A stretch of DNA of 64,000 nt from Amphiura filiformis. Taxonomy: Eukaryota > Echinodermata > Ophiuroidea > Amphilepidida > Amphiuridae. The position numbers and the translations under genes were made by a program. Below are positions 1 to 64,000 of this stretch, piece by piece; position 1 is the stretch's first letter; each line of letters starts with the position of its first letter. A model generated the notes under the pieces. The model did not search any database. It saw only the letters and a list, made by a program, of their open reading frames with translations, and was not told the origin of the DNA. The stretch spans positions 1 to 64,000 of the forward strand of contig NC_092629.1 of assembly GCF_039555335.1 (NCBI RefSeq). Direction: 5' to 3'.

Positions 1-19
1 CGCTTTTTCATGTTTTTCA

Positions 20-528
20 CTTTNTAGGTAGTTCAAAATCAAATAATTCTCAGACACCTTACCAGTTTAACGATCTACCCGCGTCTGCACAATACGTATC
101 GTATTTAACCATGTGTGAAATCGGCAGTTATGCAAAAGAAATAATGTATAGGGTGGAGTGTTGTATTTTCTTATGAACCGTAAATTTAGATATATTCAAT
201 AATGTCCATTCAAAAGGTCATAGCAAAAATATGCATTACGTTAAATAAAAAATATAGTAAAACATAGACATGCAATGTCATGGATTACTTCTTTTCAATA
301 TTAATTTTGTTTGTCACATGAATAGTCTGTGATCAGTTGAGCACGTTCACTGAGCAAATAAAAAAACACCTGTTCATGGTTAGCGACATAAGTCAATATT
401 CATTTTGATTGAAACCTGTTGCCTTTACTAACAAGTAAGTTTTATTTATGCACAGTCAAATAGAACTTACGTCTGAGCACGAATTTTGAAGATATGTGGA
501 GAAATTTCGTGAATTTATTTTTAGTGCA
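20..528 (+). repeat. Paralogous copy A: unoccupied target site of the LTR element
   Basis: This stretch matches 20,310-20,743 joined to 29,947-30,030, the two flanks of the LTR retrotransposon. Shared landmarks are the 'attctcagacac' block, the 'gcgtctg' block and the 'aacttacgtctgagcacg' block. Where the other copy has ACAG-element-ACAG, this copy has a single ACAG near 452-455. The repeat family itself is not recognised and no ORF was seen. Confidence 0.8.
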
Positions 529-545
529 TAAGAATGTGTGCATTG

Positions 546-2640
546 GACGTTTATTTATTAAGCATAAAAATGTTGTAAGTCATTGCACAGTCCCGACAGA
601 CACGCGCACGATTGGCAATAACTGGCGCGTGAACTTATTATAAGTCGTAATTGGTAAAATGAATCCAACGTTTGAGACGCATTACGGACGCGAAATTACG
701 TCACTCGGTGTTAAACTTTCCAGACCACCCATTAGCCCCTGATTCTCTCCGGAATTCTCCTTTCATTTACTTCTCGCCTTCACCCCCTGCCCCCCCCCCC
801 CAACCACCACCAAATCCCTCAGCCCCCTAATAGCCCAATTTGCCTGACTGTAAAAAAACGTTGTACAACTTTTGGTATAGCAATGTGTCAATATTTCGTG
901 AAAAATTGGTTTATGGATTGGTCCACTTTCTAATTCTCAAAATCACACCCCTCCAAATCAAAACATGATTACCTCCCACCACTACCACCACCAAAAGCCC
1001 ATATGGATAAAATATAAATTAATACGGCCATAAACAAAATTCAGATAGCCTAGTCGTTCATCACTTATTAATAAAAGTACTAGTAGTTCTTAGTGGTAAA
1101 TTTTAATTTAGAAATATAGTCGGTTGTATAATTTGTGTGAAGTTTACACACACACACACCCCCCACCCATTTTATACAGGTGGTTGCAATGATAACGATC
1201 AGACAGAAATTCAATATCATTGGGGGGAGGGCGATTTTGGCAAGCCGTTTGGAAATTTTAACTCCCCCGGGTATCAAGATTATTGCACAGTCCCTAAAGT
1301 AGGCATCGTGTGATCATGCTGAGATGATTGTTGTACAGTCTCAACGCAGGACAACCGATTCTTTTGTTCTGCAAGGCTCACTCAAATGAGGCAATACAAA
1401 CGATCAAACTTGGTGTTGAAATGAGCAAAATTTGGAGTTACACCTTTTCAATGTAAAACTAATTTTCCCGGCCAAATTGAAAGCAATAATTTTCATTTTT
1501 TCAGTAAATGTCAGGACAAACTGTAATGCTTGATACTGTATTTTTTTTCAAATCCTAGTGTTAAACTTAGGCGTGAAATTCAGTCATTTAGTGTAAGATT
1601 TTCGCTTTGATAGACTTCAACCTTTTAGCTTTTCAAAGTAATATAGTTCGCTAATGAAGGATTTTTCCTAACTTTCTAACGCACATCACCGTGAGCGATA
1701 TATCATAGTTTTGTTTTTTATTTCTGTTTTGATTCCACCATTTTTTACTGCCGGCTGAAAATTTTTCAAAATCAACGCGTGAAATCTGAGGCTAATACTA
1801 CCATTGTAGATAGATATCTCTGGGTGCCGTAAGAAGACCGGCCTGGCTACAGTGTTGCCAAAATTTCAATATAGCAAAGAACTTCCCAGGCCCATAGCGC
1901 TCCTATAACACTGATCATGTTATAGCACGATGGGGATCTTTCATCACGTGAGTGATTAAATTTTTGATGTCATCATCACCGTGATCATCGGACCAATGTG
2001 TTGACATTTGCTTCTCCTCAAAACAACTTTGACCAACATTTGGTTAAAAAAACATCAATATTACATGCAATTGGGCAATATTTTAAACAAAACTTTCATT
2101 TAAAAAACATAAATATTACGCTGTGTGTTTTACAAGCAAACTGTTTGGAACACACTACCAAATAACCTTCGTAACATCCCCAAACTTTCGTTATTTAAAC
2201 GCCAACTTAAAACTAATCTTTGTTAATCGATTGTGTATATGTTTGTTTGTCAATTTCGTGCTTTACATGTTTGAGTTTCTCATCGGAAGAGATTGTGCCT
2301 TATAAGAACCATTCATTAACACCAAAAATATGAAGAAATTATTTCCAAACCGTGTTAAGTCAACAATCATTATGTTGCTCATTTTCAAGAATGCTGGTTA
2401 ACAAAAAGCAGGCCATTGTCTCATTTCGTGAACAAAGGTCCACATGCCATTGTTTCCTTACCTTTCCTTTACAATCGGTTACCCAAATTGCATGTAAAAC
2501 ATCTTTTCTTTTTAGAAAAGTTGAACAATGATGGCGCTATTCATCTGAAATCGTGTTTGCATCTTTACAAGGGGTAGACACTTGTAAAATGGTATTAGAA
2601 CATCAGCAAACAGACTAGTTTCTGATAATATCTCACCGAA
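546..2640. other. No gene seen; low-complexity tracts and repeat relics
   Basis: No coding region is convincing here. There is a C-run near 786-800 and a short CA tract near 1,146-1,160. Around 1,200-1,302 the end 'ttattgcacagtccct' resembles the right end of the TTA-flanked element at 18,490-18,907, so it may be a diverged relative. The rest is unrecognised AT-rich sequence. Confidence 0.5.
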
Positions 2641-2879
2641 TGACTTTTGATCCAAATTTTGCCCGGTCTAACTGAAAGACCCCCTTTTTTGGTAAGAGTT
2701 TCCCCCGTCTCACGGGTAAACCTCATTTTGGGGGAGGCCTTCTCACTGTACTGAAATATCCCTTTTTTTGTTGTCTAAGCTCTCACTGAGATACACCAAG
2801 TTTTTAACTGCTGTCCGCACCTCCTCGTCACTTCCAAAGTCGAGTCTCCCGGGCGGTATAACATAACTGTTTTTTTGTA

Positions 2880-3060
2880 CAGAGTCAATAATAAATGTAG
2901 ACATTTTGGCGAGCAAAAGGGTGGGGGTGGGGGCAATTTTTTTGCCAGCTGAGAGGAGGGGGCAAGCGATATTTGGCACACATTCATGTTGCACCTTATA
3001 AATAAAACGCTTTAGCAATGCTAAGGAAAATAGTACGGAAATTATTTAATATGCAAACTT
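2880..3060 (-). mobile_element. Diverged relative of the 18.5 kb TTA-type MITE
   Basis: Read on the minus strand, this segment follows the same order of blocks as 18,730-18,880: 'cagtgcgg'-like, 'agcgttt', 'atgaatgtgtgccaa', 'cgcttgcccc' and a second C-rich block. The similarity is partial and the ends are not clear, so it is called as a relic. The short ORFs over it are not supported as genes. Confidence 0.5.
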
Positions 3061-3480
3061 ACCATATATTCACTATGTAATAGCAAGTCATGTGTGAACA
3101 TACCGTTACTCTGCTGTTTTTACTGGCTAATAAAAAATGTTGAACATTTTTGGTTTTTGTCCGGAAGTGACCCCTTAATGACCTTTGATCCCAATTCTGT
3201 GAAGAACTGTTAGACACTGGCAATAGGCAATGCATGTGTGCAAGTGATGTCACCGTGCTATGTAATATGTGGAAGAAGAAGCATATTTAGTGAACATCAA
3301 AATGATTGGTTTCTTACCGGAAGTGACCCCTTAGTGACCTTTGACCCCAAATTAAAAAATGCCATGTATTCACTATATAATAGCAAGTCATGATCGCTCT
3401 CTTACATCCGGGTATTGCATACAGATTGGGTAGGTCGAAGGTCACACAATAAGGGATTTTTTAACTGCTTTATAGTTACC
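3060..3480 (+). repeat. Two-unit repeat with TGACCTTTGACC motifs
   Basis: Two units carry 'ccggaagtgacccctta' followed by 'tgacctttga' and 'cactat(g/a)taatagcaagtcatg'. The same sentence of motifs recurs at 57,060-58,060. It is non-coding. The repeated TGACCTTTGACC has the form of a direct repeat of nuclear-receptor half-sites with one spacer base. Confidence 0.6.
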
Positions 3481-3509
3481 CGGAATTGATCAGATGAACT
3501 ACAGGTAAT

Positions 3510-4115
3510 TATATACCTCATATATAGATTCCTCTCATCTGATTGGTTAAAAGTGGAGTCATTAAAATAGCTGTTCCCCCTTTTTCTATCAAGATGACGT
3601 CATACAACAACTGTGCCCCGGGCACAGTTGATTCTATGCCCGGAAAATAATTGGATATTCGCAACCCCGAATACACAGATCGCTCGTATACATTGCGCAC
3701 CCACTATACGGCCGGCGTTGATTACGAGTGTTGAGACTATCGCGGTCACAGTTCGCAATGAATTTGACCTCTCCTTGCTTGACGACGATCTTTCACCGGC
3801 CGCCGTAGTGAGTGCAGTGATTGTTTACAAAATGTTACATGTCAAGGATTTATACCTGCCAAATGTCACTTTTTAGACAAATTACTACGACCTGGAGACT
3901 CGGCAGTGTGTGATGTTAGCACAGAAACGGTAGGGTTGTTTTAGATTATGACATCGGTAGATATCGGTCCAAATTCTGCACCCTTGCTCTTGCATGCACT
4001 GTCATGCTGTGTGCATTTAAGCCTAAAGGCCTATGCAGTTAAAAGCTTGTAGGCCTTGTCAGTCAGGGAATCTTTTAACCAATCAAATGAGAAGAATCTA
4101 TATTATTCGGTATAT
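3510..4115. mobile_element. Non-autonomous TIR element (about 0.6 kb)
   Basis: The ends are inverted repeats of about 43 bp, 3,510-3,552 and 4,073-4,115. Both arms include a 'gattggttaaaa' block next to 'ctcat(c/t)t'. The interior is GC-richer and includes a palindrome around 'gccccgggcac' near 3,614. An 87-codon ORF (3,613-3,876) has no recognised domain. The family is not identified. Confidence 0.55.
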
Positions 4116-4119
4116 AAAA

Positions 4120-4281
4120 CAAATATTGACTGCTTAATATTCGGGGCACAGTTTAAAATTATAGGCCCTCGGTGATGTCAAAACCATGACTATGCCCTCA
4201 GCTTCGCTTCGGGCATAGTCATGGTTTTGACATCACCTCGGCCTATAATTTTAACTGTGCCCTCATAGCAGTCAATATTTG
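4120..4281. repeat. 162-bp hairpin
   Basis: Near-perfect inverted arms of about 75 bp surround a short loop near 4,198-4,210. The arms begin and end with 'caaatattgactgc' and its complement, and contain 'ggcacagtt' and 'gatgtcaaaaccatgac'. It could be a foldback MITE. No target-site duplication was established. Confidence 0.7.
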
Positions 4282-4602
4282 TATATTATTATTCAAATGA
4301 ATATATAAATTGCCCCTTGCCTACGATGTCAGTGATTATACATACTAACGTCAGGTGATCAATTATGATGAGTTTACATATCACGTCATTGTGGACGTAC
4401 TAGTAGAGATTAGCGGCGTTGTAATTCGTTTGAAAATAGGCCAATGTGTTCACCATCCACCACGTATTCTGATTATTTTTCTGACTGTTTATTGATCGTA
4501 TTGATCTTATTGTGTATAAGGTACATTACTGGTTGATCACGATACCTCACTAGCTTTTAATTCATCAAGCTACAGGTGGAGGGTCGTCATGTATTTTTTG
4601 TG

Positions 4603-4643
4603 TTGCTAATCCTAACCCTAAGCCTATAACCCTAATCCTTACC
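4603..4643 (+). repeat. Degenerate telomere-like CCCTAA tract
   Basis: Short imperfect repeats of CCTAA and CCCTAA. A similar tract lies at 15,019-15,066 at the far end of the tandem duplication. Both are too short and degenerate to be functional telomere sequence. Confidence 0.5.
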
Positions 4644-5042
4644 CTAAAGCGCGCTTCAGACTCCGTATTGTACGTACAATATTGTATGTACAATACTTTT
4701 CGTGACGTCAAATAGTATTACACGTGCAATAAATAGTATGTGCCGGGAAAATATATATTTTGCTACAATCATAGGTTGCTTAATTGATACGGAGTTGCCA
4801 AATTTCTAAGAGTTCTAAATTTAGTGAGTGCACGGAATGATGAACATCTTTTAATGTCTTCTTGTATTCAACCATGGTAGGTATCATAATACCTACCATG
4901 ATTCAACTGTACTTGAATTATTATATAATCAATAGGCACCTTACGTCGTATTAATACTAATATTAATAATATTAAAATTGTAATAATAATATAAATGGCA
5001 CATTCAGATCTTATTTATTTATTTATAGATTTATCTATTTAG

Positions 5043-5048
5043 GCCTAT

Positions 5049-5123
<75 letters not shown>

Positions 5124-5130
5124 TTGATTG
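5043..5130 (+). repeat. (ATTT)n microsatellite
   Basis: An almost pure ATTT tract of about 20 units that runs into ATTG units. The equivalent place in unit 2 has shorter ATTT tracts inside a three-fold 176-bp tandem repeat. Confidence 0.9.
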
Positions 5131-6915
5131 ATTGATTGATAACTGATTGATTAATTGATTTAGAGATTCCTATATTGATTTAGAAAGTTTAAAAGTATTA
5201 TTTGTAGGCCTTTGTATTTATTCTGGTTCTGATTTTATTGATACTGATATTTTTGTTAATTTTTTAAGTTTTGGCATAGCATTCGTTACATTATAACACG
5301 CTGTGTTATGAATTTGCAACACCTTTTTACATATTGATATCGTTGAGGCATGTTATGAGAGGCCTACTTATGATCATCACAATACATCCATAAACGTGTT
5401 AATGCAGTAACCGTAGCGTTAGGGGCACGGAAGCCCCCCTCCCATTGATCTGAAATATTAGAAAATCCCATTGGAAAACTGCCGAAAACGGCTTGTGCCC
5501 TCCCCTCATCAGAACCGGATGCAACGCCTTCTATACTTTTCATTCATTAATTATAGGCGTATTAATAGTAATGCGTTGAGTTTTTAAAAAGTAATATCCG
5601 CCTTTTTTTTTTTTTTTTTTAAATGACATACGGTACTTGTTACAAAAACAAATCAGCATGGAAAACATTTTTTTTCGTCAGAGGCAGATATTTGGCCTAT
5701 TCAGTGTCATAAAGCTACAAAATAGACGATCTTTTAAAATCATTTTAAATATTTTTTATTTATTTTTCAACCTTATTGTTTGTATTTGTAATGTTCACAC
5801 AATCTGAACATGTGCTTGTAGGACAACGATTTTGAATTAAACATGTTAATTGTGATATTTTAATTCCCCTAGAACACCACAGTTAAGCGTCCAAAATTGT
5901 AAGTGGGTTTTCTTTTATTTAACCTCATTATTTCGCTAAAATTACTCGAAAACCCTCCTAAGAGTTGTTGTTACTAATAAACATTTCATAATTTTGGGCA
6001 AAGGATAGCCAAATAGTTGACCGAAATCGTATATTTACACCAATATTTGACTGAAATCGTATATTAACATTACCGCCCCTTCGTGGCTTTATTGCAAGCC
6101 AAAGTGTGAAACGAGATTACTTGAAATATATATTTCAGAGTTGAAAGAGTTTCAATCCTACGAATATATTTCTGAAATATGTCTCTCTGATTGGTTGATG
6201 GTCAAGAGGATTACGGCATCCTCAAAGCCTCTTGCTGTAATTCTCTAATCGATATCTATTATAGGACCGATCTTCTGAAATCCATACAACCGTGTCAATG
6301 AAATAGTCTCGAATCATAATTTGTGCACGATACAACGTTCATACGTCAGATTTCGGAATTTTATTAAAAATAGGCATAAATCACATTGAACAGGTTGAAT
6401 GCTGCAAAAGTAGATAAAATAACTATGGGTCGAATTTACATTAATCAGTCCTGGGGCCAGGATAACATTTAGGACTCATTCGAATTCTAAAACAATACTT
6501 CGCCAAATGTCCTTGCTTTCATTTTCTCATTTAATTTGTTTTAATTTTAATTAATTTTCTTTATCCACTGGCTCTCTGGTAAATCCGGTATTGCCAAATA
6601 TTTCTTGTCCATTACCCGTGTTAATCTATTTATTTATTAAAATGAACCATCTATTAAATTCCTATAACACAATGTATAGGCCTAGTGTATTTGATAACAA
6701 ATTTGTTTTTATTTTTGATTGGAATTTGGGTTCCATTACACGATTTCATAATAAGATATGTTTGGGCATGGTGGAATTAGTATATGATTAAAAATAGACA
6801 TACTCTTAGGCCCCCTTTTTTAATGTTTGTAGGCCTACATTATTGATATCAATATTTATGTACAAAATGCAAAAAAATGTATATATATTTGATTGTTTTG
6901 TAAACATTAAATTTG

Positions 6916-7813
6916 ATTAGAAGAATTTTTTAACTTCAACACTACTTAAAATTTGATCGCTTACCGGGAGCGCTTTCACAGTACCAACTGCGTCCTCAGC
7001 CGGATGTTATGGCTCTGATGGTTTATGGCTTGTTGACAACCTTCGATGACGTCACACTAGAAGAAGATGACGTCAAAGGTGTTGTCCTCGTCCCACTGGT
7101 GGTCTTGGGTATGAGTAGGTTGTCCCAAACTGGATCTAAATCCAGTCCAGTGTCTCTGTTCAAGTTGGGTCCTTTTTTCCTGATGTTAATGGCTTTTAGG
7201 ACCCTTCTGGAAAATTCTTTGGGTTCTTTTTCCAGCACATTTACGTTTTCCCAGTCTATTTGATGGGTGTTTTTGCTCCTGGAGATATGCTCATGTATAG
7301 CAGATTTGGAACCGGCAGCCTTTGATTTATGTTCAGATAGCCGTTTTTTCAACTTTCTACCTGTTTCATCAATGTACATAGCATCACAGTCTGAACAGGA
7401 GATTTCATAGACGGTCCCTGACTGTTTTAATTTGTCTACTTTATCTTTCGGTGACACAAGTGTTTGCCGGAGTGTGCGGTATGGTTTAAAGGCTGTGGGA
7501 ACACCTGCTGTTTTGAATGCTCGGCGAAGCTGCTCCGAAGTTCCTTCCAAATAAGGTAAAGTTATTGTGAACCCCCTGGAAGTTTCACTATCCGGTTCGT
7601 CCTGTGAAGCTGATTTTTCACGCTTCTCCTGGGCTCTGAAAGGACAACACCTTTGACGTCATCTTCTTCTAGTGTGACGTCATCGAAGGTTGTCAACAAG
7701 CCATAAACCATCAGAGCCATAAAATCCGGCTGAGGACGCAGTTGGTACTGTGAAAGCGCTCCCGGTAAGCGATCAAATTTTAAGTAGTGTTGAAGTCAAA
7801 AAATTCTTCTAAT
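6916..7813 (-). mobile_element. 5'-truncated Penelope-like element with inverted ends
   Basis: The insertion has 173-bp inverted repeats at its two ends, 6,916-7,088 and 7,641-7,813, starting ATTAGAAG. Between them lies the 3' end of a Penelope-like coding region on the minus strand. Inverted terminal copies are an established arrangement for Penelope-like elements. Unit 2 lacks the insertion at about 14,484. A TTAAATT-like repeat lies on both sides but does not abut both ends exactly, so the target duplication is uncertain. Confidence 0.75.
7023..7550 (-). pseudogene. Penelope-like element C-terminus with GIY-YIG endonuclease
   Basis: The 175-codon reading frame shows the last part of a Penelope-like polyprotein. 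Residues 45-75 read as a GIY-YIG module: VYEISC, then CDAMYIDETGRKLKKRLSEH, followed by an AIHEH block and NRDTGLDLDPVWD near the end. GIY-YIG is the endonuclease used by these retroelements for target cutting. The usual glycine of YIG is aspartate here (YID), so activity is doubtful. The reverse transcriptase core is absent because the copy is 5'-truncated. The C-terminus reads into the left inverted repeat. Confidence 0.8.
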
Positions 7814-8376
7814 TTAAATTATACCACTACGTATGAATTTACAATTTTATATTATGATGTTTACTCATAATTATGTCTGGAACGTCAGGGAAAAACTAAG
7901 GAGTATCGGTATTTAGTTTCCTGGGAAACTGAATCAGATGAGCAGTGAGTAAAAACATTTGCCCTAAATCTTTATTTGATTTTTATTGTTTTATGAATTT
8001 ATTAGGGCTACTGGTAAAGTGCAGAAAAAACCTCCAAACGCACTCTAGGATTTTTCATCGGCAGCAGTAGAAATTTCTCTTGCATAGATTTTCTGGTGAC
8101 CTCGCTTGGATTTAGCAAACAATGAACCGTCAGGGTTAAGCGCGCTTCAGACTCCATATTGTACGTACAATATTGTATGTACAATACTTTTCGTGACGTC
8201 AAAAAGTATTGCACGTGCAATAAATAGTATGTACCGGGAAAATATATATTGTGCTACAATCGTTGGTTGCTTAATTGATACGTAGTTGCCAAATTTCTAA
8301 GAGTGGTAAATTTAGTGAGTGTTCGTGCACGGAATGATGAACATCTTTTATGTCTTTTTGTATTCAACTGTACTTA

Positions 8377-8905
8377 ATATTAAAAGGCCTATTAATACTA
8401 ACGATATCAATAATATTAAAATTGTAATAATAATATAAATGGCGCATTCAGTTCTTATTCATTTATTTATAGATTTATTTATTTAGGCCTATTTGTTTAT
8501 TTATTTATTTGTTTATTTATTGATTGATTGATTGGTTGATTGATTGATATTAATATTAAAAGGCCTATTAATACTAACGATATTAATAATATTAAAATTG
8601 TAATAATAATATAAATGGCGCATTCAGTTCTTATTTATTTATTTATAGATTGATTTATTTAGGCCTATTTGTTTTATTTATTTATTTGTTTATTTATTTA
8701 TTGATTGATTGGTTGATTGATTGATATTAATATTAAAAGGCCTATTAATACTAACGATATTAATAATACTAAAATTGTAATAATAATATAAATGGCACAT
8801 TCATTTCTTATTTATTTATTTATAGATTTATTTATTAAGGCCTATTTGTTTATTTATTTATTTATTTATGTATTTATTTATTGATTGATTACTGATTGAT
8901 TTAGC
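8377..8905 (+). repeat. Three tandem copies of a ~176-bp unit
   Basis: Each copy runs from 'attaaaaggcctattaatac' through 'taaaattgtaataataat' to a run of ATTT and ATTG units. Copies start near 8,377, 8,551 and 8,728. Unit 1 has a single copy at about 4,940-5,170, so this expansion happened in unit 2 after the duplication. Confidence 0.8.
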
Positions 8906-9202
8906 GATTCATTTATACTGACATTTAGTCATATATTGATTTAGTCAGTTTCTTAAGTATTATTTGTAGGCCTATGTATTTATTCTGGTTTTGATTTGAT
9001 TGATACTGATATTTTTATTGTTTTTTAAAGTTTTGGCATATAACATTATACATTATAACACGTTGAGTTATGAATTTGCAACAGCTTTTTACATGTTGAT
9101 ATCGTTGAGGCATGTTATGATGGTGTATGTTATAGACCTACTTATGATCATCCCAATACATCCATAAACGTGTTAATGTGAAACGAGATTACTTGAAATA
9201 TA

Positions 9203-9204
9203 TA
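9203..9204. repeat. TA target-site duplication, left
   Basis: Left flank 'gaaatata' then TA. The unoccupied paralogue near 6,122-6,139 has a single TA between the same flanks. Confidence 0.75.
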
Positions 9205-9796
9205 TGGTCCTGTGTCATAAACTGGGGTACCTTTGTGTTACATGTCACAAATTGTTGAAAATCAGAGGTGGTGTGGTATAAAGTGCTGTAACATTTTTTC
9301 CATAAATCTGACAATAGCAAAAGTATATATTTTCGGATAGCTTATAATATAGGGATAATAACTATTTGAGTTTCAAGTTGATATACAGGGTTGCCCAAAA
9401 TATATACAGGGTGAAACAAAAGAAAGTGCTTGAAAACTTGTCCGTGTAATTTACCTATTTATTTTTCACTGAAATGATTTTAGCAATAATTGTGATATAT
9501 TTGAATAGTATAATGACGAAGCTTTCACAAAATATACAGTTTGTTTAAGTTTTACCTAAAGTTAAAATATACAGGGTGTGCCAAATACCTGTACAAAATG
9601 TATATAAAATATTTAGATAACTGTTTATGTACACATTATTTGGCCAAGTATTAACAAATGAATACCCAAATATACCCCAGAATGACTTGAATGTTGCAGA
9701 TTACAGTAAAAATGTTAAATTATGCCATACAAAAGTATATGGTGTGTCATTAAAAAAACATAATTTCTATGTAAAATTATACAGGGTGTGATTTAA

Positions 9797-12259
9797 CGAG
9801 TCAATCAAAGTCGCTATCCTGGTACCATAATATTGCACCCAATTTGTTGCTAGTTGGAAAGAATTTCAAACAAATTCATGTACAGACCTTTGAGAGTAGA
9901 AAAAAGTCAATTATTAACCTTTTGGTAATATTTGATGAAAACAGCAATGTAACTGTGTGGGGTTGGCGTGCCGATATTATGACAATAAATGACAAAAGTC
10001 TCGTTTCGCTTAATGGAGATTCCCTTACAGATTCCCTCTTAAAACATAAATTTCACGTGGTGTGATAACATTACAGGTGGATTGGAAGTAATTATGCGTC
10101 ATTATGTATCTGCAACAACCAGAACGGCAGACAATTAAAGTTTTCAAAGTCATACATCTGACGCCGGTGGGACAAAGCATAATATTACTCAAGACGCTAA
10201 TTGCCAAAAAATCGTATGAAAGACGCAAACACCTTTTGATTGAAAATGGCACGGATTGTTACCATTTTCTGCTTGGTTTGTGATATGAAAATAACAATGT
10301 AATGGAATGTTGTTGACGTAATGCAGTATTATGACAATAAATCAAGGGTGACAAAGGTCTCGCTTCCCCCGTACACAATTGAACGAAAGACGTAAACATC
10401 TTTTGATTGCAAATGGCACGGGTACTATTATCGGCTTAATTTGTGAACAATACAATGGAATATTGTGAACGTCAGCGCATTATTATGACAGTAAATCAAA
10501 ATAATGACGACAAAAGGTTCATTTGAGACATTGCGACACTGAAACATTGCAAAACTGGTTAGGTTAGGGTTTAAGACGCGGTATAGCTAAGTTTATAAGC
10601 ATATTCAGCAGCTGGCCTAATTAAAGATACGGACGGTAGACATTGACCAGTGAACTACATTCATTGTGCTTGTAAAGTACAATCCACCTCATTGGTCAAA
10701 TATTAGTCGCCTCTAGATAGAGTATAGGGCGTCCATACGTCCATACACCATAGGTTCTCGAATGTAAAGATTCAGGCTAATTAAAACTCGATATTGGTTG
10801 GTTATGTATATCAATTTATACTTGAGATGCAGGTGTTTTAATCAGTCCACGTAAAAGGCAGTATACACAATAAAATACTGTGTGTGGTTGTATTTAGTAG
10901 GTAATTGGTATATGAATGTTTTGCAATCAGTTTGCTGCCAACTTGAAGGTAAAACGTAGTTTCTACATTTAATTAGCAAAGTATGTGTTGCCTTTTGCCT
11001 TGAAGACCAGACTAGACAATTAGTTGCGTGCCGAATTATGCATGACACTGAGAATGAACTTAAACCTACTCCGAGACAATCGCTTGACGTTATTGACATG
11101 AATAGAAACGATGACGGTGACTTTTTCGACTCTAATGCGTTTTAATAGGTAATATTGACATGAATAGAAACGATTACGGTGACTTTTTCGACTCTAATGC
11201 ATCTTAATAGGCAAAATATTCCTGAAGTTTATCATTCCGTTGGCTTGCAAACAATGTCTTTTGAATCTGTAAAGCCATTAATCATACTGTCATTTTAATA
11301 TCACCAAACCATTTCAATACACTGCAAAATTGGAAAAACTAAGAATCACATTTAGCGATGCCGACATAATTATTCCAGGCAATCTAGCTGTTTTTCTCTC
11401 TACTTCAAACTAATTGCAATATAATATTTATTAACTACGTACATTTTTATGATGTCCATAGAACACAATACTAAAAGTCTTCAAAATATTCCAGCAGGGG
11501 AAAGGGGTATACTTTGCATAAAACCAAAATGAGAACCCGGGCCTCTGACTTAGGGAAACTTGGGGCTAATATGGCACCTAGCAGTAACTACCCATTTTCG
11601 CAAAATTGCCGTGCAAAATTGTTGATTTTCTGATGGATAATCAGGCTGCTGCACGTATTCCTATGTTTAGAGCTCAAAAGACATTCGAAAGGTCGCATTG
11701 GACCCAATGATTCAACAGTGGGCTGTACAATTTTCTCTACAATCAGATTTTTGTGTAGGGTGCCATATTTCCCTAAGGTGTCATATTACCCCAAGTGACC
11801 CTATACATTATATGTATATAATTAATGCTCCCAATACCATTGCTACATAGGATGTAGTACACCATTATTAAAAAGGACATTCAGAGATCTGTCAAATTCA
11901 AACTATATTCTCCCCACACATGTCTAGAATATTTACTAATGCAGCAACTAACCCTACATGTACCATTACTAGGTTAGACGCTGCATATTCTTAATTCTTT
12001 ATACAAATCTTTGCAAATCTAAAAATGGAACGTGATCTCAAATATGGTTTGTAACCTTAAAGTTTTCTTTGAAGAAAACGGTGTAATGATAATTCCCGAC
12101 TTATCAACCATTTTAAGCGACTTCTGATAATTGTACAGTTTTTTTAGTCTTCGATGGATCTGTGAATATAAGTTGCTCTTATTAATTTCTGAAATATATT
12201 TTGAGTAAAAAAGTAACAAAACATAATTTCTATGTAAAATTATACAGGGTGTGATTTAA
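9797..12259. mobile_element. 2.46-kb block bounded by a 38-bp direct repeat
   Basis: A perfect 38-bp sequence starting 'cataatttctatgtaaaatt' occurs at 9,759-9,796 and again at 12,222-12,259. The sister transposon copy lacks the material between. Inside are a diverged tandem duplication (10,217-10,345 and 10,385-10,510) and a 60-bp tandem duplication (11,092-11,150 and 11,155-11,211). The direct repeat is too long for an ordinary target-site duplication. No protein domain was recognised; ORFs at 9,844-10,065 and 10,842-11,099 are not supported. Confidence 0.55.
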
Positions 12260-12889
12260 TAGTAACGCAACATAATTTCTGCTATTTTAAATGTAGGACA
12301 TACACATATGTTGTGAAAAGAAAAAACAGGTTTAAAACATGAACATGTTTCCTACATACATCATCCCATGAAGCAATCCCTTATTAGGTCTAATTATTTT
12401 TAAAAGGAATGAATATTAGCCGTGTTTATACACTTTACCACACTTGTATAGGGTGTGACATAAAATTCCATGATTTGATATTTTCACAATTGTAAATGAT
12501 CATTAACTTCAGACAAATGTTTCATACAGTGTAATTCCAGTGTACTTGGTAATGCTTAAGCATGTCAATAACTAGGCATGATAATTGAAATGTATACAAT
12601 TTGCCCAACATACATAGGCCATTTGGAAGTTAAAAAAATAAAAAAAATATATTTTGAAAAGATTAGGGAGTATTTTGTGATACATTATACTATTTATACA
12701 GGTGATTCTATATTCCTAGCGTCAGCAGGTTTCCAAAAATGTATACTTTTACTATTCTAGGGTGATTGGCTCACAAGATGAAAAAATTGTGTATGCAATG
12801 AAATTGCGCAACTTCACACTTCAAATTACTGAGTCTTGCATAACGACAAACAGCATGGTCACGTGACGTGCATTTTCTTAAAAAATAAG

Positions 12890-13275
12890 ATAAATAAAAT
12901 AAAACAAATTTCGGTGTTTATATAGCGCCTTTTCCCAGATCTCGGTGGTTTGTAATGTTACTGCCATGGTGAATCATCACAATCAGATCGCATCAACTAG
13001 GCTGGTTATCCCGAACCTGGCACAAACCTATCCACACGTAGATGGTAACATCCACCAATTATCTGTGCAGCTCCCAAATTCCATTGGGTGAAGGAAGTTT
13101 TGATAACCAAACAACTAATAACCGATTTTTGAAAGCAGGGGGAAACCGGAGATCCCGGAGAAAACCTGCGAGAGCGAGCATGGACCAAGTGCACATGAGT
13201 GCTTGGGCCGCGCCGGGGCTTTAACCCAGGACCTCGGTGGTGCAAGGCGAGAGAACAACCGCTGCTCTCCCTAGG
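12890..13275 (-). mobile_element. tRNA-derived SINE, minus copy
   Basis: On the minus strand the head reads 'agagcagcggttgtt' and, 40 bases on, a box-B-like 'gggttaaagccccgg', as in a tRNA-derived Pol III promoter. The body follows, and the 3' part has 'aaggcgctatataaacacc', a tail type shared with L2/CR1-like LINEs. The same SINE is in the sister transposon at 18,028-18,425, so it was inside the ancestor of both. Confidence 0.7.
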
Positions 13276-13696
13276 GGTTGTGTTATAATAAAATCAATTT
13301 AATAATATCTAACTGCAACATTTTCCCTTTGAAATGAGACCAAATATTATTATTTCCATTAAGGTTTGCTAACAAAAATTAACAAAATTACAAATGATAT
13401 AGTGAAAAAGTGTGCTTCTGCATAGACTTTGTACAGTCCCTCCCCCTAATCCTCCTCCCCCTAATCCTCAACCACCCTTGGCACATTTCATTTAAAATGT
13501 CATGAAAAAATAATGAAAGATGATTTGAAAACAGCACTTTACATGAGTAATAAAGAATAAATTAGCTTAAATTTAAGGCCTTAATGAGCCTTCTGGTTGA
13601 AGAAATACTCAGGAGACAATGTTTTGTAATTCATACTGCACGTCAAAATGTAACAAAACCACCTTTTTGGATACCCCAGTATATGGCGCAGGACCA

Positions 13697-13698
13697 TA
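13697..13698. repeat. TA target-site duplication, right
   Basis: TA followed by 'tttcagagttgaaagag', which matches the empty site in unit 1. Confidence 0.75.
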
Positions 13699-14772
13699 TT
13701 TCAGAGTTGAAAGAGTTTCAACTACGAACATAATTCTAAAATATGTCTCTCTGATTGGTTGATTGTCAAGAGGATTACGGCATCCTCAAAGCCTCTTGCT
13801 GTAATTCTCTAATCGATATCTATTATAGGACCGATCTTTTGAAATCCATACAACCGTGTCAAATGAAATAGTCTCGGATCATAGTTTGTGGACGATACAA
13901 CATTGATACGTCAGATTTCGGAATTGTATTAAAAATAGGCACAAATCACATTGAAAACAGGTTGAATGCTGGCAAAAGTAGATAAAATAACTATGGGTCG
14001 AATTTACATTAATCAGTGTCCTGGGCCAGGATAACATTTAGGACTCCTTCGCATTCTAAAACAATACTTTGAACACCAAATGTCCTTGCTTTCATTTTCT
14101 CATTTAATTTGTTTTAATTGTAATTAATTTCTTTGTCCACTGGCTCTGTGGTAAATCCGGTATTGCCCAATATTTATCGCCCATTACCCGTGTTAATCTA
14201 TTTATTTATTAAAATGCACCATCTATTAAATTCCTGTAATACAATGTATAGGCCTAGTGTATTTGATAACAAATTTGTTTTTATTTTTTATTGGAATTTG
14301 GTTGCCATTACACGATTTCATATATATAAAATATGTTTGGGCATGGTGGAATTAGTATATGATTAAAGATAGACATACTCTTAGGCCCCCTTTTTTAATG
14401 TTTGTACATTATTAATATTAATATTTATGTACAAAATGCAAACGAATGTATATATATTTGATTGTTTTGTAAACATTAAATTTGATGTTTACTCATAATT
14501 ATGTCTGGAAAGTCAGGGAAAAACTAAGCAGCATCGGTATTTAGTTTCCTGGGAAAGTGGATCAGATGAGCAGTGAGTAAAAGCATTCGCCCTCAATCTT
14601 TATTTGATTTTTATCTTTTTATGAATTTATTAGGCCTACTGGTAAAGTCCAGAAAAAACCTCAAAACGCACTCTAGGATTTTTCATCAGCAGCAGTAGAA
14701 ATTTATCTTGCATAGATTTTCTGGTGTCCTCGCTTGGATTTAGCAAACAATGAACCGTCAGGGTTATAGCGC

Positions 14773-15022
14773 GGGGATTTAATCTGATTCAACTAGTCGT
14801 GGCACGTATATTTATTGCACGTGTAATACTTTTTGACGTCACGAAAAGTATTGTACATACAATATTGTACGTACAATGCGGAGTCTGAAGCTAGCCTTAT
14901 AGCGCGTTATTTAATCTGATTCAACTCGTCGTGGCACGTATATTTATTGCACGTGTAATACTTTTTGACGTCACGAAAAGTATTGTACATACAATATTGT
15001 ACGTACAATACGGAGTCTGAAG
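14773..15022 (-). repeat. Two tandem copies of the palindromic 'tacgtacaata' module
   Basis: Two nearly identical ~125-bp copies follow each other, each from 'agcgcg' and 'tttaatctgattcaact' to 'cggagtctgaagctagcc'. They are the reverse complement of the module that opens units 1 and 2 at 4,645 and 8,137. The module contains 'gacgtca' and 'cacgtg' in nested palindromes. Confidence 0.75.
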
Positions 15023-15066
15023 CTAGCCTAACTCTAACCCTAATCCTAACCCTAAACTAACACTAA
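15019..15066 (+). repeat. Degenerate telomere-like CCCTAA tract
   Basis: Imperfect CTAACCCTAA-type repeats next to the palindromic module, as at 4,603-4,643. Confidence 0.5.
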
Positions 15067-15344
15067 CCAATCAATGACAGTGCCTGTTCAAGCCTATAAG
15101 CCTGTATGCACGATCGCCTGCCGAAATCGAAGTTAAAACCCCAGTCCTATTGAGTAGCTGTGTTAACGTGCCTATGACCGAAATCATATCGTATTCGACA
15201 AGAAATGGGGCGGTGAGAATGGTGGAAGATAGCTATGCCAGTCGACCGTAGCATGATCTTGTCTGCATTTTGGCAACCAGTTTCTATCTATAATCGGTAA
15301 TAGATCGATTGATAATCGATAATCAATATTCAGTCATCATATAT

Positions 15345-16055
15345 GAAGAGCTTCGTTGCAAAACCCATTGCATCCACTTTTTTTAATTGTGCAAGTATTA
15401 CTGGTTCGATTTGATTCCATTTGGGTTTGGATAAAGTGTTGATGAATAGAAAATAAAAGAATAGGTTTGGTACAATTTTGAAGCCTTCCTATTTATTTTA
15501 TTATATCTTTTATATCGCACCTTTTGTGGATGTAAGGGCTTTTGCAACAAAACAAATTTACCCCTTTTCTAGAAACCACATTTGAGCCCATTTGTTTGCA
15601 CTACTTTATGTAAATTGACTAATGCTTTCAAAATCAAAAAGAAAAATTGAAATATCTCATTTACTTTTTTAATTATGAATTTTTAATTAAATTCGGGAAA
15701 ATGGCATAGTTAGAGTATTTCCGAAGCTACATCTTTTGTTAATTAAAATGATTTTTTTTCCAAAAATAGTGACCCAAAAACAGTTCCCTTTGGTTTTACT
15801 AGGTAAAGAACATTCCATGCTACTAGTATGCATCAAAAAATTAAGACAAAACAATTCTATGTTTATTTTATGTTCAGATTTCCGGAAATTCCCTAAGAGT
15901 TCCTGAACGGGAAATATACCATATCTCCGGAAGGGAAAGTGGTATGAAGGTCAAACAACCATCAAAATGTGTATTTTTACCCACACTATAATGTCATGTC
16001 AATAACTCAATTTCAGCAAAAAGTGGATGCAAGGGGTTTTGAAACAAAGCTCTTC
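15345..16055. mobile_element. 711-bp non-autonomous TIR element
   Basis: The ends are ~38-bp inverted repeats: GAAGAGCTTCGTTGCAAAAC at the left and the complementary 'aaagctcttc' at the right, both leading to 'ttgcatccac' on their strand. The flanks are 'tcatatat' and 'atataatc', so an ATAT-type duplication is possible but ambiguous. No coding region is recognisable. Confidence 0.65.
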
Positions 16056-16159
16056 ATATAATCAATATCAATCAAGATTAGGCCTGCTATTCAAATAGCA
16101 TTAAAATGATGGGTGATTTTCAAAACAGTCAGGCCTTTTCCTTACGGACTGTCCATTGG

Positions 16160-16290
16160 TATGGCGGTGCCAATCAATAATCAATATAGAGTAATCAATA
16201 ATTAATAATCAATAATAAATAATCGATTATCAACAAGCAATTATCAATAATCGATTATCAATCAAGATAATCTTAATTTTCAGACTGCTA
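16160..16290. repeat. AATCAAT/ATCGATTATC short repeats
   Basis: Many close copies of 'aatcaataat' and 'aatcgattatcaa', also present at 15,290-15,335 just before the neighbouring MITE. It is simple-sequence-like DNA with no gene. Confidence 0.6.
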
Positions 16291-16299
16291 AAGAAATTT

Positions 16300-17610
16300 A
16301 AAAAAATAAATTTATACAAAAAAAATTGAACATTAAAGAAAAATTAAAATGTCTAAAATTTCACCTTCATTTGTATAAAATGAGCTTTTTTTACAAATTT
16401 TGGTGAAAAATTTGTTCTGAATTCCAAAATTAGAGCGTTTGTGTTGACCGCATTTCAGAGTTGATCAAGGTTCATTGTCATCTTCAATTAGAAGAATCTC
16501 CATGGTTACAACCACGTGATCTGATATTTTCAAGGATGCGAGACTTTCGCTTGAATAATTAGAGCCCTAATAATGACAAGTTCAGGCATTTCTCTCATAT
16601 GCCTGATTGTGAAGTAGGCCTATAGATCATAAGTATCCATGTATGCAGAATTATGAGTAAACATCTTATCAAGGCCTATCTCCCTGGATTTTGAAAATAC
16701 TAGACCTATTGAAATAATTGTCTTGATGTGAAGAACAATAGATAAATATCTTATCAAGACCATATCTGCTTTTTTCTTTTTTTTTAAGTTCGATACATCA
16801 TGGGTTGTGATATGGGTCTAGCAGTTTCAATATAAAGGACTTCTGCACACCATGAATAAAGTTCAGTAAAAGGCTAAAAAATCTTTTGGCTTAAAAAACC
16901 TAAATGCAAATTGAGGTTTCTAAATTGTCAATTCAATGCAGAAATTAGGTTAGATATGCGAGTTGGAACAAATTATTATACATCTGGTCCGTAATTTTGC
17001 CAAAGACTGTTCTTGTTTTAGTTTGTCTGACTTGACAATGATATAGAAATGACGAATACAATTAAGCAAGTCATTTGCTTTCATGCCGTGCAGTATACCG
17101 TGTCAATTTTCTCACGGTCATGAAGCAATGAGCCATTCAGTTTGCAACAACAACATTTGACTTGAGATATTGAGACTGAAAATCACACTAACACTGAAAA
17201 ACTACTGTATGTATTTGATAATACCACTGAAGTGGCAATGAAGAGAGTTACTTTGTTATTCTGGTCATTGTCCATTCACACTGAAAATGGACTGAAACAC
17301 ACGGATTTGTAGTAAGTTGTGACCGTACAAGACGAATGAGCCGTAAATTATCACTATCATATTCAATGAGGCCAAGTAAAATAAATAACATGTACAACCT
17401 GTCTCAAAAAAAAAATGTGCAAGTAAAAAGCACCCTCCTTGGTAGAAAATACCGTTGTGACATGATGCTTACATCAACGTCAAGGGCATAGTCTCAGCTG
17501 AAAATGTCTTTTGTTCTGTTCAATTTGCTTGTTTTAATCTCGAGATATAGTTAACAACGAAAGGGTACAATCACAATTGTGCCACCTTTACTAGGGAATT
17601 AAAAAGAGGG
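16300..17610. other. No gene seen
   Basis: AT-rich sequence with only short ORFs. I see no domain, splice-flanked exon or clear repeat boundary. Confidence 0.5.
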
Positions 17611-18027
17611 ATGTACATGGTCCTGCGCCATATACTGGGGTACCCAAAAGGGTGGTTTTGTTACATTTTGACGTGCAGTGTAGATTACAAAACATTGTCT
17701 CCTGAATATATCTTCACCTAGAAGGCTCATTAAGGTCTTAAATTTAAGCTAATCTATTCTTTATTACTCATGCAAAGTGCTGTTTTGCAATAATTGTTCA
17801 TAATGTTTTCATGACATATGATGATTCATGAAATGTGCCAAGGGTGGTTGAGGATTAGGGGGAGTGACTGTATAATATCTATGCAGAATCATACTTTTTC
17901 ACTATATCATTTCTAATTTTGTTAATTTTTGTTAGCAAACCTTAATGGAAATGTTAATATTTGGTCTCATTTTTAAGGGGAAAATGTTGCAGTTAGATAA
18001 TATTAAATTGATTTTATTATAAAAAAC

Positions 18028-18425
18028 AAAACCCTAGAGAGAGCAGCGGTTGTTCCCTCGCCTTGCACCACAGATGACCTGGGTTCAAGCCCCGGCGCGG
18101 TCCAAGGACTCACGTGCACTTGGTTTATCCCGATTCCATACTCGCGCTCGCAGCTTTTCTCCGGGATTTCCGGTTTCCTCCTGCTTTCAAAAATCGGTTA
18201 TTAGTTGTTTGGTTATCAAAAACTTCCTTCATCCAATGGAATTTGGGGAGCTGCACAGAAAATTGATGGATCTAAGTGCGGATAGCTTTGCGCCAGGTTC
18301 GGCGGCAACCAGCCCAGTGTGTGATGATTCACCATGGCAGCGACAATACAAACCTCCCAGATCTGGGAAAAGGCGCTATGTAAACACCGCAAATTGTTTT
18401 ATTTTATTTATTTTATTTTTTAAGA
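18028..18425 (+). mobile_element. tRNA-derived SINE, plus copy
   Basis: The head reads 'agagcagcggttgttccc', with box B 'gggttcaagcccc' near 18,081-18,093. The tail reads 'aaggcgctatgtaaacacc'. A 130-codon ORF across it (18,050-18,442) is chance reading of the SINE. It is not a free tRNA gene: no acceptor-stem pairing was found and the sequence continues for about 330 bp. Confidence 0.75.
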
Positions 18426-18489
18426 AAATGCACGTCACGTGACCACCCTGTTTATCGTTATGCAAGTGTGAAGTTGCGCGATTTCATTA

Positions 18490-18907
18490 GGGGCTGTGCA
18501 ATAAATATTCCCGAACTAATTAAAATTTCCGAACGGCCCGCCTAAAATCGCTTGCCCCCCTCTCTCTCTCTCTCTGTCGCCCTGCCAAAAATCGCTTGCC
18601 CCCCCTCTCTCGGCCCGCCAAAAATATTTGCCCCCCCCTTTACACATGCCAAAGTTTTGGGATCCCAATTTGCTAACCTTAAATGGTCTAGATATATGTT
18701 GCGAGCGCAGCGAGCAGGAAAATTAGCATATTAAAGCGTTTCCGCACTGTTTTCCTAAACCTTTTTGTTTGTTTTATTGAGTGTTTTATTTAAAAGGCGC
18801 CCCATGAATGTGTGCCAAAATGTGCTTGCCCCCCCCCCTTTCGGCTCGCCAAAATGTCTTGCCCCCCCATTTTACCCTCCCCAGGGCTCATAATTATTGC
18901 ACAGCCC
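18490..18907. mobile_element. 418-bp MITE with TTA target duplication (PIF/Harbinger-like)
   Basis: The ends GGGGCTGTGCAATAA and TTATTGCACAGCCC are inverted repeats. TTA lies on both sides (18,487-18,489 and 18,908-18,910). The sister transposon near 12,800 shows the equivalent unoccupied site, 'tttcattgcatacac' on the minus strand. A 3-bp TTA duplication is typical of PIF/Harbinger elements. The interior has C-runs after 'gcttgcc' and no gene. Confidence 0.7.
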
Positions 18908-20309
18908 TTACATACACATTTAAAAAAAATCTTTTGAGCATTCACCCTAGCATAGTAAGAGTATACATCTTTGGAAAGCTGCTGACTATAGGAATCTAGA
19001 ATTACCTGTATAAATAGTTATAGTATAATTTATCACAAAATATGCCCTAATACTTTCAAGATATCTGGGTTTTTTTTAATTGTTTTAATTTATTAATTCC
19101 AATAGGCCTATGTACATTGGGAAAATTGTACACATTCCTATTATCATGCCTAGTTATTGACATGCTTAATTACCGAATACCGTGGAATAACACTGTATGA
19201 AACATTTTGTACTGGACAAGGTATGTCAATTGTGATCAATTTATGCTACGAATATATCATATCATGGAATTTTATGTTACACCCTATACATGTATGGTGA
19301 AGTATATAAACACGGCTAATTTCCATTCCTTTTTAAAATAAGTAATAAGGGATTGCTTCAAGGAATGATGTACATGATGTAAAAAACATGATTTTTTCTT
19401 TTCAAAACATATTTGCATGTCGTTCATTTAAAATAGCAGAAATTATGTTGCGTTACTATTTAATGACACTATGTATAATTTAAATTGCAGAAATTATGTT
19501 GTGTTACTATTTAATGACACCCTGCATAACTTTGTATGGCATAATTTAACATTTTTACTGTAATTTGCAACATTCATGTCACATTCTGGAATATATTTGG
19601 GTATTCATTTGTTAATACATGACCAAATAATGTGTACGTAATCAGTTATCTAAATATTTTGTATAAATTTTGTACAGGTATTTGGCACACCCTCTATAAT
19701 TTAACTTTAGGCAAAACTTAAACAAACTGTATATTTTTTTAAAGCGTCGTCATTATACTAGTATTGCTAAAATCATTTCAGCGAAAATTAAATAGGTAAA
19801 TTACATGGACAAGTTTTCAAGCACAATTTTTTTCACCATGTAAGAAAAAATACCCCCCACCAAAGTATTTATGAAAACTCCCGAATATAATGAAAGTTAA
19901 AAAGTATATATTTTACATGGAAATTATTCAAAAATCAACTCACCGTGCGCACTCCCATATTTGGAACACATTATAAACAGTGTGCCCACTAGCAGCCATT
20001 GACATCTTAAAACGGACACAAACTTGTTGCTACCCATTTTCCGGAAATGGATGGGTAATGTACCCTTATCCCCGCTTACGTTCTATTGGGTTTCCCCTCA
20101 GAGAACATAGGTTGCCTTACGGGGTGTGTAATGAATTAAACGTCGCTGCTCACAAATCCAGACGAGTCAAATTAGTTGTATTGTTTTCTCGGTCTCTCAG
20201 TTAAACTAGTTTTTCAGTATCCAGTAGTAACCACTATCACATTATCCGCTGCCATAAGCAAGATAACGTTTGAATATCCGTTCAGTTGATTTTCAAACTT
20301 ACATCACTT

Positions 20310-20743
20310 TATTAAACGGTAGTTCAAAGTCAATTATTCTCAGACACTTTTAATATCAGTTCAACGATCAACTTGCGTCTGTTCATAATGCATCAGAGTA
20401 AACACGTGGGAAAGTCGGCAGTTATGTAAAAGAGACAATGTATAGCAAAATACGTAAAATAGAAATAAAATAAAACATAGACATGCAATATCATGGATGG
20501 ATTCATTCTTTTCAATTGCAATTTTGTTTGTCACATGAATAGTCTGTGATCAGTTGCCCATGTTGACTGAGCAAATAAAACTTATCGTTGATGTAGCGAC
20601 AGAAGAAAACATTATTTTACCTTGATTGCAACTTGTTGAATTTACTAACAAGTGACAAGAAAAAATAATACACACACTTTTTACTTGTTATTCATTTTGG
20701 TTATTATTAAAAAGTTCCCATGATGACTTTTTATTATTCACAG
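20310..20743 (+). repeat. Paralogous copy B, left part
   Basis: Matches 20-455. It ends in ACAG (20,740-20,743), the left target duplication of the LTR element. The repeat resumes at 29,947. Confidence 0.75.
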
Positions 20744-21055
20744 TGTTACAAGCCTGGCTCACTGACTTGTAATCAATTGAAACAAAACCACCAAAACGAC
20801 ATATTAATTGAAGAATCTATGACCAATATATATATTCTATGGTGTTTAATATCACCAAAACGTTGTATTAACGTAACAGATCAAAGTTGTTACATAAACA
20901 ATAAAACAATGCAATTACTGATTTAGGTTATTGTAAATCTTTATAGTTTTGATGGTGCAAGGTTTTAGTGAATATTCAGAGTTCCAGAGTACTTTAAAGT
21001 GATCACGTTGGAGCGCTCATGGAAGCTTGCATTGAAGTTACCACATTACTTGCTG
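20744..21055 (-). repeat. 3' LTR, distal part (312 bp)
   Basis: Matches 29,088-29,399 with no difference found. It is cut by the LINE after 'acttgctg'. Confidence 0.95.
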
Positions 21056-21415
21056 AAACAAACATGGAAAACAATCAATGATGTTATTGGACGAAGCAAA
21101 AAACAATCGACTCAAAGTAAATTTAAAGATGAAGGTGGCAATACTATCAACAATCCTCAAGATATCTCAAATAAATTTAATGATTTTTTTGTAAATATAG
21201 GTCCTAATCTTGCTTCAACCATTCAACACAAAGGGAAACATTATTTTGATTATCTAAACGATACCATATCTGGGAGTATGTACCTGAAACCAATTGTTGA
21301 ACTTGATATAATCAAAATTATAGATAAGTTAAAGTTAAATAAGAGTGGTGGTCACGACAATATTGGCAATCTAATCATAAAAAAAAGTAAGTCGAGAAAT
21401 TGCCAAACCTCTTAA
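21056..21415 (+). pseudogene. LINE ORF2 fragment 1 (upstream of RT core)
   Basis: It encodes the region before the reverse transcriptase palm, with WKTINDVIGRSKKQ near the start and FNDFFVNIGPNLA in the middle, both typical of the CR1/jockey-like ORF2 linker. The open frame begins in LTR sequence at 20,999, so no native start exists. The frame is lost in an A8 run at about 21,379-21,387. Confidence 0.85.
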
Positions 21416-21416
21416 T

Positions 21417-21896
21417 ATGATATTTAATTTATCTATTTCTACCGGAATTGTTCCAGATAAAATGAAAGTAGCTAAGGTCATACCACTTTTCAAAAAACAA
21501 GATGTTGAAGTTTTCTCAAATTATCGTCCCGTTTCTCTCCTACCATGTTTTTCCAAAATTCTTGAAAGATTAGTTTTTAACAGATGTATGGATTATATTG
21601 ATACTCAAGGAATCCTTAACACTAAACAATTTGGTTTTAGACCAAAGCACTCAACCTCTATGGCTATTGAACAAATGGTAGATAAAATAAATTTCGCGGT
21701 TGAGAGAAACGAGACGACTGTTGGAATATTTTTGGACTTGTCTAAGGCATTTGATACAATTGATCACAATATTCTCCTTCACAAACTAGAACACTATGGC
21801 CTTCGTGGCATTGTCTTAGACTGGTTCAGAAGTTATTTAAGTAACAGGAAACAATATGTATCTTATAATTGCCATTCATCAGAATTAAAAATGTAA
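21417..21896 (+). pseudogene. LINE ORF2 fragment 2 (RT fingers and first palm)
   Basis: This reads as non-LTR reverse transcriptase: [37 protein letters not shown] and [19 protein letters not shown]. The aspartate in SKAFDTIDH is the first catalytic residue. The frame ends early at an A5 run near 21,887-21,892, and fragment 3 continues at once in another frame. Confidence 0.9.
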
Positions 21897-22429
21897 TTTG
21901 CGGAGTTCCGCAAGGATCTATTCTCGGCCCTCTTTTATTTATACTATATATAAATGATATAACTAATACATCTAATATACTTGATTTCATCCTCTTTGCA
22001 GATGATACAACAATTTTATATTCACATGAAAACATAGAAAAGCAAGTCAATCTTATAAACAAAGAACTAGAGGAAGTGAGCAATTGGTTCAGAGCAAATA
22101 AATGGTCTGTTAATGCCAGTAAAACAAATTACATGATACTAGGAACGCCAAATATGACACAAATTAATGATCTGAGAATCATACTTAACTACACTACCTT
22201 AGAAAGAGTACAACAAACCAAGTTTCTTGGTGTGTTAATAGATGAATGTCTCACTTGGAAAAGCCACATAGATTGTATTTCAAAAACAGTGTCAAGAAAT
22301 GTTGGTGTCATGACCAAACTAAAACATTATGTACCAGAACGTATTTTACATACCCTTTATTGTACTTTGATAATGCCCTATCTTAATTATGGAATACTTG
22401 TATGGGGGATACCTGTAAAACTTACTTAA
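21869..22429 (+). pseudogene. LINE ORF2 fragment 3 (RT catalytic FADD)
   Basis: It contains GVPQGSILGPLLFILYIND and the catalytic LFADDTTIL box, then a thumb region with KTNYMILGTP and TKFLGVLIDE. The frame is lost at a G5 run near 22,403-22,409. It is part of the same gene as fragments 2 and 4. Confidence 0.92.
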
Positions 22430-22824
22430 GTAAATTAATGAAACTCCAAAAGTGGGCTATAAGAACGATAGCAAACAGTCACTACAGAGAACATACAGGA
22501 CCGTTGTTTGCAAACTATAACATCTTAACTATCGAAGATATGTACACACTAGATTTGGGTACATTCATGTACAAGTATTCTATTAATGAACTCCCTCTTA
22601 TATTTAATAATTATTTTTCCAAACGCTCTGATGTACATAACTACAAGACAAGACATGTAAACGACTTAAATTTGACTAAAAACAAAAAAGTTTTTTCTGA
22701 TCACGCAATTCGTACTAAAGGCCCCATCCTTTGGAATTCACTAGGTATTTTTATGAAAAACTCCAGATCTATTAAACATTTCCGTTATCAATTAAAAGAA
22801 ATGTTAATCTCAAAATATACTTAA
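22402..22824 (+). pseudogene. LINE ORF2 fragment 4 (C-terminus)
   Basis: It encodes the C-terminal domain after the thumb: LSKLMKLQKWAIRTIANS, then HYREHTGPLF and a basic tail ending MLISKYT. The stop at 22,822-22,824 is probably native. The remaining ~255 bp is 3' UTR with 'ggaaataaaatgaatg' next to the tail. Confidence 0.88.
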
Positions 22825-23079
22825 TATATTATCTTTAAGCACCGTCCTTGTCTTGTCTTTTGGTTAGTGATTCCTTTTTATGTGATGTTTGATTGATTTT
22901 TTGTATAAATGTTATTTGTAACTTTATAATTTCTAGGGGAGGCGATATATCTGGCCTTATTGGCCTTCCAGCCTCTTCCTCCATAATGTGTTGTTTTCTG
23001 TAAATTTTTAATTTGATTGTTTTTGTGAATGTCAGTTTTTTATGGAAATAAAATGAATGAATGAATGAATGAATGAATG

Positions 23080-23622
23080 TTCATGTTAAGCTTCTTGACG
23101 CCGGAACTGTGATTCAATATCTTCTTTAATCTGCATTATAATAAAGTCATCCTACCATTCAAGCACACAGAAGAGAGTCCAGGAGAGTTTGTGGTTAACA
23201 TGACAAACTCTTGATGTCCATTAGGATGGCATTCACTGCCAAATCTGGAGACATTTGTCTCCCGTAAATTATGTCACCTATCACACGATGACATCCATTT
23301 TGTCAGTCCTCATATTCCAGAGTTTTGTATCATGACATCATATCTCTTTATGAATATGCAAATTAGAGTCTACTTCTCATTGATATGCAAAGTAAGAGTC
23401 TGCTGCCCTCTGGTTGCTGTAAATCATCCATAGAGAATATCTGCTGCCCTCTGGTTGTTGTAAATGATCCATATAGAGGGTGTACTACTAAGTTATCAAC
23501 CTTGGCACCAATTAAGATCATTATTTCTTTATGATTACTTTTATATAAGTTTTCCTTGCACAATCATTCAATATAATATCCAACTTCAATCAACTGGCAT
23601 GACAAGGGTCAAGGGCGTAACA
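23080..23622 (-). repeat. 3' LTR, proximal part (543 bp)
   Basis: Matches 29,400-29,942 with no difference found. The two left parts sum to 855 bp, the same as the right LTR. Confidence 0.95.
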
Positions 23623-23641
23623 CCACCCCCCTTAAAGGAAA
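23623..23641 (-). promoter_or_regulatory. Polypurine tract of the LTR element
   Basis: On the minus strand a purine run, 'aaggggggtgg', abuts the 3' LTR start TGTTACGCC. This is the expected place for plus-strand DNA priming. Confidence 0.75.
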
Positions 23642-24083
23642 GAAATCTTCACAAAAGATTTCTTTACATACTTTTTACTGAAATTTTTAAATCATCTAAA
23701 GTTACTTGCATGTAATTTACACTGCAAGTTTTACAGTGTAAGAACTAGTTAAATTGTAACTAATTCATGTTTCACAAATCTTTCAGAACATCCAAATTTC
23801 AACCAAAAATATACTGATCAAAATTTCCATACATAAATTCTGTGGTGTCGAAATAACCTTTTCTTAATTTTCATGGAAATTAAGTTTTTTGAATTAAATG
23901 AATCACCTTTTCCTGAACTGGTGATTATTACACTTTCAAAACAATATTTCAAACACACTTTTATCACCACACAATGTTTTCATAAGTCACATTTTAACTA
24001 ACATTGTGACATAATTCAACTAGGCACTATTATATTCAATATTGATGTACATACATTTTAACATCAGAAAATCCTGTGTCCTT

Positions 24084-24683
24084 TTATTGAAGGTACACAA
24101 AGTATGTACACTTAATATGCTCTTGAAAGAGCATCTGGGATGACATTGTCCTTCCCAGCAATATGCTGAATGTGGAGGTCAAATTCCTGGAGGAAATGGA
24201 CCATCTCATGATGCGTCTGTTTTTGTTCTTTAATTTGTGTAAGAAGGTCAGTGGGTTGTGGTCAGTGAATACCAGGATGGGGAATGCAGCGGCGCTAAGG
24301 TACACTTCAAAATGCTGAACCGCCAGAATCAACCCAAGGCACTCCTTTTCTACAGTGCTGTAATTTCGCTGGTGCTTGTTGAATTTTTTGGAGTAATAGC
24401 ACACAGGGTGGTCAATACTATCAGGACCTTCTTGAAACAGCATAGCACCACATCCCACATCACTAGCATCCACAGCCAATTTGAATTGTTTGTCAAAATC
24501 AGGGGCAAGCAAAACAGGTGAACTGATCATGATTGACTTAATCTTTTGAAATGCATCGTTGCATTCATCAGACCATACAAATGGTGTATCTTTCTTGAAA
24601 AGATTGGTCAAGGGGCTGGCTATGGTGGAGAAATTTGAGCAAAACTTTCTGTAGTAGCCCACCATGCCAAGAAACCGCATCAA
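24084..24683 (-). pseudogene. RNase H domain, frame fragment
   Basis: The frame begins with the end of the RT connection (MMRFLGMVGYYRKFC) and gives a Ty3/Gypsy RNase H. LAVDASDVGCGAML carries D72, VEKECLGLILAV carries the acidic E near 112-114, and VFTDHNPL carries D141. Near residue 166 (a T3 run, about 24,185-24,200) the frame changes, so the native C-terminus is in another frame. No integrase follows, because it lies upstream. Confidence 0.9.
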
Positions 24684-26512
24684 GTCTTTCTTCCCTTTTG
24701 GTGGGGATATTTCTCAATGGCTTCTACCTTTGCCTGCAATGGCCTCACTTTACCCATACCAACTTCATGACCTAGATACTTCACTGTTGCATGACAAAAT
24801 TCACTCTTGAGGAGATTTATGGTCAGGTTTGCCTCTGATAACCTTCGGAATAGCATATCGAGTGCTGCCAAATGCTCCGGCCACGTTTCCGTGTGAATAA
24901 TCAAATCATCTACGTAGGCTTCGCAATTGTCAATGTCTGATACTAGATTGTTGACCATTCTTTGGAATGTGGCAGGCGCATTTTTTAACCCAAATGGCAT
25001 GACTCGATACTGATACAACGAAAATGGTGTGCAAAAGGCAGATATCTCTTTTGCTCTGTCTGTTAAAGGCACCTGCCAATATCTCTTGAGTAAATCAAAC
25101 TTACTGACATATTTGGCGTTTCCAACCCTATCTATACAATCGTCTATCCTAGGGATTGGATATGAGTCTGTTTTGGAACACTTGTTGACTTGTCTCATGT
25201 CTGCCACAACTCTAAATGAGCCATCAGGTTTTGGGACCATTATGCATGGTGATGACCACTCACTTTTGCTCGGTTCAATTATCCCATTTTCAAGCATGTA
25301 ATCAATCTCCTGTTTGAGACATTTCATTTTCTGAGGATTGAGCCTATAGGGATGTTGCTTGATGGGTGGAGTGTCACTCACATCAATATCATGCATAGCA
25401 GCACAAGTTACTGATGGTGTATCTGGGAATAAACTCTCATCTCTCTGAATCAAAGCTTTGATTTGCTCTTGATGATCTGGTGGCAGATGGGAAACTTTGT
25501 CATCAATGTTTGCCAAAACATCTGAATTCTTCAATTTCACATTATAGTCATTCAATTCCACGTCAGGTGGTTGACTACATGTACCTGTGTGCAAGCTTTG
25601 CACAGTTGAATTATGTGCAATTTCAGACTCACTGTTTATAGTTTCTCTGGTGTCAGAATTCACAGCCACACACACAGGATTACAATTTGGAGATTCTTCT
25701 CTCTCCACAAACTTCTTTAACATGTTCACATGACATAATTGTGTTTTCTTCCTACGATCTGGGGTTTTCACAATGTAATTCAAATCTCCCTCCCTTGTTT
25801 TCACCACATAAGGTCCTGAAAACCTAGCCTGCAAGGGGTTTCCCAGAACTGGAAATAACACAAGCACCTTGTCACCTGGATCAAATTGTCTGGATTTTGC
25901 ATGTTTGTCATACCAAACCTTCATTCTTTGTTGGCCCTGTTTCAAGTTTTGTTTTGCCATTTCTGATGCCCCCTTTAGTCTAGTTTTAAACTTCGACACA
26001 TAGTCTAGCAAATTGACATCCATGTCTTCACCCAACCACTTCTCTTTGAGCAACTTCAGTGGACCTCTCACACTGTGACCAAACACGAGCTCAAATGGTG
26101 TGAATCCCAAAGTTTCTTGCACTGAATCTCTGACTGCAAACAAGAGCAAATGAATTCCCTCATCCCAATCCTTTTCATTTTCAAGGCAGTAGCATTTGGC
26201 CATATTCTTCAATGTTTGATGGAACCGTTCCAAAGCTCCCTGACTCTGCGCATGATAAGCAGTTGCTAAATTTTGCTCTATGCCTAATTCTTTGAGAATT
26301 TGCTTGAACAATCCTGATGTAAAATTGCTACCTTGATCTGACTGAATGGTTTGGGGCAATCCAACAAGTGTGAAAAACTTCACCAGTGCCTTGACTATTG
26401 TTTGAGCTCTAATATTCCTAAGTGGGATGGCTTCTGGAAACCTTGTTGCTGCACACATTATGGTGAGGAGGTACTGATTACCTGAACGTGTTTTGGGCAA
26501 GGGCCTACACAA
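24680..26512 (-). pseudogene. Integrase core plus reverse transcriptase, frame fragment
   Basis: This 610-codon frame holds most of the integrase core, then the reverse transcriptase. D59 in SDQGSNF and E95 in ALERFHQ are the second and third catalytic acids; the first lies in the preceding fragment. A chromodomain-free linker to about residue 350 includes VWYDKHAKSRQFDPGD. The RT spans about 360-600, with WSSPCIMVPKPDGSFR, the first palm aspartate in KFDLLKRYW (D473) and YVDD at 533-536. The order IN then RT is direct evidence for Gmr1-type organisation. The frame ends at a C4 run near 24,702-24,706. Confidence 0.93.
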
Positions 26513-27429
26513 TCTATTATCACCTGACTGAATGGTTCAACAAAAGCAGGAATAGGCTGCAACGGGGCTTGGGGCACCCTTTGGTTTGGCTTCCCCACAA
26601 TTTGACAGGTACTACAAGACCTACAATAAAGGGCCACATCCTTACTCAAGGAAGGCCACCAAAAATTCTGTAATATACGATCCTTGGTCTTTCTAACACC
26701 AAGATGTCCAGCCATAGGACTGTCATGACCTAAAGACAACACTTCAGACCTGTACACTCTAGGTACAACTATTTGATGGACTACATTAAAGTCCTCATCT
26801 ACCTTGGACTCTGGGGGTCTATATTTCCTCATCAACACCCCATGTCTCTTGTAGAAACATACAGCTTCACACTGCATTTCTTCAGTACTGACTGCTTTTT
26901 CCGCAGCTTGTAACACATCTGGATCCACATTTTGCTGTTTTATCAGCTCTTCCCTGCTAATCACATCATGCACATTTGGCTCTGTGTCAATGTCACTATA
27001 ACTTGAATCCAATTTTGACCCTTTGTCCAAACTTGGCTCTTTGTCCAACCTGGGACCCTGTGACTTGATCAACTCTTCAGCCTCAACTGCCTTTTTATGC
27101 ATAGCACGCGTGACTGCACATGACGGAAATATTACACCATTGTAATCCCCACTGTCTTCAAGACATGGTTTATCAGATACTATTGGTTCTGCATGAACTT
27201 TATCACCAGCCAAGTCATTTCCAAGAAGCATATCAACTCCTTCAATAGGCAGCTCCTTCCGAACTCCCATCTGGACTGACCCTGACACCAGACTTGACTT
27301 CAAATTGACTCTATGAAGGGGCACACTCAGTACCTCCATGCCTATACCTTGTAATAGCACATGGTTTCCAGTAGCACTATTTTCATCAAAATCAAGAGCC
27401 CCTCCAATATCACACTTTGTCCAGAACAA
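26458..27429 (-). pseudogene. Protease end, linker and integrase zinc domain, frame fragment
   Basis: The start continues the aspartic-protease region; LLGNDLAG near residues 68-75 fits the end of a retropepsin fold. The C-terminal third is the integrase H2C2 zinc domain, with GHLGVRKTKDRILQNFWWP and CRSCSTCQ, and the first catalytic aspartate in IIDCVGP. The frame is lost near 26,503-26,510 and the core continues in the next fragment. Confidence 0.88.
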
Positions 27430-28337
27430 GTATCTCTCATTATTTTGACTGAGATTTCCTCACCGTTTGCATCCAGGGACACAGTGCCATTACTAACAAA
27501 TGGTCTAAATTCCTCCCTGACTTCATTATAGTCATGTTTTGACTCTATTTTTGGAGGTCCTTCCCCTCCCACAACTTTACGTTGACCTGAAATAGCTGTG
27601 ACACAACCCACTCCTTTCGAGCTTTGATTTGAAGGTTTGCCATGCAAACTCCAACAATCCCTTTTCTTGTGCCCAACTTTTTCACAATGAAAACATTTCA
27701 TCTTTGATTTGTCATCTTTAGCAACCCCGGTGGTGCTCTTGTTATTACCAGCATTAGTACCACTGCTCCCCTTTTGTGCTTGAGTATAACTGTGACTCTG
27801 TGTGTGACTATAATTACTGTAACCAGAACTCTTTTCTTTGACTTTATACAACTTGTGAGTCATCTGATACTCGTCAGCTTTTACAGCTGCCTCTTGTATA
27901 GTTGCCACTTGTTTTTCCTCTAGATACGTTTTTACATTATCATATATGCAGGTTTTAAATTGCTCTATCAGAATCAGTTCTCTAAACTTTTCGAAGCTGT
28001 CTCCAACATCCTTGGCTGAGAGCCACTGGTCAAACAACTGTTCTTGTTTTCTCGCAAATTCCACGTGGGTTTGTTCCCCAGACTTTCTTTCTGATCTGAA
28101 TTTCTGTCTATAATATTCTGGAATAAATTGGTACCCTTTTAGAATTTGTTGTTTCACAATGTCATAGTTGTTAATTTGGTCCGCCTTTAGACTGGCGTAT
28201 ATCTCTCGCGCTTTTCCAATAAATTTGTGTTGGACCAACAACGTCCAGTCCTCTTTAGGCCACTGATGTAGGCCAGCAGTCTTCTCAAAGTGTTGAAAGA
28301 ACTGATCGACTTCAGTCTCCCTAAATTCAGGCACCAT
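27342..28337 (-). pseudogene. Gag capsid region, CCHC zinc knuckle and protease start, frame fragment
   Basis: Residues 1-165 resemble the helical gag of Gypsy-like elements (FRETEVDQFFQHFEK, WTLLVQHKFIGKARE). A low-complexity S/T/Q stretch follows. A zinc knuckle of form C-X2-C-X4-H-X4-C is at 215-228 (CFHCEKVGHKKRDC) and is expected to bind RNA. D302-T303 in RDTCSGQS is the likely protease active site, with C rather than the usual G after DT. The frame is lost in a short G/C run near 27,400. Confidence 0.9.
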
Positions 28338-28351
28338 TTTTAGGTGCTTGG

Positions 28352-28552
28352 CTACATCAAATTTTGATTCTGGTTTTGCCTCAGTTTTGGTTTTTTTTCC
28401 AATTCTTTAATTTGTACCTCTAGATGTTTCATTTCAACAGCCTTTTGGTTTTCTAATTCTTTCATTTTTATTTCATGTTCCAACTCCATTTGTTTCAAAG
28501 TGACCTGAAGTTTCATTTCCATTTCACTCATTTGTGATTCTTGTATTTCCAC
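28352..28552 (-). pseudogene. Gag coiled-coil segment, frame fragment
   Basis: Sixty-six codons rich in E, K, Q and L with heptad-like spacing, predicted to be a coiled coil. It joins the gag start and the capsid region, both in other frames. It ends in an A8 run near 28,390-28,398. The annotated first codon is GTG, not a real start. Confidence 0.75.
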
Positions 28553-28752
28553 CTTTTGTCCAAATATGCCACATCAAATTTCTTTGACTTCACAAAATGG
28601 TCTATCAGTTTGTTTTTGAAAGCCTGTTTTTTCTCATTTGAGCTCATTTTTAGCCCTACATGCTCTGCCAAAACTTGAAGATGAGACTTCTTTAGTGTAT
28701 CAAACACTTCAAATGTACCTTCTTCAAGAAACGTTTCTGGATTAAAAGCCAT
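28528..28752 (-). pseudogene. Gag N-terminus, frame fragment
   Basis: Seventy-four codons starting at a true ATG (28,750-28,752), with MAFNPETFLEEGTFEVFDTL at the start. This is the likely native gag start, about 320 bp inside the primer-binding site. The frame is lost at an A4 run near 28,553-28,557. Confidence 0.8.
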
Positions 28753-29069
28753 GTTTAGTTTTTAATTTGACATACACTGCACAAATCACTATTTGTAGAT
28801 CTCTTGTAAACTTGTAACTTACCACAAGATATAATAGGCCCAATTAAACTTGTAGGCCTACAATAAATTTTTGCTCACAAACAGGGTCAATATCAAACAA
28901 GTAGTTCATGTACACTTTTGATATACCCGGTACTTTACATAGGCATTACAATATTCATAACACTTTTCAAGTGGGGTGAAAATTTACCATGCCAGCTGAT
29001 TGACCTTTTGATTTCACTAATTTTGATTTTCATTTTCTATTCCCAAGATGACTTTGCATTTGAGAATAT
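28753..29069 (-). other. Leader between primer-binding site and gag
   Basis: Non-coding leader of the LTR element. A plus-strand 63-codon ORF over it is not supported. Confidence 0.6.
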
Positions 29070-29087
29070 CTCGCGGACGAGCCCCCA
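29070..29087 (-). promoter_or_regulatory. Primer-binding site, tRNA-Pro type
   Basis: On the minus strand the first 14 bases after the LTR are TGGGGGCTCGTCCG, then CGAG. The 14 bases equal the start of the well-known proline-tRNA primer-binding sequence, and two of the remaining four differ. There is no spacer between LTR and site. Confidence 0.85.
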
Positions 29088-29942
29088 TGTTACAAGCCTG
29101 GCTCACTGACTTGTAATCAATTGAAACAAAACCACCAAAACGACATATTAATTGAAGAATCTATGACCAATATATATATTCTATGGTGTTTAATATCACC
29201 AAAACGTTGTATTAACGTAACAGATCAAAGTTGTTACATAAACAATAAAACAATGCAATTACTGATTTAGGTTATTGTAAATCTTTATAGTTTTGATGGT
29301 GCAAGGTTTTAGTGAATATTCAGAGTTCCAGAGTACTTTAAAGTGATCACGTTGGAGCGCTCATGGAAGCTTGCATTGAAGTTACCACATTACTTGCTGT
29401 TCATGTTAAGCTTCTTGACGCCGGAACTGTGATTCAATATCTTCTTTAATCTGCATTATAATAAAGTCATCCTACCATTCAAGCACACAGAAGAGAGTCC
29501 AGGAGAGTTTGTGGTTAACATGACAAACTCTTGATGTCCATTAGGATGGCATTCACTGCCAAATCTGGAGACATTTGTCTCCCGTAAATTATGTCACCTA
29601 TCACACGATGACATCCATTTTGTCAGTCCTCATATTCCAGAGTTTTGTATCATGACATCATATCTCTTTATGAATATGCAAATTAGAGTCTACTTCTCAT
29701 TGATATGCAAAGTAAGAGTCTGCTGCCCTCTGGTTGCTGTAAATCATCCATAGAGAATATCTGCTGCCCTCTGGTTGTTGTAAATGATCCATATAGAGGG
29801 TGTACTACTAAGTTATCAACCTTGGCACCAATTAAGATCATTATTTCTTTATGATTACTTTTATATAAGTTTTCCTTGCACAATCATTCAATATAATATC
29901 CAACTTCAATCAACTGGCATGACAAGGGTCAAGGGCGTAACA
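29088..29942 (-). repeat. 5' LTR (855 bp)
   Basis: Starts TGTTAC and ends GTAACA on either strand. It is uninterrupted and should hold the promoter of the element. It includes a direct repeat of 'tgctgccctctggttg'. Confidence 0.95.
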
Positions 29943-30030
29943 ACAGTCAAATAGAACTTACGTCTGAGCACGAATTTTGAAGACGTGTGGAGAAATTTCG
30001 TGAATTTATTTTTAGTGCATAAGAATAGTT
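29943..30030 (+). repeat. Right ACAG target duplication and copy B, right part
   Basis: ACAG (29,943-29,946), then 'tcaaatagaacttacgtctg', which matches 452-528. Confidence 0.8.
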
Positions 30031-31480
30031 CGAATAAAGAATAGTTATAACAAACTGTAATGACTCGTTACCTAGGTAAGCATTCAGAGAAGTACCAGTA
30101 GGTCAACATCAGTAGGACTCAGTTGACAATGACCTATTTTAATGTGTTACCAAGGCAACAAGTCATTCTAGGTAGTTCAAACTATTCATTATTCGAGTTG
30201 TGGTACAGAAAGACCAATTTGAAACCATTTTCATTAAAATTGGAGCATTTTTCAATTTCAACCCCTGTGGGAGTTCTCTATTTAACCTTTGACCTTTTTA
30301 CTCATAACTCCACAATGATAAGTCGTAGATATGTAAAACTATATATTTTCTGAATCCTTATGACAAGAGGAATAATTTGACATATGTTTGGACAAAATTG
30401 GACAAGTTTATAATTTTGACCCCTGTATAAACTTTGACCTTGGATATCTCGAATTGCCCAGGGTGGCAATTTTACATCCCTCGAATCTCATTTTGTACTA
30501 CCAACAGAACAATAATCCAGAAACAAAAACACTTTAACGGGCAAAACCAACCTACCTTGGTCTGCCACCGGACTATATGGTTTTGTTTAATTTGCCATTT
30601 ATTCAATTATGAAATATGGAAATTACACAAAAAGTAATAATATATTATATAAAATAAAGATCCCAGAACACACAAAATATTTTACACAAAACGTTTAAAT
30701 GTCAGGTTATATAAAAGGTATAAAAAGTTTTTCGGTTGACTGGTTAATATAAACGTGTTTTCTTTCTAAGAATTGAGCAAAATACAAGATGTCCCATAAA
30801 AAGGTTACATGTCGAAAATGAACTGCATTTTCTGATGGTACAATAAACCAACGTCAATTTTTCAGATAACATTAACTCATCTTTCTTGTAATTGTGTGCC
30901 AAGTTTCAACTCCTCATCTTAAAAGCAACTAAACTTATAAGTGCAACATGCCGGGGATATCAAGTGTGACTAACCATCAAAATATAACTAAGTATTCCTG
31001 TATGTCCTTTTGAATGGGGGCACAGTGGACCATTCACGAAGGAGACTACTACTGGCTTGTACAGGTTGCGGCAAACAATGAACATCAACTTAGTCAAACC
31101 AAAATCTCGAAAATATCAACTAAACAAAATTAGTATAATGTCGCGACGACTTTACACCGATTTCGTGGTAGCAAGTCAGATATAACACGTTTATGTTCAA
31201 GAAAGTTCATAACAAGTTTATATCGTTTTAAAAATATTTTGTGTATTTGCTGGGGATACTGTGTACAAACAAAAGCTACTAGTTTAAGTGGTTTCTAATT
31301 TACAATTACTGTTAATTTATGATGCCTTACCAAATACCAAATTATCAATACAAACTTATATTTACAAGGAGTTCAATTTGCTTCTGACGGTGATAGGATA
31401 TACATATACCTTCATATAAGCAATATTTTAATATGCCCCCTGAGCAGATTACTTAACGAAAACCTTGGACTATGAAGTAT
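30031..31480. other. No gene seen
   Basis: AT-rich sequence with short ORFs only. No domain, exon or element boundary was recognised. Confidence 0.5.
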
Positions 31481-31483
31481 ATA

Positions 31484-32099
31484 AACTGAGCTCAAAAAGA
31501 AACTTATAATTTTTCACAAAGTCATATTTTAAAATCCTGTCCATCAAAATAAACAAAAATTACACACATGTTTTCTTAAATGCTCTACTCTAAACACATG
31601 TCAGTAACCAATCAGTTCTCCAACTGACATAACAGCAAAATGCACGATCATGGAACAGCTTCCCGGACCACATTCACAGCCCAATAATTGGCACCAAGCA
31701 AAAGAAATTTATGAGAATGGGTACAAGATCCTTGCACATAAGATAATTCCGAAAGAGTAAGTGGAATAGTGTGGAACAAAATTTGTTTCTTGAAGAAAGT
31801 GTGTGAAAAGAAAAAAGTAACAACGTTTCATCATATGTGCCAGGATCTTGCATACTCGCAGATTTTTGTGCTGGATGTTAAATATTGGGTTGTAAAAGTG
31901 GTCCAGGAAGCTGTTCCCTGTCAGTGTCTTTTGTTGTTGTGTCAGTTGGACAATTGCTTGGTTACTGACATGTGTTTTGAATAGAGTATTGTAGTAATCC
32001 TGGGTGTAATTTTGATTCATTTTGATTGACAGGCTTTTAAGATATGACCTTGTGATTCACAAGTTGTGAACAATTAGAAGTTTCTTTTTGAGCTCAGTT
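31484..32099. mobile_element. 616-bp TIR element with TA target duplication
   Basis: Ends AACTGAGCTCAAAAAGAAAC and its complement are inverted repeats of about 22 bp. TA flanks both sides (31,482-31,483 and 32,100-32,101). The size and TA suggest a Tc1/mariner-type MITE. Two overlapping ORFs on opposite strands (31,709-32,020 and 31,769-31,984) are chance. Confidence 0.75.
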
Positions 32100-32312
32100 T
32101 ACTATAATCAGGTAATTTCTTTTGGACGCATCAAAACAATAATAACATTGTTTAAACACGTTTGAGGGTTTTTGTAGGTACGTGGTATAATGCTTCTGCC
32201 ACACACAAACCCACATACATCAACTTCACAGTTATAAGGCCCAAAATGTTCCCATAATACCTGGCTTAAGACCAACCATGAAAATTCCTGGAAATTCATT
32301 AAGACATATTAA

Positions 32313-32785
32313 AGCCTTAATGTACGATCTTTTTAAATTTAAATTTTTTTCTTCCAAAATGATAATATGCAATCATTATGAAAGTTCCCAATACATTTGG
32401 ACGCGAAAAACAACATCATAAACTTCACCTCCATCACTCGAAACATCTCGCACTATTTGGATTAGGACAGCGAGTGCGGCCTCAGAGTTAGTCTCCTACG
32501 CGGCCAGTTTGGTTACTCTCCCTCCACAAGTGGAGGGAGCGTAACCAAAATCGTTTTGTAGGAGACTACGGTAGGCGATCGTGGCCGACATAAAATCATA
32601 ATCTAAAAAATTGTGATTTTATGTCGGACCAACAGAAACTCATCCCGTTTTACTACAAATAGGGCGAATTTGACAGTTTGCTCATAGATTTAAGTTAGAA
32701 CATGTGTAAGTATTACTAATATGCCAAAAAATCCGATTTGAAAAAAATAAAGGCAAATTCTGAAAAAATATCGTACATTAAGGCT
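32313..32785. mobile_element. 473-bp MITE with TTAA target duplication
   Basis: Inverted ends AGCCTTAATGTACGAT / ATCGTACATTAAGGCT with TTAA on both sides. The interior has two strong hairpins, one around 'ctccctccac' (32,510-32,555) and one around 'gccgacataaaatca' (32,583-32,627). TTAA is used by piggyBac-like transposases, but the terminal bases are not the usual CCC, so the family is open. Confidence 0.7.
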
Positions 32786-32862
32786 TTAAGTAATTAAGAT
32801 TTGTGTTATACAATCACAAAAAGCAAATAGATAATACATACGAGTGGATAATACATATTTTA

Positions 32863-33322
32863 CAGGGTTCGCAGGTTTTTCCCGCAGGTGGAAAAACGCG
32901 GTTTTACCGCTTGGCAAAAACATTTTTGCCAGTTTCTACCGGCGAAAACTAAAAGAGTGATTTATAATTTCATCTCAAAACAAAATATCAAGTTACACAA
33001 ATATTTGCCTGAGTGTAACAAGGCCAGATTTTGTAAGTAACACGTGAAGATATTAATGGGTTTTCATTGCTCAAGTGAATTTAACCGAAATGTGGCATAT
33101 ATCAAATCAAAACTTTTTAATTTTAAGAATTTGATGAGACAAAAAATATGTTGAATGATTCATTCAAAGTTTTGTGTTAACTTTTTATGAGCTTTCTGTG
33201 TTACTTTTTAATATGTGTGTCACTACGAGTGAGTTTTGGCCTGTTTTGTCATTTTTCCGGTTTAAACCGGGCAAAAACTTTTGACAGCTTTTGCCACCCT
33301 TGCCGGCAAAAACCGAACCCTG
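32863..33322. mobile_element. 460-bp hAT-type MITE
   Basis: Ends CAGGGTTCG and CGAACCCTG are inverted repeats. An exact 8-bp duplication ATATTTTA lies at 32,855-32,862 and 33,323-33,330. Both traits are typical of hAT transposons. No transposase is present. Confidence 0.85.
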
Positions 33323-33587
33323 ATATTTTACATCTTTGTTTTCCGATTATAATATATTTTCTACAGCTACAAAAAACTTAAACACATTATTAAAATTATA
33401 ATAAACTAAAAAATATTTTGTATATATTTTTTTGACAATGAAACCCCGTTGAAACCCTGTTGAATTATTGTTACATTACAAATGTACAGTGGTTATAGTA
33501 ATACCTATATATCGGATATATGAGGTTTGATGTCATAGTAACTTTACCCAATGTTGGTGAAATTATCACCACACATAGTCGCCAAAT

Positions 33588-33736
33588 ATAATTGCATACC
33601 GAATTAAAAAAGACTTGTTTGCGTCAGGGCAACGGCGCGTTGTGATTGGTTGCTGACCTGTGTAGTACGGCATTTTTGGTCTGGTTGACAGAATGTCAGA
33701 CGCAAACTAGTCTTTTAAATTCGGTCTTCAATTATA
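33588..33736. repeat. Short hairpin MITE-like repeat
   Basis: Inverted arms near 33,598-33,625 and 33,699-33,725, carrying 'accgaatt' and 'tttgcgtc'. The sequence between arms is about 75 bp. Confidence 0.65.
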
Positions 33737-34252
33737 ATTAGCACTGATGCTATTTCAATCAACGTTGCGCAAAGCTAATGTGCATTGGATGTATAGAGGT
33801 TGACCGTTAGTAAATCGTGTTTATAGAAAGACAATGATTAAACACCAAAATATCATATCTTAACTATGTACATTTTAGATTATTACATAAAAGAGCCTTT
33901 TAAGTTTCCAAACAATGAAGGGGCTGAAGTACCAATGTATGGTTGTACCACTGTTTAATTTGAAAACCAAACCTTATTTAATGTTCAACGCTAGTCGTGG
34001 GTAGTGAAGAAAAATAGTCATCACAATCATGTTACCTGGTGATTTTGAGTTATTTATGACGGTTTGTCTTCTTAATCTTATTTATGACGGTTCTTAATCT
34101 TATTTATGAGATATTTCTTCAGCAAATGTAGCTTTTACAAGTCTTAAATACTTTATTCTAATTATCGCCAAACATTCTCATAGGACAAACAGCGGTACAA
34201 CCATAAAAGAATAAATTTTGTTCCGAAGCAAACTTAGTTTAGAAGTCATGCC

Positions 34253-35399
34253 CAGGGCCGTCGCCATGGGGGTGTAGGGGGTGCGACACCCCCTGGCGAT
34301 CCCTAAAAAGGGAAAAAAAGAGAGAAAGGAAGAAAGAAATGGAGAGAGAAGGGGAAGAGAGAGAGGGAGGGAGATAGAGAGGGGGGAGGGGAGTGAGGGG
34401 ACAAAAACTACATTCAGTTCGTAATATAGGACCCAATGTCAAAAAGAACTTCATACTCCACCAGTTTAGCTTCAATCAGGTAAATTTTTCTCGCGCTTCG
34501 TGCGCATTTGCATCATAAACTGATTTTATCACCAAAAGGTGCTGGATTCACTATGTTTAAGAGATACTTTCCAACCCCATTCCCCAATGTTAAATAGAAA
34601 TCTATGCCACTGGTCATAGGGCAGGGTACGGTGGCAAGTCAGTCCCCTGCTCAGTCGACTGAAATGTTGTGACAAAATTAACCATTTGCATCTTCCTTTT
34701 GGTCTATTTTAGACCCAAAATAAGCAATTTTTGGAACATTTAGTATTAAAATGTCAAATTGCCGCGCACTTCGCGCGCATTTATATCGACAAACCCATTC
34801 TGGGAGTAGATCAGCGGGACGCCCCATTGGTAATTCCTTTTTTTTTTATCTTTATAACTCTATCCTTTCTATTATGTAAATCATTAATATGAGTGATAGG
34901 GCAACTCCTGGAATAAGCATAAAACTCTTGAGCTCGATCAAAATGCCGGTACTAAATTAACCAAAAGTTTTAAAAGGCCTATGCATCTTCCTTTGGCACG
35001 ATTATCCTCAATTGTGTTCATTTTAGCATCAACATTGCATTTTTTTTGCGCGCTTCGCGCACATTTGTCCCAGTACCGGGTAATGTTCTTTTAGTGGCAG
35101 ATCAGTGGGACAATGTGGTAACTTTTTTCCCCTGGCTCGGTGACTCAGGTAAATTTATCTTCCTTTAATTTCAGCATTGAAGTATCAAATTTTTGAAAAT
35201 TGTGTACGTTTTTATAACGGTAATGGAATTCTGGGGATTGAAAAAAAATTGGGTTACAGTGTGTGGGAGGGATGTCTTCTATCCGAAGAGCTAGGCAATC
35301 ATGTTGCGAAGGGGCCAGCTAAGGTAAATCAGGAATAATACCAGAAAAAATGTCTTGCCCCCCCCCCCCCTATGGGAAAATGGTCTAGCGACGGCCCTG
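34253..35399. mobile_element. 1,147-bp hAT-type non-autonomous element
   Basis: Ends CAGGGCCGTCGC and GCGACGGCCCTG with an exact 8-bp duplication GTCATGCC (34,245-34,252 and 35,400-35,407). Inside are a GA-rich tract (34,310-34,400) and three copies of a 'gcgc(g/a)cttcg(c/t)gcgcat'-like motif about 290 bp apart. No transposase is recognised. Confidence 0.85.
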
Positions 35400-35407
35400 G
35401 TCATGCC

Positions 35408-36580
35408 AGACAAATGTGTAGAGTTGAAGTGGCTCAGTCCGCCTGTTCCTATAGGGCTGGGCGGTAGCATTATGTTCACTTGGTGCAAAAGTAAACTTTA
35501 GCCCGGTCAGGTTAGATATGTACTTTCTCTGTGGGCAATTCTTTTACAGAAACTACAAACATGGAAAATTCTTGACACTAACTTACTCGAAATTTACCCG
35601 GACAATTACTAACAAATACAATATACAATATATTTTGGCCCAATATATTTTGGCCCGTAAGTAAATATTTAGATATGGTGTAAATCGGGCCAAGAGGGGT
35701 GGGGTGGGGTGGGGGGGGGGGGGGGTCACACTGCAATGGTGGTTCAATTTCTGTACGGTAGATCGGATAGGTCATCCTGGCAAGCCGCCCTTCCGGCCTG
35801 AATTTACCTTGTGCACAATCTGTAACCTACCTCACCCCTTTTTTTGCTGGCTGCTTCACTATGCTGTTATTTCCGTTTGTGTGGGAGAGGGGAGTCTTTC
35901 GGTCGTTATGCGTATGAATCATGCAAACTAGCAGGGAAGAAAATAATGACTTCATGACCTGATAACTATTACTAAATATTGCAGCTTTTCAGGCTACACG
36001 GTTTTACAATAAGTAAATAAATGGCATAGCTGAGCAAAATTCAGCAAATAAGCATTGAACTCTCTAAAATATATTTACATTTCTTTACCGTATCGTGTAG
36101 CACTTTATACAAAATAATATGCCTGCGCTTAACTAAGCAAAATCACTTTTATCTCATTATTGGATAAAAGAAATAATATTATAACTCAAATAGTCAATTA
36201 TTATTGAATTTGATTCAATATTTTCTTTTTCGCTTAGTAATTTATTATGTTTTTGTATAATTATATTATAACTTTAAGTTTCATTTGATTCACTCGTCCG
36301 GCGAAACTTTTAAACTATATGCGTTTGTTTGTTTGTTGTTTTTTCCTCGTCGTGTATACTGATGTGTCTTATTGTTATCTATTTCACACTAATTTTTATT
36401 TACATTTTATTAACTCAATTACAGGCTCACGATGATTTTAGAGTCATATTATTCCAAACATTACGTAACTGATTGAGATTCAAAATTAATTCAATATCAA
36501 GATATCATCGTGATTCCCGCATACTGACAAACCCAGAATGACTATAAACCGTCCATTTATGTTATAATGACAATAGAGGA
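35408..36580. other. No gene seen; G-run
   Basis: A run of G tracts at 35,695-35,725 could form a G-quadruplex on the plus strand. Otherwise nothing was recognised up to the polyadenylation signal of the EGF/SEA gene. Confidence 0.5.
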
Positions 36581-36602
36581 TCACGTTAGATCAGTGGACA
36601 GC

Positions 36603-36608
36603 TTTATT
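36603..36608 (-). terminator. Polyadenylation signal AATAAA
   Basis: AATAAA on the minus strand, about 176 nt after the stop codon of the last exon. It fits a short 3' UTR with cleavage near 36,580-36,595. Confidence 0.7.
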
Positions 36609-36783
36609 TACCATGGTGGCTACAATACACGCGCTGAATGAAAACTGCCACGGTTTACAAAAACTGCCACGGGTTATATACATAGCGAAGGTTATATAGT
36701 AAACCGATAATAATCAATGTGCGGAAATCACAGTATCGCGGTATCGAATAAGATAAGGTGGTCATCAAATCCAGTCTGCAGCC

Positions 36784-36831
36784 TCAAACATCCACATAGG
36801 CATCGTTGACTGTTCCAGTATTCGCCATATT
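36784..36831 (-). CDS. Exon 10: last coding exon, C-terminus NDAYVDV
   Basis: After an acceptor 'ttattatttacag' the phase-0 frame gives NMANTGTVNDAYVDV and TGA. It matches the phase-0 end of exon 9, the frame is open and AATAAA follows, so it is the best candidate for the last exon. The last residues V-D-V fit a class II PDZ-binding motif, which would link the receptor tail to a scaffold (inference). It is short, so transcript proof would matter. The 9.3-kb intron before it holds the palindrome and the exon-like array. Confidence 0.65.
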   Translation of the reverse strand, partial: NMANTGTVNDAYVDV

Positions 36832-36863
36832 CTGTAAATAATAAAAAAACATGAACTATATTA

Positions 36864-36896
<33 letters not shown>

Positions 36897-36907
36897 CACA
36901 ATAACCA

Positions 36908-36948
<41 letters not shown>
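36864..36948 (+). repeat. (ATT)n and (AGT)n microsatellites
   Basis: About 11 ATT units, then 13 AGT units, inside the last intron about 30 bp upstream of exon 10 (gene sense). Confidence 0.9.
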
Positions 36949-37149
36949 ATGGTCCTTAATGTGAATTGTCCGCTAATGCGCAATAGGTGTCCTTATACGT
37001 CAATATATTCCACCTTCATTCAACAGGTTTAAACTATAATATAATGCTATAATTTGTGGTATGATTGCACAATTCCAATACGTAATACACGTTTAAAAGG
37101 AGGCTGGTGAAGAATTGGGGCATTGTTATTTTATTCTTTCCTTTATTTA

Positions 37150-37203
37150 TTTATATATCTATTTATATATTTATATAATTATATTTATTTTATTTTTATA
37201 TAT

Positions 37204-37258
<55 letters not shown>

Positions 37259-37468
37259 TTAAAAGAATGATACATCCTATAAAGATGGGACATTTATTTA
37301 TTTACTTATTTATATATTTATTAATATTAAAACAACGATACATGCTATGAAGATGAGATATCTAAATGCAAAATAACAACGCCATAATCTTTAGTGCTCA
37401 TCACGGGCAATGATAAAAATGCAAGATGAAACATACAATTATAACAAAAGCACATTACACAGCTATTT

Positions 37469-37527
<59 letters not shown>

Positions 37528-37740
37528 TCTATTTATTTATTTATACTAAAAGAACGATACATTCTATAAACATGAGAAATTTATCTATTTACTTATTTAT
37601 TCATTAATATTAAAAGAACGATACATCCTATAAAGATGAGACAACTAAGTGTAAAATAACAACGCCATGATCCTTGGTGCTGGTATATTTAATGCTCATC
37701 ACATGCAATGATAAAAATTCAAGATGTAACAATGCTATTG
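37150..37740 (+). repeat. Tandem duplication with (ATTT)n tracts
   Basis: Two ~290-bp units, each an ATTT tract (about 37,196-37,260 and 37,468-37,545) followed by 'acgatacatcctataaagat' variants, 'ataacaacgccat' and 'gcaatgataaaaat'. ORFs rich in Y, L, F and I here are simple-repeat artefacts. Confidence 0.8.
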
Positions 37741-39152
37741 TGATATTATGTAGGCCTATACAGTATAATACTGTAGTATACCCTTTATACTAGACGACAG
37801 TCTCATTAGGCATAATACGTAACAATTTTAAATTGAGGTATATTTCAAGAAGAAAAAAACAAAAATCAGACTTTGTTTTTACTACATTCACAATCGCTTC
37901 TACACATATTGCTCTTTTACCCTCCCCCTCTTATTTTTTTTAATTAAACATAAACTCTTCGTGCGCGTACATTAACAGTCATCATTTTAAAGTCCTCGCC
38001 AAATGAAAGTTACAAGCTATTTCATAACCTCTATTGCAGATTGGACCTATAGAATTTAGCCTTTAAAAATAAATCTCTGCACGCACTTGTTTGCCATTTT
38101 TGTTACCCACAATTTGCTTGACGTATCTTACTATTTTTTTTACACAGCTTCAGTAATAATAAAACAGGAATTATTATTGCTTTGTCTCTAAATGTACACT
38201 ATGAAATAATCATAATTATGCCTATTATGTACCAGTATAGGCTACAGTATAGTAACTGAACATTCTGTTCTTCAAAACATGTGTAAGGCACTTTAACATG
38301 TTTAATAGGGAACATACCCCGGCTGGAGTGAATGAGTAGAGCGCCATCATGTGATGATCCCAAAATGCATATGCATTTAGCATGTTAGTATGGTCGTTGG
38401 ACATTTTGACCAGGAAAAAATTGGTAAAAAGCTGATTTTTGCACCAGACAAGCAGAATATATCATAGAACATCATATCCAAAATCCCCAGAAATCCTCCT
38501 TGGGGAATTTGTTTTATCCAAGATGGCCGCCAAAATGGCCGCCACAACATATAATTAGCAGTATCTTAGCTTCTAAAGCAGATATGATGATGATTTTAGT
38601 GTCTTTGAATAGGTCTAAGAGGTCAGAGAATTCAAATTTGTACAAATCTAACATACTGATGTCTTCAATCACACTGAAATCCAAGATGGCCGCCAAAATG
38701 GCCGCCACAACATATAATTAGCTGTATCTTAGCTTCTAAAGCAGATATGATGATGATTTTAGTGTCTTTGAATAGGTTTAAGAGGTCAGAGAATTCAAAT
38801 TTGTACAAATCTAACACACTGATGTCTTCAATTACACTAAAATCCAAGATGGCCGCCAAAATGGCCACCACCACATATGATTAGATATATCTCCGCTTCT
38901 GAAGCAGATATGATGATGATTTTAGTGTCCTTGAATATATTTCAGAGGTCAAAGAATTCCAATTTGTACGTATCTAAAACACTGAAGTCTTCATTCACAC
39001 TGGAATCCAAGATGGCCGCCACCACCACGTTTTTAAGAGAATGTAGGTTTTAGGGGTTGCAGATTTCAATGTTGCAATTACTTAAATCACGGAAGTAAGT
39101 GCTCAGTAACAATAGAATCCAAAACAGCTCCCACCACATGATTTTCTATATC

Positions 39153-39470
39153 TCAGTTTCTGAAGCAAAAGTATCTATCTTCGACTTCATCTGCAAGTAT
39201 AATCGCCTCAGCGTTTTGGCAATTTTCTCCTCTGCAATCTCCACAAGCTGTGACACATTTAAATCCCTTTTTGCGACAGGAACATCCGTTATTTCCACAA
39301 GGACTCCTGGAGGATAGTTTACATATGTATCGTACAAACTTAAGCAAGCCTTGTGGTGCTGTATCTCCATCCGTAAGGACCGGTGCTAGTACGGTGTCAG
39401 ACAGTTTCCAACCCCATTGATTTGGATCCAAGTTATTGTTTGTGAGCTTTCTCCAAAGTATGACCTCCAA
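39153..39470 (-). pseudogene. Cys-rich C-terminal ORF of the palindrome repeat, left arm
   Basis: The 105-codon frame has WGWKLSDTVLAPVLTDGDTA, then a cysteine cluster CGNNGCSCRKKGFKCVTACG followed by DCRGENC. The cluster is reminiscent of tesmin/TSO1-like CXC domains, and such ORFs occur as multi-copy hypothetical proteins in invertebrates (recollection, not searched). The right arm has the same sequence with stops (40,720-41,040). Its function is unknown; it is probably part of the mobile repeat. Confidence 0.55.
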
Positions 39471-39963
39471 AAGAACACTCAGACTGTGAAAATACGCTGC
39501 TCTTTTTAACTAGGTGGAAGCTTTTTTGGATCAAGTGATGCTTTATTTGATGATACCATCGCCATGAATTAAGCGAACCGCAGACCGTTTAATGAATCTT
39601 CTTTTCTGCCACCACATAAGACAATAAATACTCTGATGCCATTTGTACCAATCTGTTCTAATGTCGCCTCAGGATCGCTCATCTAGGATGATATCTGCTG
39701 TAATTCTTCTTATCTTCTGCAACAAACTTGTCTTTCCATGTCCAAATGTTGCAGAAGTGGAGTCACAACCACTCCATGCATGGATAAACAGGACCTGCGA
39801 TGGAATGTCAATACTTCACCAACGTTGTTAATAAGGTCTTGAACTTCCCAACCCACCGATATCAGCTATATTCTGGTCCCCAGTGGCACCTGGTCACCAG
39901 TGGCACTTCTCTTCCTTGTCTTGAACATTGAAGGAGTCTTGAAGGGTACATTCCAATATCAAT

Positions 39964-40290
39964 GTGTCAGCATCTCCGGTACTATTGTGCACCGTCCATC
40001 GACTCAGCAGCGACATAAACTGGCATTTGTTCTTATCATATTCAGCTCACAGAATCTATGAAGGTTCTCACCATGACCAGCAGACCTTCCTCTTGAATGA
40101 GAAGAACAACAATCAGTTTATCTCGCTGCTGAGTCGATACTTGGAAACCAATGGTCAGATCGTGCACAATAGTACTGGAGATGCTGACACTTTGATAGTG
40201 AAATGTACCCTTCAATTTGCAAGACAAGGAAGAGAAGTACCTGTAGTAGCAGATGACACAGATATACTTGTCCTTTTGATGTACCATTGA
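39964..40290 (+). pseudogene. PIN-like ORF fragment of the palindrome repeat, centre and right arm
   Basis: The frame crosses the centre of the palindrome and continues into the right arm. STGDADTLIVKCTLQFAR and VPVVADDTDILVLLMYH give conserved-looking aspartates at spacing seen in PIN-like nucleases. The first ~25 codons read the opposite arm and are not native. The left arm has the inverted version in broken form. The domain call is tentative. Confidence 0.45.
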
Positions 40291-42539
40291 GACCAGACTA
40301 TGGCTGATATCTACTTCCATTCAGAGAAGAAAGGGTTGGTGGTTTATAAAGTTCAAGACCTTGTTAACAAAGCTGGTGAAGAAGTGACATCCCATCTCCT
40401 GTTTATCCGTGCATGGAGTTTTTGCGACTCAACTTCTGCAACAAGAAGATAAAAGAATTGCAGCAGATATCATCCTAGATGAGCGATCCTGAGGCGACAT
40501 TAGAACAGATTGGTACAGCTGGCATCAGATTATTATTTTGTTGTCTTATATGGTGGCAGAGAAGAAGATTCTTTAAACGGTCTACGGTTCGCTTAATCCA
40601 TGGCAATGGTATCATCAAATAAAGCATCATTTGATCCACAGCTATCGACAAAAGCTTTCACCTACTGAAAGAGCAGCGTATTTTCACCGTTTTTTATTTC
40701 TGCGGGTTGTTTTACAGGTCATACTTTGGAGAAAGCTAACAAACAATGACTTGAATCCAATTTAAAGCAATGGGGCTGGAAAAATTCAGACATCGTACTA
40801 GCACCAGTCCTTACGAATTTAGATGCAGCACCACATGGCTTGTTAAGCTTGTACGATACAATAAATTTATTGTAAACTTTCCTCCAGGAATTATTGTGTA
40901 AATAACGGATGAACCTGTCGCAAAAATGGACTTAAATGTGTCACAGCTTGTGAAGATTACACTGGAGAACATTGCCAAAACGCTGAGGCGATTATACCTG
41001 TAGATGAGAATGAAGACAGCTACTTTTGCTTCAGAAGCTGAGATAATATTATTCACATGTGGTGGCAGCTATTTGCGATTCTATTGCGACTTGCACTTCA
41101 GTGTTATAAGCCCGGGTTTTAAGTAATTGCAACAATTCTCTGACCCTTAAAACCTACATTCTCTTAAAAACTTATTCAAAGATTAAAACCACCATTATAT
41201 TGGCTTAAGAAGCTGAGATATTTAGCTAATCGTGTTTGATTTGAGCAATATTGAGGGCCATGTTGGATTGCAGTGTCAGTGAAGACATATACTTATGAAG
41301 ATAAATACAAAATTGACTTCTACGTCACCTAAAACCTATTCAAAGACACTAAAATCATTATCATATCTGCTTCATAAGCCAAAATATACCTAAACATAAC
41401 ACGTGGTGGTGGCGGCCATTTTGGCGGCCATCTTGGATTCCAGTGTGAATGAAGACTTCAGTGTTTTAGATACGTACACATTTGAATTCTTTGACCTCTG
41501 AGATATATTCAAGGACACTAAAATCATCATATCTGCTTCAGAAGCGGAGATATATCTAATCATATGTGGTGGTGGGATTTTGGCGGCCATCTTGAATTTC
41601 AGTGTGATTGAAGACATCAGTGTGTTAGATTTGTACAAATTTGAATTCTCTGACCTCTTAAACCTATTCAAAGACACTAAAATCATCATCATATCTGCTT
41701 TAGAAGCTAAGATACAGCTAATTATATGTTGTGGCGGCCATTTTCGCGGCCATCTTGGATTTTAGTGTGATTGAAGACATCAGTGTGTTACATTTGTACA
41801 AATTTGAATTCTCTGACCTCTTAAACCTATTCAAAGACACTAAAATCATCATCATATCTGCTTTAGAAGCTAAGATACTGCTAATTATATGTTGTAACGG
41901 CCATTTTGGCGGCCATCTTGGATAAAACAAATTCCCCAAGGAGGATTTCTGGGGATTTTGGATATGATGTTCTATGATATATTCTGCTTGTCTGGTGCAA
42001 AAATCAGCTTTTTACCAATTTTTTCCAGGTAGCCACTGTTTTTCCTCTTCAACGACCACACTATGTTTAGGAAAAATGTCTGGGATACTAGCGTATTAGA
42101 TTTCGGTCATGCGGATTCTACAAACGCGTTTTTAAAAATACTAATGCGATTAGGCCTATATTACATACCTTATATAAAAGCAGGCCTAAAGTGGCTTTAC
42201 CGTAACAGTTACAAAATCAAAATGCAAACCAATAAAAAAAATGTACAATGTAGGCCTTAAAGAAACCCACTATAGTATAGTGACAGTATGTATCCCAAAA
42301 TAATTTCAAGGTTTTATATTTTTAAAGTATAAGCGTTTTTTTATAGTCATAATTCATTTAGTTATCTTAAAGGGGATTTATTTTAGTTAAATAGATTATG
42401 GATTTTACTCGAGCTTATGTGAAATATCGCCCTTTTATGCATCCAGGTAAAAACAATAACATTTTTAGTGTAAATGGGATTAATTAACATAGGCCTAATT
42501 ATAGCAAGGTTTACATACGCTGCCCGTCCTCCTAATCCA

Positions 42540-43160
42540 CTAATGATTAATTACATAATTACTGCTTTCTATAGTATAGATAGTAATAATGAATTGAATG
42601 ATTACTGTCAGTATAATAACAATAATAACATGCATAGGCCTACTTCTTCTTCAGTAGATTCAGTATAATTATTCTATTATGACTGTCTTCAGGAGATAGT
42701 AAGAATACATTAAATAATTACTGTCTCCGGTAGATAGCAATATACAATTGATCACTGTATTCAATGGATAACGATATCAATATTGTCTTCAGTAGATAGT
42801 GGCTCCAAATGACGCTGCTCCACAAAGGGACCTTAATTAGTCTGTCTTCAAAGTGACCACAAATGACTACTGACGCCACAGTTACCTAAAAATGTTCTTT
42901 AACCCAAAATGACCCTTACCCCAGACCCCAAATCCAAAAATGGATATACTTACTCCCAGAATTAATTAAATAGGGTCTAATTGCCATCTCCAGTAGATTG
43001 CCATATAAATTACCTAATAACTGTCTTCAGTAGATAGCAATAATAAATTGCATAATTTCGATGACACCAAATGACCCTGCTCCACAAAGTTACCATACTC
43101 CGATAAAAGTTGCATAATTACTGTTTTAAACATTAATGAATAATTTCATAATTGCTGTCA
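42540..43160 (-). repeat. Degenerate repeats with a 'gtcttcagtagatag' core
   Basis: About seven diverged copies of 'actgtcttcagtagatagcaata' with irregular spacing, mixed with 'ccaaatgac(g/c)ctgctccaca' twice. Non-coding and intronic. Confidence 0.6.
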
Positions 43161-44450
43161 GCAGTAATAACATTAACACATTTGCATAATTTGCAAGCTA
43201 ATACGTACTAAAATTCACGAATGGTTTACATGCTGAACCTGTCCTCCTACTTTACATGGGACCAATGGCGTAGTGGGGAAGGTGTGGGTGAAGCTGCTCC
43301 TGTGGGATATATTGCCCTTCCCCCACGTGCTCGACCCCCGGGGTCCGCCGTGATATTTTAGACATTTAGGACTTGTACTTTTAGCCTATATAGGTACATT
43401 TTAGTCACATTTCCCCTTAAACCAACCCCCACGCCCCTCTCCCTCCCAACAATCCTGGTAACGCTACTGATCGTAGCTACTTCCAAGAGCTAATGTTTAA
43501 TTAAGCATGCAATGATGAAAGAGGGTGATATTTAATAGGGATTCATTTTAGTGCACAAAATTGCAGTATGGTGGTGCAAGATGCACATTTTGCATACATT
43601 GACATATCTTTATTGACCCTATACAAGTGGTCACATTTAATGAAATAAATAATCATTTTACTTAATGAAGTGTTTTAGCGCCCTCAACGGCGTTTTTTCT
43701 TTTTCATTCACTGACGCTTTAGTTCCTTATATTTGATTTTTAAATTGCGTGCAATTTGCTTTCATAATGATTTACTAATAAATCATTAGAGTGTTGATCA
43801 ATTGTATAGTTTATTTAAAAGAATATTCGACTTTCCCAAAATGGTCTATGTGCATTGACGTAAGCGGGCGTGAACATTGCACATCAGAGGACATGATACG
43901 TGAAAAACGCAAAATCGATTAAAAGCTCTTTATTTGAATAGTATTTAACCCATCATCTGATAGGTGTATTAGGGCGTGTCAGGCCTCCTTCCCTGAAAAT
44001 TTGAGCCTAATTATGATGGAAATAAAGAAACTATGGTCTATTGGTGTTTTGCAAAATTTCATCAAAATAAACATTTCATGCATGTTAGGTCTTAATATAA
44101 GACAACTTCATTTTTTCGTCAGGTGGTTGTATAGGGTCATTTTATAATCAGTAGTAGAGTTATGATGCTAAAATATCAAAATAACAATTAAACTATGTAT
44201 TTCTGTCTAATTTGTACCTGAACATCATCTATAAAGATCAATTAACAGGCCATCACTTTTGGTCCCTAACAGTGTCCACTAATGGCCAATACTTAATAAA
44301 AAATAACAAATTTTGCTGATACGATTATCAAAGATCAAATTTAATGTGTTTATAAGAATGGCAATTGTTTATTGTGTATAATTACCTTTTTATTTGATTA
44401 AAATCGGTTAATAAATAAAGAAAATAGCACAAATTTAAATTTAAGGACCA
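43160..44450. other. Intron sequence, nothing recognised
   Basis: AT-rich intron DNA with a C-rich patch near 43,310-43,450. No exon with splice sites in frame was found. Confidence 0.45.
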
Positions 44451-44452
44451 TT

Positions 44453-44506
<54 letters not shown>

Positions 44507-44508
44507 AT
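44453..44508 (+). repeat. (AGT)n microsatellite
   Basis: About 18 AGT units immediately before the exon-like array. Confidence 0.9.
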
Positions 44509-44530
44509 AGTAATGATAATAATGTAATAA

Positions 44531-46202
44531 TAATAATCTGTCCTATTACCCGGGAGTAGTAATGTTTAACTTAAAAAAAAAGACGAGAAATCTGGGGTAA
44601 GCTGCCCTATTGCCTGAGAGAAGAAATGTTTAACTTACCAATAATGACGGGAAAGCTGGGGTAAGCTGTCCTATTGAATGGGAGTGGTAATTTGTATTTA
44701 CTAATAATGACGGGAAAACTGGGGTACGCTGTCCTATTACCGGAGAGTGGTAATTTTTAACTTACAATGTTGATGGGCAAGCGGGTGTAAGCTGTCCTAT
44801 TGCCTGAGAGTACTAATGTTTAACTTAACAATAATGACGGGAAATCTGAGGTAAGCTGTCCTATTACCTGGGAGTAGTAATGTTTAACTTACCAATAATG
44901 ACGGGAAAGCTGGGGTAAGCTGTCCTATTGCCTGGGAGTAGTAATGTTTACTTACCAATAATGACGGGAAATCTGGGGTAAGCTGTCCTATTACCTGGGA
45001 GCAGTAATGTTTACTTACCAATAATGACGGGGAAGCTGGGGTAAGCTGTCCTATTACCTGGGAGTAGTAATGTTTATTTACCAATAATGACGGGAAAGCT
45101 GGGGTAAGCTGTCCTATTACCTGGGAGTAGTAATGTTTATTTACCATTAATGACGGGAAAGCTGGGGTAAGCTGTCGTATTACCTGGGAGTAGTAATGTT
45201 TAACTTACCAATAATGACGGGAAAGCTGTTGGAAGCTGTCCTATTGAATGGGAGTAGTAATGTTTATTTACCAATAATGACGGGAAAGCTGTTGGAAGCT
45301 GTCCTATTACCTGAGAGTAGTAATGTTTAACTTACCAATAATGACGGGAAAGCTGGGGTAAGCTGTCCTATTGAATGGAAGTAGTAATGTTTATTTACTA
45401 ATAATGACGGGAAAGCTGGGGTAAGCTGTCCTATTACCTGGGAGTAGTAATGTTTATTTACCAATAATTACGGGAAATCAGGTGTAAGCTGTCCTATTAC
45501 CTGGGAGTAGTAATGTTTAACTTACCAATAATGACGGGAAAGCTGGGGTAAGCTGTCCTATTACCTGGGAGTAGTAATGTTTAACTTACCAATAATGACG
45601 GGAAAGCTGGGGTAAGCTGTCCTATTGAATGGGAGTGGTAATTTGTATTTACTAATAATGACGGGAAAACTGGGGTACGCTGTCCTATTACCGGAGAGTG
45701 GTAATCTTTAACTTACAAATGTTGATGGGCAAGCGGGTGTAAGCTGCCCTATTGCCTGAGAGTACTAATGTTTAACTTCACAATAATGACGGGAAATCTG
45801 GTGCAATCTGTCTTATTGCCTGGGAGTAGTAATGTTTATTTACCAATAATGACGGGAAAGCTGGTGTAAGCTGTCCTATTACCTGGGAGTAGTAATGTTT
45901 AACTTACCAATAATTACGGGAAATCTGGGGTAAGCTGCCCTGTTGACTGGGAGTAGAAATATTTAACTTACCAATAATTACGGGAAATCAGGTGTAAGCT
46001 GTCCTATTGCCTGGGAGTAGTAATGTTTAACTTACCAATAATGACGGGAAATCTGAGGTAAGCTGTCCTATTACCTGGGAGTAGTAATGTTTAACTTACC
46101 AATAATGACGGGAAAGCTTGGATAAGCTGTCGTATTACCTGGGAGTAATAATGTTTAACTTACCAATAATGACGGGAAAGCTGGTGTAAGCTGCCCTGTT
46201 GT
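44531..46202 (-). repeat. Array of ~26 exon-like 63/64-bp units with splice sites
   Basis: About 26 units, the last of which is the 3' end of exon 9. In gene sense most units read '...actactcccag', 39 nt from GTAATAGGACAG to TCATTATTG, then GTAAGT or GTAAAT. The 39 nt are phase 0 on both sides and encode VIGQLTPAFPSLL or variants. Units of 63 bp are open throughout (45,147-44,884 reads four in a row); 64-bp units put a TAA just after the donor (V-S-stop). A few units lose the AG ('gaatggg' variants). Units 2-5 and 17-20 share the same rare variants, showing a higher-order duplication. Confidence 0.9.
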
Positions 46203-46435
46203 TCTGTAAATGCTTTCCAGTGGCGTATCAAGAATGAGTTGACTAGGACCTTCCACTTCTATGTAAGGGTCCCTTACTACGTAAGACGGTAGGGGAGGTT
46301 CTATGTCGAAAGGTATGTTAGTTCTTCCGACTCTTCCCATACGGCAATAAATACAACAGAGAGCTGCTAAAAGTGCAGCTAAAGCAGAACAACCAACCCC
46401 ATATCCGAGGGCGATCCAACCATGCGTTGTTATAC
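46164..46435 (-). CDS. Exon 9: transmembrane helix and cytoplasmic tail
   Basis: The exon starts in phase 1 after 'gacatag' and ends in phase 0 at TTG before GTAAGT. Ninety codons give GWIALGYGVGCSALAALLAA, a 23-25-residue hydrophobic helix, then CCIYCRMGRVGR, a cysteine-rich and basic stop-transfer edge, and a proline-rich tail with PPLPSYVVRDPYIEVEG and ESIYRTTGQLTPAFPSLL. Tyrosines in SYVV, PYIE and IYRT could be phosphorylated (inference). If the donor is not used, translation adds V-S and stops. The last ~39 nt and the donor are the founder-like unit of the array. Confidence 0.88.
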
Positions 46436-46892
46436 CTATGTCATTGAAATAAATATAAATAATTCGTCATGGTTATACAAGGTGTCTCAAAACATAGTAT
46501 TTACACACGGTAAAACCAATGGGGGTAAAATGCAGTAGTTAGCATTGCGTTATTATTCATACAAGATACCGTATAATATTAAAGTATATATATTTCAAAG
46601 AATCTAAACTGTTTAATACAATAGTATCGGTTATTAAAAAAAAACCCGTATATTAAATAATCTTCGATTTTTGCTTTTATTTTATTTTTATTTAGTTTTG
46701 TTCTGCAGTGCGATATTCTTAAACAGATCAACTGTAAGCGCGAGCATCCCATGATACCCTTGAGCAATCATCCGCGCACAATATACACACAAAAACTGTG
46801 ACCGGTTCACCAAGCACTCCCCGATATGTATGTGGCTCGTAACCGGGCCGAAGAAAACAAAAATCTCTCAAGCTTTTACATTTTTAGAGCAT

Positions 46893-48656
46893 GAGCAGCG
46901 ACGTAGCTTGCGGTGCCATCACGGCGACTTCATTCAGTGTAGTGATTACTCTCCTCCGATCACCTGACCACCTGGTGGATAGTCAGATGACATTACATCG
47001 TCATAGATGACGGGTAGGTCATATCAGGTATCTCTGTTGAGTGTGAGTCTGTGGGTCTTTATTTCCCAGGCTTCTCTGATCCAAAAGTTATCCTCCATGC
47101 CGATAACTTCAACATTGTCCAAACTTATGTTATGTTTGTGATTAGATGTATGTTCACCAACTGCAGTCAGCGGGGCTGTGGATCTAGTATGTTCATTGAA
47201 CCTAGTGATGAGTGTTTATATAACACCATATTTGTTAGAGTCCTGGGCCGATATTCATAAAGCCTTGCTAAATTAGCAACCAACTAGTGCTTAGCAAGAT
47301 GCTAAATCCACTAGTTGATAGCTACGTAGCAATCAACTAATTTCTTATTCATAAAACCTTGCTAAACACTTTGCTAACTAGCTATCAACTAGAAATATTT
47401 AGCTGATAACTTATTTGGGTGTTTTGGGTGCTATGGCCTTCAACAGTTGTGTAACATCTAATACAATAGGCTTATATAATACATGTCTATTATACTTGAG
47501 CTCTGAACCACAGTCAAAATGATCAAAATGTAATGACTCATTGCTGATTGTCTTCATTGAGATTTCGTTAATAAAATTACATGTGTATTTTGTAAGCTAT
47601 ATAGGCCTACAAGGTTGTTACGGCAAATTAAATTAAAAAAGATACTCTGAACAAGTAAAGTTCATATACATGTTAAGTCCTTGGTTTGTTGTAAAAACAT
47701 ACTATACATACTATATTGCTTCATCTAATAGAAAACAACATGCATCCACTTAACGCTGCTCATTTAGCTTCATGAGCAACACTGTGTAAATAATATTAGA
47801 TAATTTAATAGCATATGATATATCTTGCTTGTTGTCCTGACAAAAGCCAAGCATGATTTATCTTTATCAAATTGACATATAATTTGTTATTGAAAATAAG
47901 TCATGCATCTTTACCAAAGAGAACATTGGTAACATGTCTCCAAAATATATATTTTACGTATCAAACAATTGAACAGAATTGCTTCGATTGAACATATCTG
48001 CTTAACTAAAGATTACTTGCTATATCATAATCATTTTTCTTGTGCAAATTTGGTTAAACAATACTGGCTTAGTTCAATGTTTATTCATTCACCCTAAATT
48101 TGTTGTGTGTTTTTAAGACAGTTTCTTATGTGTAAAACACACTGAAGACCTCAGAAACAGAATATTCTGAGAACATTATTTTTCATAATTGACAACAGTT
48201 AATATGAAATTAAAACAATAAATCATGTCAAACTTAGTTCAAAATCATTAAGACTAGTTGTCAACTAGTGACTTAGCGCTGCCCCAGATCAACTCTAAGT
48301 TTTGGCAAAATTTTAGAATGTTGCTAACTCTAACTGGGTTTTATGAATAAGAATTAGCAATCAGCTAGGCTTAGCAGCTTGCTAAAGTCAATTTTAGCTG
48401 TCAACTAGGCCTAGCGTGGTTTTATGAATATCAGCCCTGGGTTCTATCCTCAGGATGGACTAGGAAAGACTTTATCGACCGTATTAAGCGGCTTGTGGTC
48501 CGCGTTGACCCTGTTGTCACAGATGTTTGTTAGGTTTTCCGACAGACCCTTGATATATGGAAGGGGGACATTGAACGCGTGGTCATGTGACCGAAAGAGA
48601 GTAATCACTACGATGAATGAAGGCGCCGTGATGGCGTCGCAAGCTACGTCGCTGCT
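46893..48656 (-). mobile_element. Penelope-like remnant with inverted ends, split by a MITE
   Basis: Inverted repeats of ~80 bp (46,893-46,975 and 48,577-48,656), both with 'gcgacgtagcttgc', bound the remnant. Near 47,020-47,170 the minus strand reads EHTSNHKHNISLDNVEVIG, then REAWEIKTHRLTLNRDT, the tail of a Penelope GIY-YIG domain. The catalytic YIG part is not seen. A MITE at 47,245-48,437 splits it. It lies in the intron between exons 8 and 9. Confidence 0.6.
47245..48437. mobile_element. 1.2-kb MITE inside the Penelope remnant
   Basis: Ends GGCCGATATTCATAAA and TTTATGAATATCAGCC are inverted repeats, followed inward by many 'gctaa' and 'aactag' blocks. CTG lies next to both ends, consistent with a 3-bp duplication, though the exact cut is ambiguous. 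No ORF of note. Confidence 0.65.
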
Positions 48657-48808
48657 AAATAAAAAGTAGCTTTTTAAGCTTATATCAACATGGCAGAGTC
48701 TAATATCAGTCTACATGCTCCAACCTTTCTCTTCTGCCTTTCTTACTTTTTTCCTTCTTTCTTTTCTCTCTGTCAAAAGGAAGAAAAGTATAAGCATTGA
48801 ATATTTAC

Positions 48809-48873
48809 CATTTGCAGTGTTGCCAGTACCGTTGATTCCTTGGCATCGACCGCCACTTACACCAGCATCACAT
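48809..48873 (-). CDS. Exon 8: second half of membrane-proximal EGF
   Basis: Phase 2 in, phase 1 out. With exon 7 it completes an EGF module: C-I-CDAGVSGGRCQG supplies the fifth and sixth cysteines, followed by NGTGNTANG, a short linker to the membrane with an N-G-T glycosylation sequon. The acceptor 'tttactgtttgcag' and the donor GTAAAT are clear. Confidence 0.82.
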
Positions 48874-48879
48874 CTGCAA

Positions 48880-49850
48880 ACAGTAAATGTATAAAGTAAT
48901 GAATATATCCAAAGCTATAAATAAGAACTGTCTTTAAAAAGACAACGCCTTGATGAAGAACATGTTTCATAATTTTACATTGACAAGTACTGGGAATGCT
49001 AGTAATTTTTTGTGCGTGGCACATCTAAACCGGGTGGGATATATCGGTGCTTATTGGTGAATACCACCAATGATATAGGCCTACTAGAAGATACTCGGTA
49101 ATTTTCATGTTCAAAGCTGAATTGAAATAGTTGTGCTAAATGGGTGAAAAAAAGGTACGAATATGAACTTTTAACCGCATGAGATCTTAGGAATGGTACA
49201 CAACTAATGTACCTAAAGGTATAATTAATAAATATACTTCCAAGCACACCCCCATACAGACACCCCCCACACCCACCCCAACCTACAAATATTTCTACAC
49301 AAAACCTACGCACATCTCACTTACACAACTGTACATTCACAATCCACGGCTACAAGAGCCTCTCAACGAACAATTCTAAAAAAAAGTAAATTAATAAAAA
49401 AATCTAAATAACGTTACCTCGGCCTTAAAAAACTCACCCTGTGGCTTTCTACTTTCCGTTCTTGAAAAAATGGACACACTTGGTGGAAATGCCGTGTACG
49501 AGTTGTTTTTAAGATCATGGAAATAATAACGTATAGTGCAGGATGGAGAAGGGATGACAGTTTCATTTCTTGATATGATGTGTCCCAAGACTGTTTCCAA
49601 GATCATAGACAGGTTTTCATATAGCCAGAGGCAAGCATGGCTTTCATTTGACACCAATAAGACATCAATACCTCAACAAAATACTGATGAAATTGTCGAA
49701 ATACTAATTTTAATTTCCCTCTTCAAATGTAGACAGGTAAATTTATGAAAAATACACCCGAACAAAAACACAAAAAATTACTACAACATTTTTTTTCAAC
49801 TGTCTTTGGTAGTAATTGGCATCAAATATAACATGTTAAAAATCTTTAAA
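48880..49850. other. Intron 7, left part: nothing recognised
   Basis: No exon or bounded element was found. Two short C/A-rich tracts occur near 49,250-49,285. Confidence 0.45.
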
Positions 49851-49859
49851 AAATCGGAT

Positions 49860-51390
49860 TTCCGCAGAAAGCTGCTTTTAAGATGGCGTCCAGGGTGGTC
49901 ACCATTGAGTTGTAATTTTGGCGACAATCTTCAGGTTTTTGGGGTCTGGAAACCCGTTGGACCAATAAAAATGTTATTGAGTAATCAGGTAACCTTCAAA
50001 TCTATAATGGCGTCCAAAAAGACCACTTATACACTAAAATGGCTATAATTCGTCAATTACAATTCACCTGAGAGTTGTAATTTAGATGTGTATGTGTATG
50101 GGGATGAGGAAACCCATTTAGACCAATTAGAATGTCTTTGAGTAATCAGGTAACCTAAAGATGGCATCTACGCAAGTTAATGTCATAAACTACTCACCTT
50201 GGAGTTGCAATGTTGGTGTCTATACTATGATCAGGTCTTAATAGGCGGGAATTATTCCGTTTTTGTTACTGCGCTAGTCAATAAAGTTCCAACTTACCTA
50301 CGCGTAAATTCACAAAAGCACGCGTCATTCACGCAAGGCGCAATTCGCGTAGGTGCTGCGCCTAGCTGTGTGTACGCCATTCTGTATCAATCCACGATGT
50401 TATGAGTCCGGCCTATTAAGGGGGTACTACACCCATGTGGTAAATTTGTGACTATTTTTGCATTTTTCTCAAAAAATAATTACACACTGGTAACAAAAGT
50501 TATGTATATTATTGGGGCAAGGAATCCAATTACTACGTTGAAATTGCAGTGACTCAAGGCAAGCGGTACCTTATTTCTGATCATAAATAACAAACCGCTT
50601 GTCTTGGGTCACTGAAATCCAGTGTAGTAATTGGATTCATTGCCCCTATAATATACATAACCTTTGTTACCACTGTGTTATTAGTTTTTGAGAAAAATGC
50701 AAAAATAGACACAAATTTATCGAGGGGTGTAGTACCCCCTTAAGAGCTGATCAGAGTATACCCTATGTTGAGGAGTTCTATAAACGCCTTATTATTTTTA
50801 GTTCTGTGCCCTGACATATTTGTGCATCTATCGCTTTAAGCAAGTTCATCAAACTGTGGAAACAACCCAATCGGCTATTCGGCTATACATCAATGATTAT
50901 CTCAACAGCCTTCCAAAATAGGGGTTGTCCAATGTTATTATTGATAAAAGGAGTTGCTAAAGGAACTCCGAAGTGGATAAAAGGCAAGTGTATAATACAT
51001 GGCTGTCAGTGGTTCATTCCACCGATTACAGATTTATGATAATAGACAAATTTAATTCTCATTGAAGTGTTTTGGCAGCCATATTGATGAAATCAGGAAT
51101 TATTGATTACCTGATTACTTGATGATACTTAAAATATTCTTAGTGAGTTGCATGGTCCTATGCCCTAAAACCTAGGGGTAGATATCAGCATTGCAGATGG
51201 TAAATGACTTAAGAGTATTGTCAGTCTTGGAATTGAAGGTTACCTGATTACGCAATGACATTTTTATTGGTCTTAGAGGGTTTCTTGAACTCTAAAATCA
51301 AGAAGTAGACGCCAAAATTACTGCTCTATGGTGTATACATAATGACCTATATCCATTTTGGCTAATTGCGGCCATCTTGAACGCCATCAA
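49860..51390. repeat. Inverted degenerate repeats around a MITE
   Basis: Plus-sense units with 'gaaaccc', 'ggaccaat' and 'gagtaatcaggtaacct' (49,860-50,200) recur inverted at 51,030-51,390 ('aggttacctgattacgcaatg'). Each side has two or three diverged ~140-bp units. It may be a foldback-type element. Confidence 0.55.
50420..50739. mobile_element. 320-bp palindromic MITE with TTAA target duplication
   Basis: Nearly the whole element is one inverted repeat beginning GGGGGTACTACACCC. TTAA flanks both sides (50,416-50,419 and 50,740-50,743). The centre is near 50,580. Confidence 0.85.
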
Positions 51391-51684
51391 GTACTACCAA
51401 CAAGCGTTGAAAAACCTTTTGCAGCAATTCTTTTGAGGTCAAACTGTATTATTTACCCGACTAATTGAGGTTTTGGGTTTTAAAAGATCATTTTCACCCC
51501 CCCACATGCTCAACGTTTTGATAAGTAAGTTCCTGTGTATTCTACGGAAAATTCTGAACAAGATGCTAGTTTGCTTCCGACATGGTTTATTATATAAGAC
51601 TCTTTTAACGTAGCAGTAAACAACCTAACTATATGACTTATAACCACCACCCCCTCCACGCACACACATGACTTGCAAACTTAC

Positions 51685-51757
51685 ATGCAACTAAAAGTGA
51701 AATCAGCTTGCACGGTACAAACACCTCCATTAGCGCAAAAGGAACTTGGGCATCTAT
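51685..51757 (-). CDS. Exon 7: first half of membrane-proximal EGF
   Basis: Phase 1 in (GAT across the junction), phase 2 out, with acceptor 'ttttctctttag' and donor GTAAGT. It reads D-RCPSSFCANGGVCTVQADF-TFSC, giving the first four cysteines of an EGF module that exon 8 completes. No calcium-binding signature (D-x-N/D-E) is present. Confidence 0.85.
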
Positions 51758-51759
51758 CT

Positions 51760-53200
51760 AAAGAGAAAAAATGAAAAAAAAACCAATTAATTAAGTTAAC
51801 AATAAATAATTTAATTCAATCAATGACTAATAAATTTAGCAAAAATAGAAAAACAAGAGGAACAAAATGTAAGTCATTAACCAGCTTGCTTGAACAGCGG
51901 GTCAAGAGTCATTGTGAAATTTTAAATTTCAGGGTCCAAACACGGCTAATTTTGCACTGATTCACTGGACAACAAAGATTTTGCTACTGGGGTAAAAGTA
52001 TGTGTTCTAGGCCAAATCGAGCATCCGTATTCCGAATCAGGCTGAAGTCAGAATTTGCCCATCACGTTGATTTTAAGATATATGTAAGGTTGCTTAAAAT
52101 GAGTCTAAAAATGTGCTTCTTGTATTGTCACTTTGCTAATGAGAGTGATGGAAATGATGAGAATGGTAAAAGGTTCCATCAAGACATTTCAGTGATAGCA
52201 ACTAGGTATCAAAGACAGTTTAACCCTAACATGATGGCGGATATATTTTAAATATATTTTTATAGAGCATTCTCAATAAAAAACTGTAACGTGCTAATGG
52301 ACTTTCCTCAGTAACAGATAAATGTTTAAAGAGTGATAGAGTTACGCAATCTGCTGTTTAGTTATCAATTAGAACTTTGCAGAGAAACATGACAAGATAG
52401 CTTTTCACTGTACCTGATTGAAATACCAAAAAGTATGTCAATATTTTGGTGCACTCTTAGCTATAATTTTTGCTTTTGCAAAACATGCATGCATGGAGGC
52501 CGGATTATGTGGTTTTATATTAAAATTCCACTCAGCCAAAATTATTCCTAAAATATATAGGAATATCGAATAGACACGAGAGGTTCTTTAAATATTTTAA
52601 GAAACTCGTTGGAAGCTATTGTAGGACGCGTTTCCATTAACTGTGATCAAATTAATTTGATCTATTTTGGTTAATCTCATCAGCTACATTTTGCTGTGTT
52701 TGATCTTAGGATAGATGCCCATTTTAGGCTGTTTTGTCGCACATATATACCAAATGACCGTCTAGCTTTTTGATATTCAAATTGGTAGATGTGCGGATCA
52801 AACACAAAAGCGTGTTATATTTTAATCTTCACTACTTATATGGATGTATCTGGTCTTGATAAGACTAAGAAAACAAACCGATATAATGAACAAGTTTGAA
52901 AATACAACATACTTTGGTTTTGTTGGTTGAAACTATGATTATGAGCCCGTTTTAGGCATGTTTTTATAAAGTTCTATACCTAGGCCTACAGTGCAGCGTT
53001 ATAAATGTGCATATAAAAGAGCCTTATTATGAGGACCATATGATTACCCGATTGGGTGTGGTTTTATTATGGTTCATTATAAGGTCTATATATTTAAAAT
53101 AACATGTTAACATGCAGATCAGGTACGTATAAGAACAATGGAACTAGTGTAACCAACTAAAGTGTCAAGGAAGCTCGTAAGGAAACATTCATGAAGATAA
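51760..53200. other. Intron 6, left part: nothing recognised
   Basis: An 83-codon ORF (52,000-52,251) has no domain and no splice context. No element with clear ends was found. Confidence 0.45.
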
Positions 53201-53215
53201 TGTGATGATAGATAA

Positions 53216-54703
53216 TTAATTTTCATCTAATAGATCCAACAAATCTCTCAGTGTAGGAGACATAGGGCAAATTCCGGTTTTGGAGTTAGCATCCGCTATA
53301 CTTTGCAAAGTCGGAGTCAAAGATATATTAGGGTTTTGGTCTAAAGTTATCTTTGCTCTGATAAGACGCTCTCCTGTGTTTTGAGTGCGTCTTAAAGCTA
53401 GTATAGGGGGGCAAGGGAAGAGTTTGCACAGGTTATGATTATTTGATATAAAATGCCAGTTCCTGAGAAGTGCCTTTTTGATTTTTGCATTACCTCTTAG
53501 GGGGTAGTGATGCGTGCAGAAAACTAGAGGTATTTCCTCACGTTTTTTGGAACATCCTCTAAGTAAATATTTCGTCTATTGTATGAAATATCTGCTAGGC
53601 ATGCGAGCACTTCTGGTTTCTTATATCCTCTTGTGAGAAGTTTTGAGATAAAGAAATCAAGTTTGTGCTCATATTCTGTCTCCGAGCTGGAGTTTCGAAT
53701 ATATCTTATAGCCTCACCCTTAACCATGCCACGAAAACACGAATTTGGGTGAGACGAATCTCTTGAAAGATATTGAAATGTGTCACAGGGTTTGCTGTAG
53801 CATTTTATATCTAAGATCTGTTTGTCATGAAATCTTTCATCCTTGTATAGAGTTAAGTCTAGAAAATTAATTTCTGTTTTTGACCACTCATGTGTGAATT
53901 TCAGAGTCGGGTGCATAGAGTTGATACGACTTATGAAATTAGCTAACTCGTTTTTATCTCCTAACCAAAACATAAGAATATCATCACGATAACGGAACCA
54001 TTTGAAGATTTTATCGCTAAGGGAAATGAATTTCTTTTCCAACGAATGGAACATTATGTCACATAGTTCTGGGGAGCATTTTTGTCCCATAGCTACGCCT
54101 GTCGTTTGCAAATAGTATTTTTCATTAAATGAAAAACAGTTTCTATGCAAAATCAGTTTTAATAATGCTTCCATATGACGGATATGTGGCATTCTAGGAA
54201 AGTACATTCCTGGATTAACTTCTGAAAAAGTCTTTAAAACTTCTTTTTCAACTTCATTTTGAAGAACATTAGTGAACATTCCAATGCAATCTATTGTAAC
54301 CAAAAGACATTGGGCTGGAAGTTTTAATTGCTCAATTTTTCTTATCGCATCTTTTGTGTCTCTCAAGTATGTGTTTTGTTTTTGAACGAGAGGGACTGCA
54401 AAAAAGTCGATAAATTCACCAATTTTTTTCACATGGTCCACTAACATTACTGACTATAGGTCTTCCAGTAAAGACCCGGCCAGTAGGGGTGGTTTTGTGA
54501 GCTTTTGGCAAAAAGTAGCAAGTTGGTGTTCGAATTTTATGTTCTATCGGATACAGATAGTCGTGTGTATTTTTATCAATACTTTGATCCCATAACATGA
54601 GGTTAAGCTGTTTTTGAACCAATTTTACCGTATCAAATGTCATGTCTGCATCGATTACAGTGTATTCATTTGTTGTCCAGTGAATTATTCGTCTCCATTT
54701 GGG
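53216..54703 (-). pseudogene. Penelope-like reverse transcriptase remnant
   Basis: The RT is recognisable across three frames. Near 54,500: CYFLPKAHK and GRPIVSNVSGP. In 54,447-53,524: LVTIDCIGMFTNV, the QTTGVAMGQKCSPELCDIM box, catalytic RYRDDILMFW and INFLDLTLYKD. In the last frame: HYPLRGNAKIKKALLRNW and LRRTQNTGERLIRAKI, ending RDLLDLLDEN-stop. Frames shift at an A7 run near 54,428-54,436 and again near 53,524. The protein ends without a GIY-YIG domain. The 5' end abuts a MITE. It sits in intron 6 on the same strand as the host gene. Confidence 0.88.
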
Positions 54704-55622
54704 CTATTCCATTAAAGGTAGGTCTGAACACTGGAAATATGCAAATGTTCGTGCCTCATAACTGCTAAATTGTTGGTGTAAGGTATATAAAAGTATACAT
54801 ATTTAGAATGGCAAAGACTTGATAAGTTCATCTGTGAGGTCAAATTTGGGCCAAAATGCTCATTTTTGGCCCCAAATCCCCAAAAACGGTTTTTGGACCA
54901 CTTCTTTTTCGTAAATCGTAACAAAAATATTCTTGGGCCATTTTTTAAAATTAATTTGTAAAAACTAGATAACAATATGTAGGAGCCGTTTTTTATTTTT
55001 TGGAATTTCGACCAACTTTGCGAAATTTGCACCAAAAATGGTAAAAAAAAACCGCTGAATTTTCAAAAAAAAATCATACTAAAGCCCATTTTTCGCCCAA
55101 GTTTCAAATATAATTGGTCACAATTCAAAAAAATAAAAAAAACGGCTCCTAGATATTGTATCTAGTTTTTAAAAAATGATAAAGAAAATGTTGGGCCCAA
55201 GAAATTTTTTGTTACGTTTAACGAAAAAGAAGAAACAAAAAAAACACAAAAATTTGACCTCACAAATAAATTGATCAAGTCTTTGCCATTCTAAATATGT
55301 ATACCTTTATATACATTACACCAACAATTTAACAGTAATGACGCCCGAAAGTTTTCATAATTCCAGGGCTTAGACCAATCTTAAAATCCACACTTTCCCT
55401 GTGGATTTTGGAAATATCTTCCAATGGGGGGAGTATGAATTTCAAATGGAATGAACACATTTGAAAAGTACCCTCCCTCTGTGGAAGATTTCCTTAGAGG
55501 GTGCATGTAGTTCAAATAGAGTGGCCATTTTGTATTCATTCTATTTGAAATTCATACTTCCGAGATGGAAGAAATTTCCAAAATCTTCGACAGGGGTAGT
55601 GTCAATTTTAAATAAAATAGCC
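54701..55622. mobile_element. MITE with GGGCTATT ends
   Basis: The left end GGGCTATTCCATT and right end 'aaataaaatagcc' are approximate inverted repeats. The right half has 'gaaattcatactccc'-like blocks in both orientations (55,430-55,560). It interrupts the Penelope remnant and contains the hairpin at 54,721-55,376. Confidence 0.55.
54721..55376. mobile_element. 656-bp hairpin element
   Basis: Two arms of about 270 bp, starting GGTCTGAACACTGGAA on the left and 'ccagggcttagacc' on the right, with a long matched block around 'gaatggcaaagacttgat'. The middle is A/T runs. No clear target duplication. It is apparently nested in the GGGCTATT MITE. Confidence 0.75.
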
Positions 55623-55912
55623 TATTTCACATCTTCCTTTCACATTAGTAGATTTAAGTCATGATGTAAAATGTCATAACGCTATTACGTCATGTCCCTC
55701 AAATTGTTGTTTAAAATCTAGACTACAGCACAAACATGAAAATATCTGATTCGGATGCAATTTATATGGCTCCACATCTCAAATGTTCACCCTGCTTAAT
55801 AGTAGTGTGGTAATTACGCCACATTCTACACTGTCAGCGTGATTTTAACGGTTCTTAAAACAATCAGATAGTTGTAACCTTTTCTGTAGCCAGATATATC
55901 TTTAGTTCTTAC

Positions 55913-56126
55913 CACCAATCGACAAAAGTAGTAGGTCTGTGTTTCCTAAATATCCAGACAAACCAGTAGTACGCGCGAAAACCTCATCGACGTCGCTAAC
56001 TGTTGCCGGTGAAGTGCTTGCTACCGGAACTTCGTAGACCACACCGATCATGTCTCCGAGCGGGTAAACTTCCTTTACTCGAGGAGGACCTTGGAGTCCT
56101 TCAAGATCATGGAATATTGGTGCCAA
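55913..56126 (-). CDS. Exon 6: second half of SEA domain II
   Basis: Phase 0 in, phase 1 out, with donor GTAAGA. It reads LAPIFHDLEGLQGPPRVKEV, then YPLGDMIGVVYEVPV and a helix-like DVDEVFARTTGLSGYLG. The block fits the C-terminal half of a SEA fold, with strands around GVVYEVPV. The autocleavage sequence G-S-V-V-V is not present (MIGVVY), so self-proteolysis is unlikely (inference). The exon parallels exon 4 in length (214 versus 217) and phases. Confidence 0.8.
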
Positions 56127-56881
56127 CTGTGACGAAACAGGAGAGGATAAGAACAGGTGACACTCTTGGAGCTCATTCTTCTATTATATTTCCAAAGTTT
56201 TGATTACAATTCGCTGACGTAATTGATATTACAATCTCGAAACGGCCTGCCATGTATGTCATATTTAGGCCTTTAAACTATAGGGAGGTTAAGCATAAAC
56301 ATAATAACATGTACTCCTGACGTTTAACTACAGCATTATTTTGTACTTCTTTTGTCCTACTATATACCAGTGTCAGGCCTTTAAACTATAGAGAGGTTAA
56401 GGATATTTGGATAGCGTTCTTCCCAACCTCACTAAATATGTTTCATACCATATTGTACAACGCGCATTTTTGAAAAACGTGGCTAAACAGGAACAATATT
56501 TAGTAGGTTGATACAGCAAGGCGCTCGAAACATGGTTTCTGTAGCATTTTAAACCAGCTCATCATCTATGCCAAATCTTGATCGGACCTTCTTTTGAGTT
56601 ACGTTTTGTCCGTGGTTAGGCAGAGGCCAAGCTTCGTTATCATGGCACCAATAGGGTAAAATACACGTTTTCTAAAACTAAGCGTCATAGTTTAGTACAC
56701 TATTGTTCTGAAAAACGCTCTTCAAAATAACCCAAAAAATCTGGAAACACCCTAAGGGGACAGATCAAATGAACTGTATGCGTTAATAGTGGTTTCCTAT
56801 ACACCATTTAATGAAACTTTGCAAAAAGCCTTTTCCGAAATTGTGCCTGTTTTGAATGATACAAGCAATTGTTACACGTAC

Positions 56882-57009
56882 TGCTGGGTTAACTTCACTG
56901 GCAAATTGAAGAAACTCGGGACTATTCGTGTCCAGCAATCTCGGGTCGAACTCCTCTCCATTGCTCGCATAAAATATGCCTTCGATACTTCGTGCGTATT
57001 GTCCTTGTT
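56882..57009 (-). CDS. Exon 5: first half of SEA domain II
   Basis: Phase 1 in, phase 0 out, with acceptor 'actttatcacag' and donor GTACGT. It reads EQGQYARSIEGIFYASNGEE, then FDPRLLDTNSPEFLQFASEV. The S-x-E/F-x-x-L/F-A helix is the usual first helix of SEA domains. It pairs with exon 6. Confidence 0.78.
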
Positions 57010-57059
57010 CTGTGATAAAGTAAAAATATGACTAGATCTAGCTATATATCGTAGCCGTT

Positions 57060-58060
57060 AAGCAGAAATGACCCCTAAATTATCTTTGACATGTTTTTAA
57101 CATGTTTAGACTCCTGTAAGGATCATTCCTGTTGAATCTGAGCTCGATCAGACCAATTTTAACATTTGACCTTTGACCCCTAAACGTTGACCTTTGCGGT
57201 CATAAATATTTTTAACATGTTAGGAATGTCATAAGGATCATATCTGTTGAATTTGATCTCGATGGACCAAATTTAAAATTTGACCTTGTACCTATAAACT
57301 TTGACCTTTGGGGTCATAAATATTCTTAACATCTTTAGGATGTAATAAGGATTATATCTGTGCAAGTGGTATTAACATAATATGTAGTAGATATGAATTT
57401 TTGAAGATCTTTTAAATTTTAATCGGAAATGACCCTTAAAATGACTTTTGACCCCAATTCTGTGAACACCTTATAGCCAATACATATGTGCAAGTGACGT
57501 CGTCGTGCTATGTAATTTGTGGCAGAAGCATTTTGAAGATATTTCGTTTTAGACCGGAAATGACCCCTTAATGACCTTTGACCCCAAATCTTTGAACACC
57601 CTCATTCATTCATTCATATTTATTCAGTACTCACATAAAAAATATTACAGCACATATGATAAAAAAATATACATTATAAATACATACAAGATGTGGTCAA
57701 TTGCATGAAAAACCAGATATAGCAACGAAATGTATGGATTATGGAGTAAACACCAGACGAGTACCAAGGATAACCCAAAAAGCCTCAATAAAATTGAGGC
57801 TTATTTCCATTGGGGTCCTTAAAGAAAAAAGAAAATGGGGGAAACAACCCTATTATCCCTATAGTCACTGCATATAGTCTATCCATGTGCAAGTTGTTTG
57901 TAATTTGAAGCATTTTTAAGATATTTGGTAATATACCGGAAATGACCCCTTAATGACCTTTGACCTCAAGTCTGTGAAAACCCTATAGACACTGGACATA
58001 TGTGCAAATGACGTAGTTGTAGCATGTAACATGTAGGAGAAGAAGCATTTTTAAATTTGT
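57060..58060 (+). repeat. Tandem repeat with TGACCTTTGACC (DR1-like) motifs
   Basis: About five diverged units of 120-180 bp carry 'cggaaatgaccccttaatg' then 'acctttgacccc', and 'tgtgcaagtgacgt'. The motif is two TGACC(T/C) half-sites one base apart. Related to 3,060-3,480. A LINE tail (57,602-57,860) interrupts it. Intron 4. Confidence 0.75.
57602..57860 (-). mobile_element. 3' end of a CR1/L2-like LINE
   Basis: Starts (plus sense) with ATTC repeats, the complement of a GAAT tail, then non-coding 3' UTR-like DNA with a 'gcctcaataaaattgaggc' hairpin. It is inserted between 'tttgaacaccct' and 'agtctatccatgtgcaag' of the DR1-like repeat. No ORF. Confidence 0.6.
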
Positions 58061-58141
58061 ATCAAATTTATTTTGCCAGAAGAAGAAGAAAGATCCTATA
58101 GCATGCCAAGACCTAGCCGTGACGCAAGTTTAGGTTAGGTA

Positions 58142-58389
58142 ATGGTTGTGGCGGTGGATGTGGTGGTGGTGGTGGTAGTGGCTGCGATGGTGGTTGTGGT
58201 GGCTGTGATGGTGTTTGTGGTTTTGGTGGGTGGTGTTGGCGGTGGATATAGTGCTGTGATTGTGGTTGTAGTGGTTATGGTTGCGGTGGTGGTGGTGTTT
58301 GTGGTGGTGGCGATGGTGGTGATAGTGGGGGTGGTGGTGGAGATGATGATGATGATGAGGATGATGATGATGAGGATGATGATGAGGAC

Positions 58390-58460
<71 letters not shown>

Positions 58461-58470
58461 GATGATGATT
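58142..58470 (+). repeat. (GTG)n-rich and (GAT)n microsatellite
   Basis: A GTGGTG-rich stretch (58,142-58,335) is followed by GAT/GAG units to 58,470, with about 22 uninterrupted GAT units near 58,395-58,460. It begins about 73 nt downstream of the exon 4 donor (gene sense). Long M, S or V ORFs over it are artefacts. Confidence 0.9.
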
Positions 58471-58543
58471 ATGATGATGATGACGGCGATAACGGTGATG
58501 ATGGTAATGATGATTTTCGGTTGCTTGCTTATATTAGTATTAC

Positions 58544-58760
58544 CTATGGGTTTGGCAATTCTCAAGGTACTGTCTCCCAAATACCCATCTGGTGTTATAC
58601 TCCCTGCGACGAGGGTGTCAATATCCGTCGCGTCAGTGCGTGAAGCGGCAGCCACACTCGTTTCAAATACTACTCCCACGTGTCCGTCTGACGTAGGAAA
58701 TATTCGTGCAACAGATACGTCATCAAAACCATCGACGGCAGGTGGCAGTATATTGCGAAG
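58544..58760 (-). CDS. Exon 4: second half of SEA domain I
   Basis: Phase 0 in, phase 1 out, with acceptor 'aatttctgtag' and donor GTAATA. It reads LRNILPPAVDGFDDVSVARI, then FPTSDGHVGVVFETSVAAAS and DIDTLVAGSITPDGYLG. The layout follows exon 6 closely, including the final YLG-(D/N)-(S/T). As in SEA-II the G-S-V-V-V cleavage site is missing (GHVGVVF). Confidence 0.82.
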
Positions 58761-58899
58761 CTACAGAAATTTCAATACGAGACAAAAGAGAAAACAAAAT
58801 ATATAATTATATTGTTGTACTTTACAAAAGAAGCGTTAAAGAAAAACACATACAACTTAGACCCTCCCTCGGGTCCATGGAGAACGACTGGTAATGTTG

Positions 58900-59980
58900 A
58901 TTATATAACCGTAAAAAAAACTCGATACATGGACCCTCCCAATCTGTAGGCAAGTTGCCTTCCATTTCCCTGCATTTTGTGGGAATTCACTTTTACCGAC
59001 CCTGGGTCAGTCGAGTTTTCTATATATCATGTCCGTGGTCTCTCTGTCTTGTCGTTTGTGTAAGCGGCTACTTGGCCTGACCAACCAATGTAGATCTCAG
59101 CAAGCAAGGCGATATTTGAAGTGGTTTTCATTGATAGTCTAATGATCATAACCAACGCGCGCGCAAAATGACAATAGAACTGGGTCATGCATGTTGTGTG
59201 CCTACCATATTTGAATTGACGCCCGGGCGTGCTATCATAATTGACGCAACAGTCACGTTACATAGCTTGATAATTATTTGGAAGGGACTTCTCTATTCAA
59301 AATGTAACAGTCTCGGATTAGAAAAGCTATTATAAACAAAACAGGTTGATCTGTAGATTAATTGACTTTTCGTCGACATACAGTGCTCCAGAGCACTATT
59401 ACTTGGTTGCTGGCAGTATAGGGCTTGGTGGTGTGTTGGTATTAATCAATGGAGTGAAGGAGAAGGTGTGTTTAGCGCTAATTATTTACCAAGAGATGGA
59501 ACCGAGATTAACATGATGTTAAAATATTTGCAGTAGGTTTCCAACAAATGTTTTTGAATGTTATGAAAACGTTTTATACCCTTATAATGTCCTTTATATA
59601 ACACGACATTTAAACGTTATCTGGCAACCTTTTCTAACTTTTTGCGAAAAAACGTGAAAAACGTTTTGTGTTTGCCGGGACCTATATCACGCACCGAAAA
59701 TTCCTGTAGTTGTAACTATAACGTATGAAACATGTCGATTCAATATCGTTGATTCTAGAATGAATCTCATCATGACCATCGACATACCCATGTGATGGTG
59801 TGTGTGTGGGGGGGGGGGGTGGGGAGGGGGTAACGGGGGGATAATGGGATTCCGCGCATGTCATATATTTAACGTGGGTATTACACATCTGCGGATAATA
59901 CGGAATTCGCGAAATTAGAGCCTTTATTATATAGTGAGATTATCAGCAATTGGACAATTTTGAAGATTGTGTGCGATTTT
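58900..59980. other. Intron 3: nothing recognised
   Basis: A TG/G-run tract lies at about 59,800-59,840. No exon or element was found. Confidence 0.45.
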
Positions 59981-60028
59981 TCATTTATTCCATGGACATG
60001 GGACATGGGACCTATCAATTATACTAAC

Positions 60029-60159
60029 TTGAGTTTCAACAATATCCGCCAGGTTTTTAAATTCTTGACTATCAGGGTCATACATTTCTCTCACAAACTG
60101 GAGTGGTAGGCCATCTAACTCATCTGCGTAGATTCGTCCAATAAAAGTTTTCGTTTCAC
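60029..60159 (-). CDS. Exon 3: first half of SEA domain I
   Basis: Phase 1 in, phase 0 out, with acceptor 'gctgcatgtag' and donor GTTAGT. It reads RGETKTFIGRIYADELDGLP, then LQFVREMYDPDSQEFKNLAD and IVETQ. F-x-G-x-I at the start and D-S-x-E-F-x-x-L-A are typical SEA features. It follows the cbEGF exon directly. Confidence 0.83.
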
Positions 60160-60199
60160 CTACATGCAGCAAATACAAGAAAGTGATACGCATTTATTA

Positions 60200-61180
60200 A
60201 CCTATTTTATATACGAGCAAAAATCCATGATTTTGGCTATTATTATAACAAAATCAACTTCTCAAAAAAGTTTGGAAACTTTCAGAAACGGCCGTATATC
60301 AGAAATGTTTGAAATCTATCTCCATATGGTTTCATATCAGAGAAATAATTGTTATTTCCTGTCAATAATGACACCTCATTTGTGACTATAATGTATTCCA
60401 CGGCTGTGTAATATTCTTCGAAAGACAGAGAGGTCTCAAAGAAAATGTGCCAAACTGACCATTGTCTGCGATCATCTTATTTCTTTGAATGAATACTTTA
60501 ATACTTGAATAAACGAATGAATGAAACGTTGTTTGCATCATGTTGATTGATGGGCTAGGATGGGATTAACAGTTATACATGTGGATTCAAATGGATCAAC
60601 GCAAGTCAATCTCTCTTGCTGGTCACTTCTTCATAGTGGTCATATGCTAGAAAGTTCTAATCAACCATGGTTCGATTATCAGACCTGGATAAGGCTCGAG
60701 CTATTCATGGTCTGCTTGAGGTTGCCATACCTCAGAATCAAGTTGCGGTGTTTTTAATTAGGTCCATTATTCCCTATCCCAACATTAGTAGGACTACAGC
60801 TGCTCAGTTAAACTCTCACTTCCTAATCTGTTTTTAAGTGATGGCTTTAAAAAACATATTTTGTCGCTTATGTTTAATCAGAGCTTGTTCTAAAATACAG
60901 TACTTTTCTCATGACCAGCTGTTTTGATTATATGTTCAATCGCATAATTAGATATGCATTTATAAGATGGTCAGATCAATAATCTCATCAACACTTTATT
61001 ACCACTCAAATGGATATTTTGGTATCATCTGAAAAACCTTTTGATACTTGACTCTGTAAAATATTAAAACTATAAGATGCTTTGTTTTATTTACATCATT
61101 CCATAAGGGCACCTGTCATATGGGTTGAAATACACGACTATGAAACTCTATAGATGGATAGTAATGGTCAAGGTGTCTCA
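60200..61180. other. Intron 2: nothing recognised
   Basis: Short ORFs only, at 60,560-60,757 and 61,125-61,331. No splice-compatible exon was found. Confidence 0.45.
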
Positions 61181-61186
61181 GCTTAA

Positions 61187-61826
61187 GGGATCTAAAATGA
61201 GCGTTTATTGCGTTTCGACAGTATTTTTTGTGGGTCATGAGAGCACCTCAGACCTATCGAATTGCATTCTGAATACGAGCCATGTCTTTCTGATATCAAA
61301 TAATTTTCATTTTTTGAAAATCACAATATAATACAAATTTTATGACAAATTATAAAAATTTGATATTTTTCAAATTTTTGATATATAACAGTCCTTGAAG
61401 TAAAATCTAATGTTATATTCTTAAAGTGTATGTAGCAGGGAGGAAAAGCCGACGGTCAATTGAAAATTTTAACCTTTCATATTGAAGATATGGACTTTTT
61501 TCCCAAAAAGACCTAATTTTTTTTGGTGTTTTGGGATTTTTCAATACGAAAGGTCAAAATTTTCAATTGATCGTCGGCTTTTAATCCCACCTACATACAC
61601 TTTAAGTATAAATCATCAGATTTCTAAAGTTTACTTCAAGTACTGTTAAATATCAAAAATATCAATTTTAATGATTTGCCATAAAATGTGTATTAAATTG
61701 CGAATTTCAAAAATCAAAATTATTTGATATCAGAATGACATTCTTCGTATTCAGAATGCAATTCGATATGTCTGATGTGCTCTGATGTCCCAAAATAAAT
61801 ACTGTCCAAACGTTCATACCCACCCC
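61187..61826. mobile_element. 640-bp palindromic MITE with TTAA target duplication
   Basis: Ends GGGATCTAAAATGAGCGTTT and 'aaacgttcatacccacccc' are diverged inverted repeats, and the arms match along most of their length to a centre near 61,510. TTAA lies at 61,183-61,186 and 61,827-61,830. It is in intron 2, about 40 bp from the donor of exon 2. Confidence 0.8.
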
Positions 61827-61865
61827 TTAAGTGAAAGTATAATCTAAATTCCAATATTAACTTAC

Positions 61866-61994
61866 GAACACATCGATTGCCTTCAAGCATATATTCTGGA
61901 TCCGTGCAAATGCATTTGTAGGTTCCAACTTTGTTGAAACATTCTATGTTGTTGCCAATGCACATTGGTGGATTTAACTCACACTCATTTTTAT
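61866..61994 (-). CDS. Exon 2: calcium-binding EGF domain
   Basis: A 129-bp exon, phase 1-1, with acceptor 'caatatag' and a perfect donor GTAAGT. It encodes D-KNECELNPPMCIGNNIECF-N-KVGTYKCICTDP-EYMLEGNRCV. D-x-N-E-C at the start and the N/F-x-x-x-G-T-Y-x-C pattern give the calcium-binding EGF signature, and six cysteines are present. Such modules are rigid extracellular spacers that need Ca2+. Confidence 0.92.
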
Positions 61995-62809
61995 CTATAT
62001 TGAAAGGAAACGTATACAAATAGACAAAAATTATCAACCATAATTTGAATCACACCCTCATTAACTTGACATAGTTAGTACTTTGCAGTTAGTGGCGTCC
62101 GGTTTTCAAAAGTGAGGGGGGTACTGGTCTCGATTCCCCAGACTCTACAAAAGTGTTCGGCTCGCTTCGTTCACCGTAATAGGTGCTTGTGGGCCCACAA
62201 GCCCGAATTTTCCCAAACTTGCTACGTTCCTTCACCCACATTGACTAACAAAAGTCCCCTCTACTCTGCACACGTCACTCTTTGCGGTGAAACTTCAATA
62301 ACAAGATAATGTTGTTTCTCTCTGCTTTTTAAATTATACGTTACACTACTATGACACACACACAAATAATTACAAAATAAAATATAGCCCTTATCATTCT
62401 CGCATAATGACGAGTCCCGATTACAAACCGTCCCTTTGTATTATAATGACTATACAAGGTGACTATATAAGGCGTCACTTTCTTCTCCGTGTTTTATTTT
62501 CAAAATTTGCCAATTTTGATACTTACAATTCATCGTTTTGACTCTTATAAGCTAAATTTATACTTCATCGCTGAACGTCGAGCAATTGGTTTCTAGCCAT
62601 GTTTTGAGCTTTTACTTTCGTTGGGAAAAGCTCTCTACCTCATTGGTCAAATACAACTCGCTCACTGCACAGCAATTGAGTATTAATCAAGTTTCATAAT
62701 AATCTGATAATGAACATTATGAGGAAATCACGATGAGTTATATGGTACTCGTATTTAGATTGATCTACTGCTATGTTTATTCAAATGAAATAAATTCCAG
62801 AATTCCTAC

Positions 62810-62905
62810 CGTCATCACAAAATTTGCCTGTATATCCATCTGGACATTGACATTCATCTGGCCCAACACAGAAGCCGCCATTTCGACAATCTAAAGCGCA
62901 TGTGA
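62810..62905 (-). CDS. Exon 1 (first in window): EGF domain
   Basis: A 96-bp exon, phase 1-1, with acceptor 'tttcaatatttcag' and G|GTAGGA donor. It reads [20 protein letters not shown], then [11 protein letters not shown], a compact EGF with six cysteines and the GY-x-G-x-x-C end. Earlier exons must lie beyond 64,000 because the phase-1 start needs a preceding exon. Confidence 0.9.
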
Positions 62906-62909
62906 CTGA

Positions 62910-63920
62910 AATATTGAAAGAGAAAGTGGCATGAATAGAATCGGCTGGTAAGACTACGATGATACTGCATACACTTTAGCTCACTTTTGTGTGAAGCAAA
63001 CTCCTTACTACAGCTTAATGATTTTATTAAACCCAAAATGCGTTCACTGTGTATCATCTAAAGTGCAAGCGTATTTTATGATATACGAGTGGATATGGTT
63101 GTAAGTTTTTGCCATAATTTTGGTGTCCCACTTGGAGAGTTATGTTGGTCAATTTTGATTGCTCGTAATTTGCCTAAGGTTGCTCATTTGGTAATGAATG
63201 AAGTCTCCTCAGATGACCACAAGGTTAACCTTAAGACATGATATCATGTCTTCGGAACTCAGAAACTTTTGCTGATGGGCATTTGAAATGTTGGTCATTT
63301 TCAGTGTATAAACAACATAAATTGGTTGAAACTGGGACTTCTGATATTGATTTACAATGCAAACAGTGTTTAATGTTATGTTTTAATATTTGCTGGCCAA
63401 TTTAGTATTTTAAGTCAGATATATAAGATATCACACAATTGATAAATCAATTATTCTGGATTGAAAAACATCCAATATTGTAACAAATATGCTAAAAACT
63501 GAAGTAAAGTTGAATTTTTGTACTTTTTTGCAGTGTTGAAAAAATAATGCAATTTTTAAAATGATGTAGAACTTTTTCATTTTCTCATTATAAAGGATAC
63601 TAAATCACATTCAAATATGAATTTTAAGTCATTTCGAGATGTTTTCTATTTCTGAAAATGAAGTAAAAATATACATTTGGTGTCACAGTTATGTTGGTCA
63701 TTTTTTCATGTTGGGTCTGAATGTGAGTTTTCAGTAGAAGCCCAGCAAATTTAAAACCATTTATTTTTTTTGCATATTTTAGACAATGCTTTATCTAAAA
63801 GCACCTTTCAAATTAGTTTTATGCCATTTTGAAATTTTGAGTCATTGTCACACTTTTGGACCCCTTATTAATGGACATGCCGATAAACAATCTGGGATCG
63901 TATATTAAATCACATACGCT
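62910..63920. other. Upstream intron: nothing recognised
   Basis: AT-rich sequence. I found no further EGF-like exon on the minus strand here. Confidence 0.45.
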
Positions 63921-63924
63921 AAAA

Positions 63925-64000
63925 AAATGTCACGCCAATTACATTGGTGAATCCGCCAGGAAGCTTGGGAAAAGGCTTAGCGGACGCAAGTCTACTGCTG
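63925..64000 (+). pseudogene. Penelope-like GIY-YIG fragment at the window edge
   Basis: The plus strand reads CHANYIGESARKLGKRLSGR, which matches the C-x-x-x-YIGE-(T/S)-x-R-x-L-x-x-R core of Penelope GIY-YIG endonucleases. Here the catalytic YIG is intact. The fragment is cut by the window end, so the extent is unknown. Confidence 0.6.

Follow-up and report, generated by a model that had tools for sequence, protein, structure and literature searches.

Turri, Cuin and Porter reportedly described, in 1995, a minisatellite with multiple splice donors in human IFI6 (6-16/G1P3), a gene whose repeat unit is 12 nt long. Downstream repeat units of IFI6 are used as donors (PMC4526556). In human UBC, a tandem splice-site array ladders the product and VCX3A has been called analogous, with dual-specific sites being enriched among the introns of tandem repeat genes (PMC10809524). 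The ~73-kb intron of Drosophila Ubx contains two 51-nt recursive-splicing exons, m1 and m2, of which m1 is ultraconserved; donor competition is one deciding factor for the inclusion of these micro-exons, and the ratchet donor of recursive-splicing exons tends, with exceptions, to be stronger than the exon donor (PMC8605326). Duplication of an exon-intron border is known as a source of splice signals (PMC4974935). Among open-licence papers, judged by their titles and the beginnings of their abstracts, no intronic minisatellite of complete micro-exons was described.

Here we describe an array at the border of exon 9 and intron 9 of a brittle star gene, in a stretch of 64,000 nt from Amphiura filiformis (contig NC_092629.1, hereafter the window). 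The window covers the 3' part of this gene, which lies on the minus strand and has the domain make-up EGF-SEA-EGF-TM. Its ten in-window exons (62,905 down to 36,784) give a single open frame of 456 codons plus stop, with domains in the order EGF, calcium-binding EGF, SEA, second SEA-like, EGF-like (exons 7 and 8), transmembrane and short cytoplasmic tail. Exon 1 in the window (62,810-62,905) contains the EGF domain and exon 2 (61,866-61,994) the calcium-binding EGF domain, and SEA domain 1 is divided between exon 3 (60,029-60,159, first half) and exon 4 (58,544-58,760, second half; its own donor is GTAATA). The second SEA-like domain spans exon 5 (56,882-57,009, first half) and exon 6 (55,913-56,126, second half); exon 5 was assigned to it by homology to two A. 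filiformis proteins, P0001 and P0002, and received no Pfam call for this domain. The first part of the membrane-near EGF-like domain lies in exon 7 (51,685-51,757), again assigned by homology to P0001/P0002, and the second part in exon 8 (48,809-48,873), whose own donor is GTAAAT. Exon 9 (46,164-46,435) encodes the transmembrane segment, called by eye, and the cytoplasmic tail. After an intron of 9.3 kb, the coding part of exon 10 (36,784-36,831) adds a 15-residue tail, NMANTGTVNDAYVDV, and the stop.

The array occupies positions 44,538-46,202 of the minus strand, where it starts in the coding end of exon 9 and continues in intron 9. In the one haplotype examined, its anatomy can be read directly from the sequence as 26 tandem units of 63 or 64 bp and a 12-nt partial unit. 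TRF reported a 64-bp unit in 26.2 copies (44,534-46,197, 86% matches), and all start-to-start spacings on the minus strand were either 64 nt (14/25) or 63 nt (11/25), in agreement with the original prediction of about 26 tandem units of these two lengths. Many head-to-tail units within the range of 10-100 bp make the array a minisatellite. The prediction was also right that one terminal unit is the coding 3' end of exon 9: unit 1 (46,164-46,202) is the final 39 nt of the exon, TTGQLTPAFPSLL, and the donor GTAAGT comes directly after it at 46,163. It had further claimed phase 0 for both the end of exon 9 and the start of exon 10 (36,831), and a V-S-stop for transcripts read past the exon 9 donor; both phases were found as described, with the frame open across the ten exons, and the extended frame does end at V-S-stop in the first gap. 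Units 2-26 (44,575-46,138, minus strand) are potential 39-nt cassettes. At the donor place a GT was present in 23 of the 26 units, of which 15 had a GTAAG-type and 8 a GTAAA-type site (14 and 8 among the 25 downstream units), and an AG preceded the cassette in 19/25 downstream units. Three units (4, 5 and 12) contain in-frame stops, and the cassette of unit 23 has lost one base and measures 38 nt. Complete units, having an AG, an open 39-nt segment and a GT, amounted to 12 of the 25 downstream units (2, 3, 6, 8, 11, 13, 15, 17, 18, 19, 20 and 21), and the earlier statement that most units have all three was thus too strong. Gaps between adjacent cassettes were 24-25 nt, as predicted, but the predicted minimum of 88 nt for joins between non-adjacent units was slightly off, as skip-one introns measure 87-89 nt. 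No further copies of the unit were found within the 64-kb window, and one exact unit 32-mer used as query gave no match among viral contigs.

Compared with the described systems, the array shares some traits with each. As in IFI6, a tandem repeat lies at an exon end with a donor in each unit, and the true donor is one of many; in the brittle star gene, the units carry the exon's own donor, at the frequencies given above. The units of IFI6 are alternative donors in mRNA, whereas any such role of the present units is putative. Its units are also longer (63/64 nt), intact ones add an acceptor and an open 39-nt segment, and an extension of the exon stops at once. The repeat units of UBC and VCX3A contain an AG|GT through which units can be retained or removed with the frame unchanged (PMC10809524); an AG|GT also occurs within the units here, though at only 12/25 boundaries. 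In those genes, however, the repeats lie in a coding exon and are spliced at an interval equal to the unit length, whereas our array is intronic, its cassette takes up 39 nt of a 63/64-nt unit, the unit is not a multiple of 3 (64 nt in 14/25 spacings) and the intron contains stops. The Ubx micro-exons resemble the units in having AG and GT side by side, a short exon and a second donor at the exon end (PMC8605326); this recursive-splicing anatomy, an AG|GT ratchet with a downstream exon donor, occurs in ten of the 12 complete units. In contrast to Ubx, the units are degenerating copies, and their ratchet donor is weaker, not stronger, than the exon donor (TTG|GTAATA 1.9 vs 8.4, by an approximate matrix). 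In the cases of PMC4974935, one of which (in potato) spans an exon-intron boundary, a tandem duplication also passes on ready-made splice signals; unlike there, the copies sit inside an existing intron and no new intron is shown. What sets the present array apart is the occurrence of a putative acceptor, an in-phase open segment and a donor together in each intact unit, within an intron.

Only two relatives of the encoded protein were found, the A. filiformis proteins P0001 (687 aa) and P0002 (387 aa), which are 57% and 53% identical to it, respectively, in a search whose scoring was limited to the best 8,000 candidates by shared words. The protein encoded in the window did not itself appear among the matches, and the gene may thus be an unannotated paralogue. 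A second search with the P0001 tail as query again yielded P0001 and P0002 only, among 239 candidates. P0001 has two Calx-beta stretches upstream, and their counterpart in the present gene would fall outside the window. Both relatives end in TGQLTP[A/D]FPSLL-NM, with SLL joined straight to NM and zero cassettes in between (the alignment query lacked exons 7 and 8), which makes the exon 9-10 junction credible. Across three protein searches, one of which scored the best 8,000 candidates only, no protein with a repeated cassette was found. At residue 8 of the cassette (window position 46,180) alanine is found in 16 of the 26 units, aspartate in 8 and valine in 2; the matching residue is aspartate in P0001 and alanine in P0002. 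This is a hint of array-exon exchange, or else chance. A 115-aa hypothetical protein from a JGI metagenome contig, P0003, contains three tandem TKQGIGQLTPA-type repeats and matched the array read-through frame at E = 0.025. Its IGQLTPAF, shared with the array frame, lies within a different tandem repeat of P0003's own, and we regard the match as probably due to chance.

We scored the splice sites of the units with approximate vertebrate matrices. On this scale, the acceptors of the 12 complete units reached 5.6-8.7 compared with 1.3-9.5 for the gene's own ten acceptors, and their donors scored 8.4 in six units and 3.9-5.3 in five, with unit 13 falling to -0.3, compared with 3.8-8.4 for the gene's nine donors. 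Because these ranges overlap, the sites of 11/12 complete units appear not plainly weaker than the gene's real ones, as judged by these matrices. The rate at which an in-phase open cassette arises by chance was estimated from 20,000 random 31-nt fillers of the minus strand, with exons and the array excluded. Such a cassette appeared in 11.1, 5.0, 2.1 and 0.7% of fillers at acceptor scores of at least 0, 3, 5 and 7, respectively; a founder-type unit has an acceptor score of 7.5. The in-phase acceptor thus looks like an accident of roughly 1-2% that was multiplied by copying, although the filler test overstates the surprise because the question was posed after the unit had been seen. The founding unit was better than a typical accident (chance rate 0.7-2.1%), which counts against reading the array as a neutral minisatellite, as does the survival of 12 complete units, 11 of which have donors within the gene's own range. 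Outside the array, in-phase pseudo-exons whose acceptor and donor both scored 5 or more were counted 10 times on the minus strand and 9 times on the plus strand; the array itself contained 7. Strong donor-like motifs within the array amounted to 14 on the plus and 13 on the minus strand, and because the two strands are about equal, motif counts by themselves say little.

Selection was examined with parsimony changes on a FastTree tree of the units, with frames 1 and 2 as controls; power was low, as there were 74 changes and the units recombine, so that the tree is rough. The original prediction had treated the cassettes as possible coding micro-exons, with changes in the 39 nt biased to synonymous sites as a check, and no sign that they are kept as such was detected. 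Changes were spread evenly over the unit, with 48/74 inside the 39 nt (39/64 columns, p = 0.55); such an even spread had been given in the original prediction as part of what would refute it. In frame 0, 14/48 changes were synonymous vs 26.6% expected (p = 0.40), so within the low power of the test there was no clear excess; the control frames gave 6/44 (frame 1, expected 22.6%) and 9/41 (frame 2, expected 26.1%). The synonymous share of frame 0 was the highest of the three, yet not above its own expectation. Diversity at codon positions 1, 2 and 3 was 0.114, 0.160 and 0.129. The four splice dinucleotide columns were no less variable than the rest (mean diversity 0.195 vs 0.124 elsewhere), and 8,184 of 10,000 random column quartets had a diversity at or below theirs. 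Hence, the evidence speaks against long-standing selection for the cassettes. Poor conservation of sites is nevertheless compatible with their use in splicing, since the sites of the UBC array are poorly conserved and spliced nonetheless (PMC10809524). A hairpin between the GGTAAG donor and CTTACC of the next unit was also considered: the fold of the consensus junction was better than those of mononucleotide shuffles (z = -2.9). The pairing was not kept together across the 25 junctions (307/364 cells, shuffled mean 308.7, reached by 433/500 shuffles), and the hairpin was taken as chance for this reason.

The end of exon 9 is conserved in P0001 and P0002, and copying therefore ran from exon to intron. 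Exon 9 sequence upstream of 46,202 had no detectable similarity to the unit (the score was reached by 115/500 shuffles), which places the left edge of the repeat near 46,202-46,191. At this edge lies the exonic 10-mer AACAGGGCAG (46,191-46,200, minus strand), the last nine bases of which code for the conserved TGQ; its proposed intronic partner, AATAGGACAG, matches it at 8/10 bases and is contained in the distal end of the array, GGTAATAGGACAG (44,538-44,550, minus strand). We consider it probable that the array is a largely neutral, splice-competent intronic minisatellite, and infer its origin and splicing outcome as follows. A 64-nt stretch across the donor of exon 9, with 27 nt from the exon and 37 nt from the intron, would have been duplicated through slippage or unequal exchange between the two near-identical 10-mers. 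All units would have inherited the exon 9 donor. The founding unit would already have had the acceptor-like CTACTCCCAG as well as the phase and the open frame, and copying would have multiplied them; the intron-derived 37 nt would take in the first 12 nt (VIGQ) of the cassette. Growth would afterwards have continued by unequal exchange, probably with one exchange of 15 units. In the usual mRNA, 46,164 would be joined straight to 36,831, and cassettes would be splicing noise at most. At unit columns 5 and 9, where the exon and intron words differ, the exon type is found at both columns in unit 5 and at one in units 8 and 26, a pattern that hints at exchange at more than one point. Between units 8-10 and units 23-25 identity is 95-100%, and mean identity at an offset of 15 units is 0.919 vs 0.82-0.88 at 21 other tested offsets. 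This internal block repeat at offset 15 probably reflects later growth by larger exchanges. Beside trinucleotide repeats, TTAAGGACCATT occurs at the far end of the array (44,441-44,537) and again before exon 10 (36,865-36,959); an inverted alignment of these two segments gives 74% identity over 98 nt, much of it in simple repeat.

The extension of the repeat into exon 9 would also be seen if a dispersed satellite or a repeat from a mobile element had been there first and exon 9 had taken its end from it. With TGQLTP[A/D]FPSLL-NM conserved in A. filiformis proteins of only 57% and 53% identity, and with no further unit copy in the window, this order of events is scarcely plausible. Other explanations concern what the spliceosome does with the units. 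Since every extension of exon 9 ends at V-S-stop, the exon 10 tail can be kept only through the direct junction or through the inclusion of cassettes. The downstream GTAAGT sites might compete with the exon 9 donor as in IFI6, so that the 15-residue exon 10 tail is lost with the V-S-stop and decay may follow. This would agree with the 14 GTAAG-type and 8 further GTAAA-type donors among the 25 downstream units, with the VS-stop in the first gap and with the use of downstream units in IFI6 (PMC4526556). Each extension meets a stop two codons on, however, unlike in an array that modulates length; the donor columns are not conserved, and strong donor-like motifs are about equally frequent on both strands of the array (14 on the plus, 13 on the minus strand). 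We therefore regard both the competition and the resulting loss of the tail as quite improbable.

Inclusion of cassettes between exons 9 and 10 would instead lengthen the tail in steps of 13 residues and repeat the motif QLTPxFPSLL. From the exon 9 donor, unit 2 would be reached by a 25-nt intron and the other 11 of the 12 complete units by introns of at least 89 nt, and a chain of at most 9 cassettes (117 residues) is feasible if every intron has at least 80 nt. This arithmetic, together with site scores overlapping the gene's own, the low chance rate of such a founder and the conservation of the copied motif in P0001 and P0002, argues for serial micro-exons. We judge them distinctly unlikely all the same, as neither coding nor splice-site constraint was detected, stops occur in three units, GT is absent from 3/26 and AG from 6/25, P0001 and P0002 are without a cassette, and the searches described above returned no multi-cassette protein. 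In a related reading, the AG|GTAATA at the unit start would serve as a ratchet point, and the 39-nt cassette would be a recursive-splicing exon, either kept or removed again; this would help to remove the 9.3-kb intron or let cassettes leak into the mRNA. Ten of the 12 boundaries with AG|GT belong to complete cassettes, GTAATA is the donor of exon 4 in the same gene, and the 51-nt Ubx micro-exons work in this way (PMC8605326); by their rule of donor competition, the stronger cassette donor here would favour inclusion. The regenerated donor is nonetheless weak by the same approximate matrix, comparable AG|GT sites are frequent in the window, with a further 17 on the minus strand and 23 on the plus strand, and the sites are not conserved from unit to unit; both the ratchet and its proposed effects are very improbable. 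Occasional use of complete units in splicing may still take place, because ten of the 12 have the AG|GT...GT anatomy of recursive-splicing exons. Put most broadly, the array would be splice-competent, its 12 complete units being 39-nt micro-exons in phase 0, of which ten have recursive-splicing anatomy, and their use by the spliceosome would give 0-9 extra motif copies; we hold this outcome to be unlikely. Were it true, the protein would carry a ladder of the conserved 13-residue tail motif, the number of cytoplasmic motifs would be determined by splicing, or splicing noise, together with the copy number of the repeat, and the minisatellite would act as a generator of cassette exons.

Under the preferred reading of a largely neutral minisatellite, a small tandem duplication over an exon-intron border would have supplied many ready-made donors and, by luck, an in-frame micro-exon. 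The array would then offer a natural setting in which to test why closely spaced, strong-looking sites are passed over by the spliceosome, and whether new exons can arise from such repeats.

Several other repetitive elements were observed in the window. Positions 20,744-29,945 of the minus strand hold an LTR retrotransposon, probably a young one, in which 29,088-29,945 matches 20,744-21,055 (100%) and 23,078-23,625 (99.8%) as LTRs. Its domains are, in order, a SCAN-type gag, an integrase (H2C2, rve, p58_C), a reverse transcriptase and an RNase H; the element is Ty3-like, with the integrase before the reverse transcriptase, an order that we take to be the Gmr1-like arrangement. One of its LTRs is split by a segment of ~2 kb (21,056-23,077) with a plus-strand reverse transcriptase (RVT_1), presumably of non-LTR type, and this segment is probably a nested, recent insertion. 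A large inverted-repeat element lies at 38,409-42,030, where 39,029-41,171 is a 73% self-palindrome flanked by 163-bp tandem units in opposite orientation. Four imperfect self-palindromes of ~330-670 bp and 70-86% identity (31,478-32,106; 50,413-50,746; 54,712-55,385; 61,211-61,812) are probably foldback or MITE-like elements, and two shorter self-palindromes are present besides. Finally, the intron between exons 6 and 7 contains, on the minus strand, a 309-codon open frame (53,527-54,453) with a reverse transcriptase domain (RVT_1, 2.1e-07), which looks Penelope-like.
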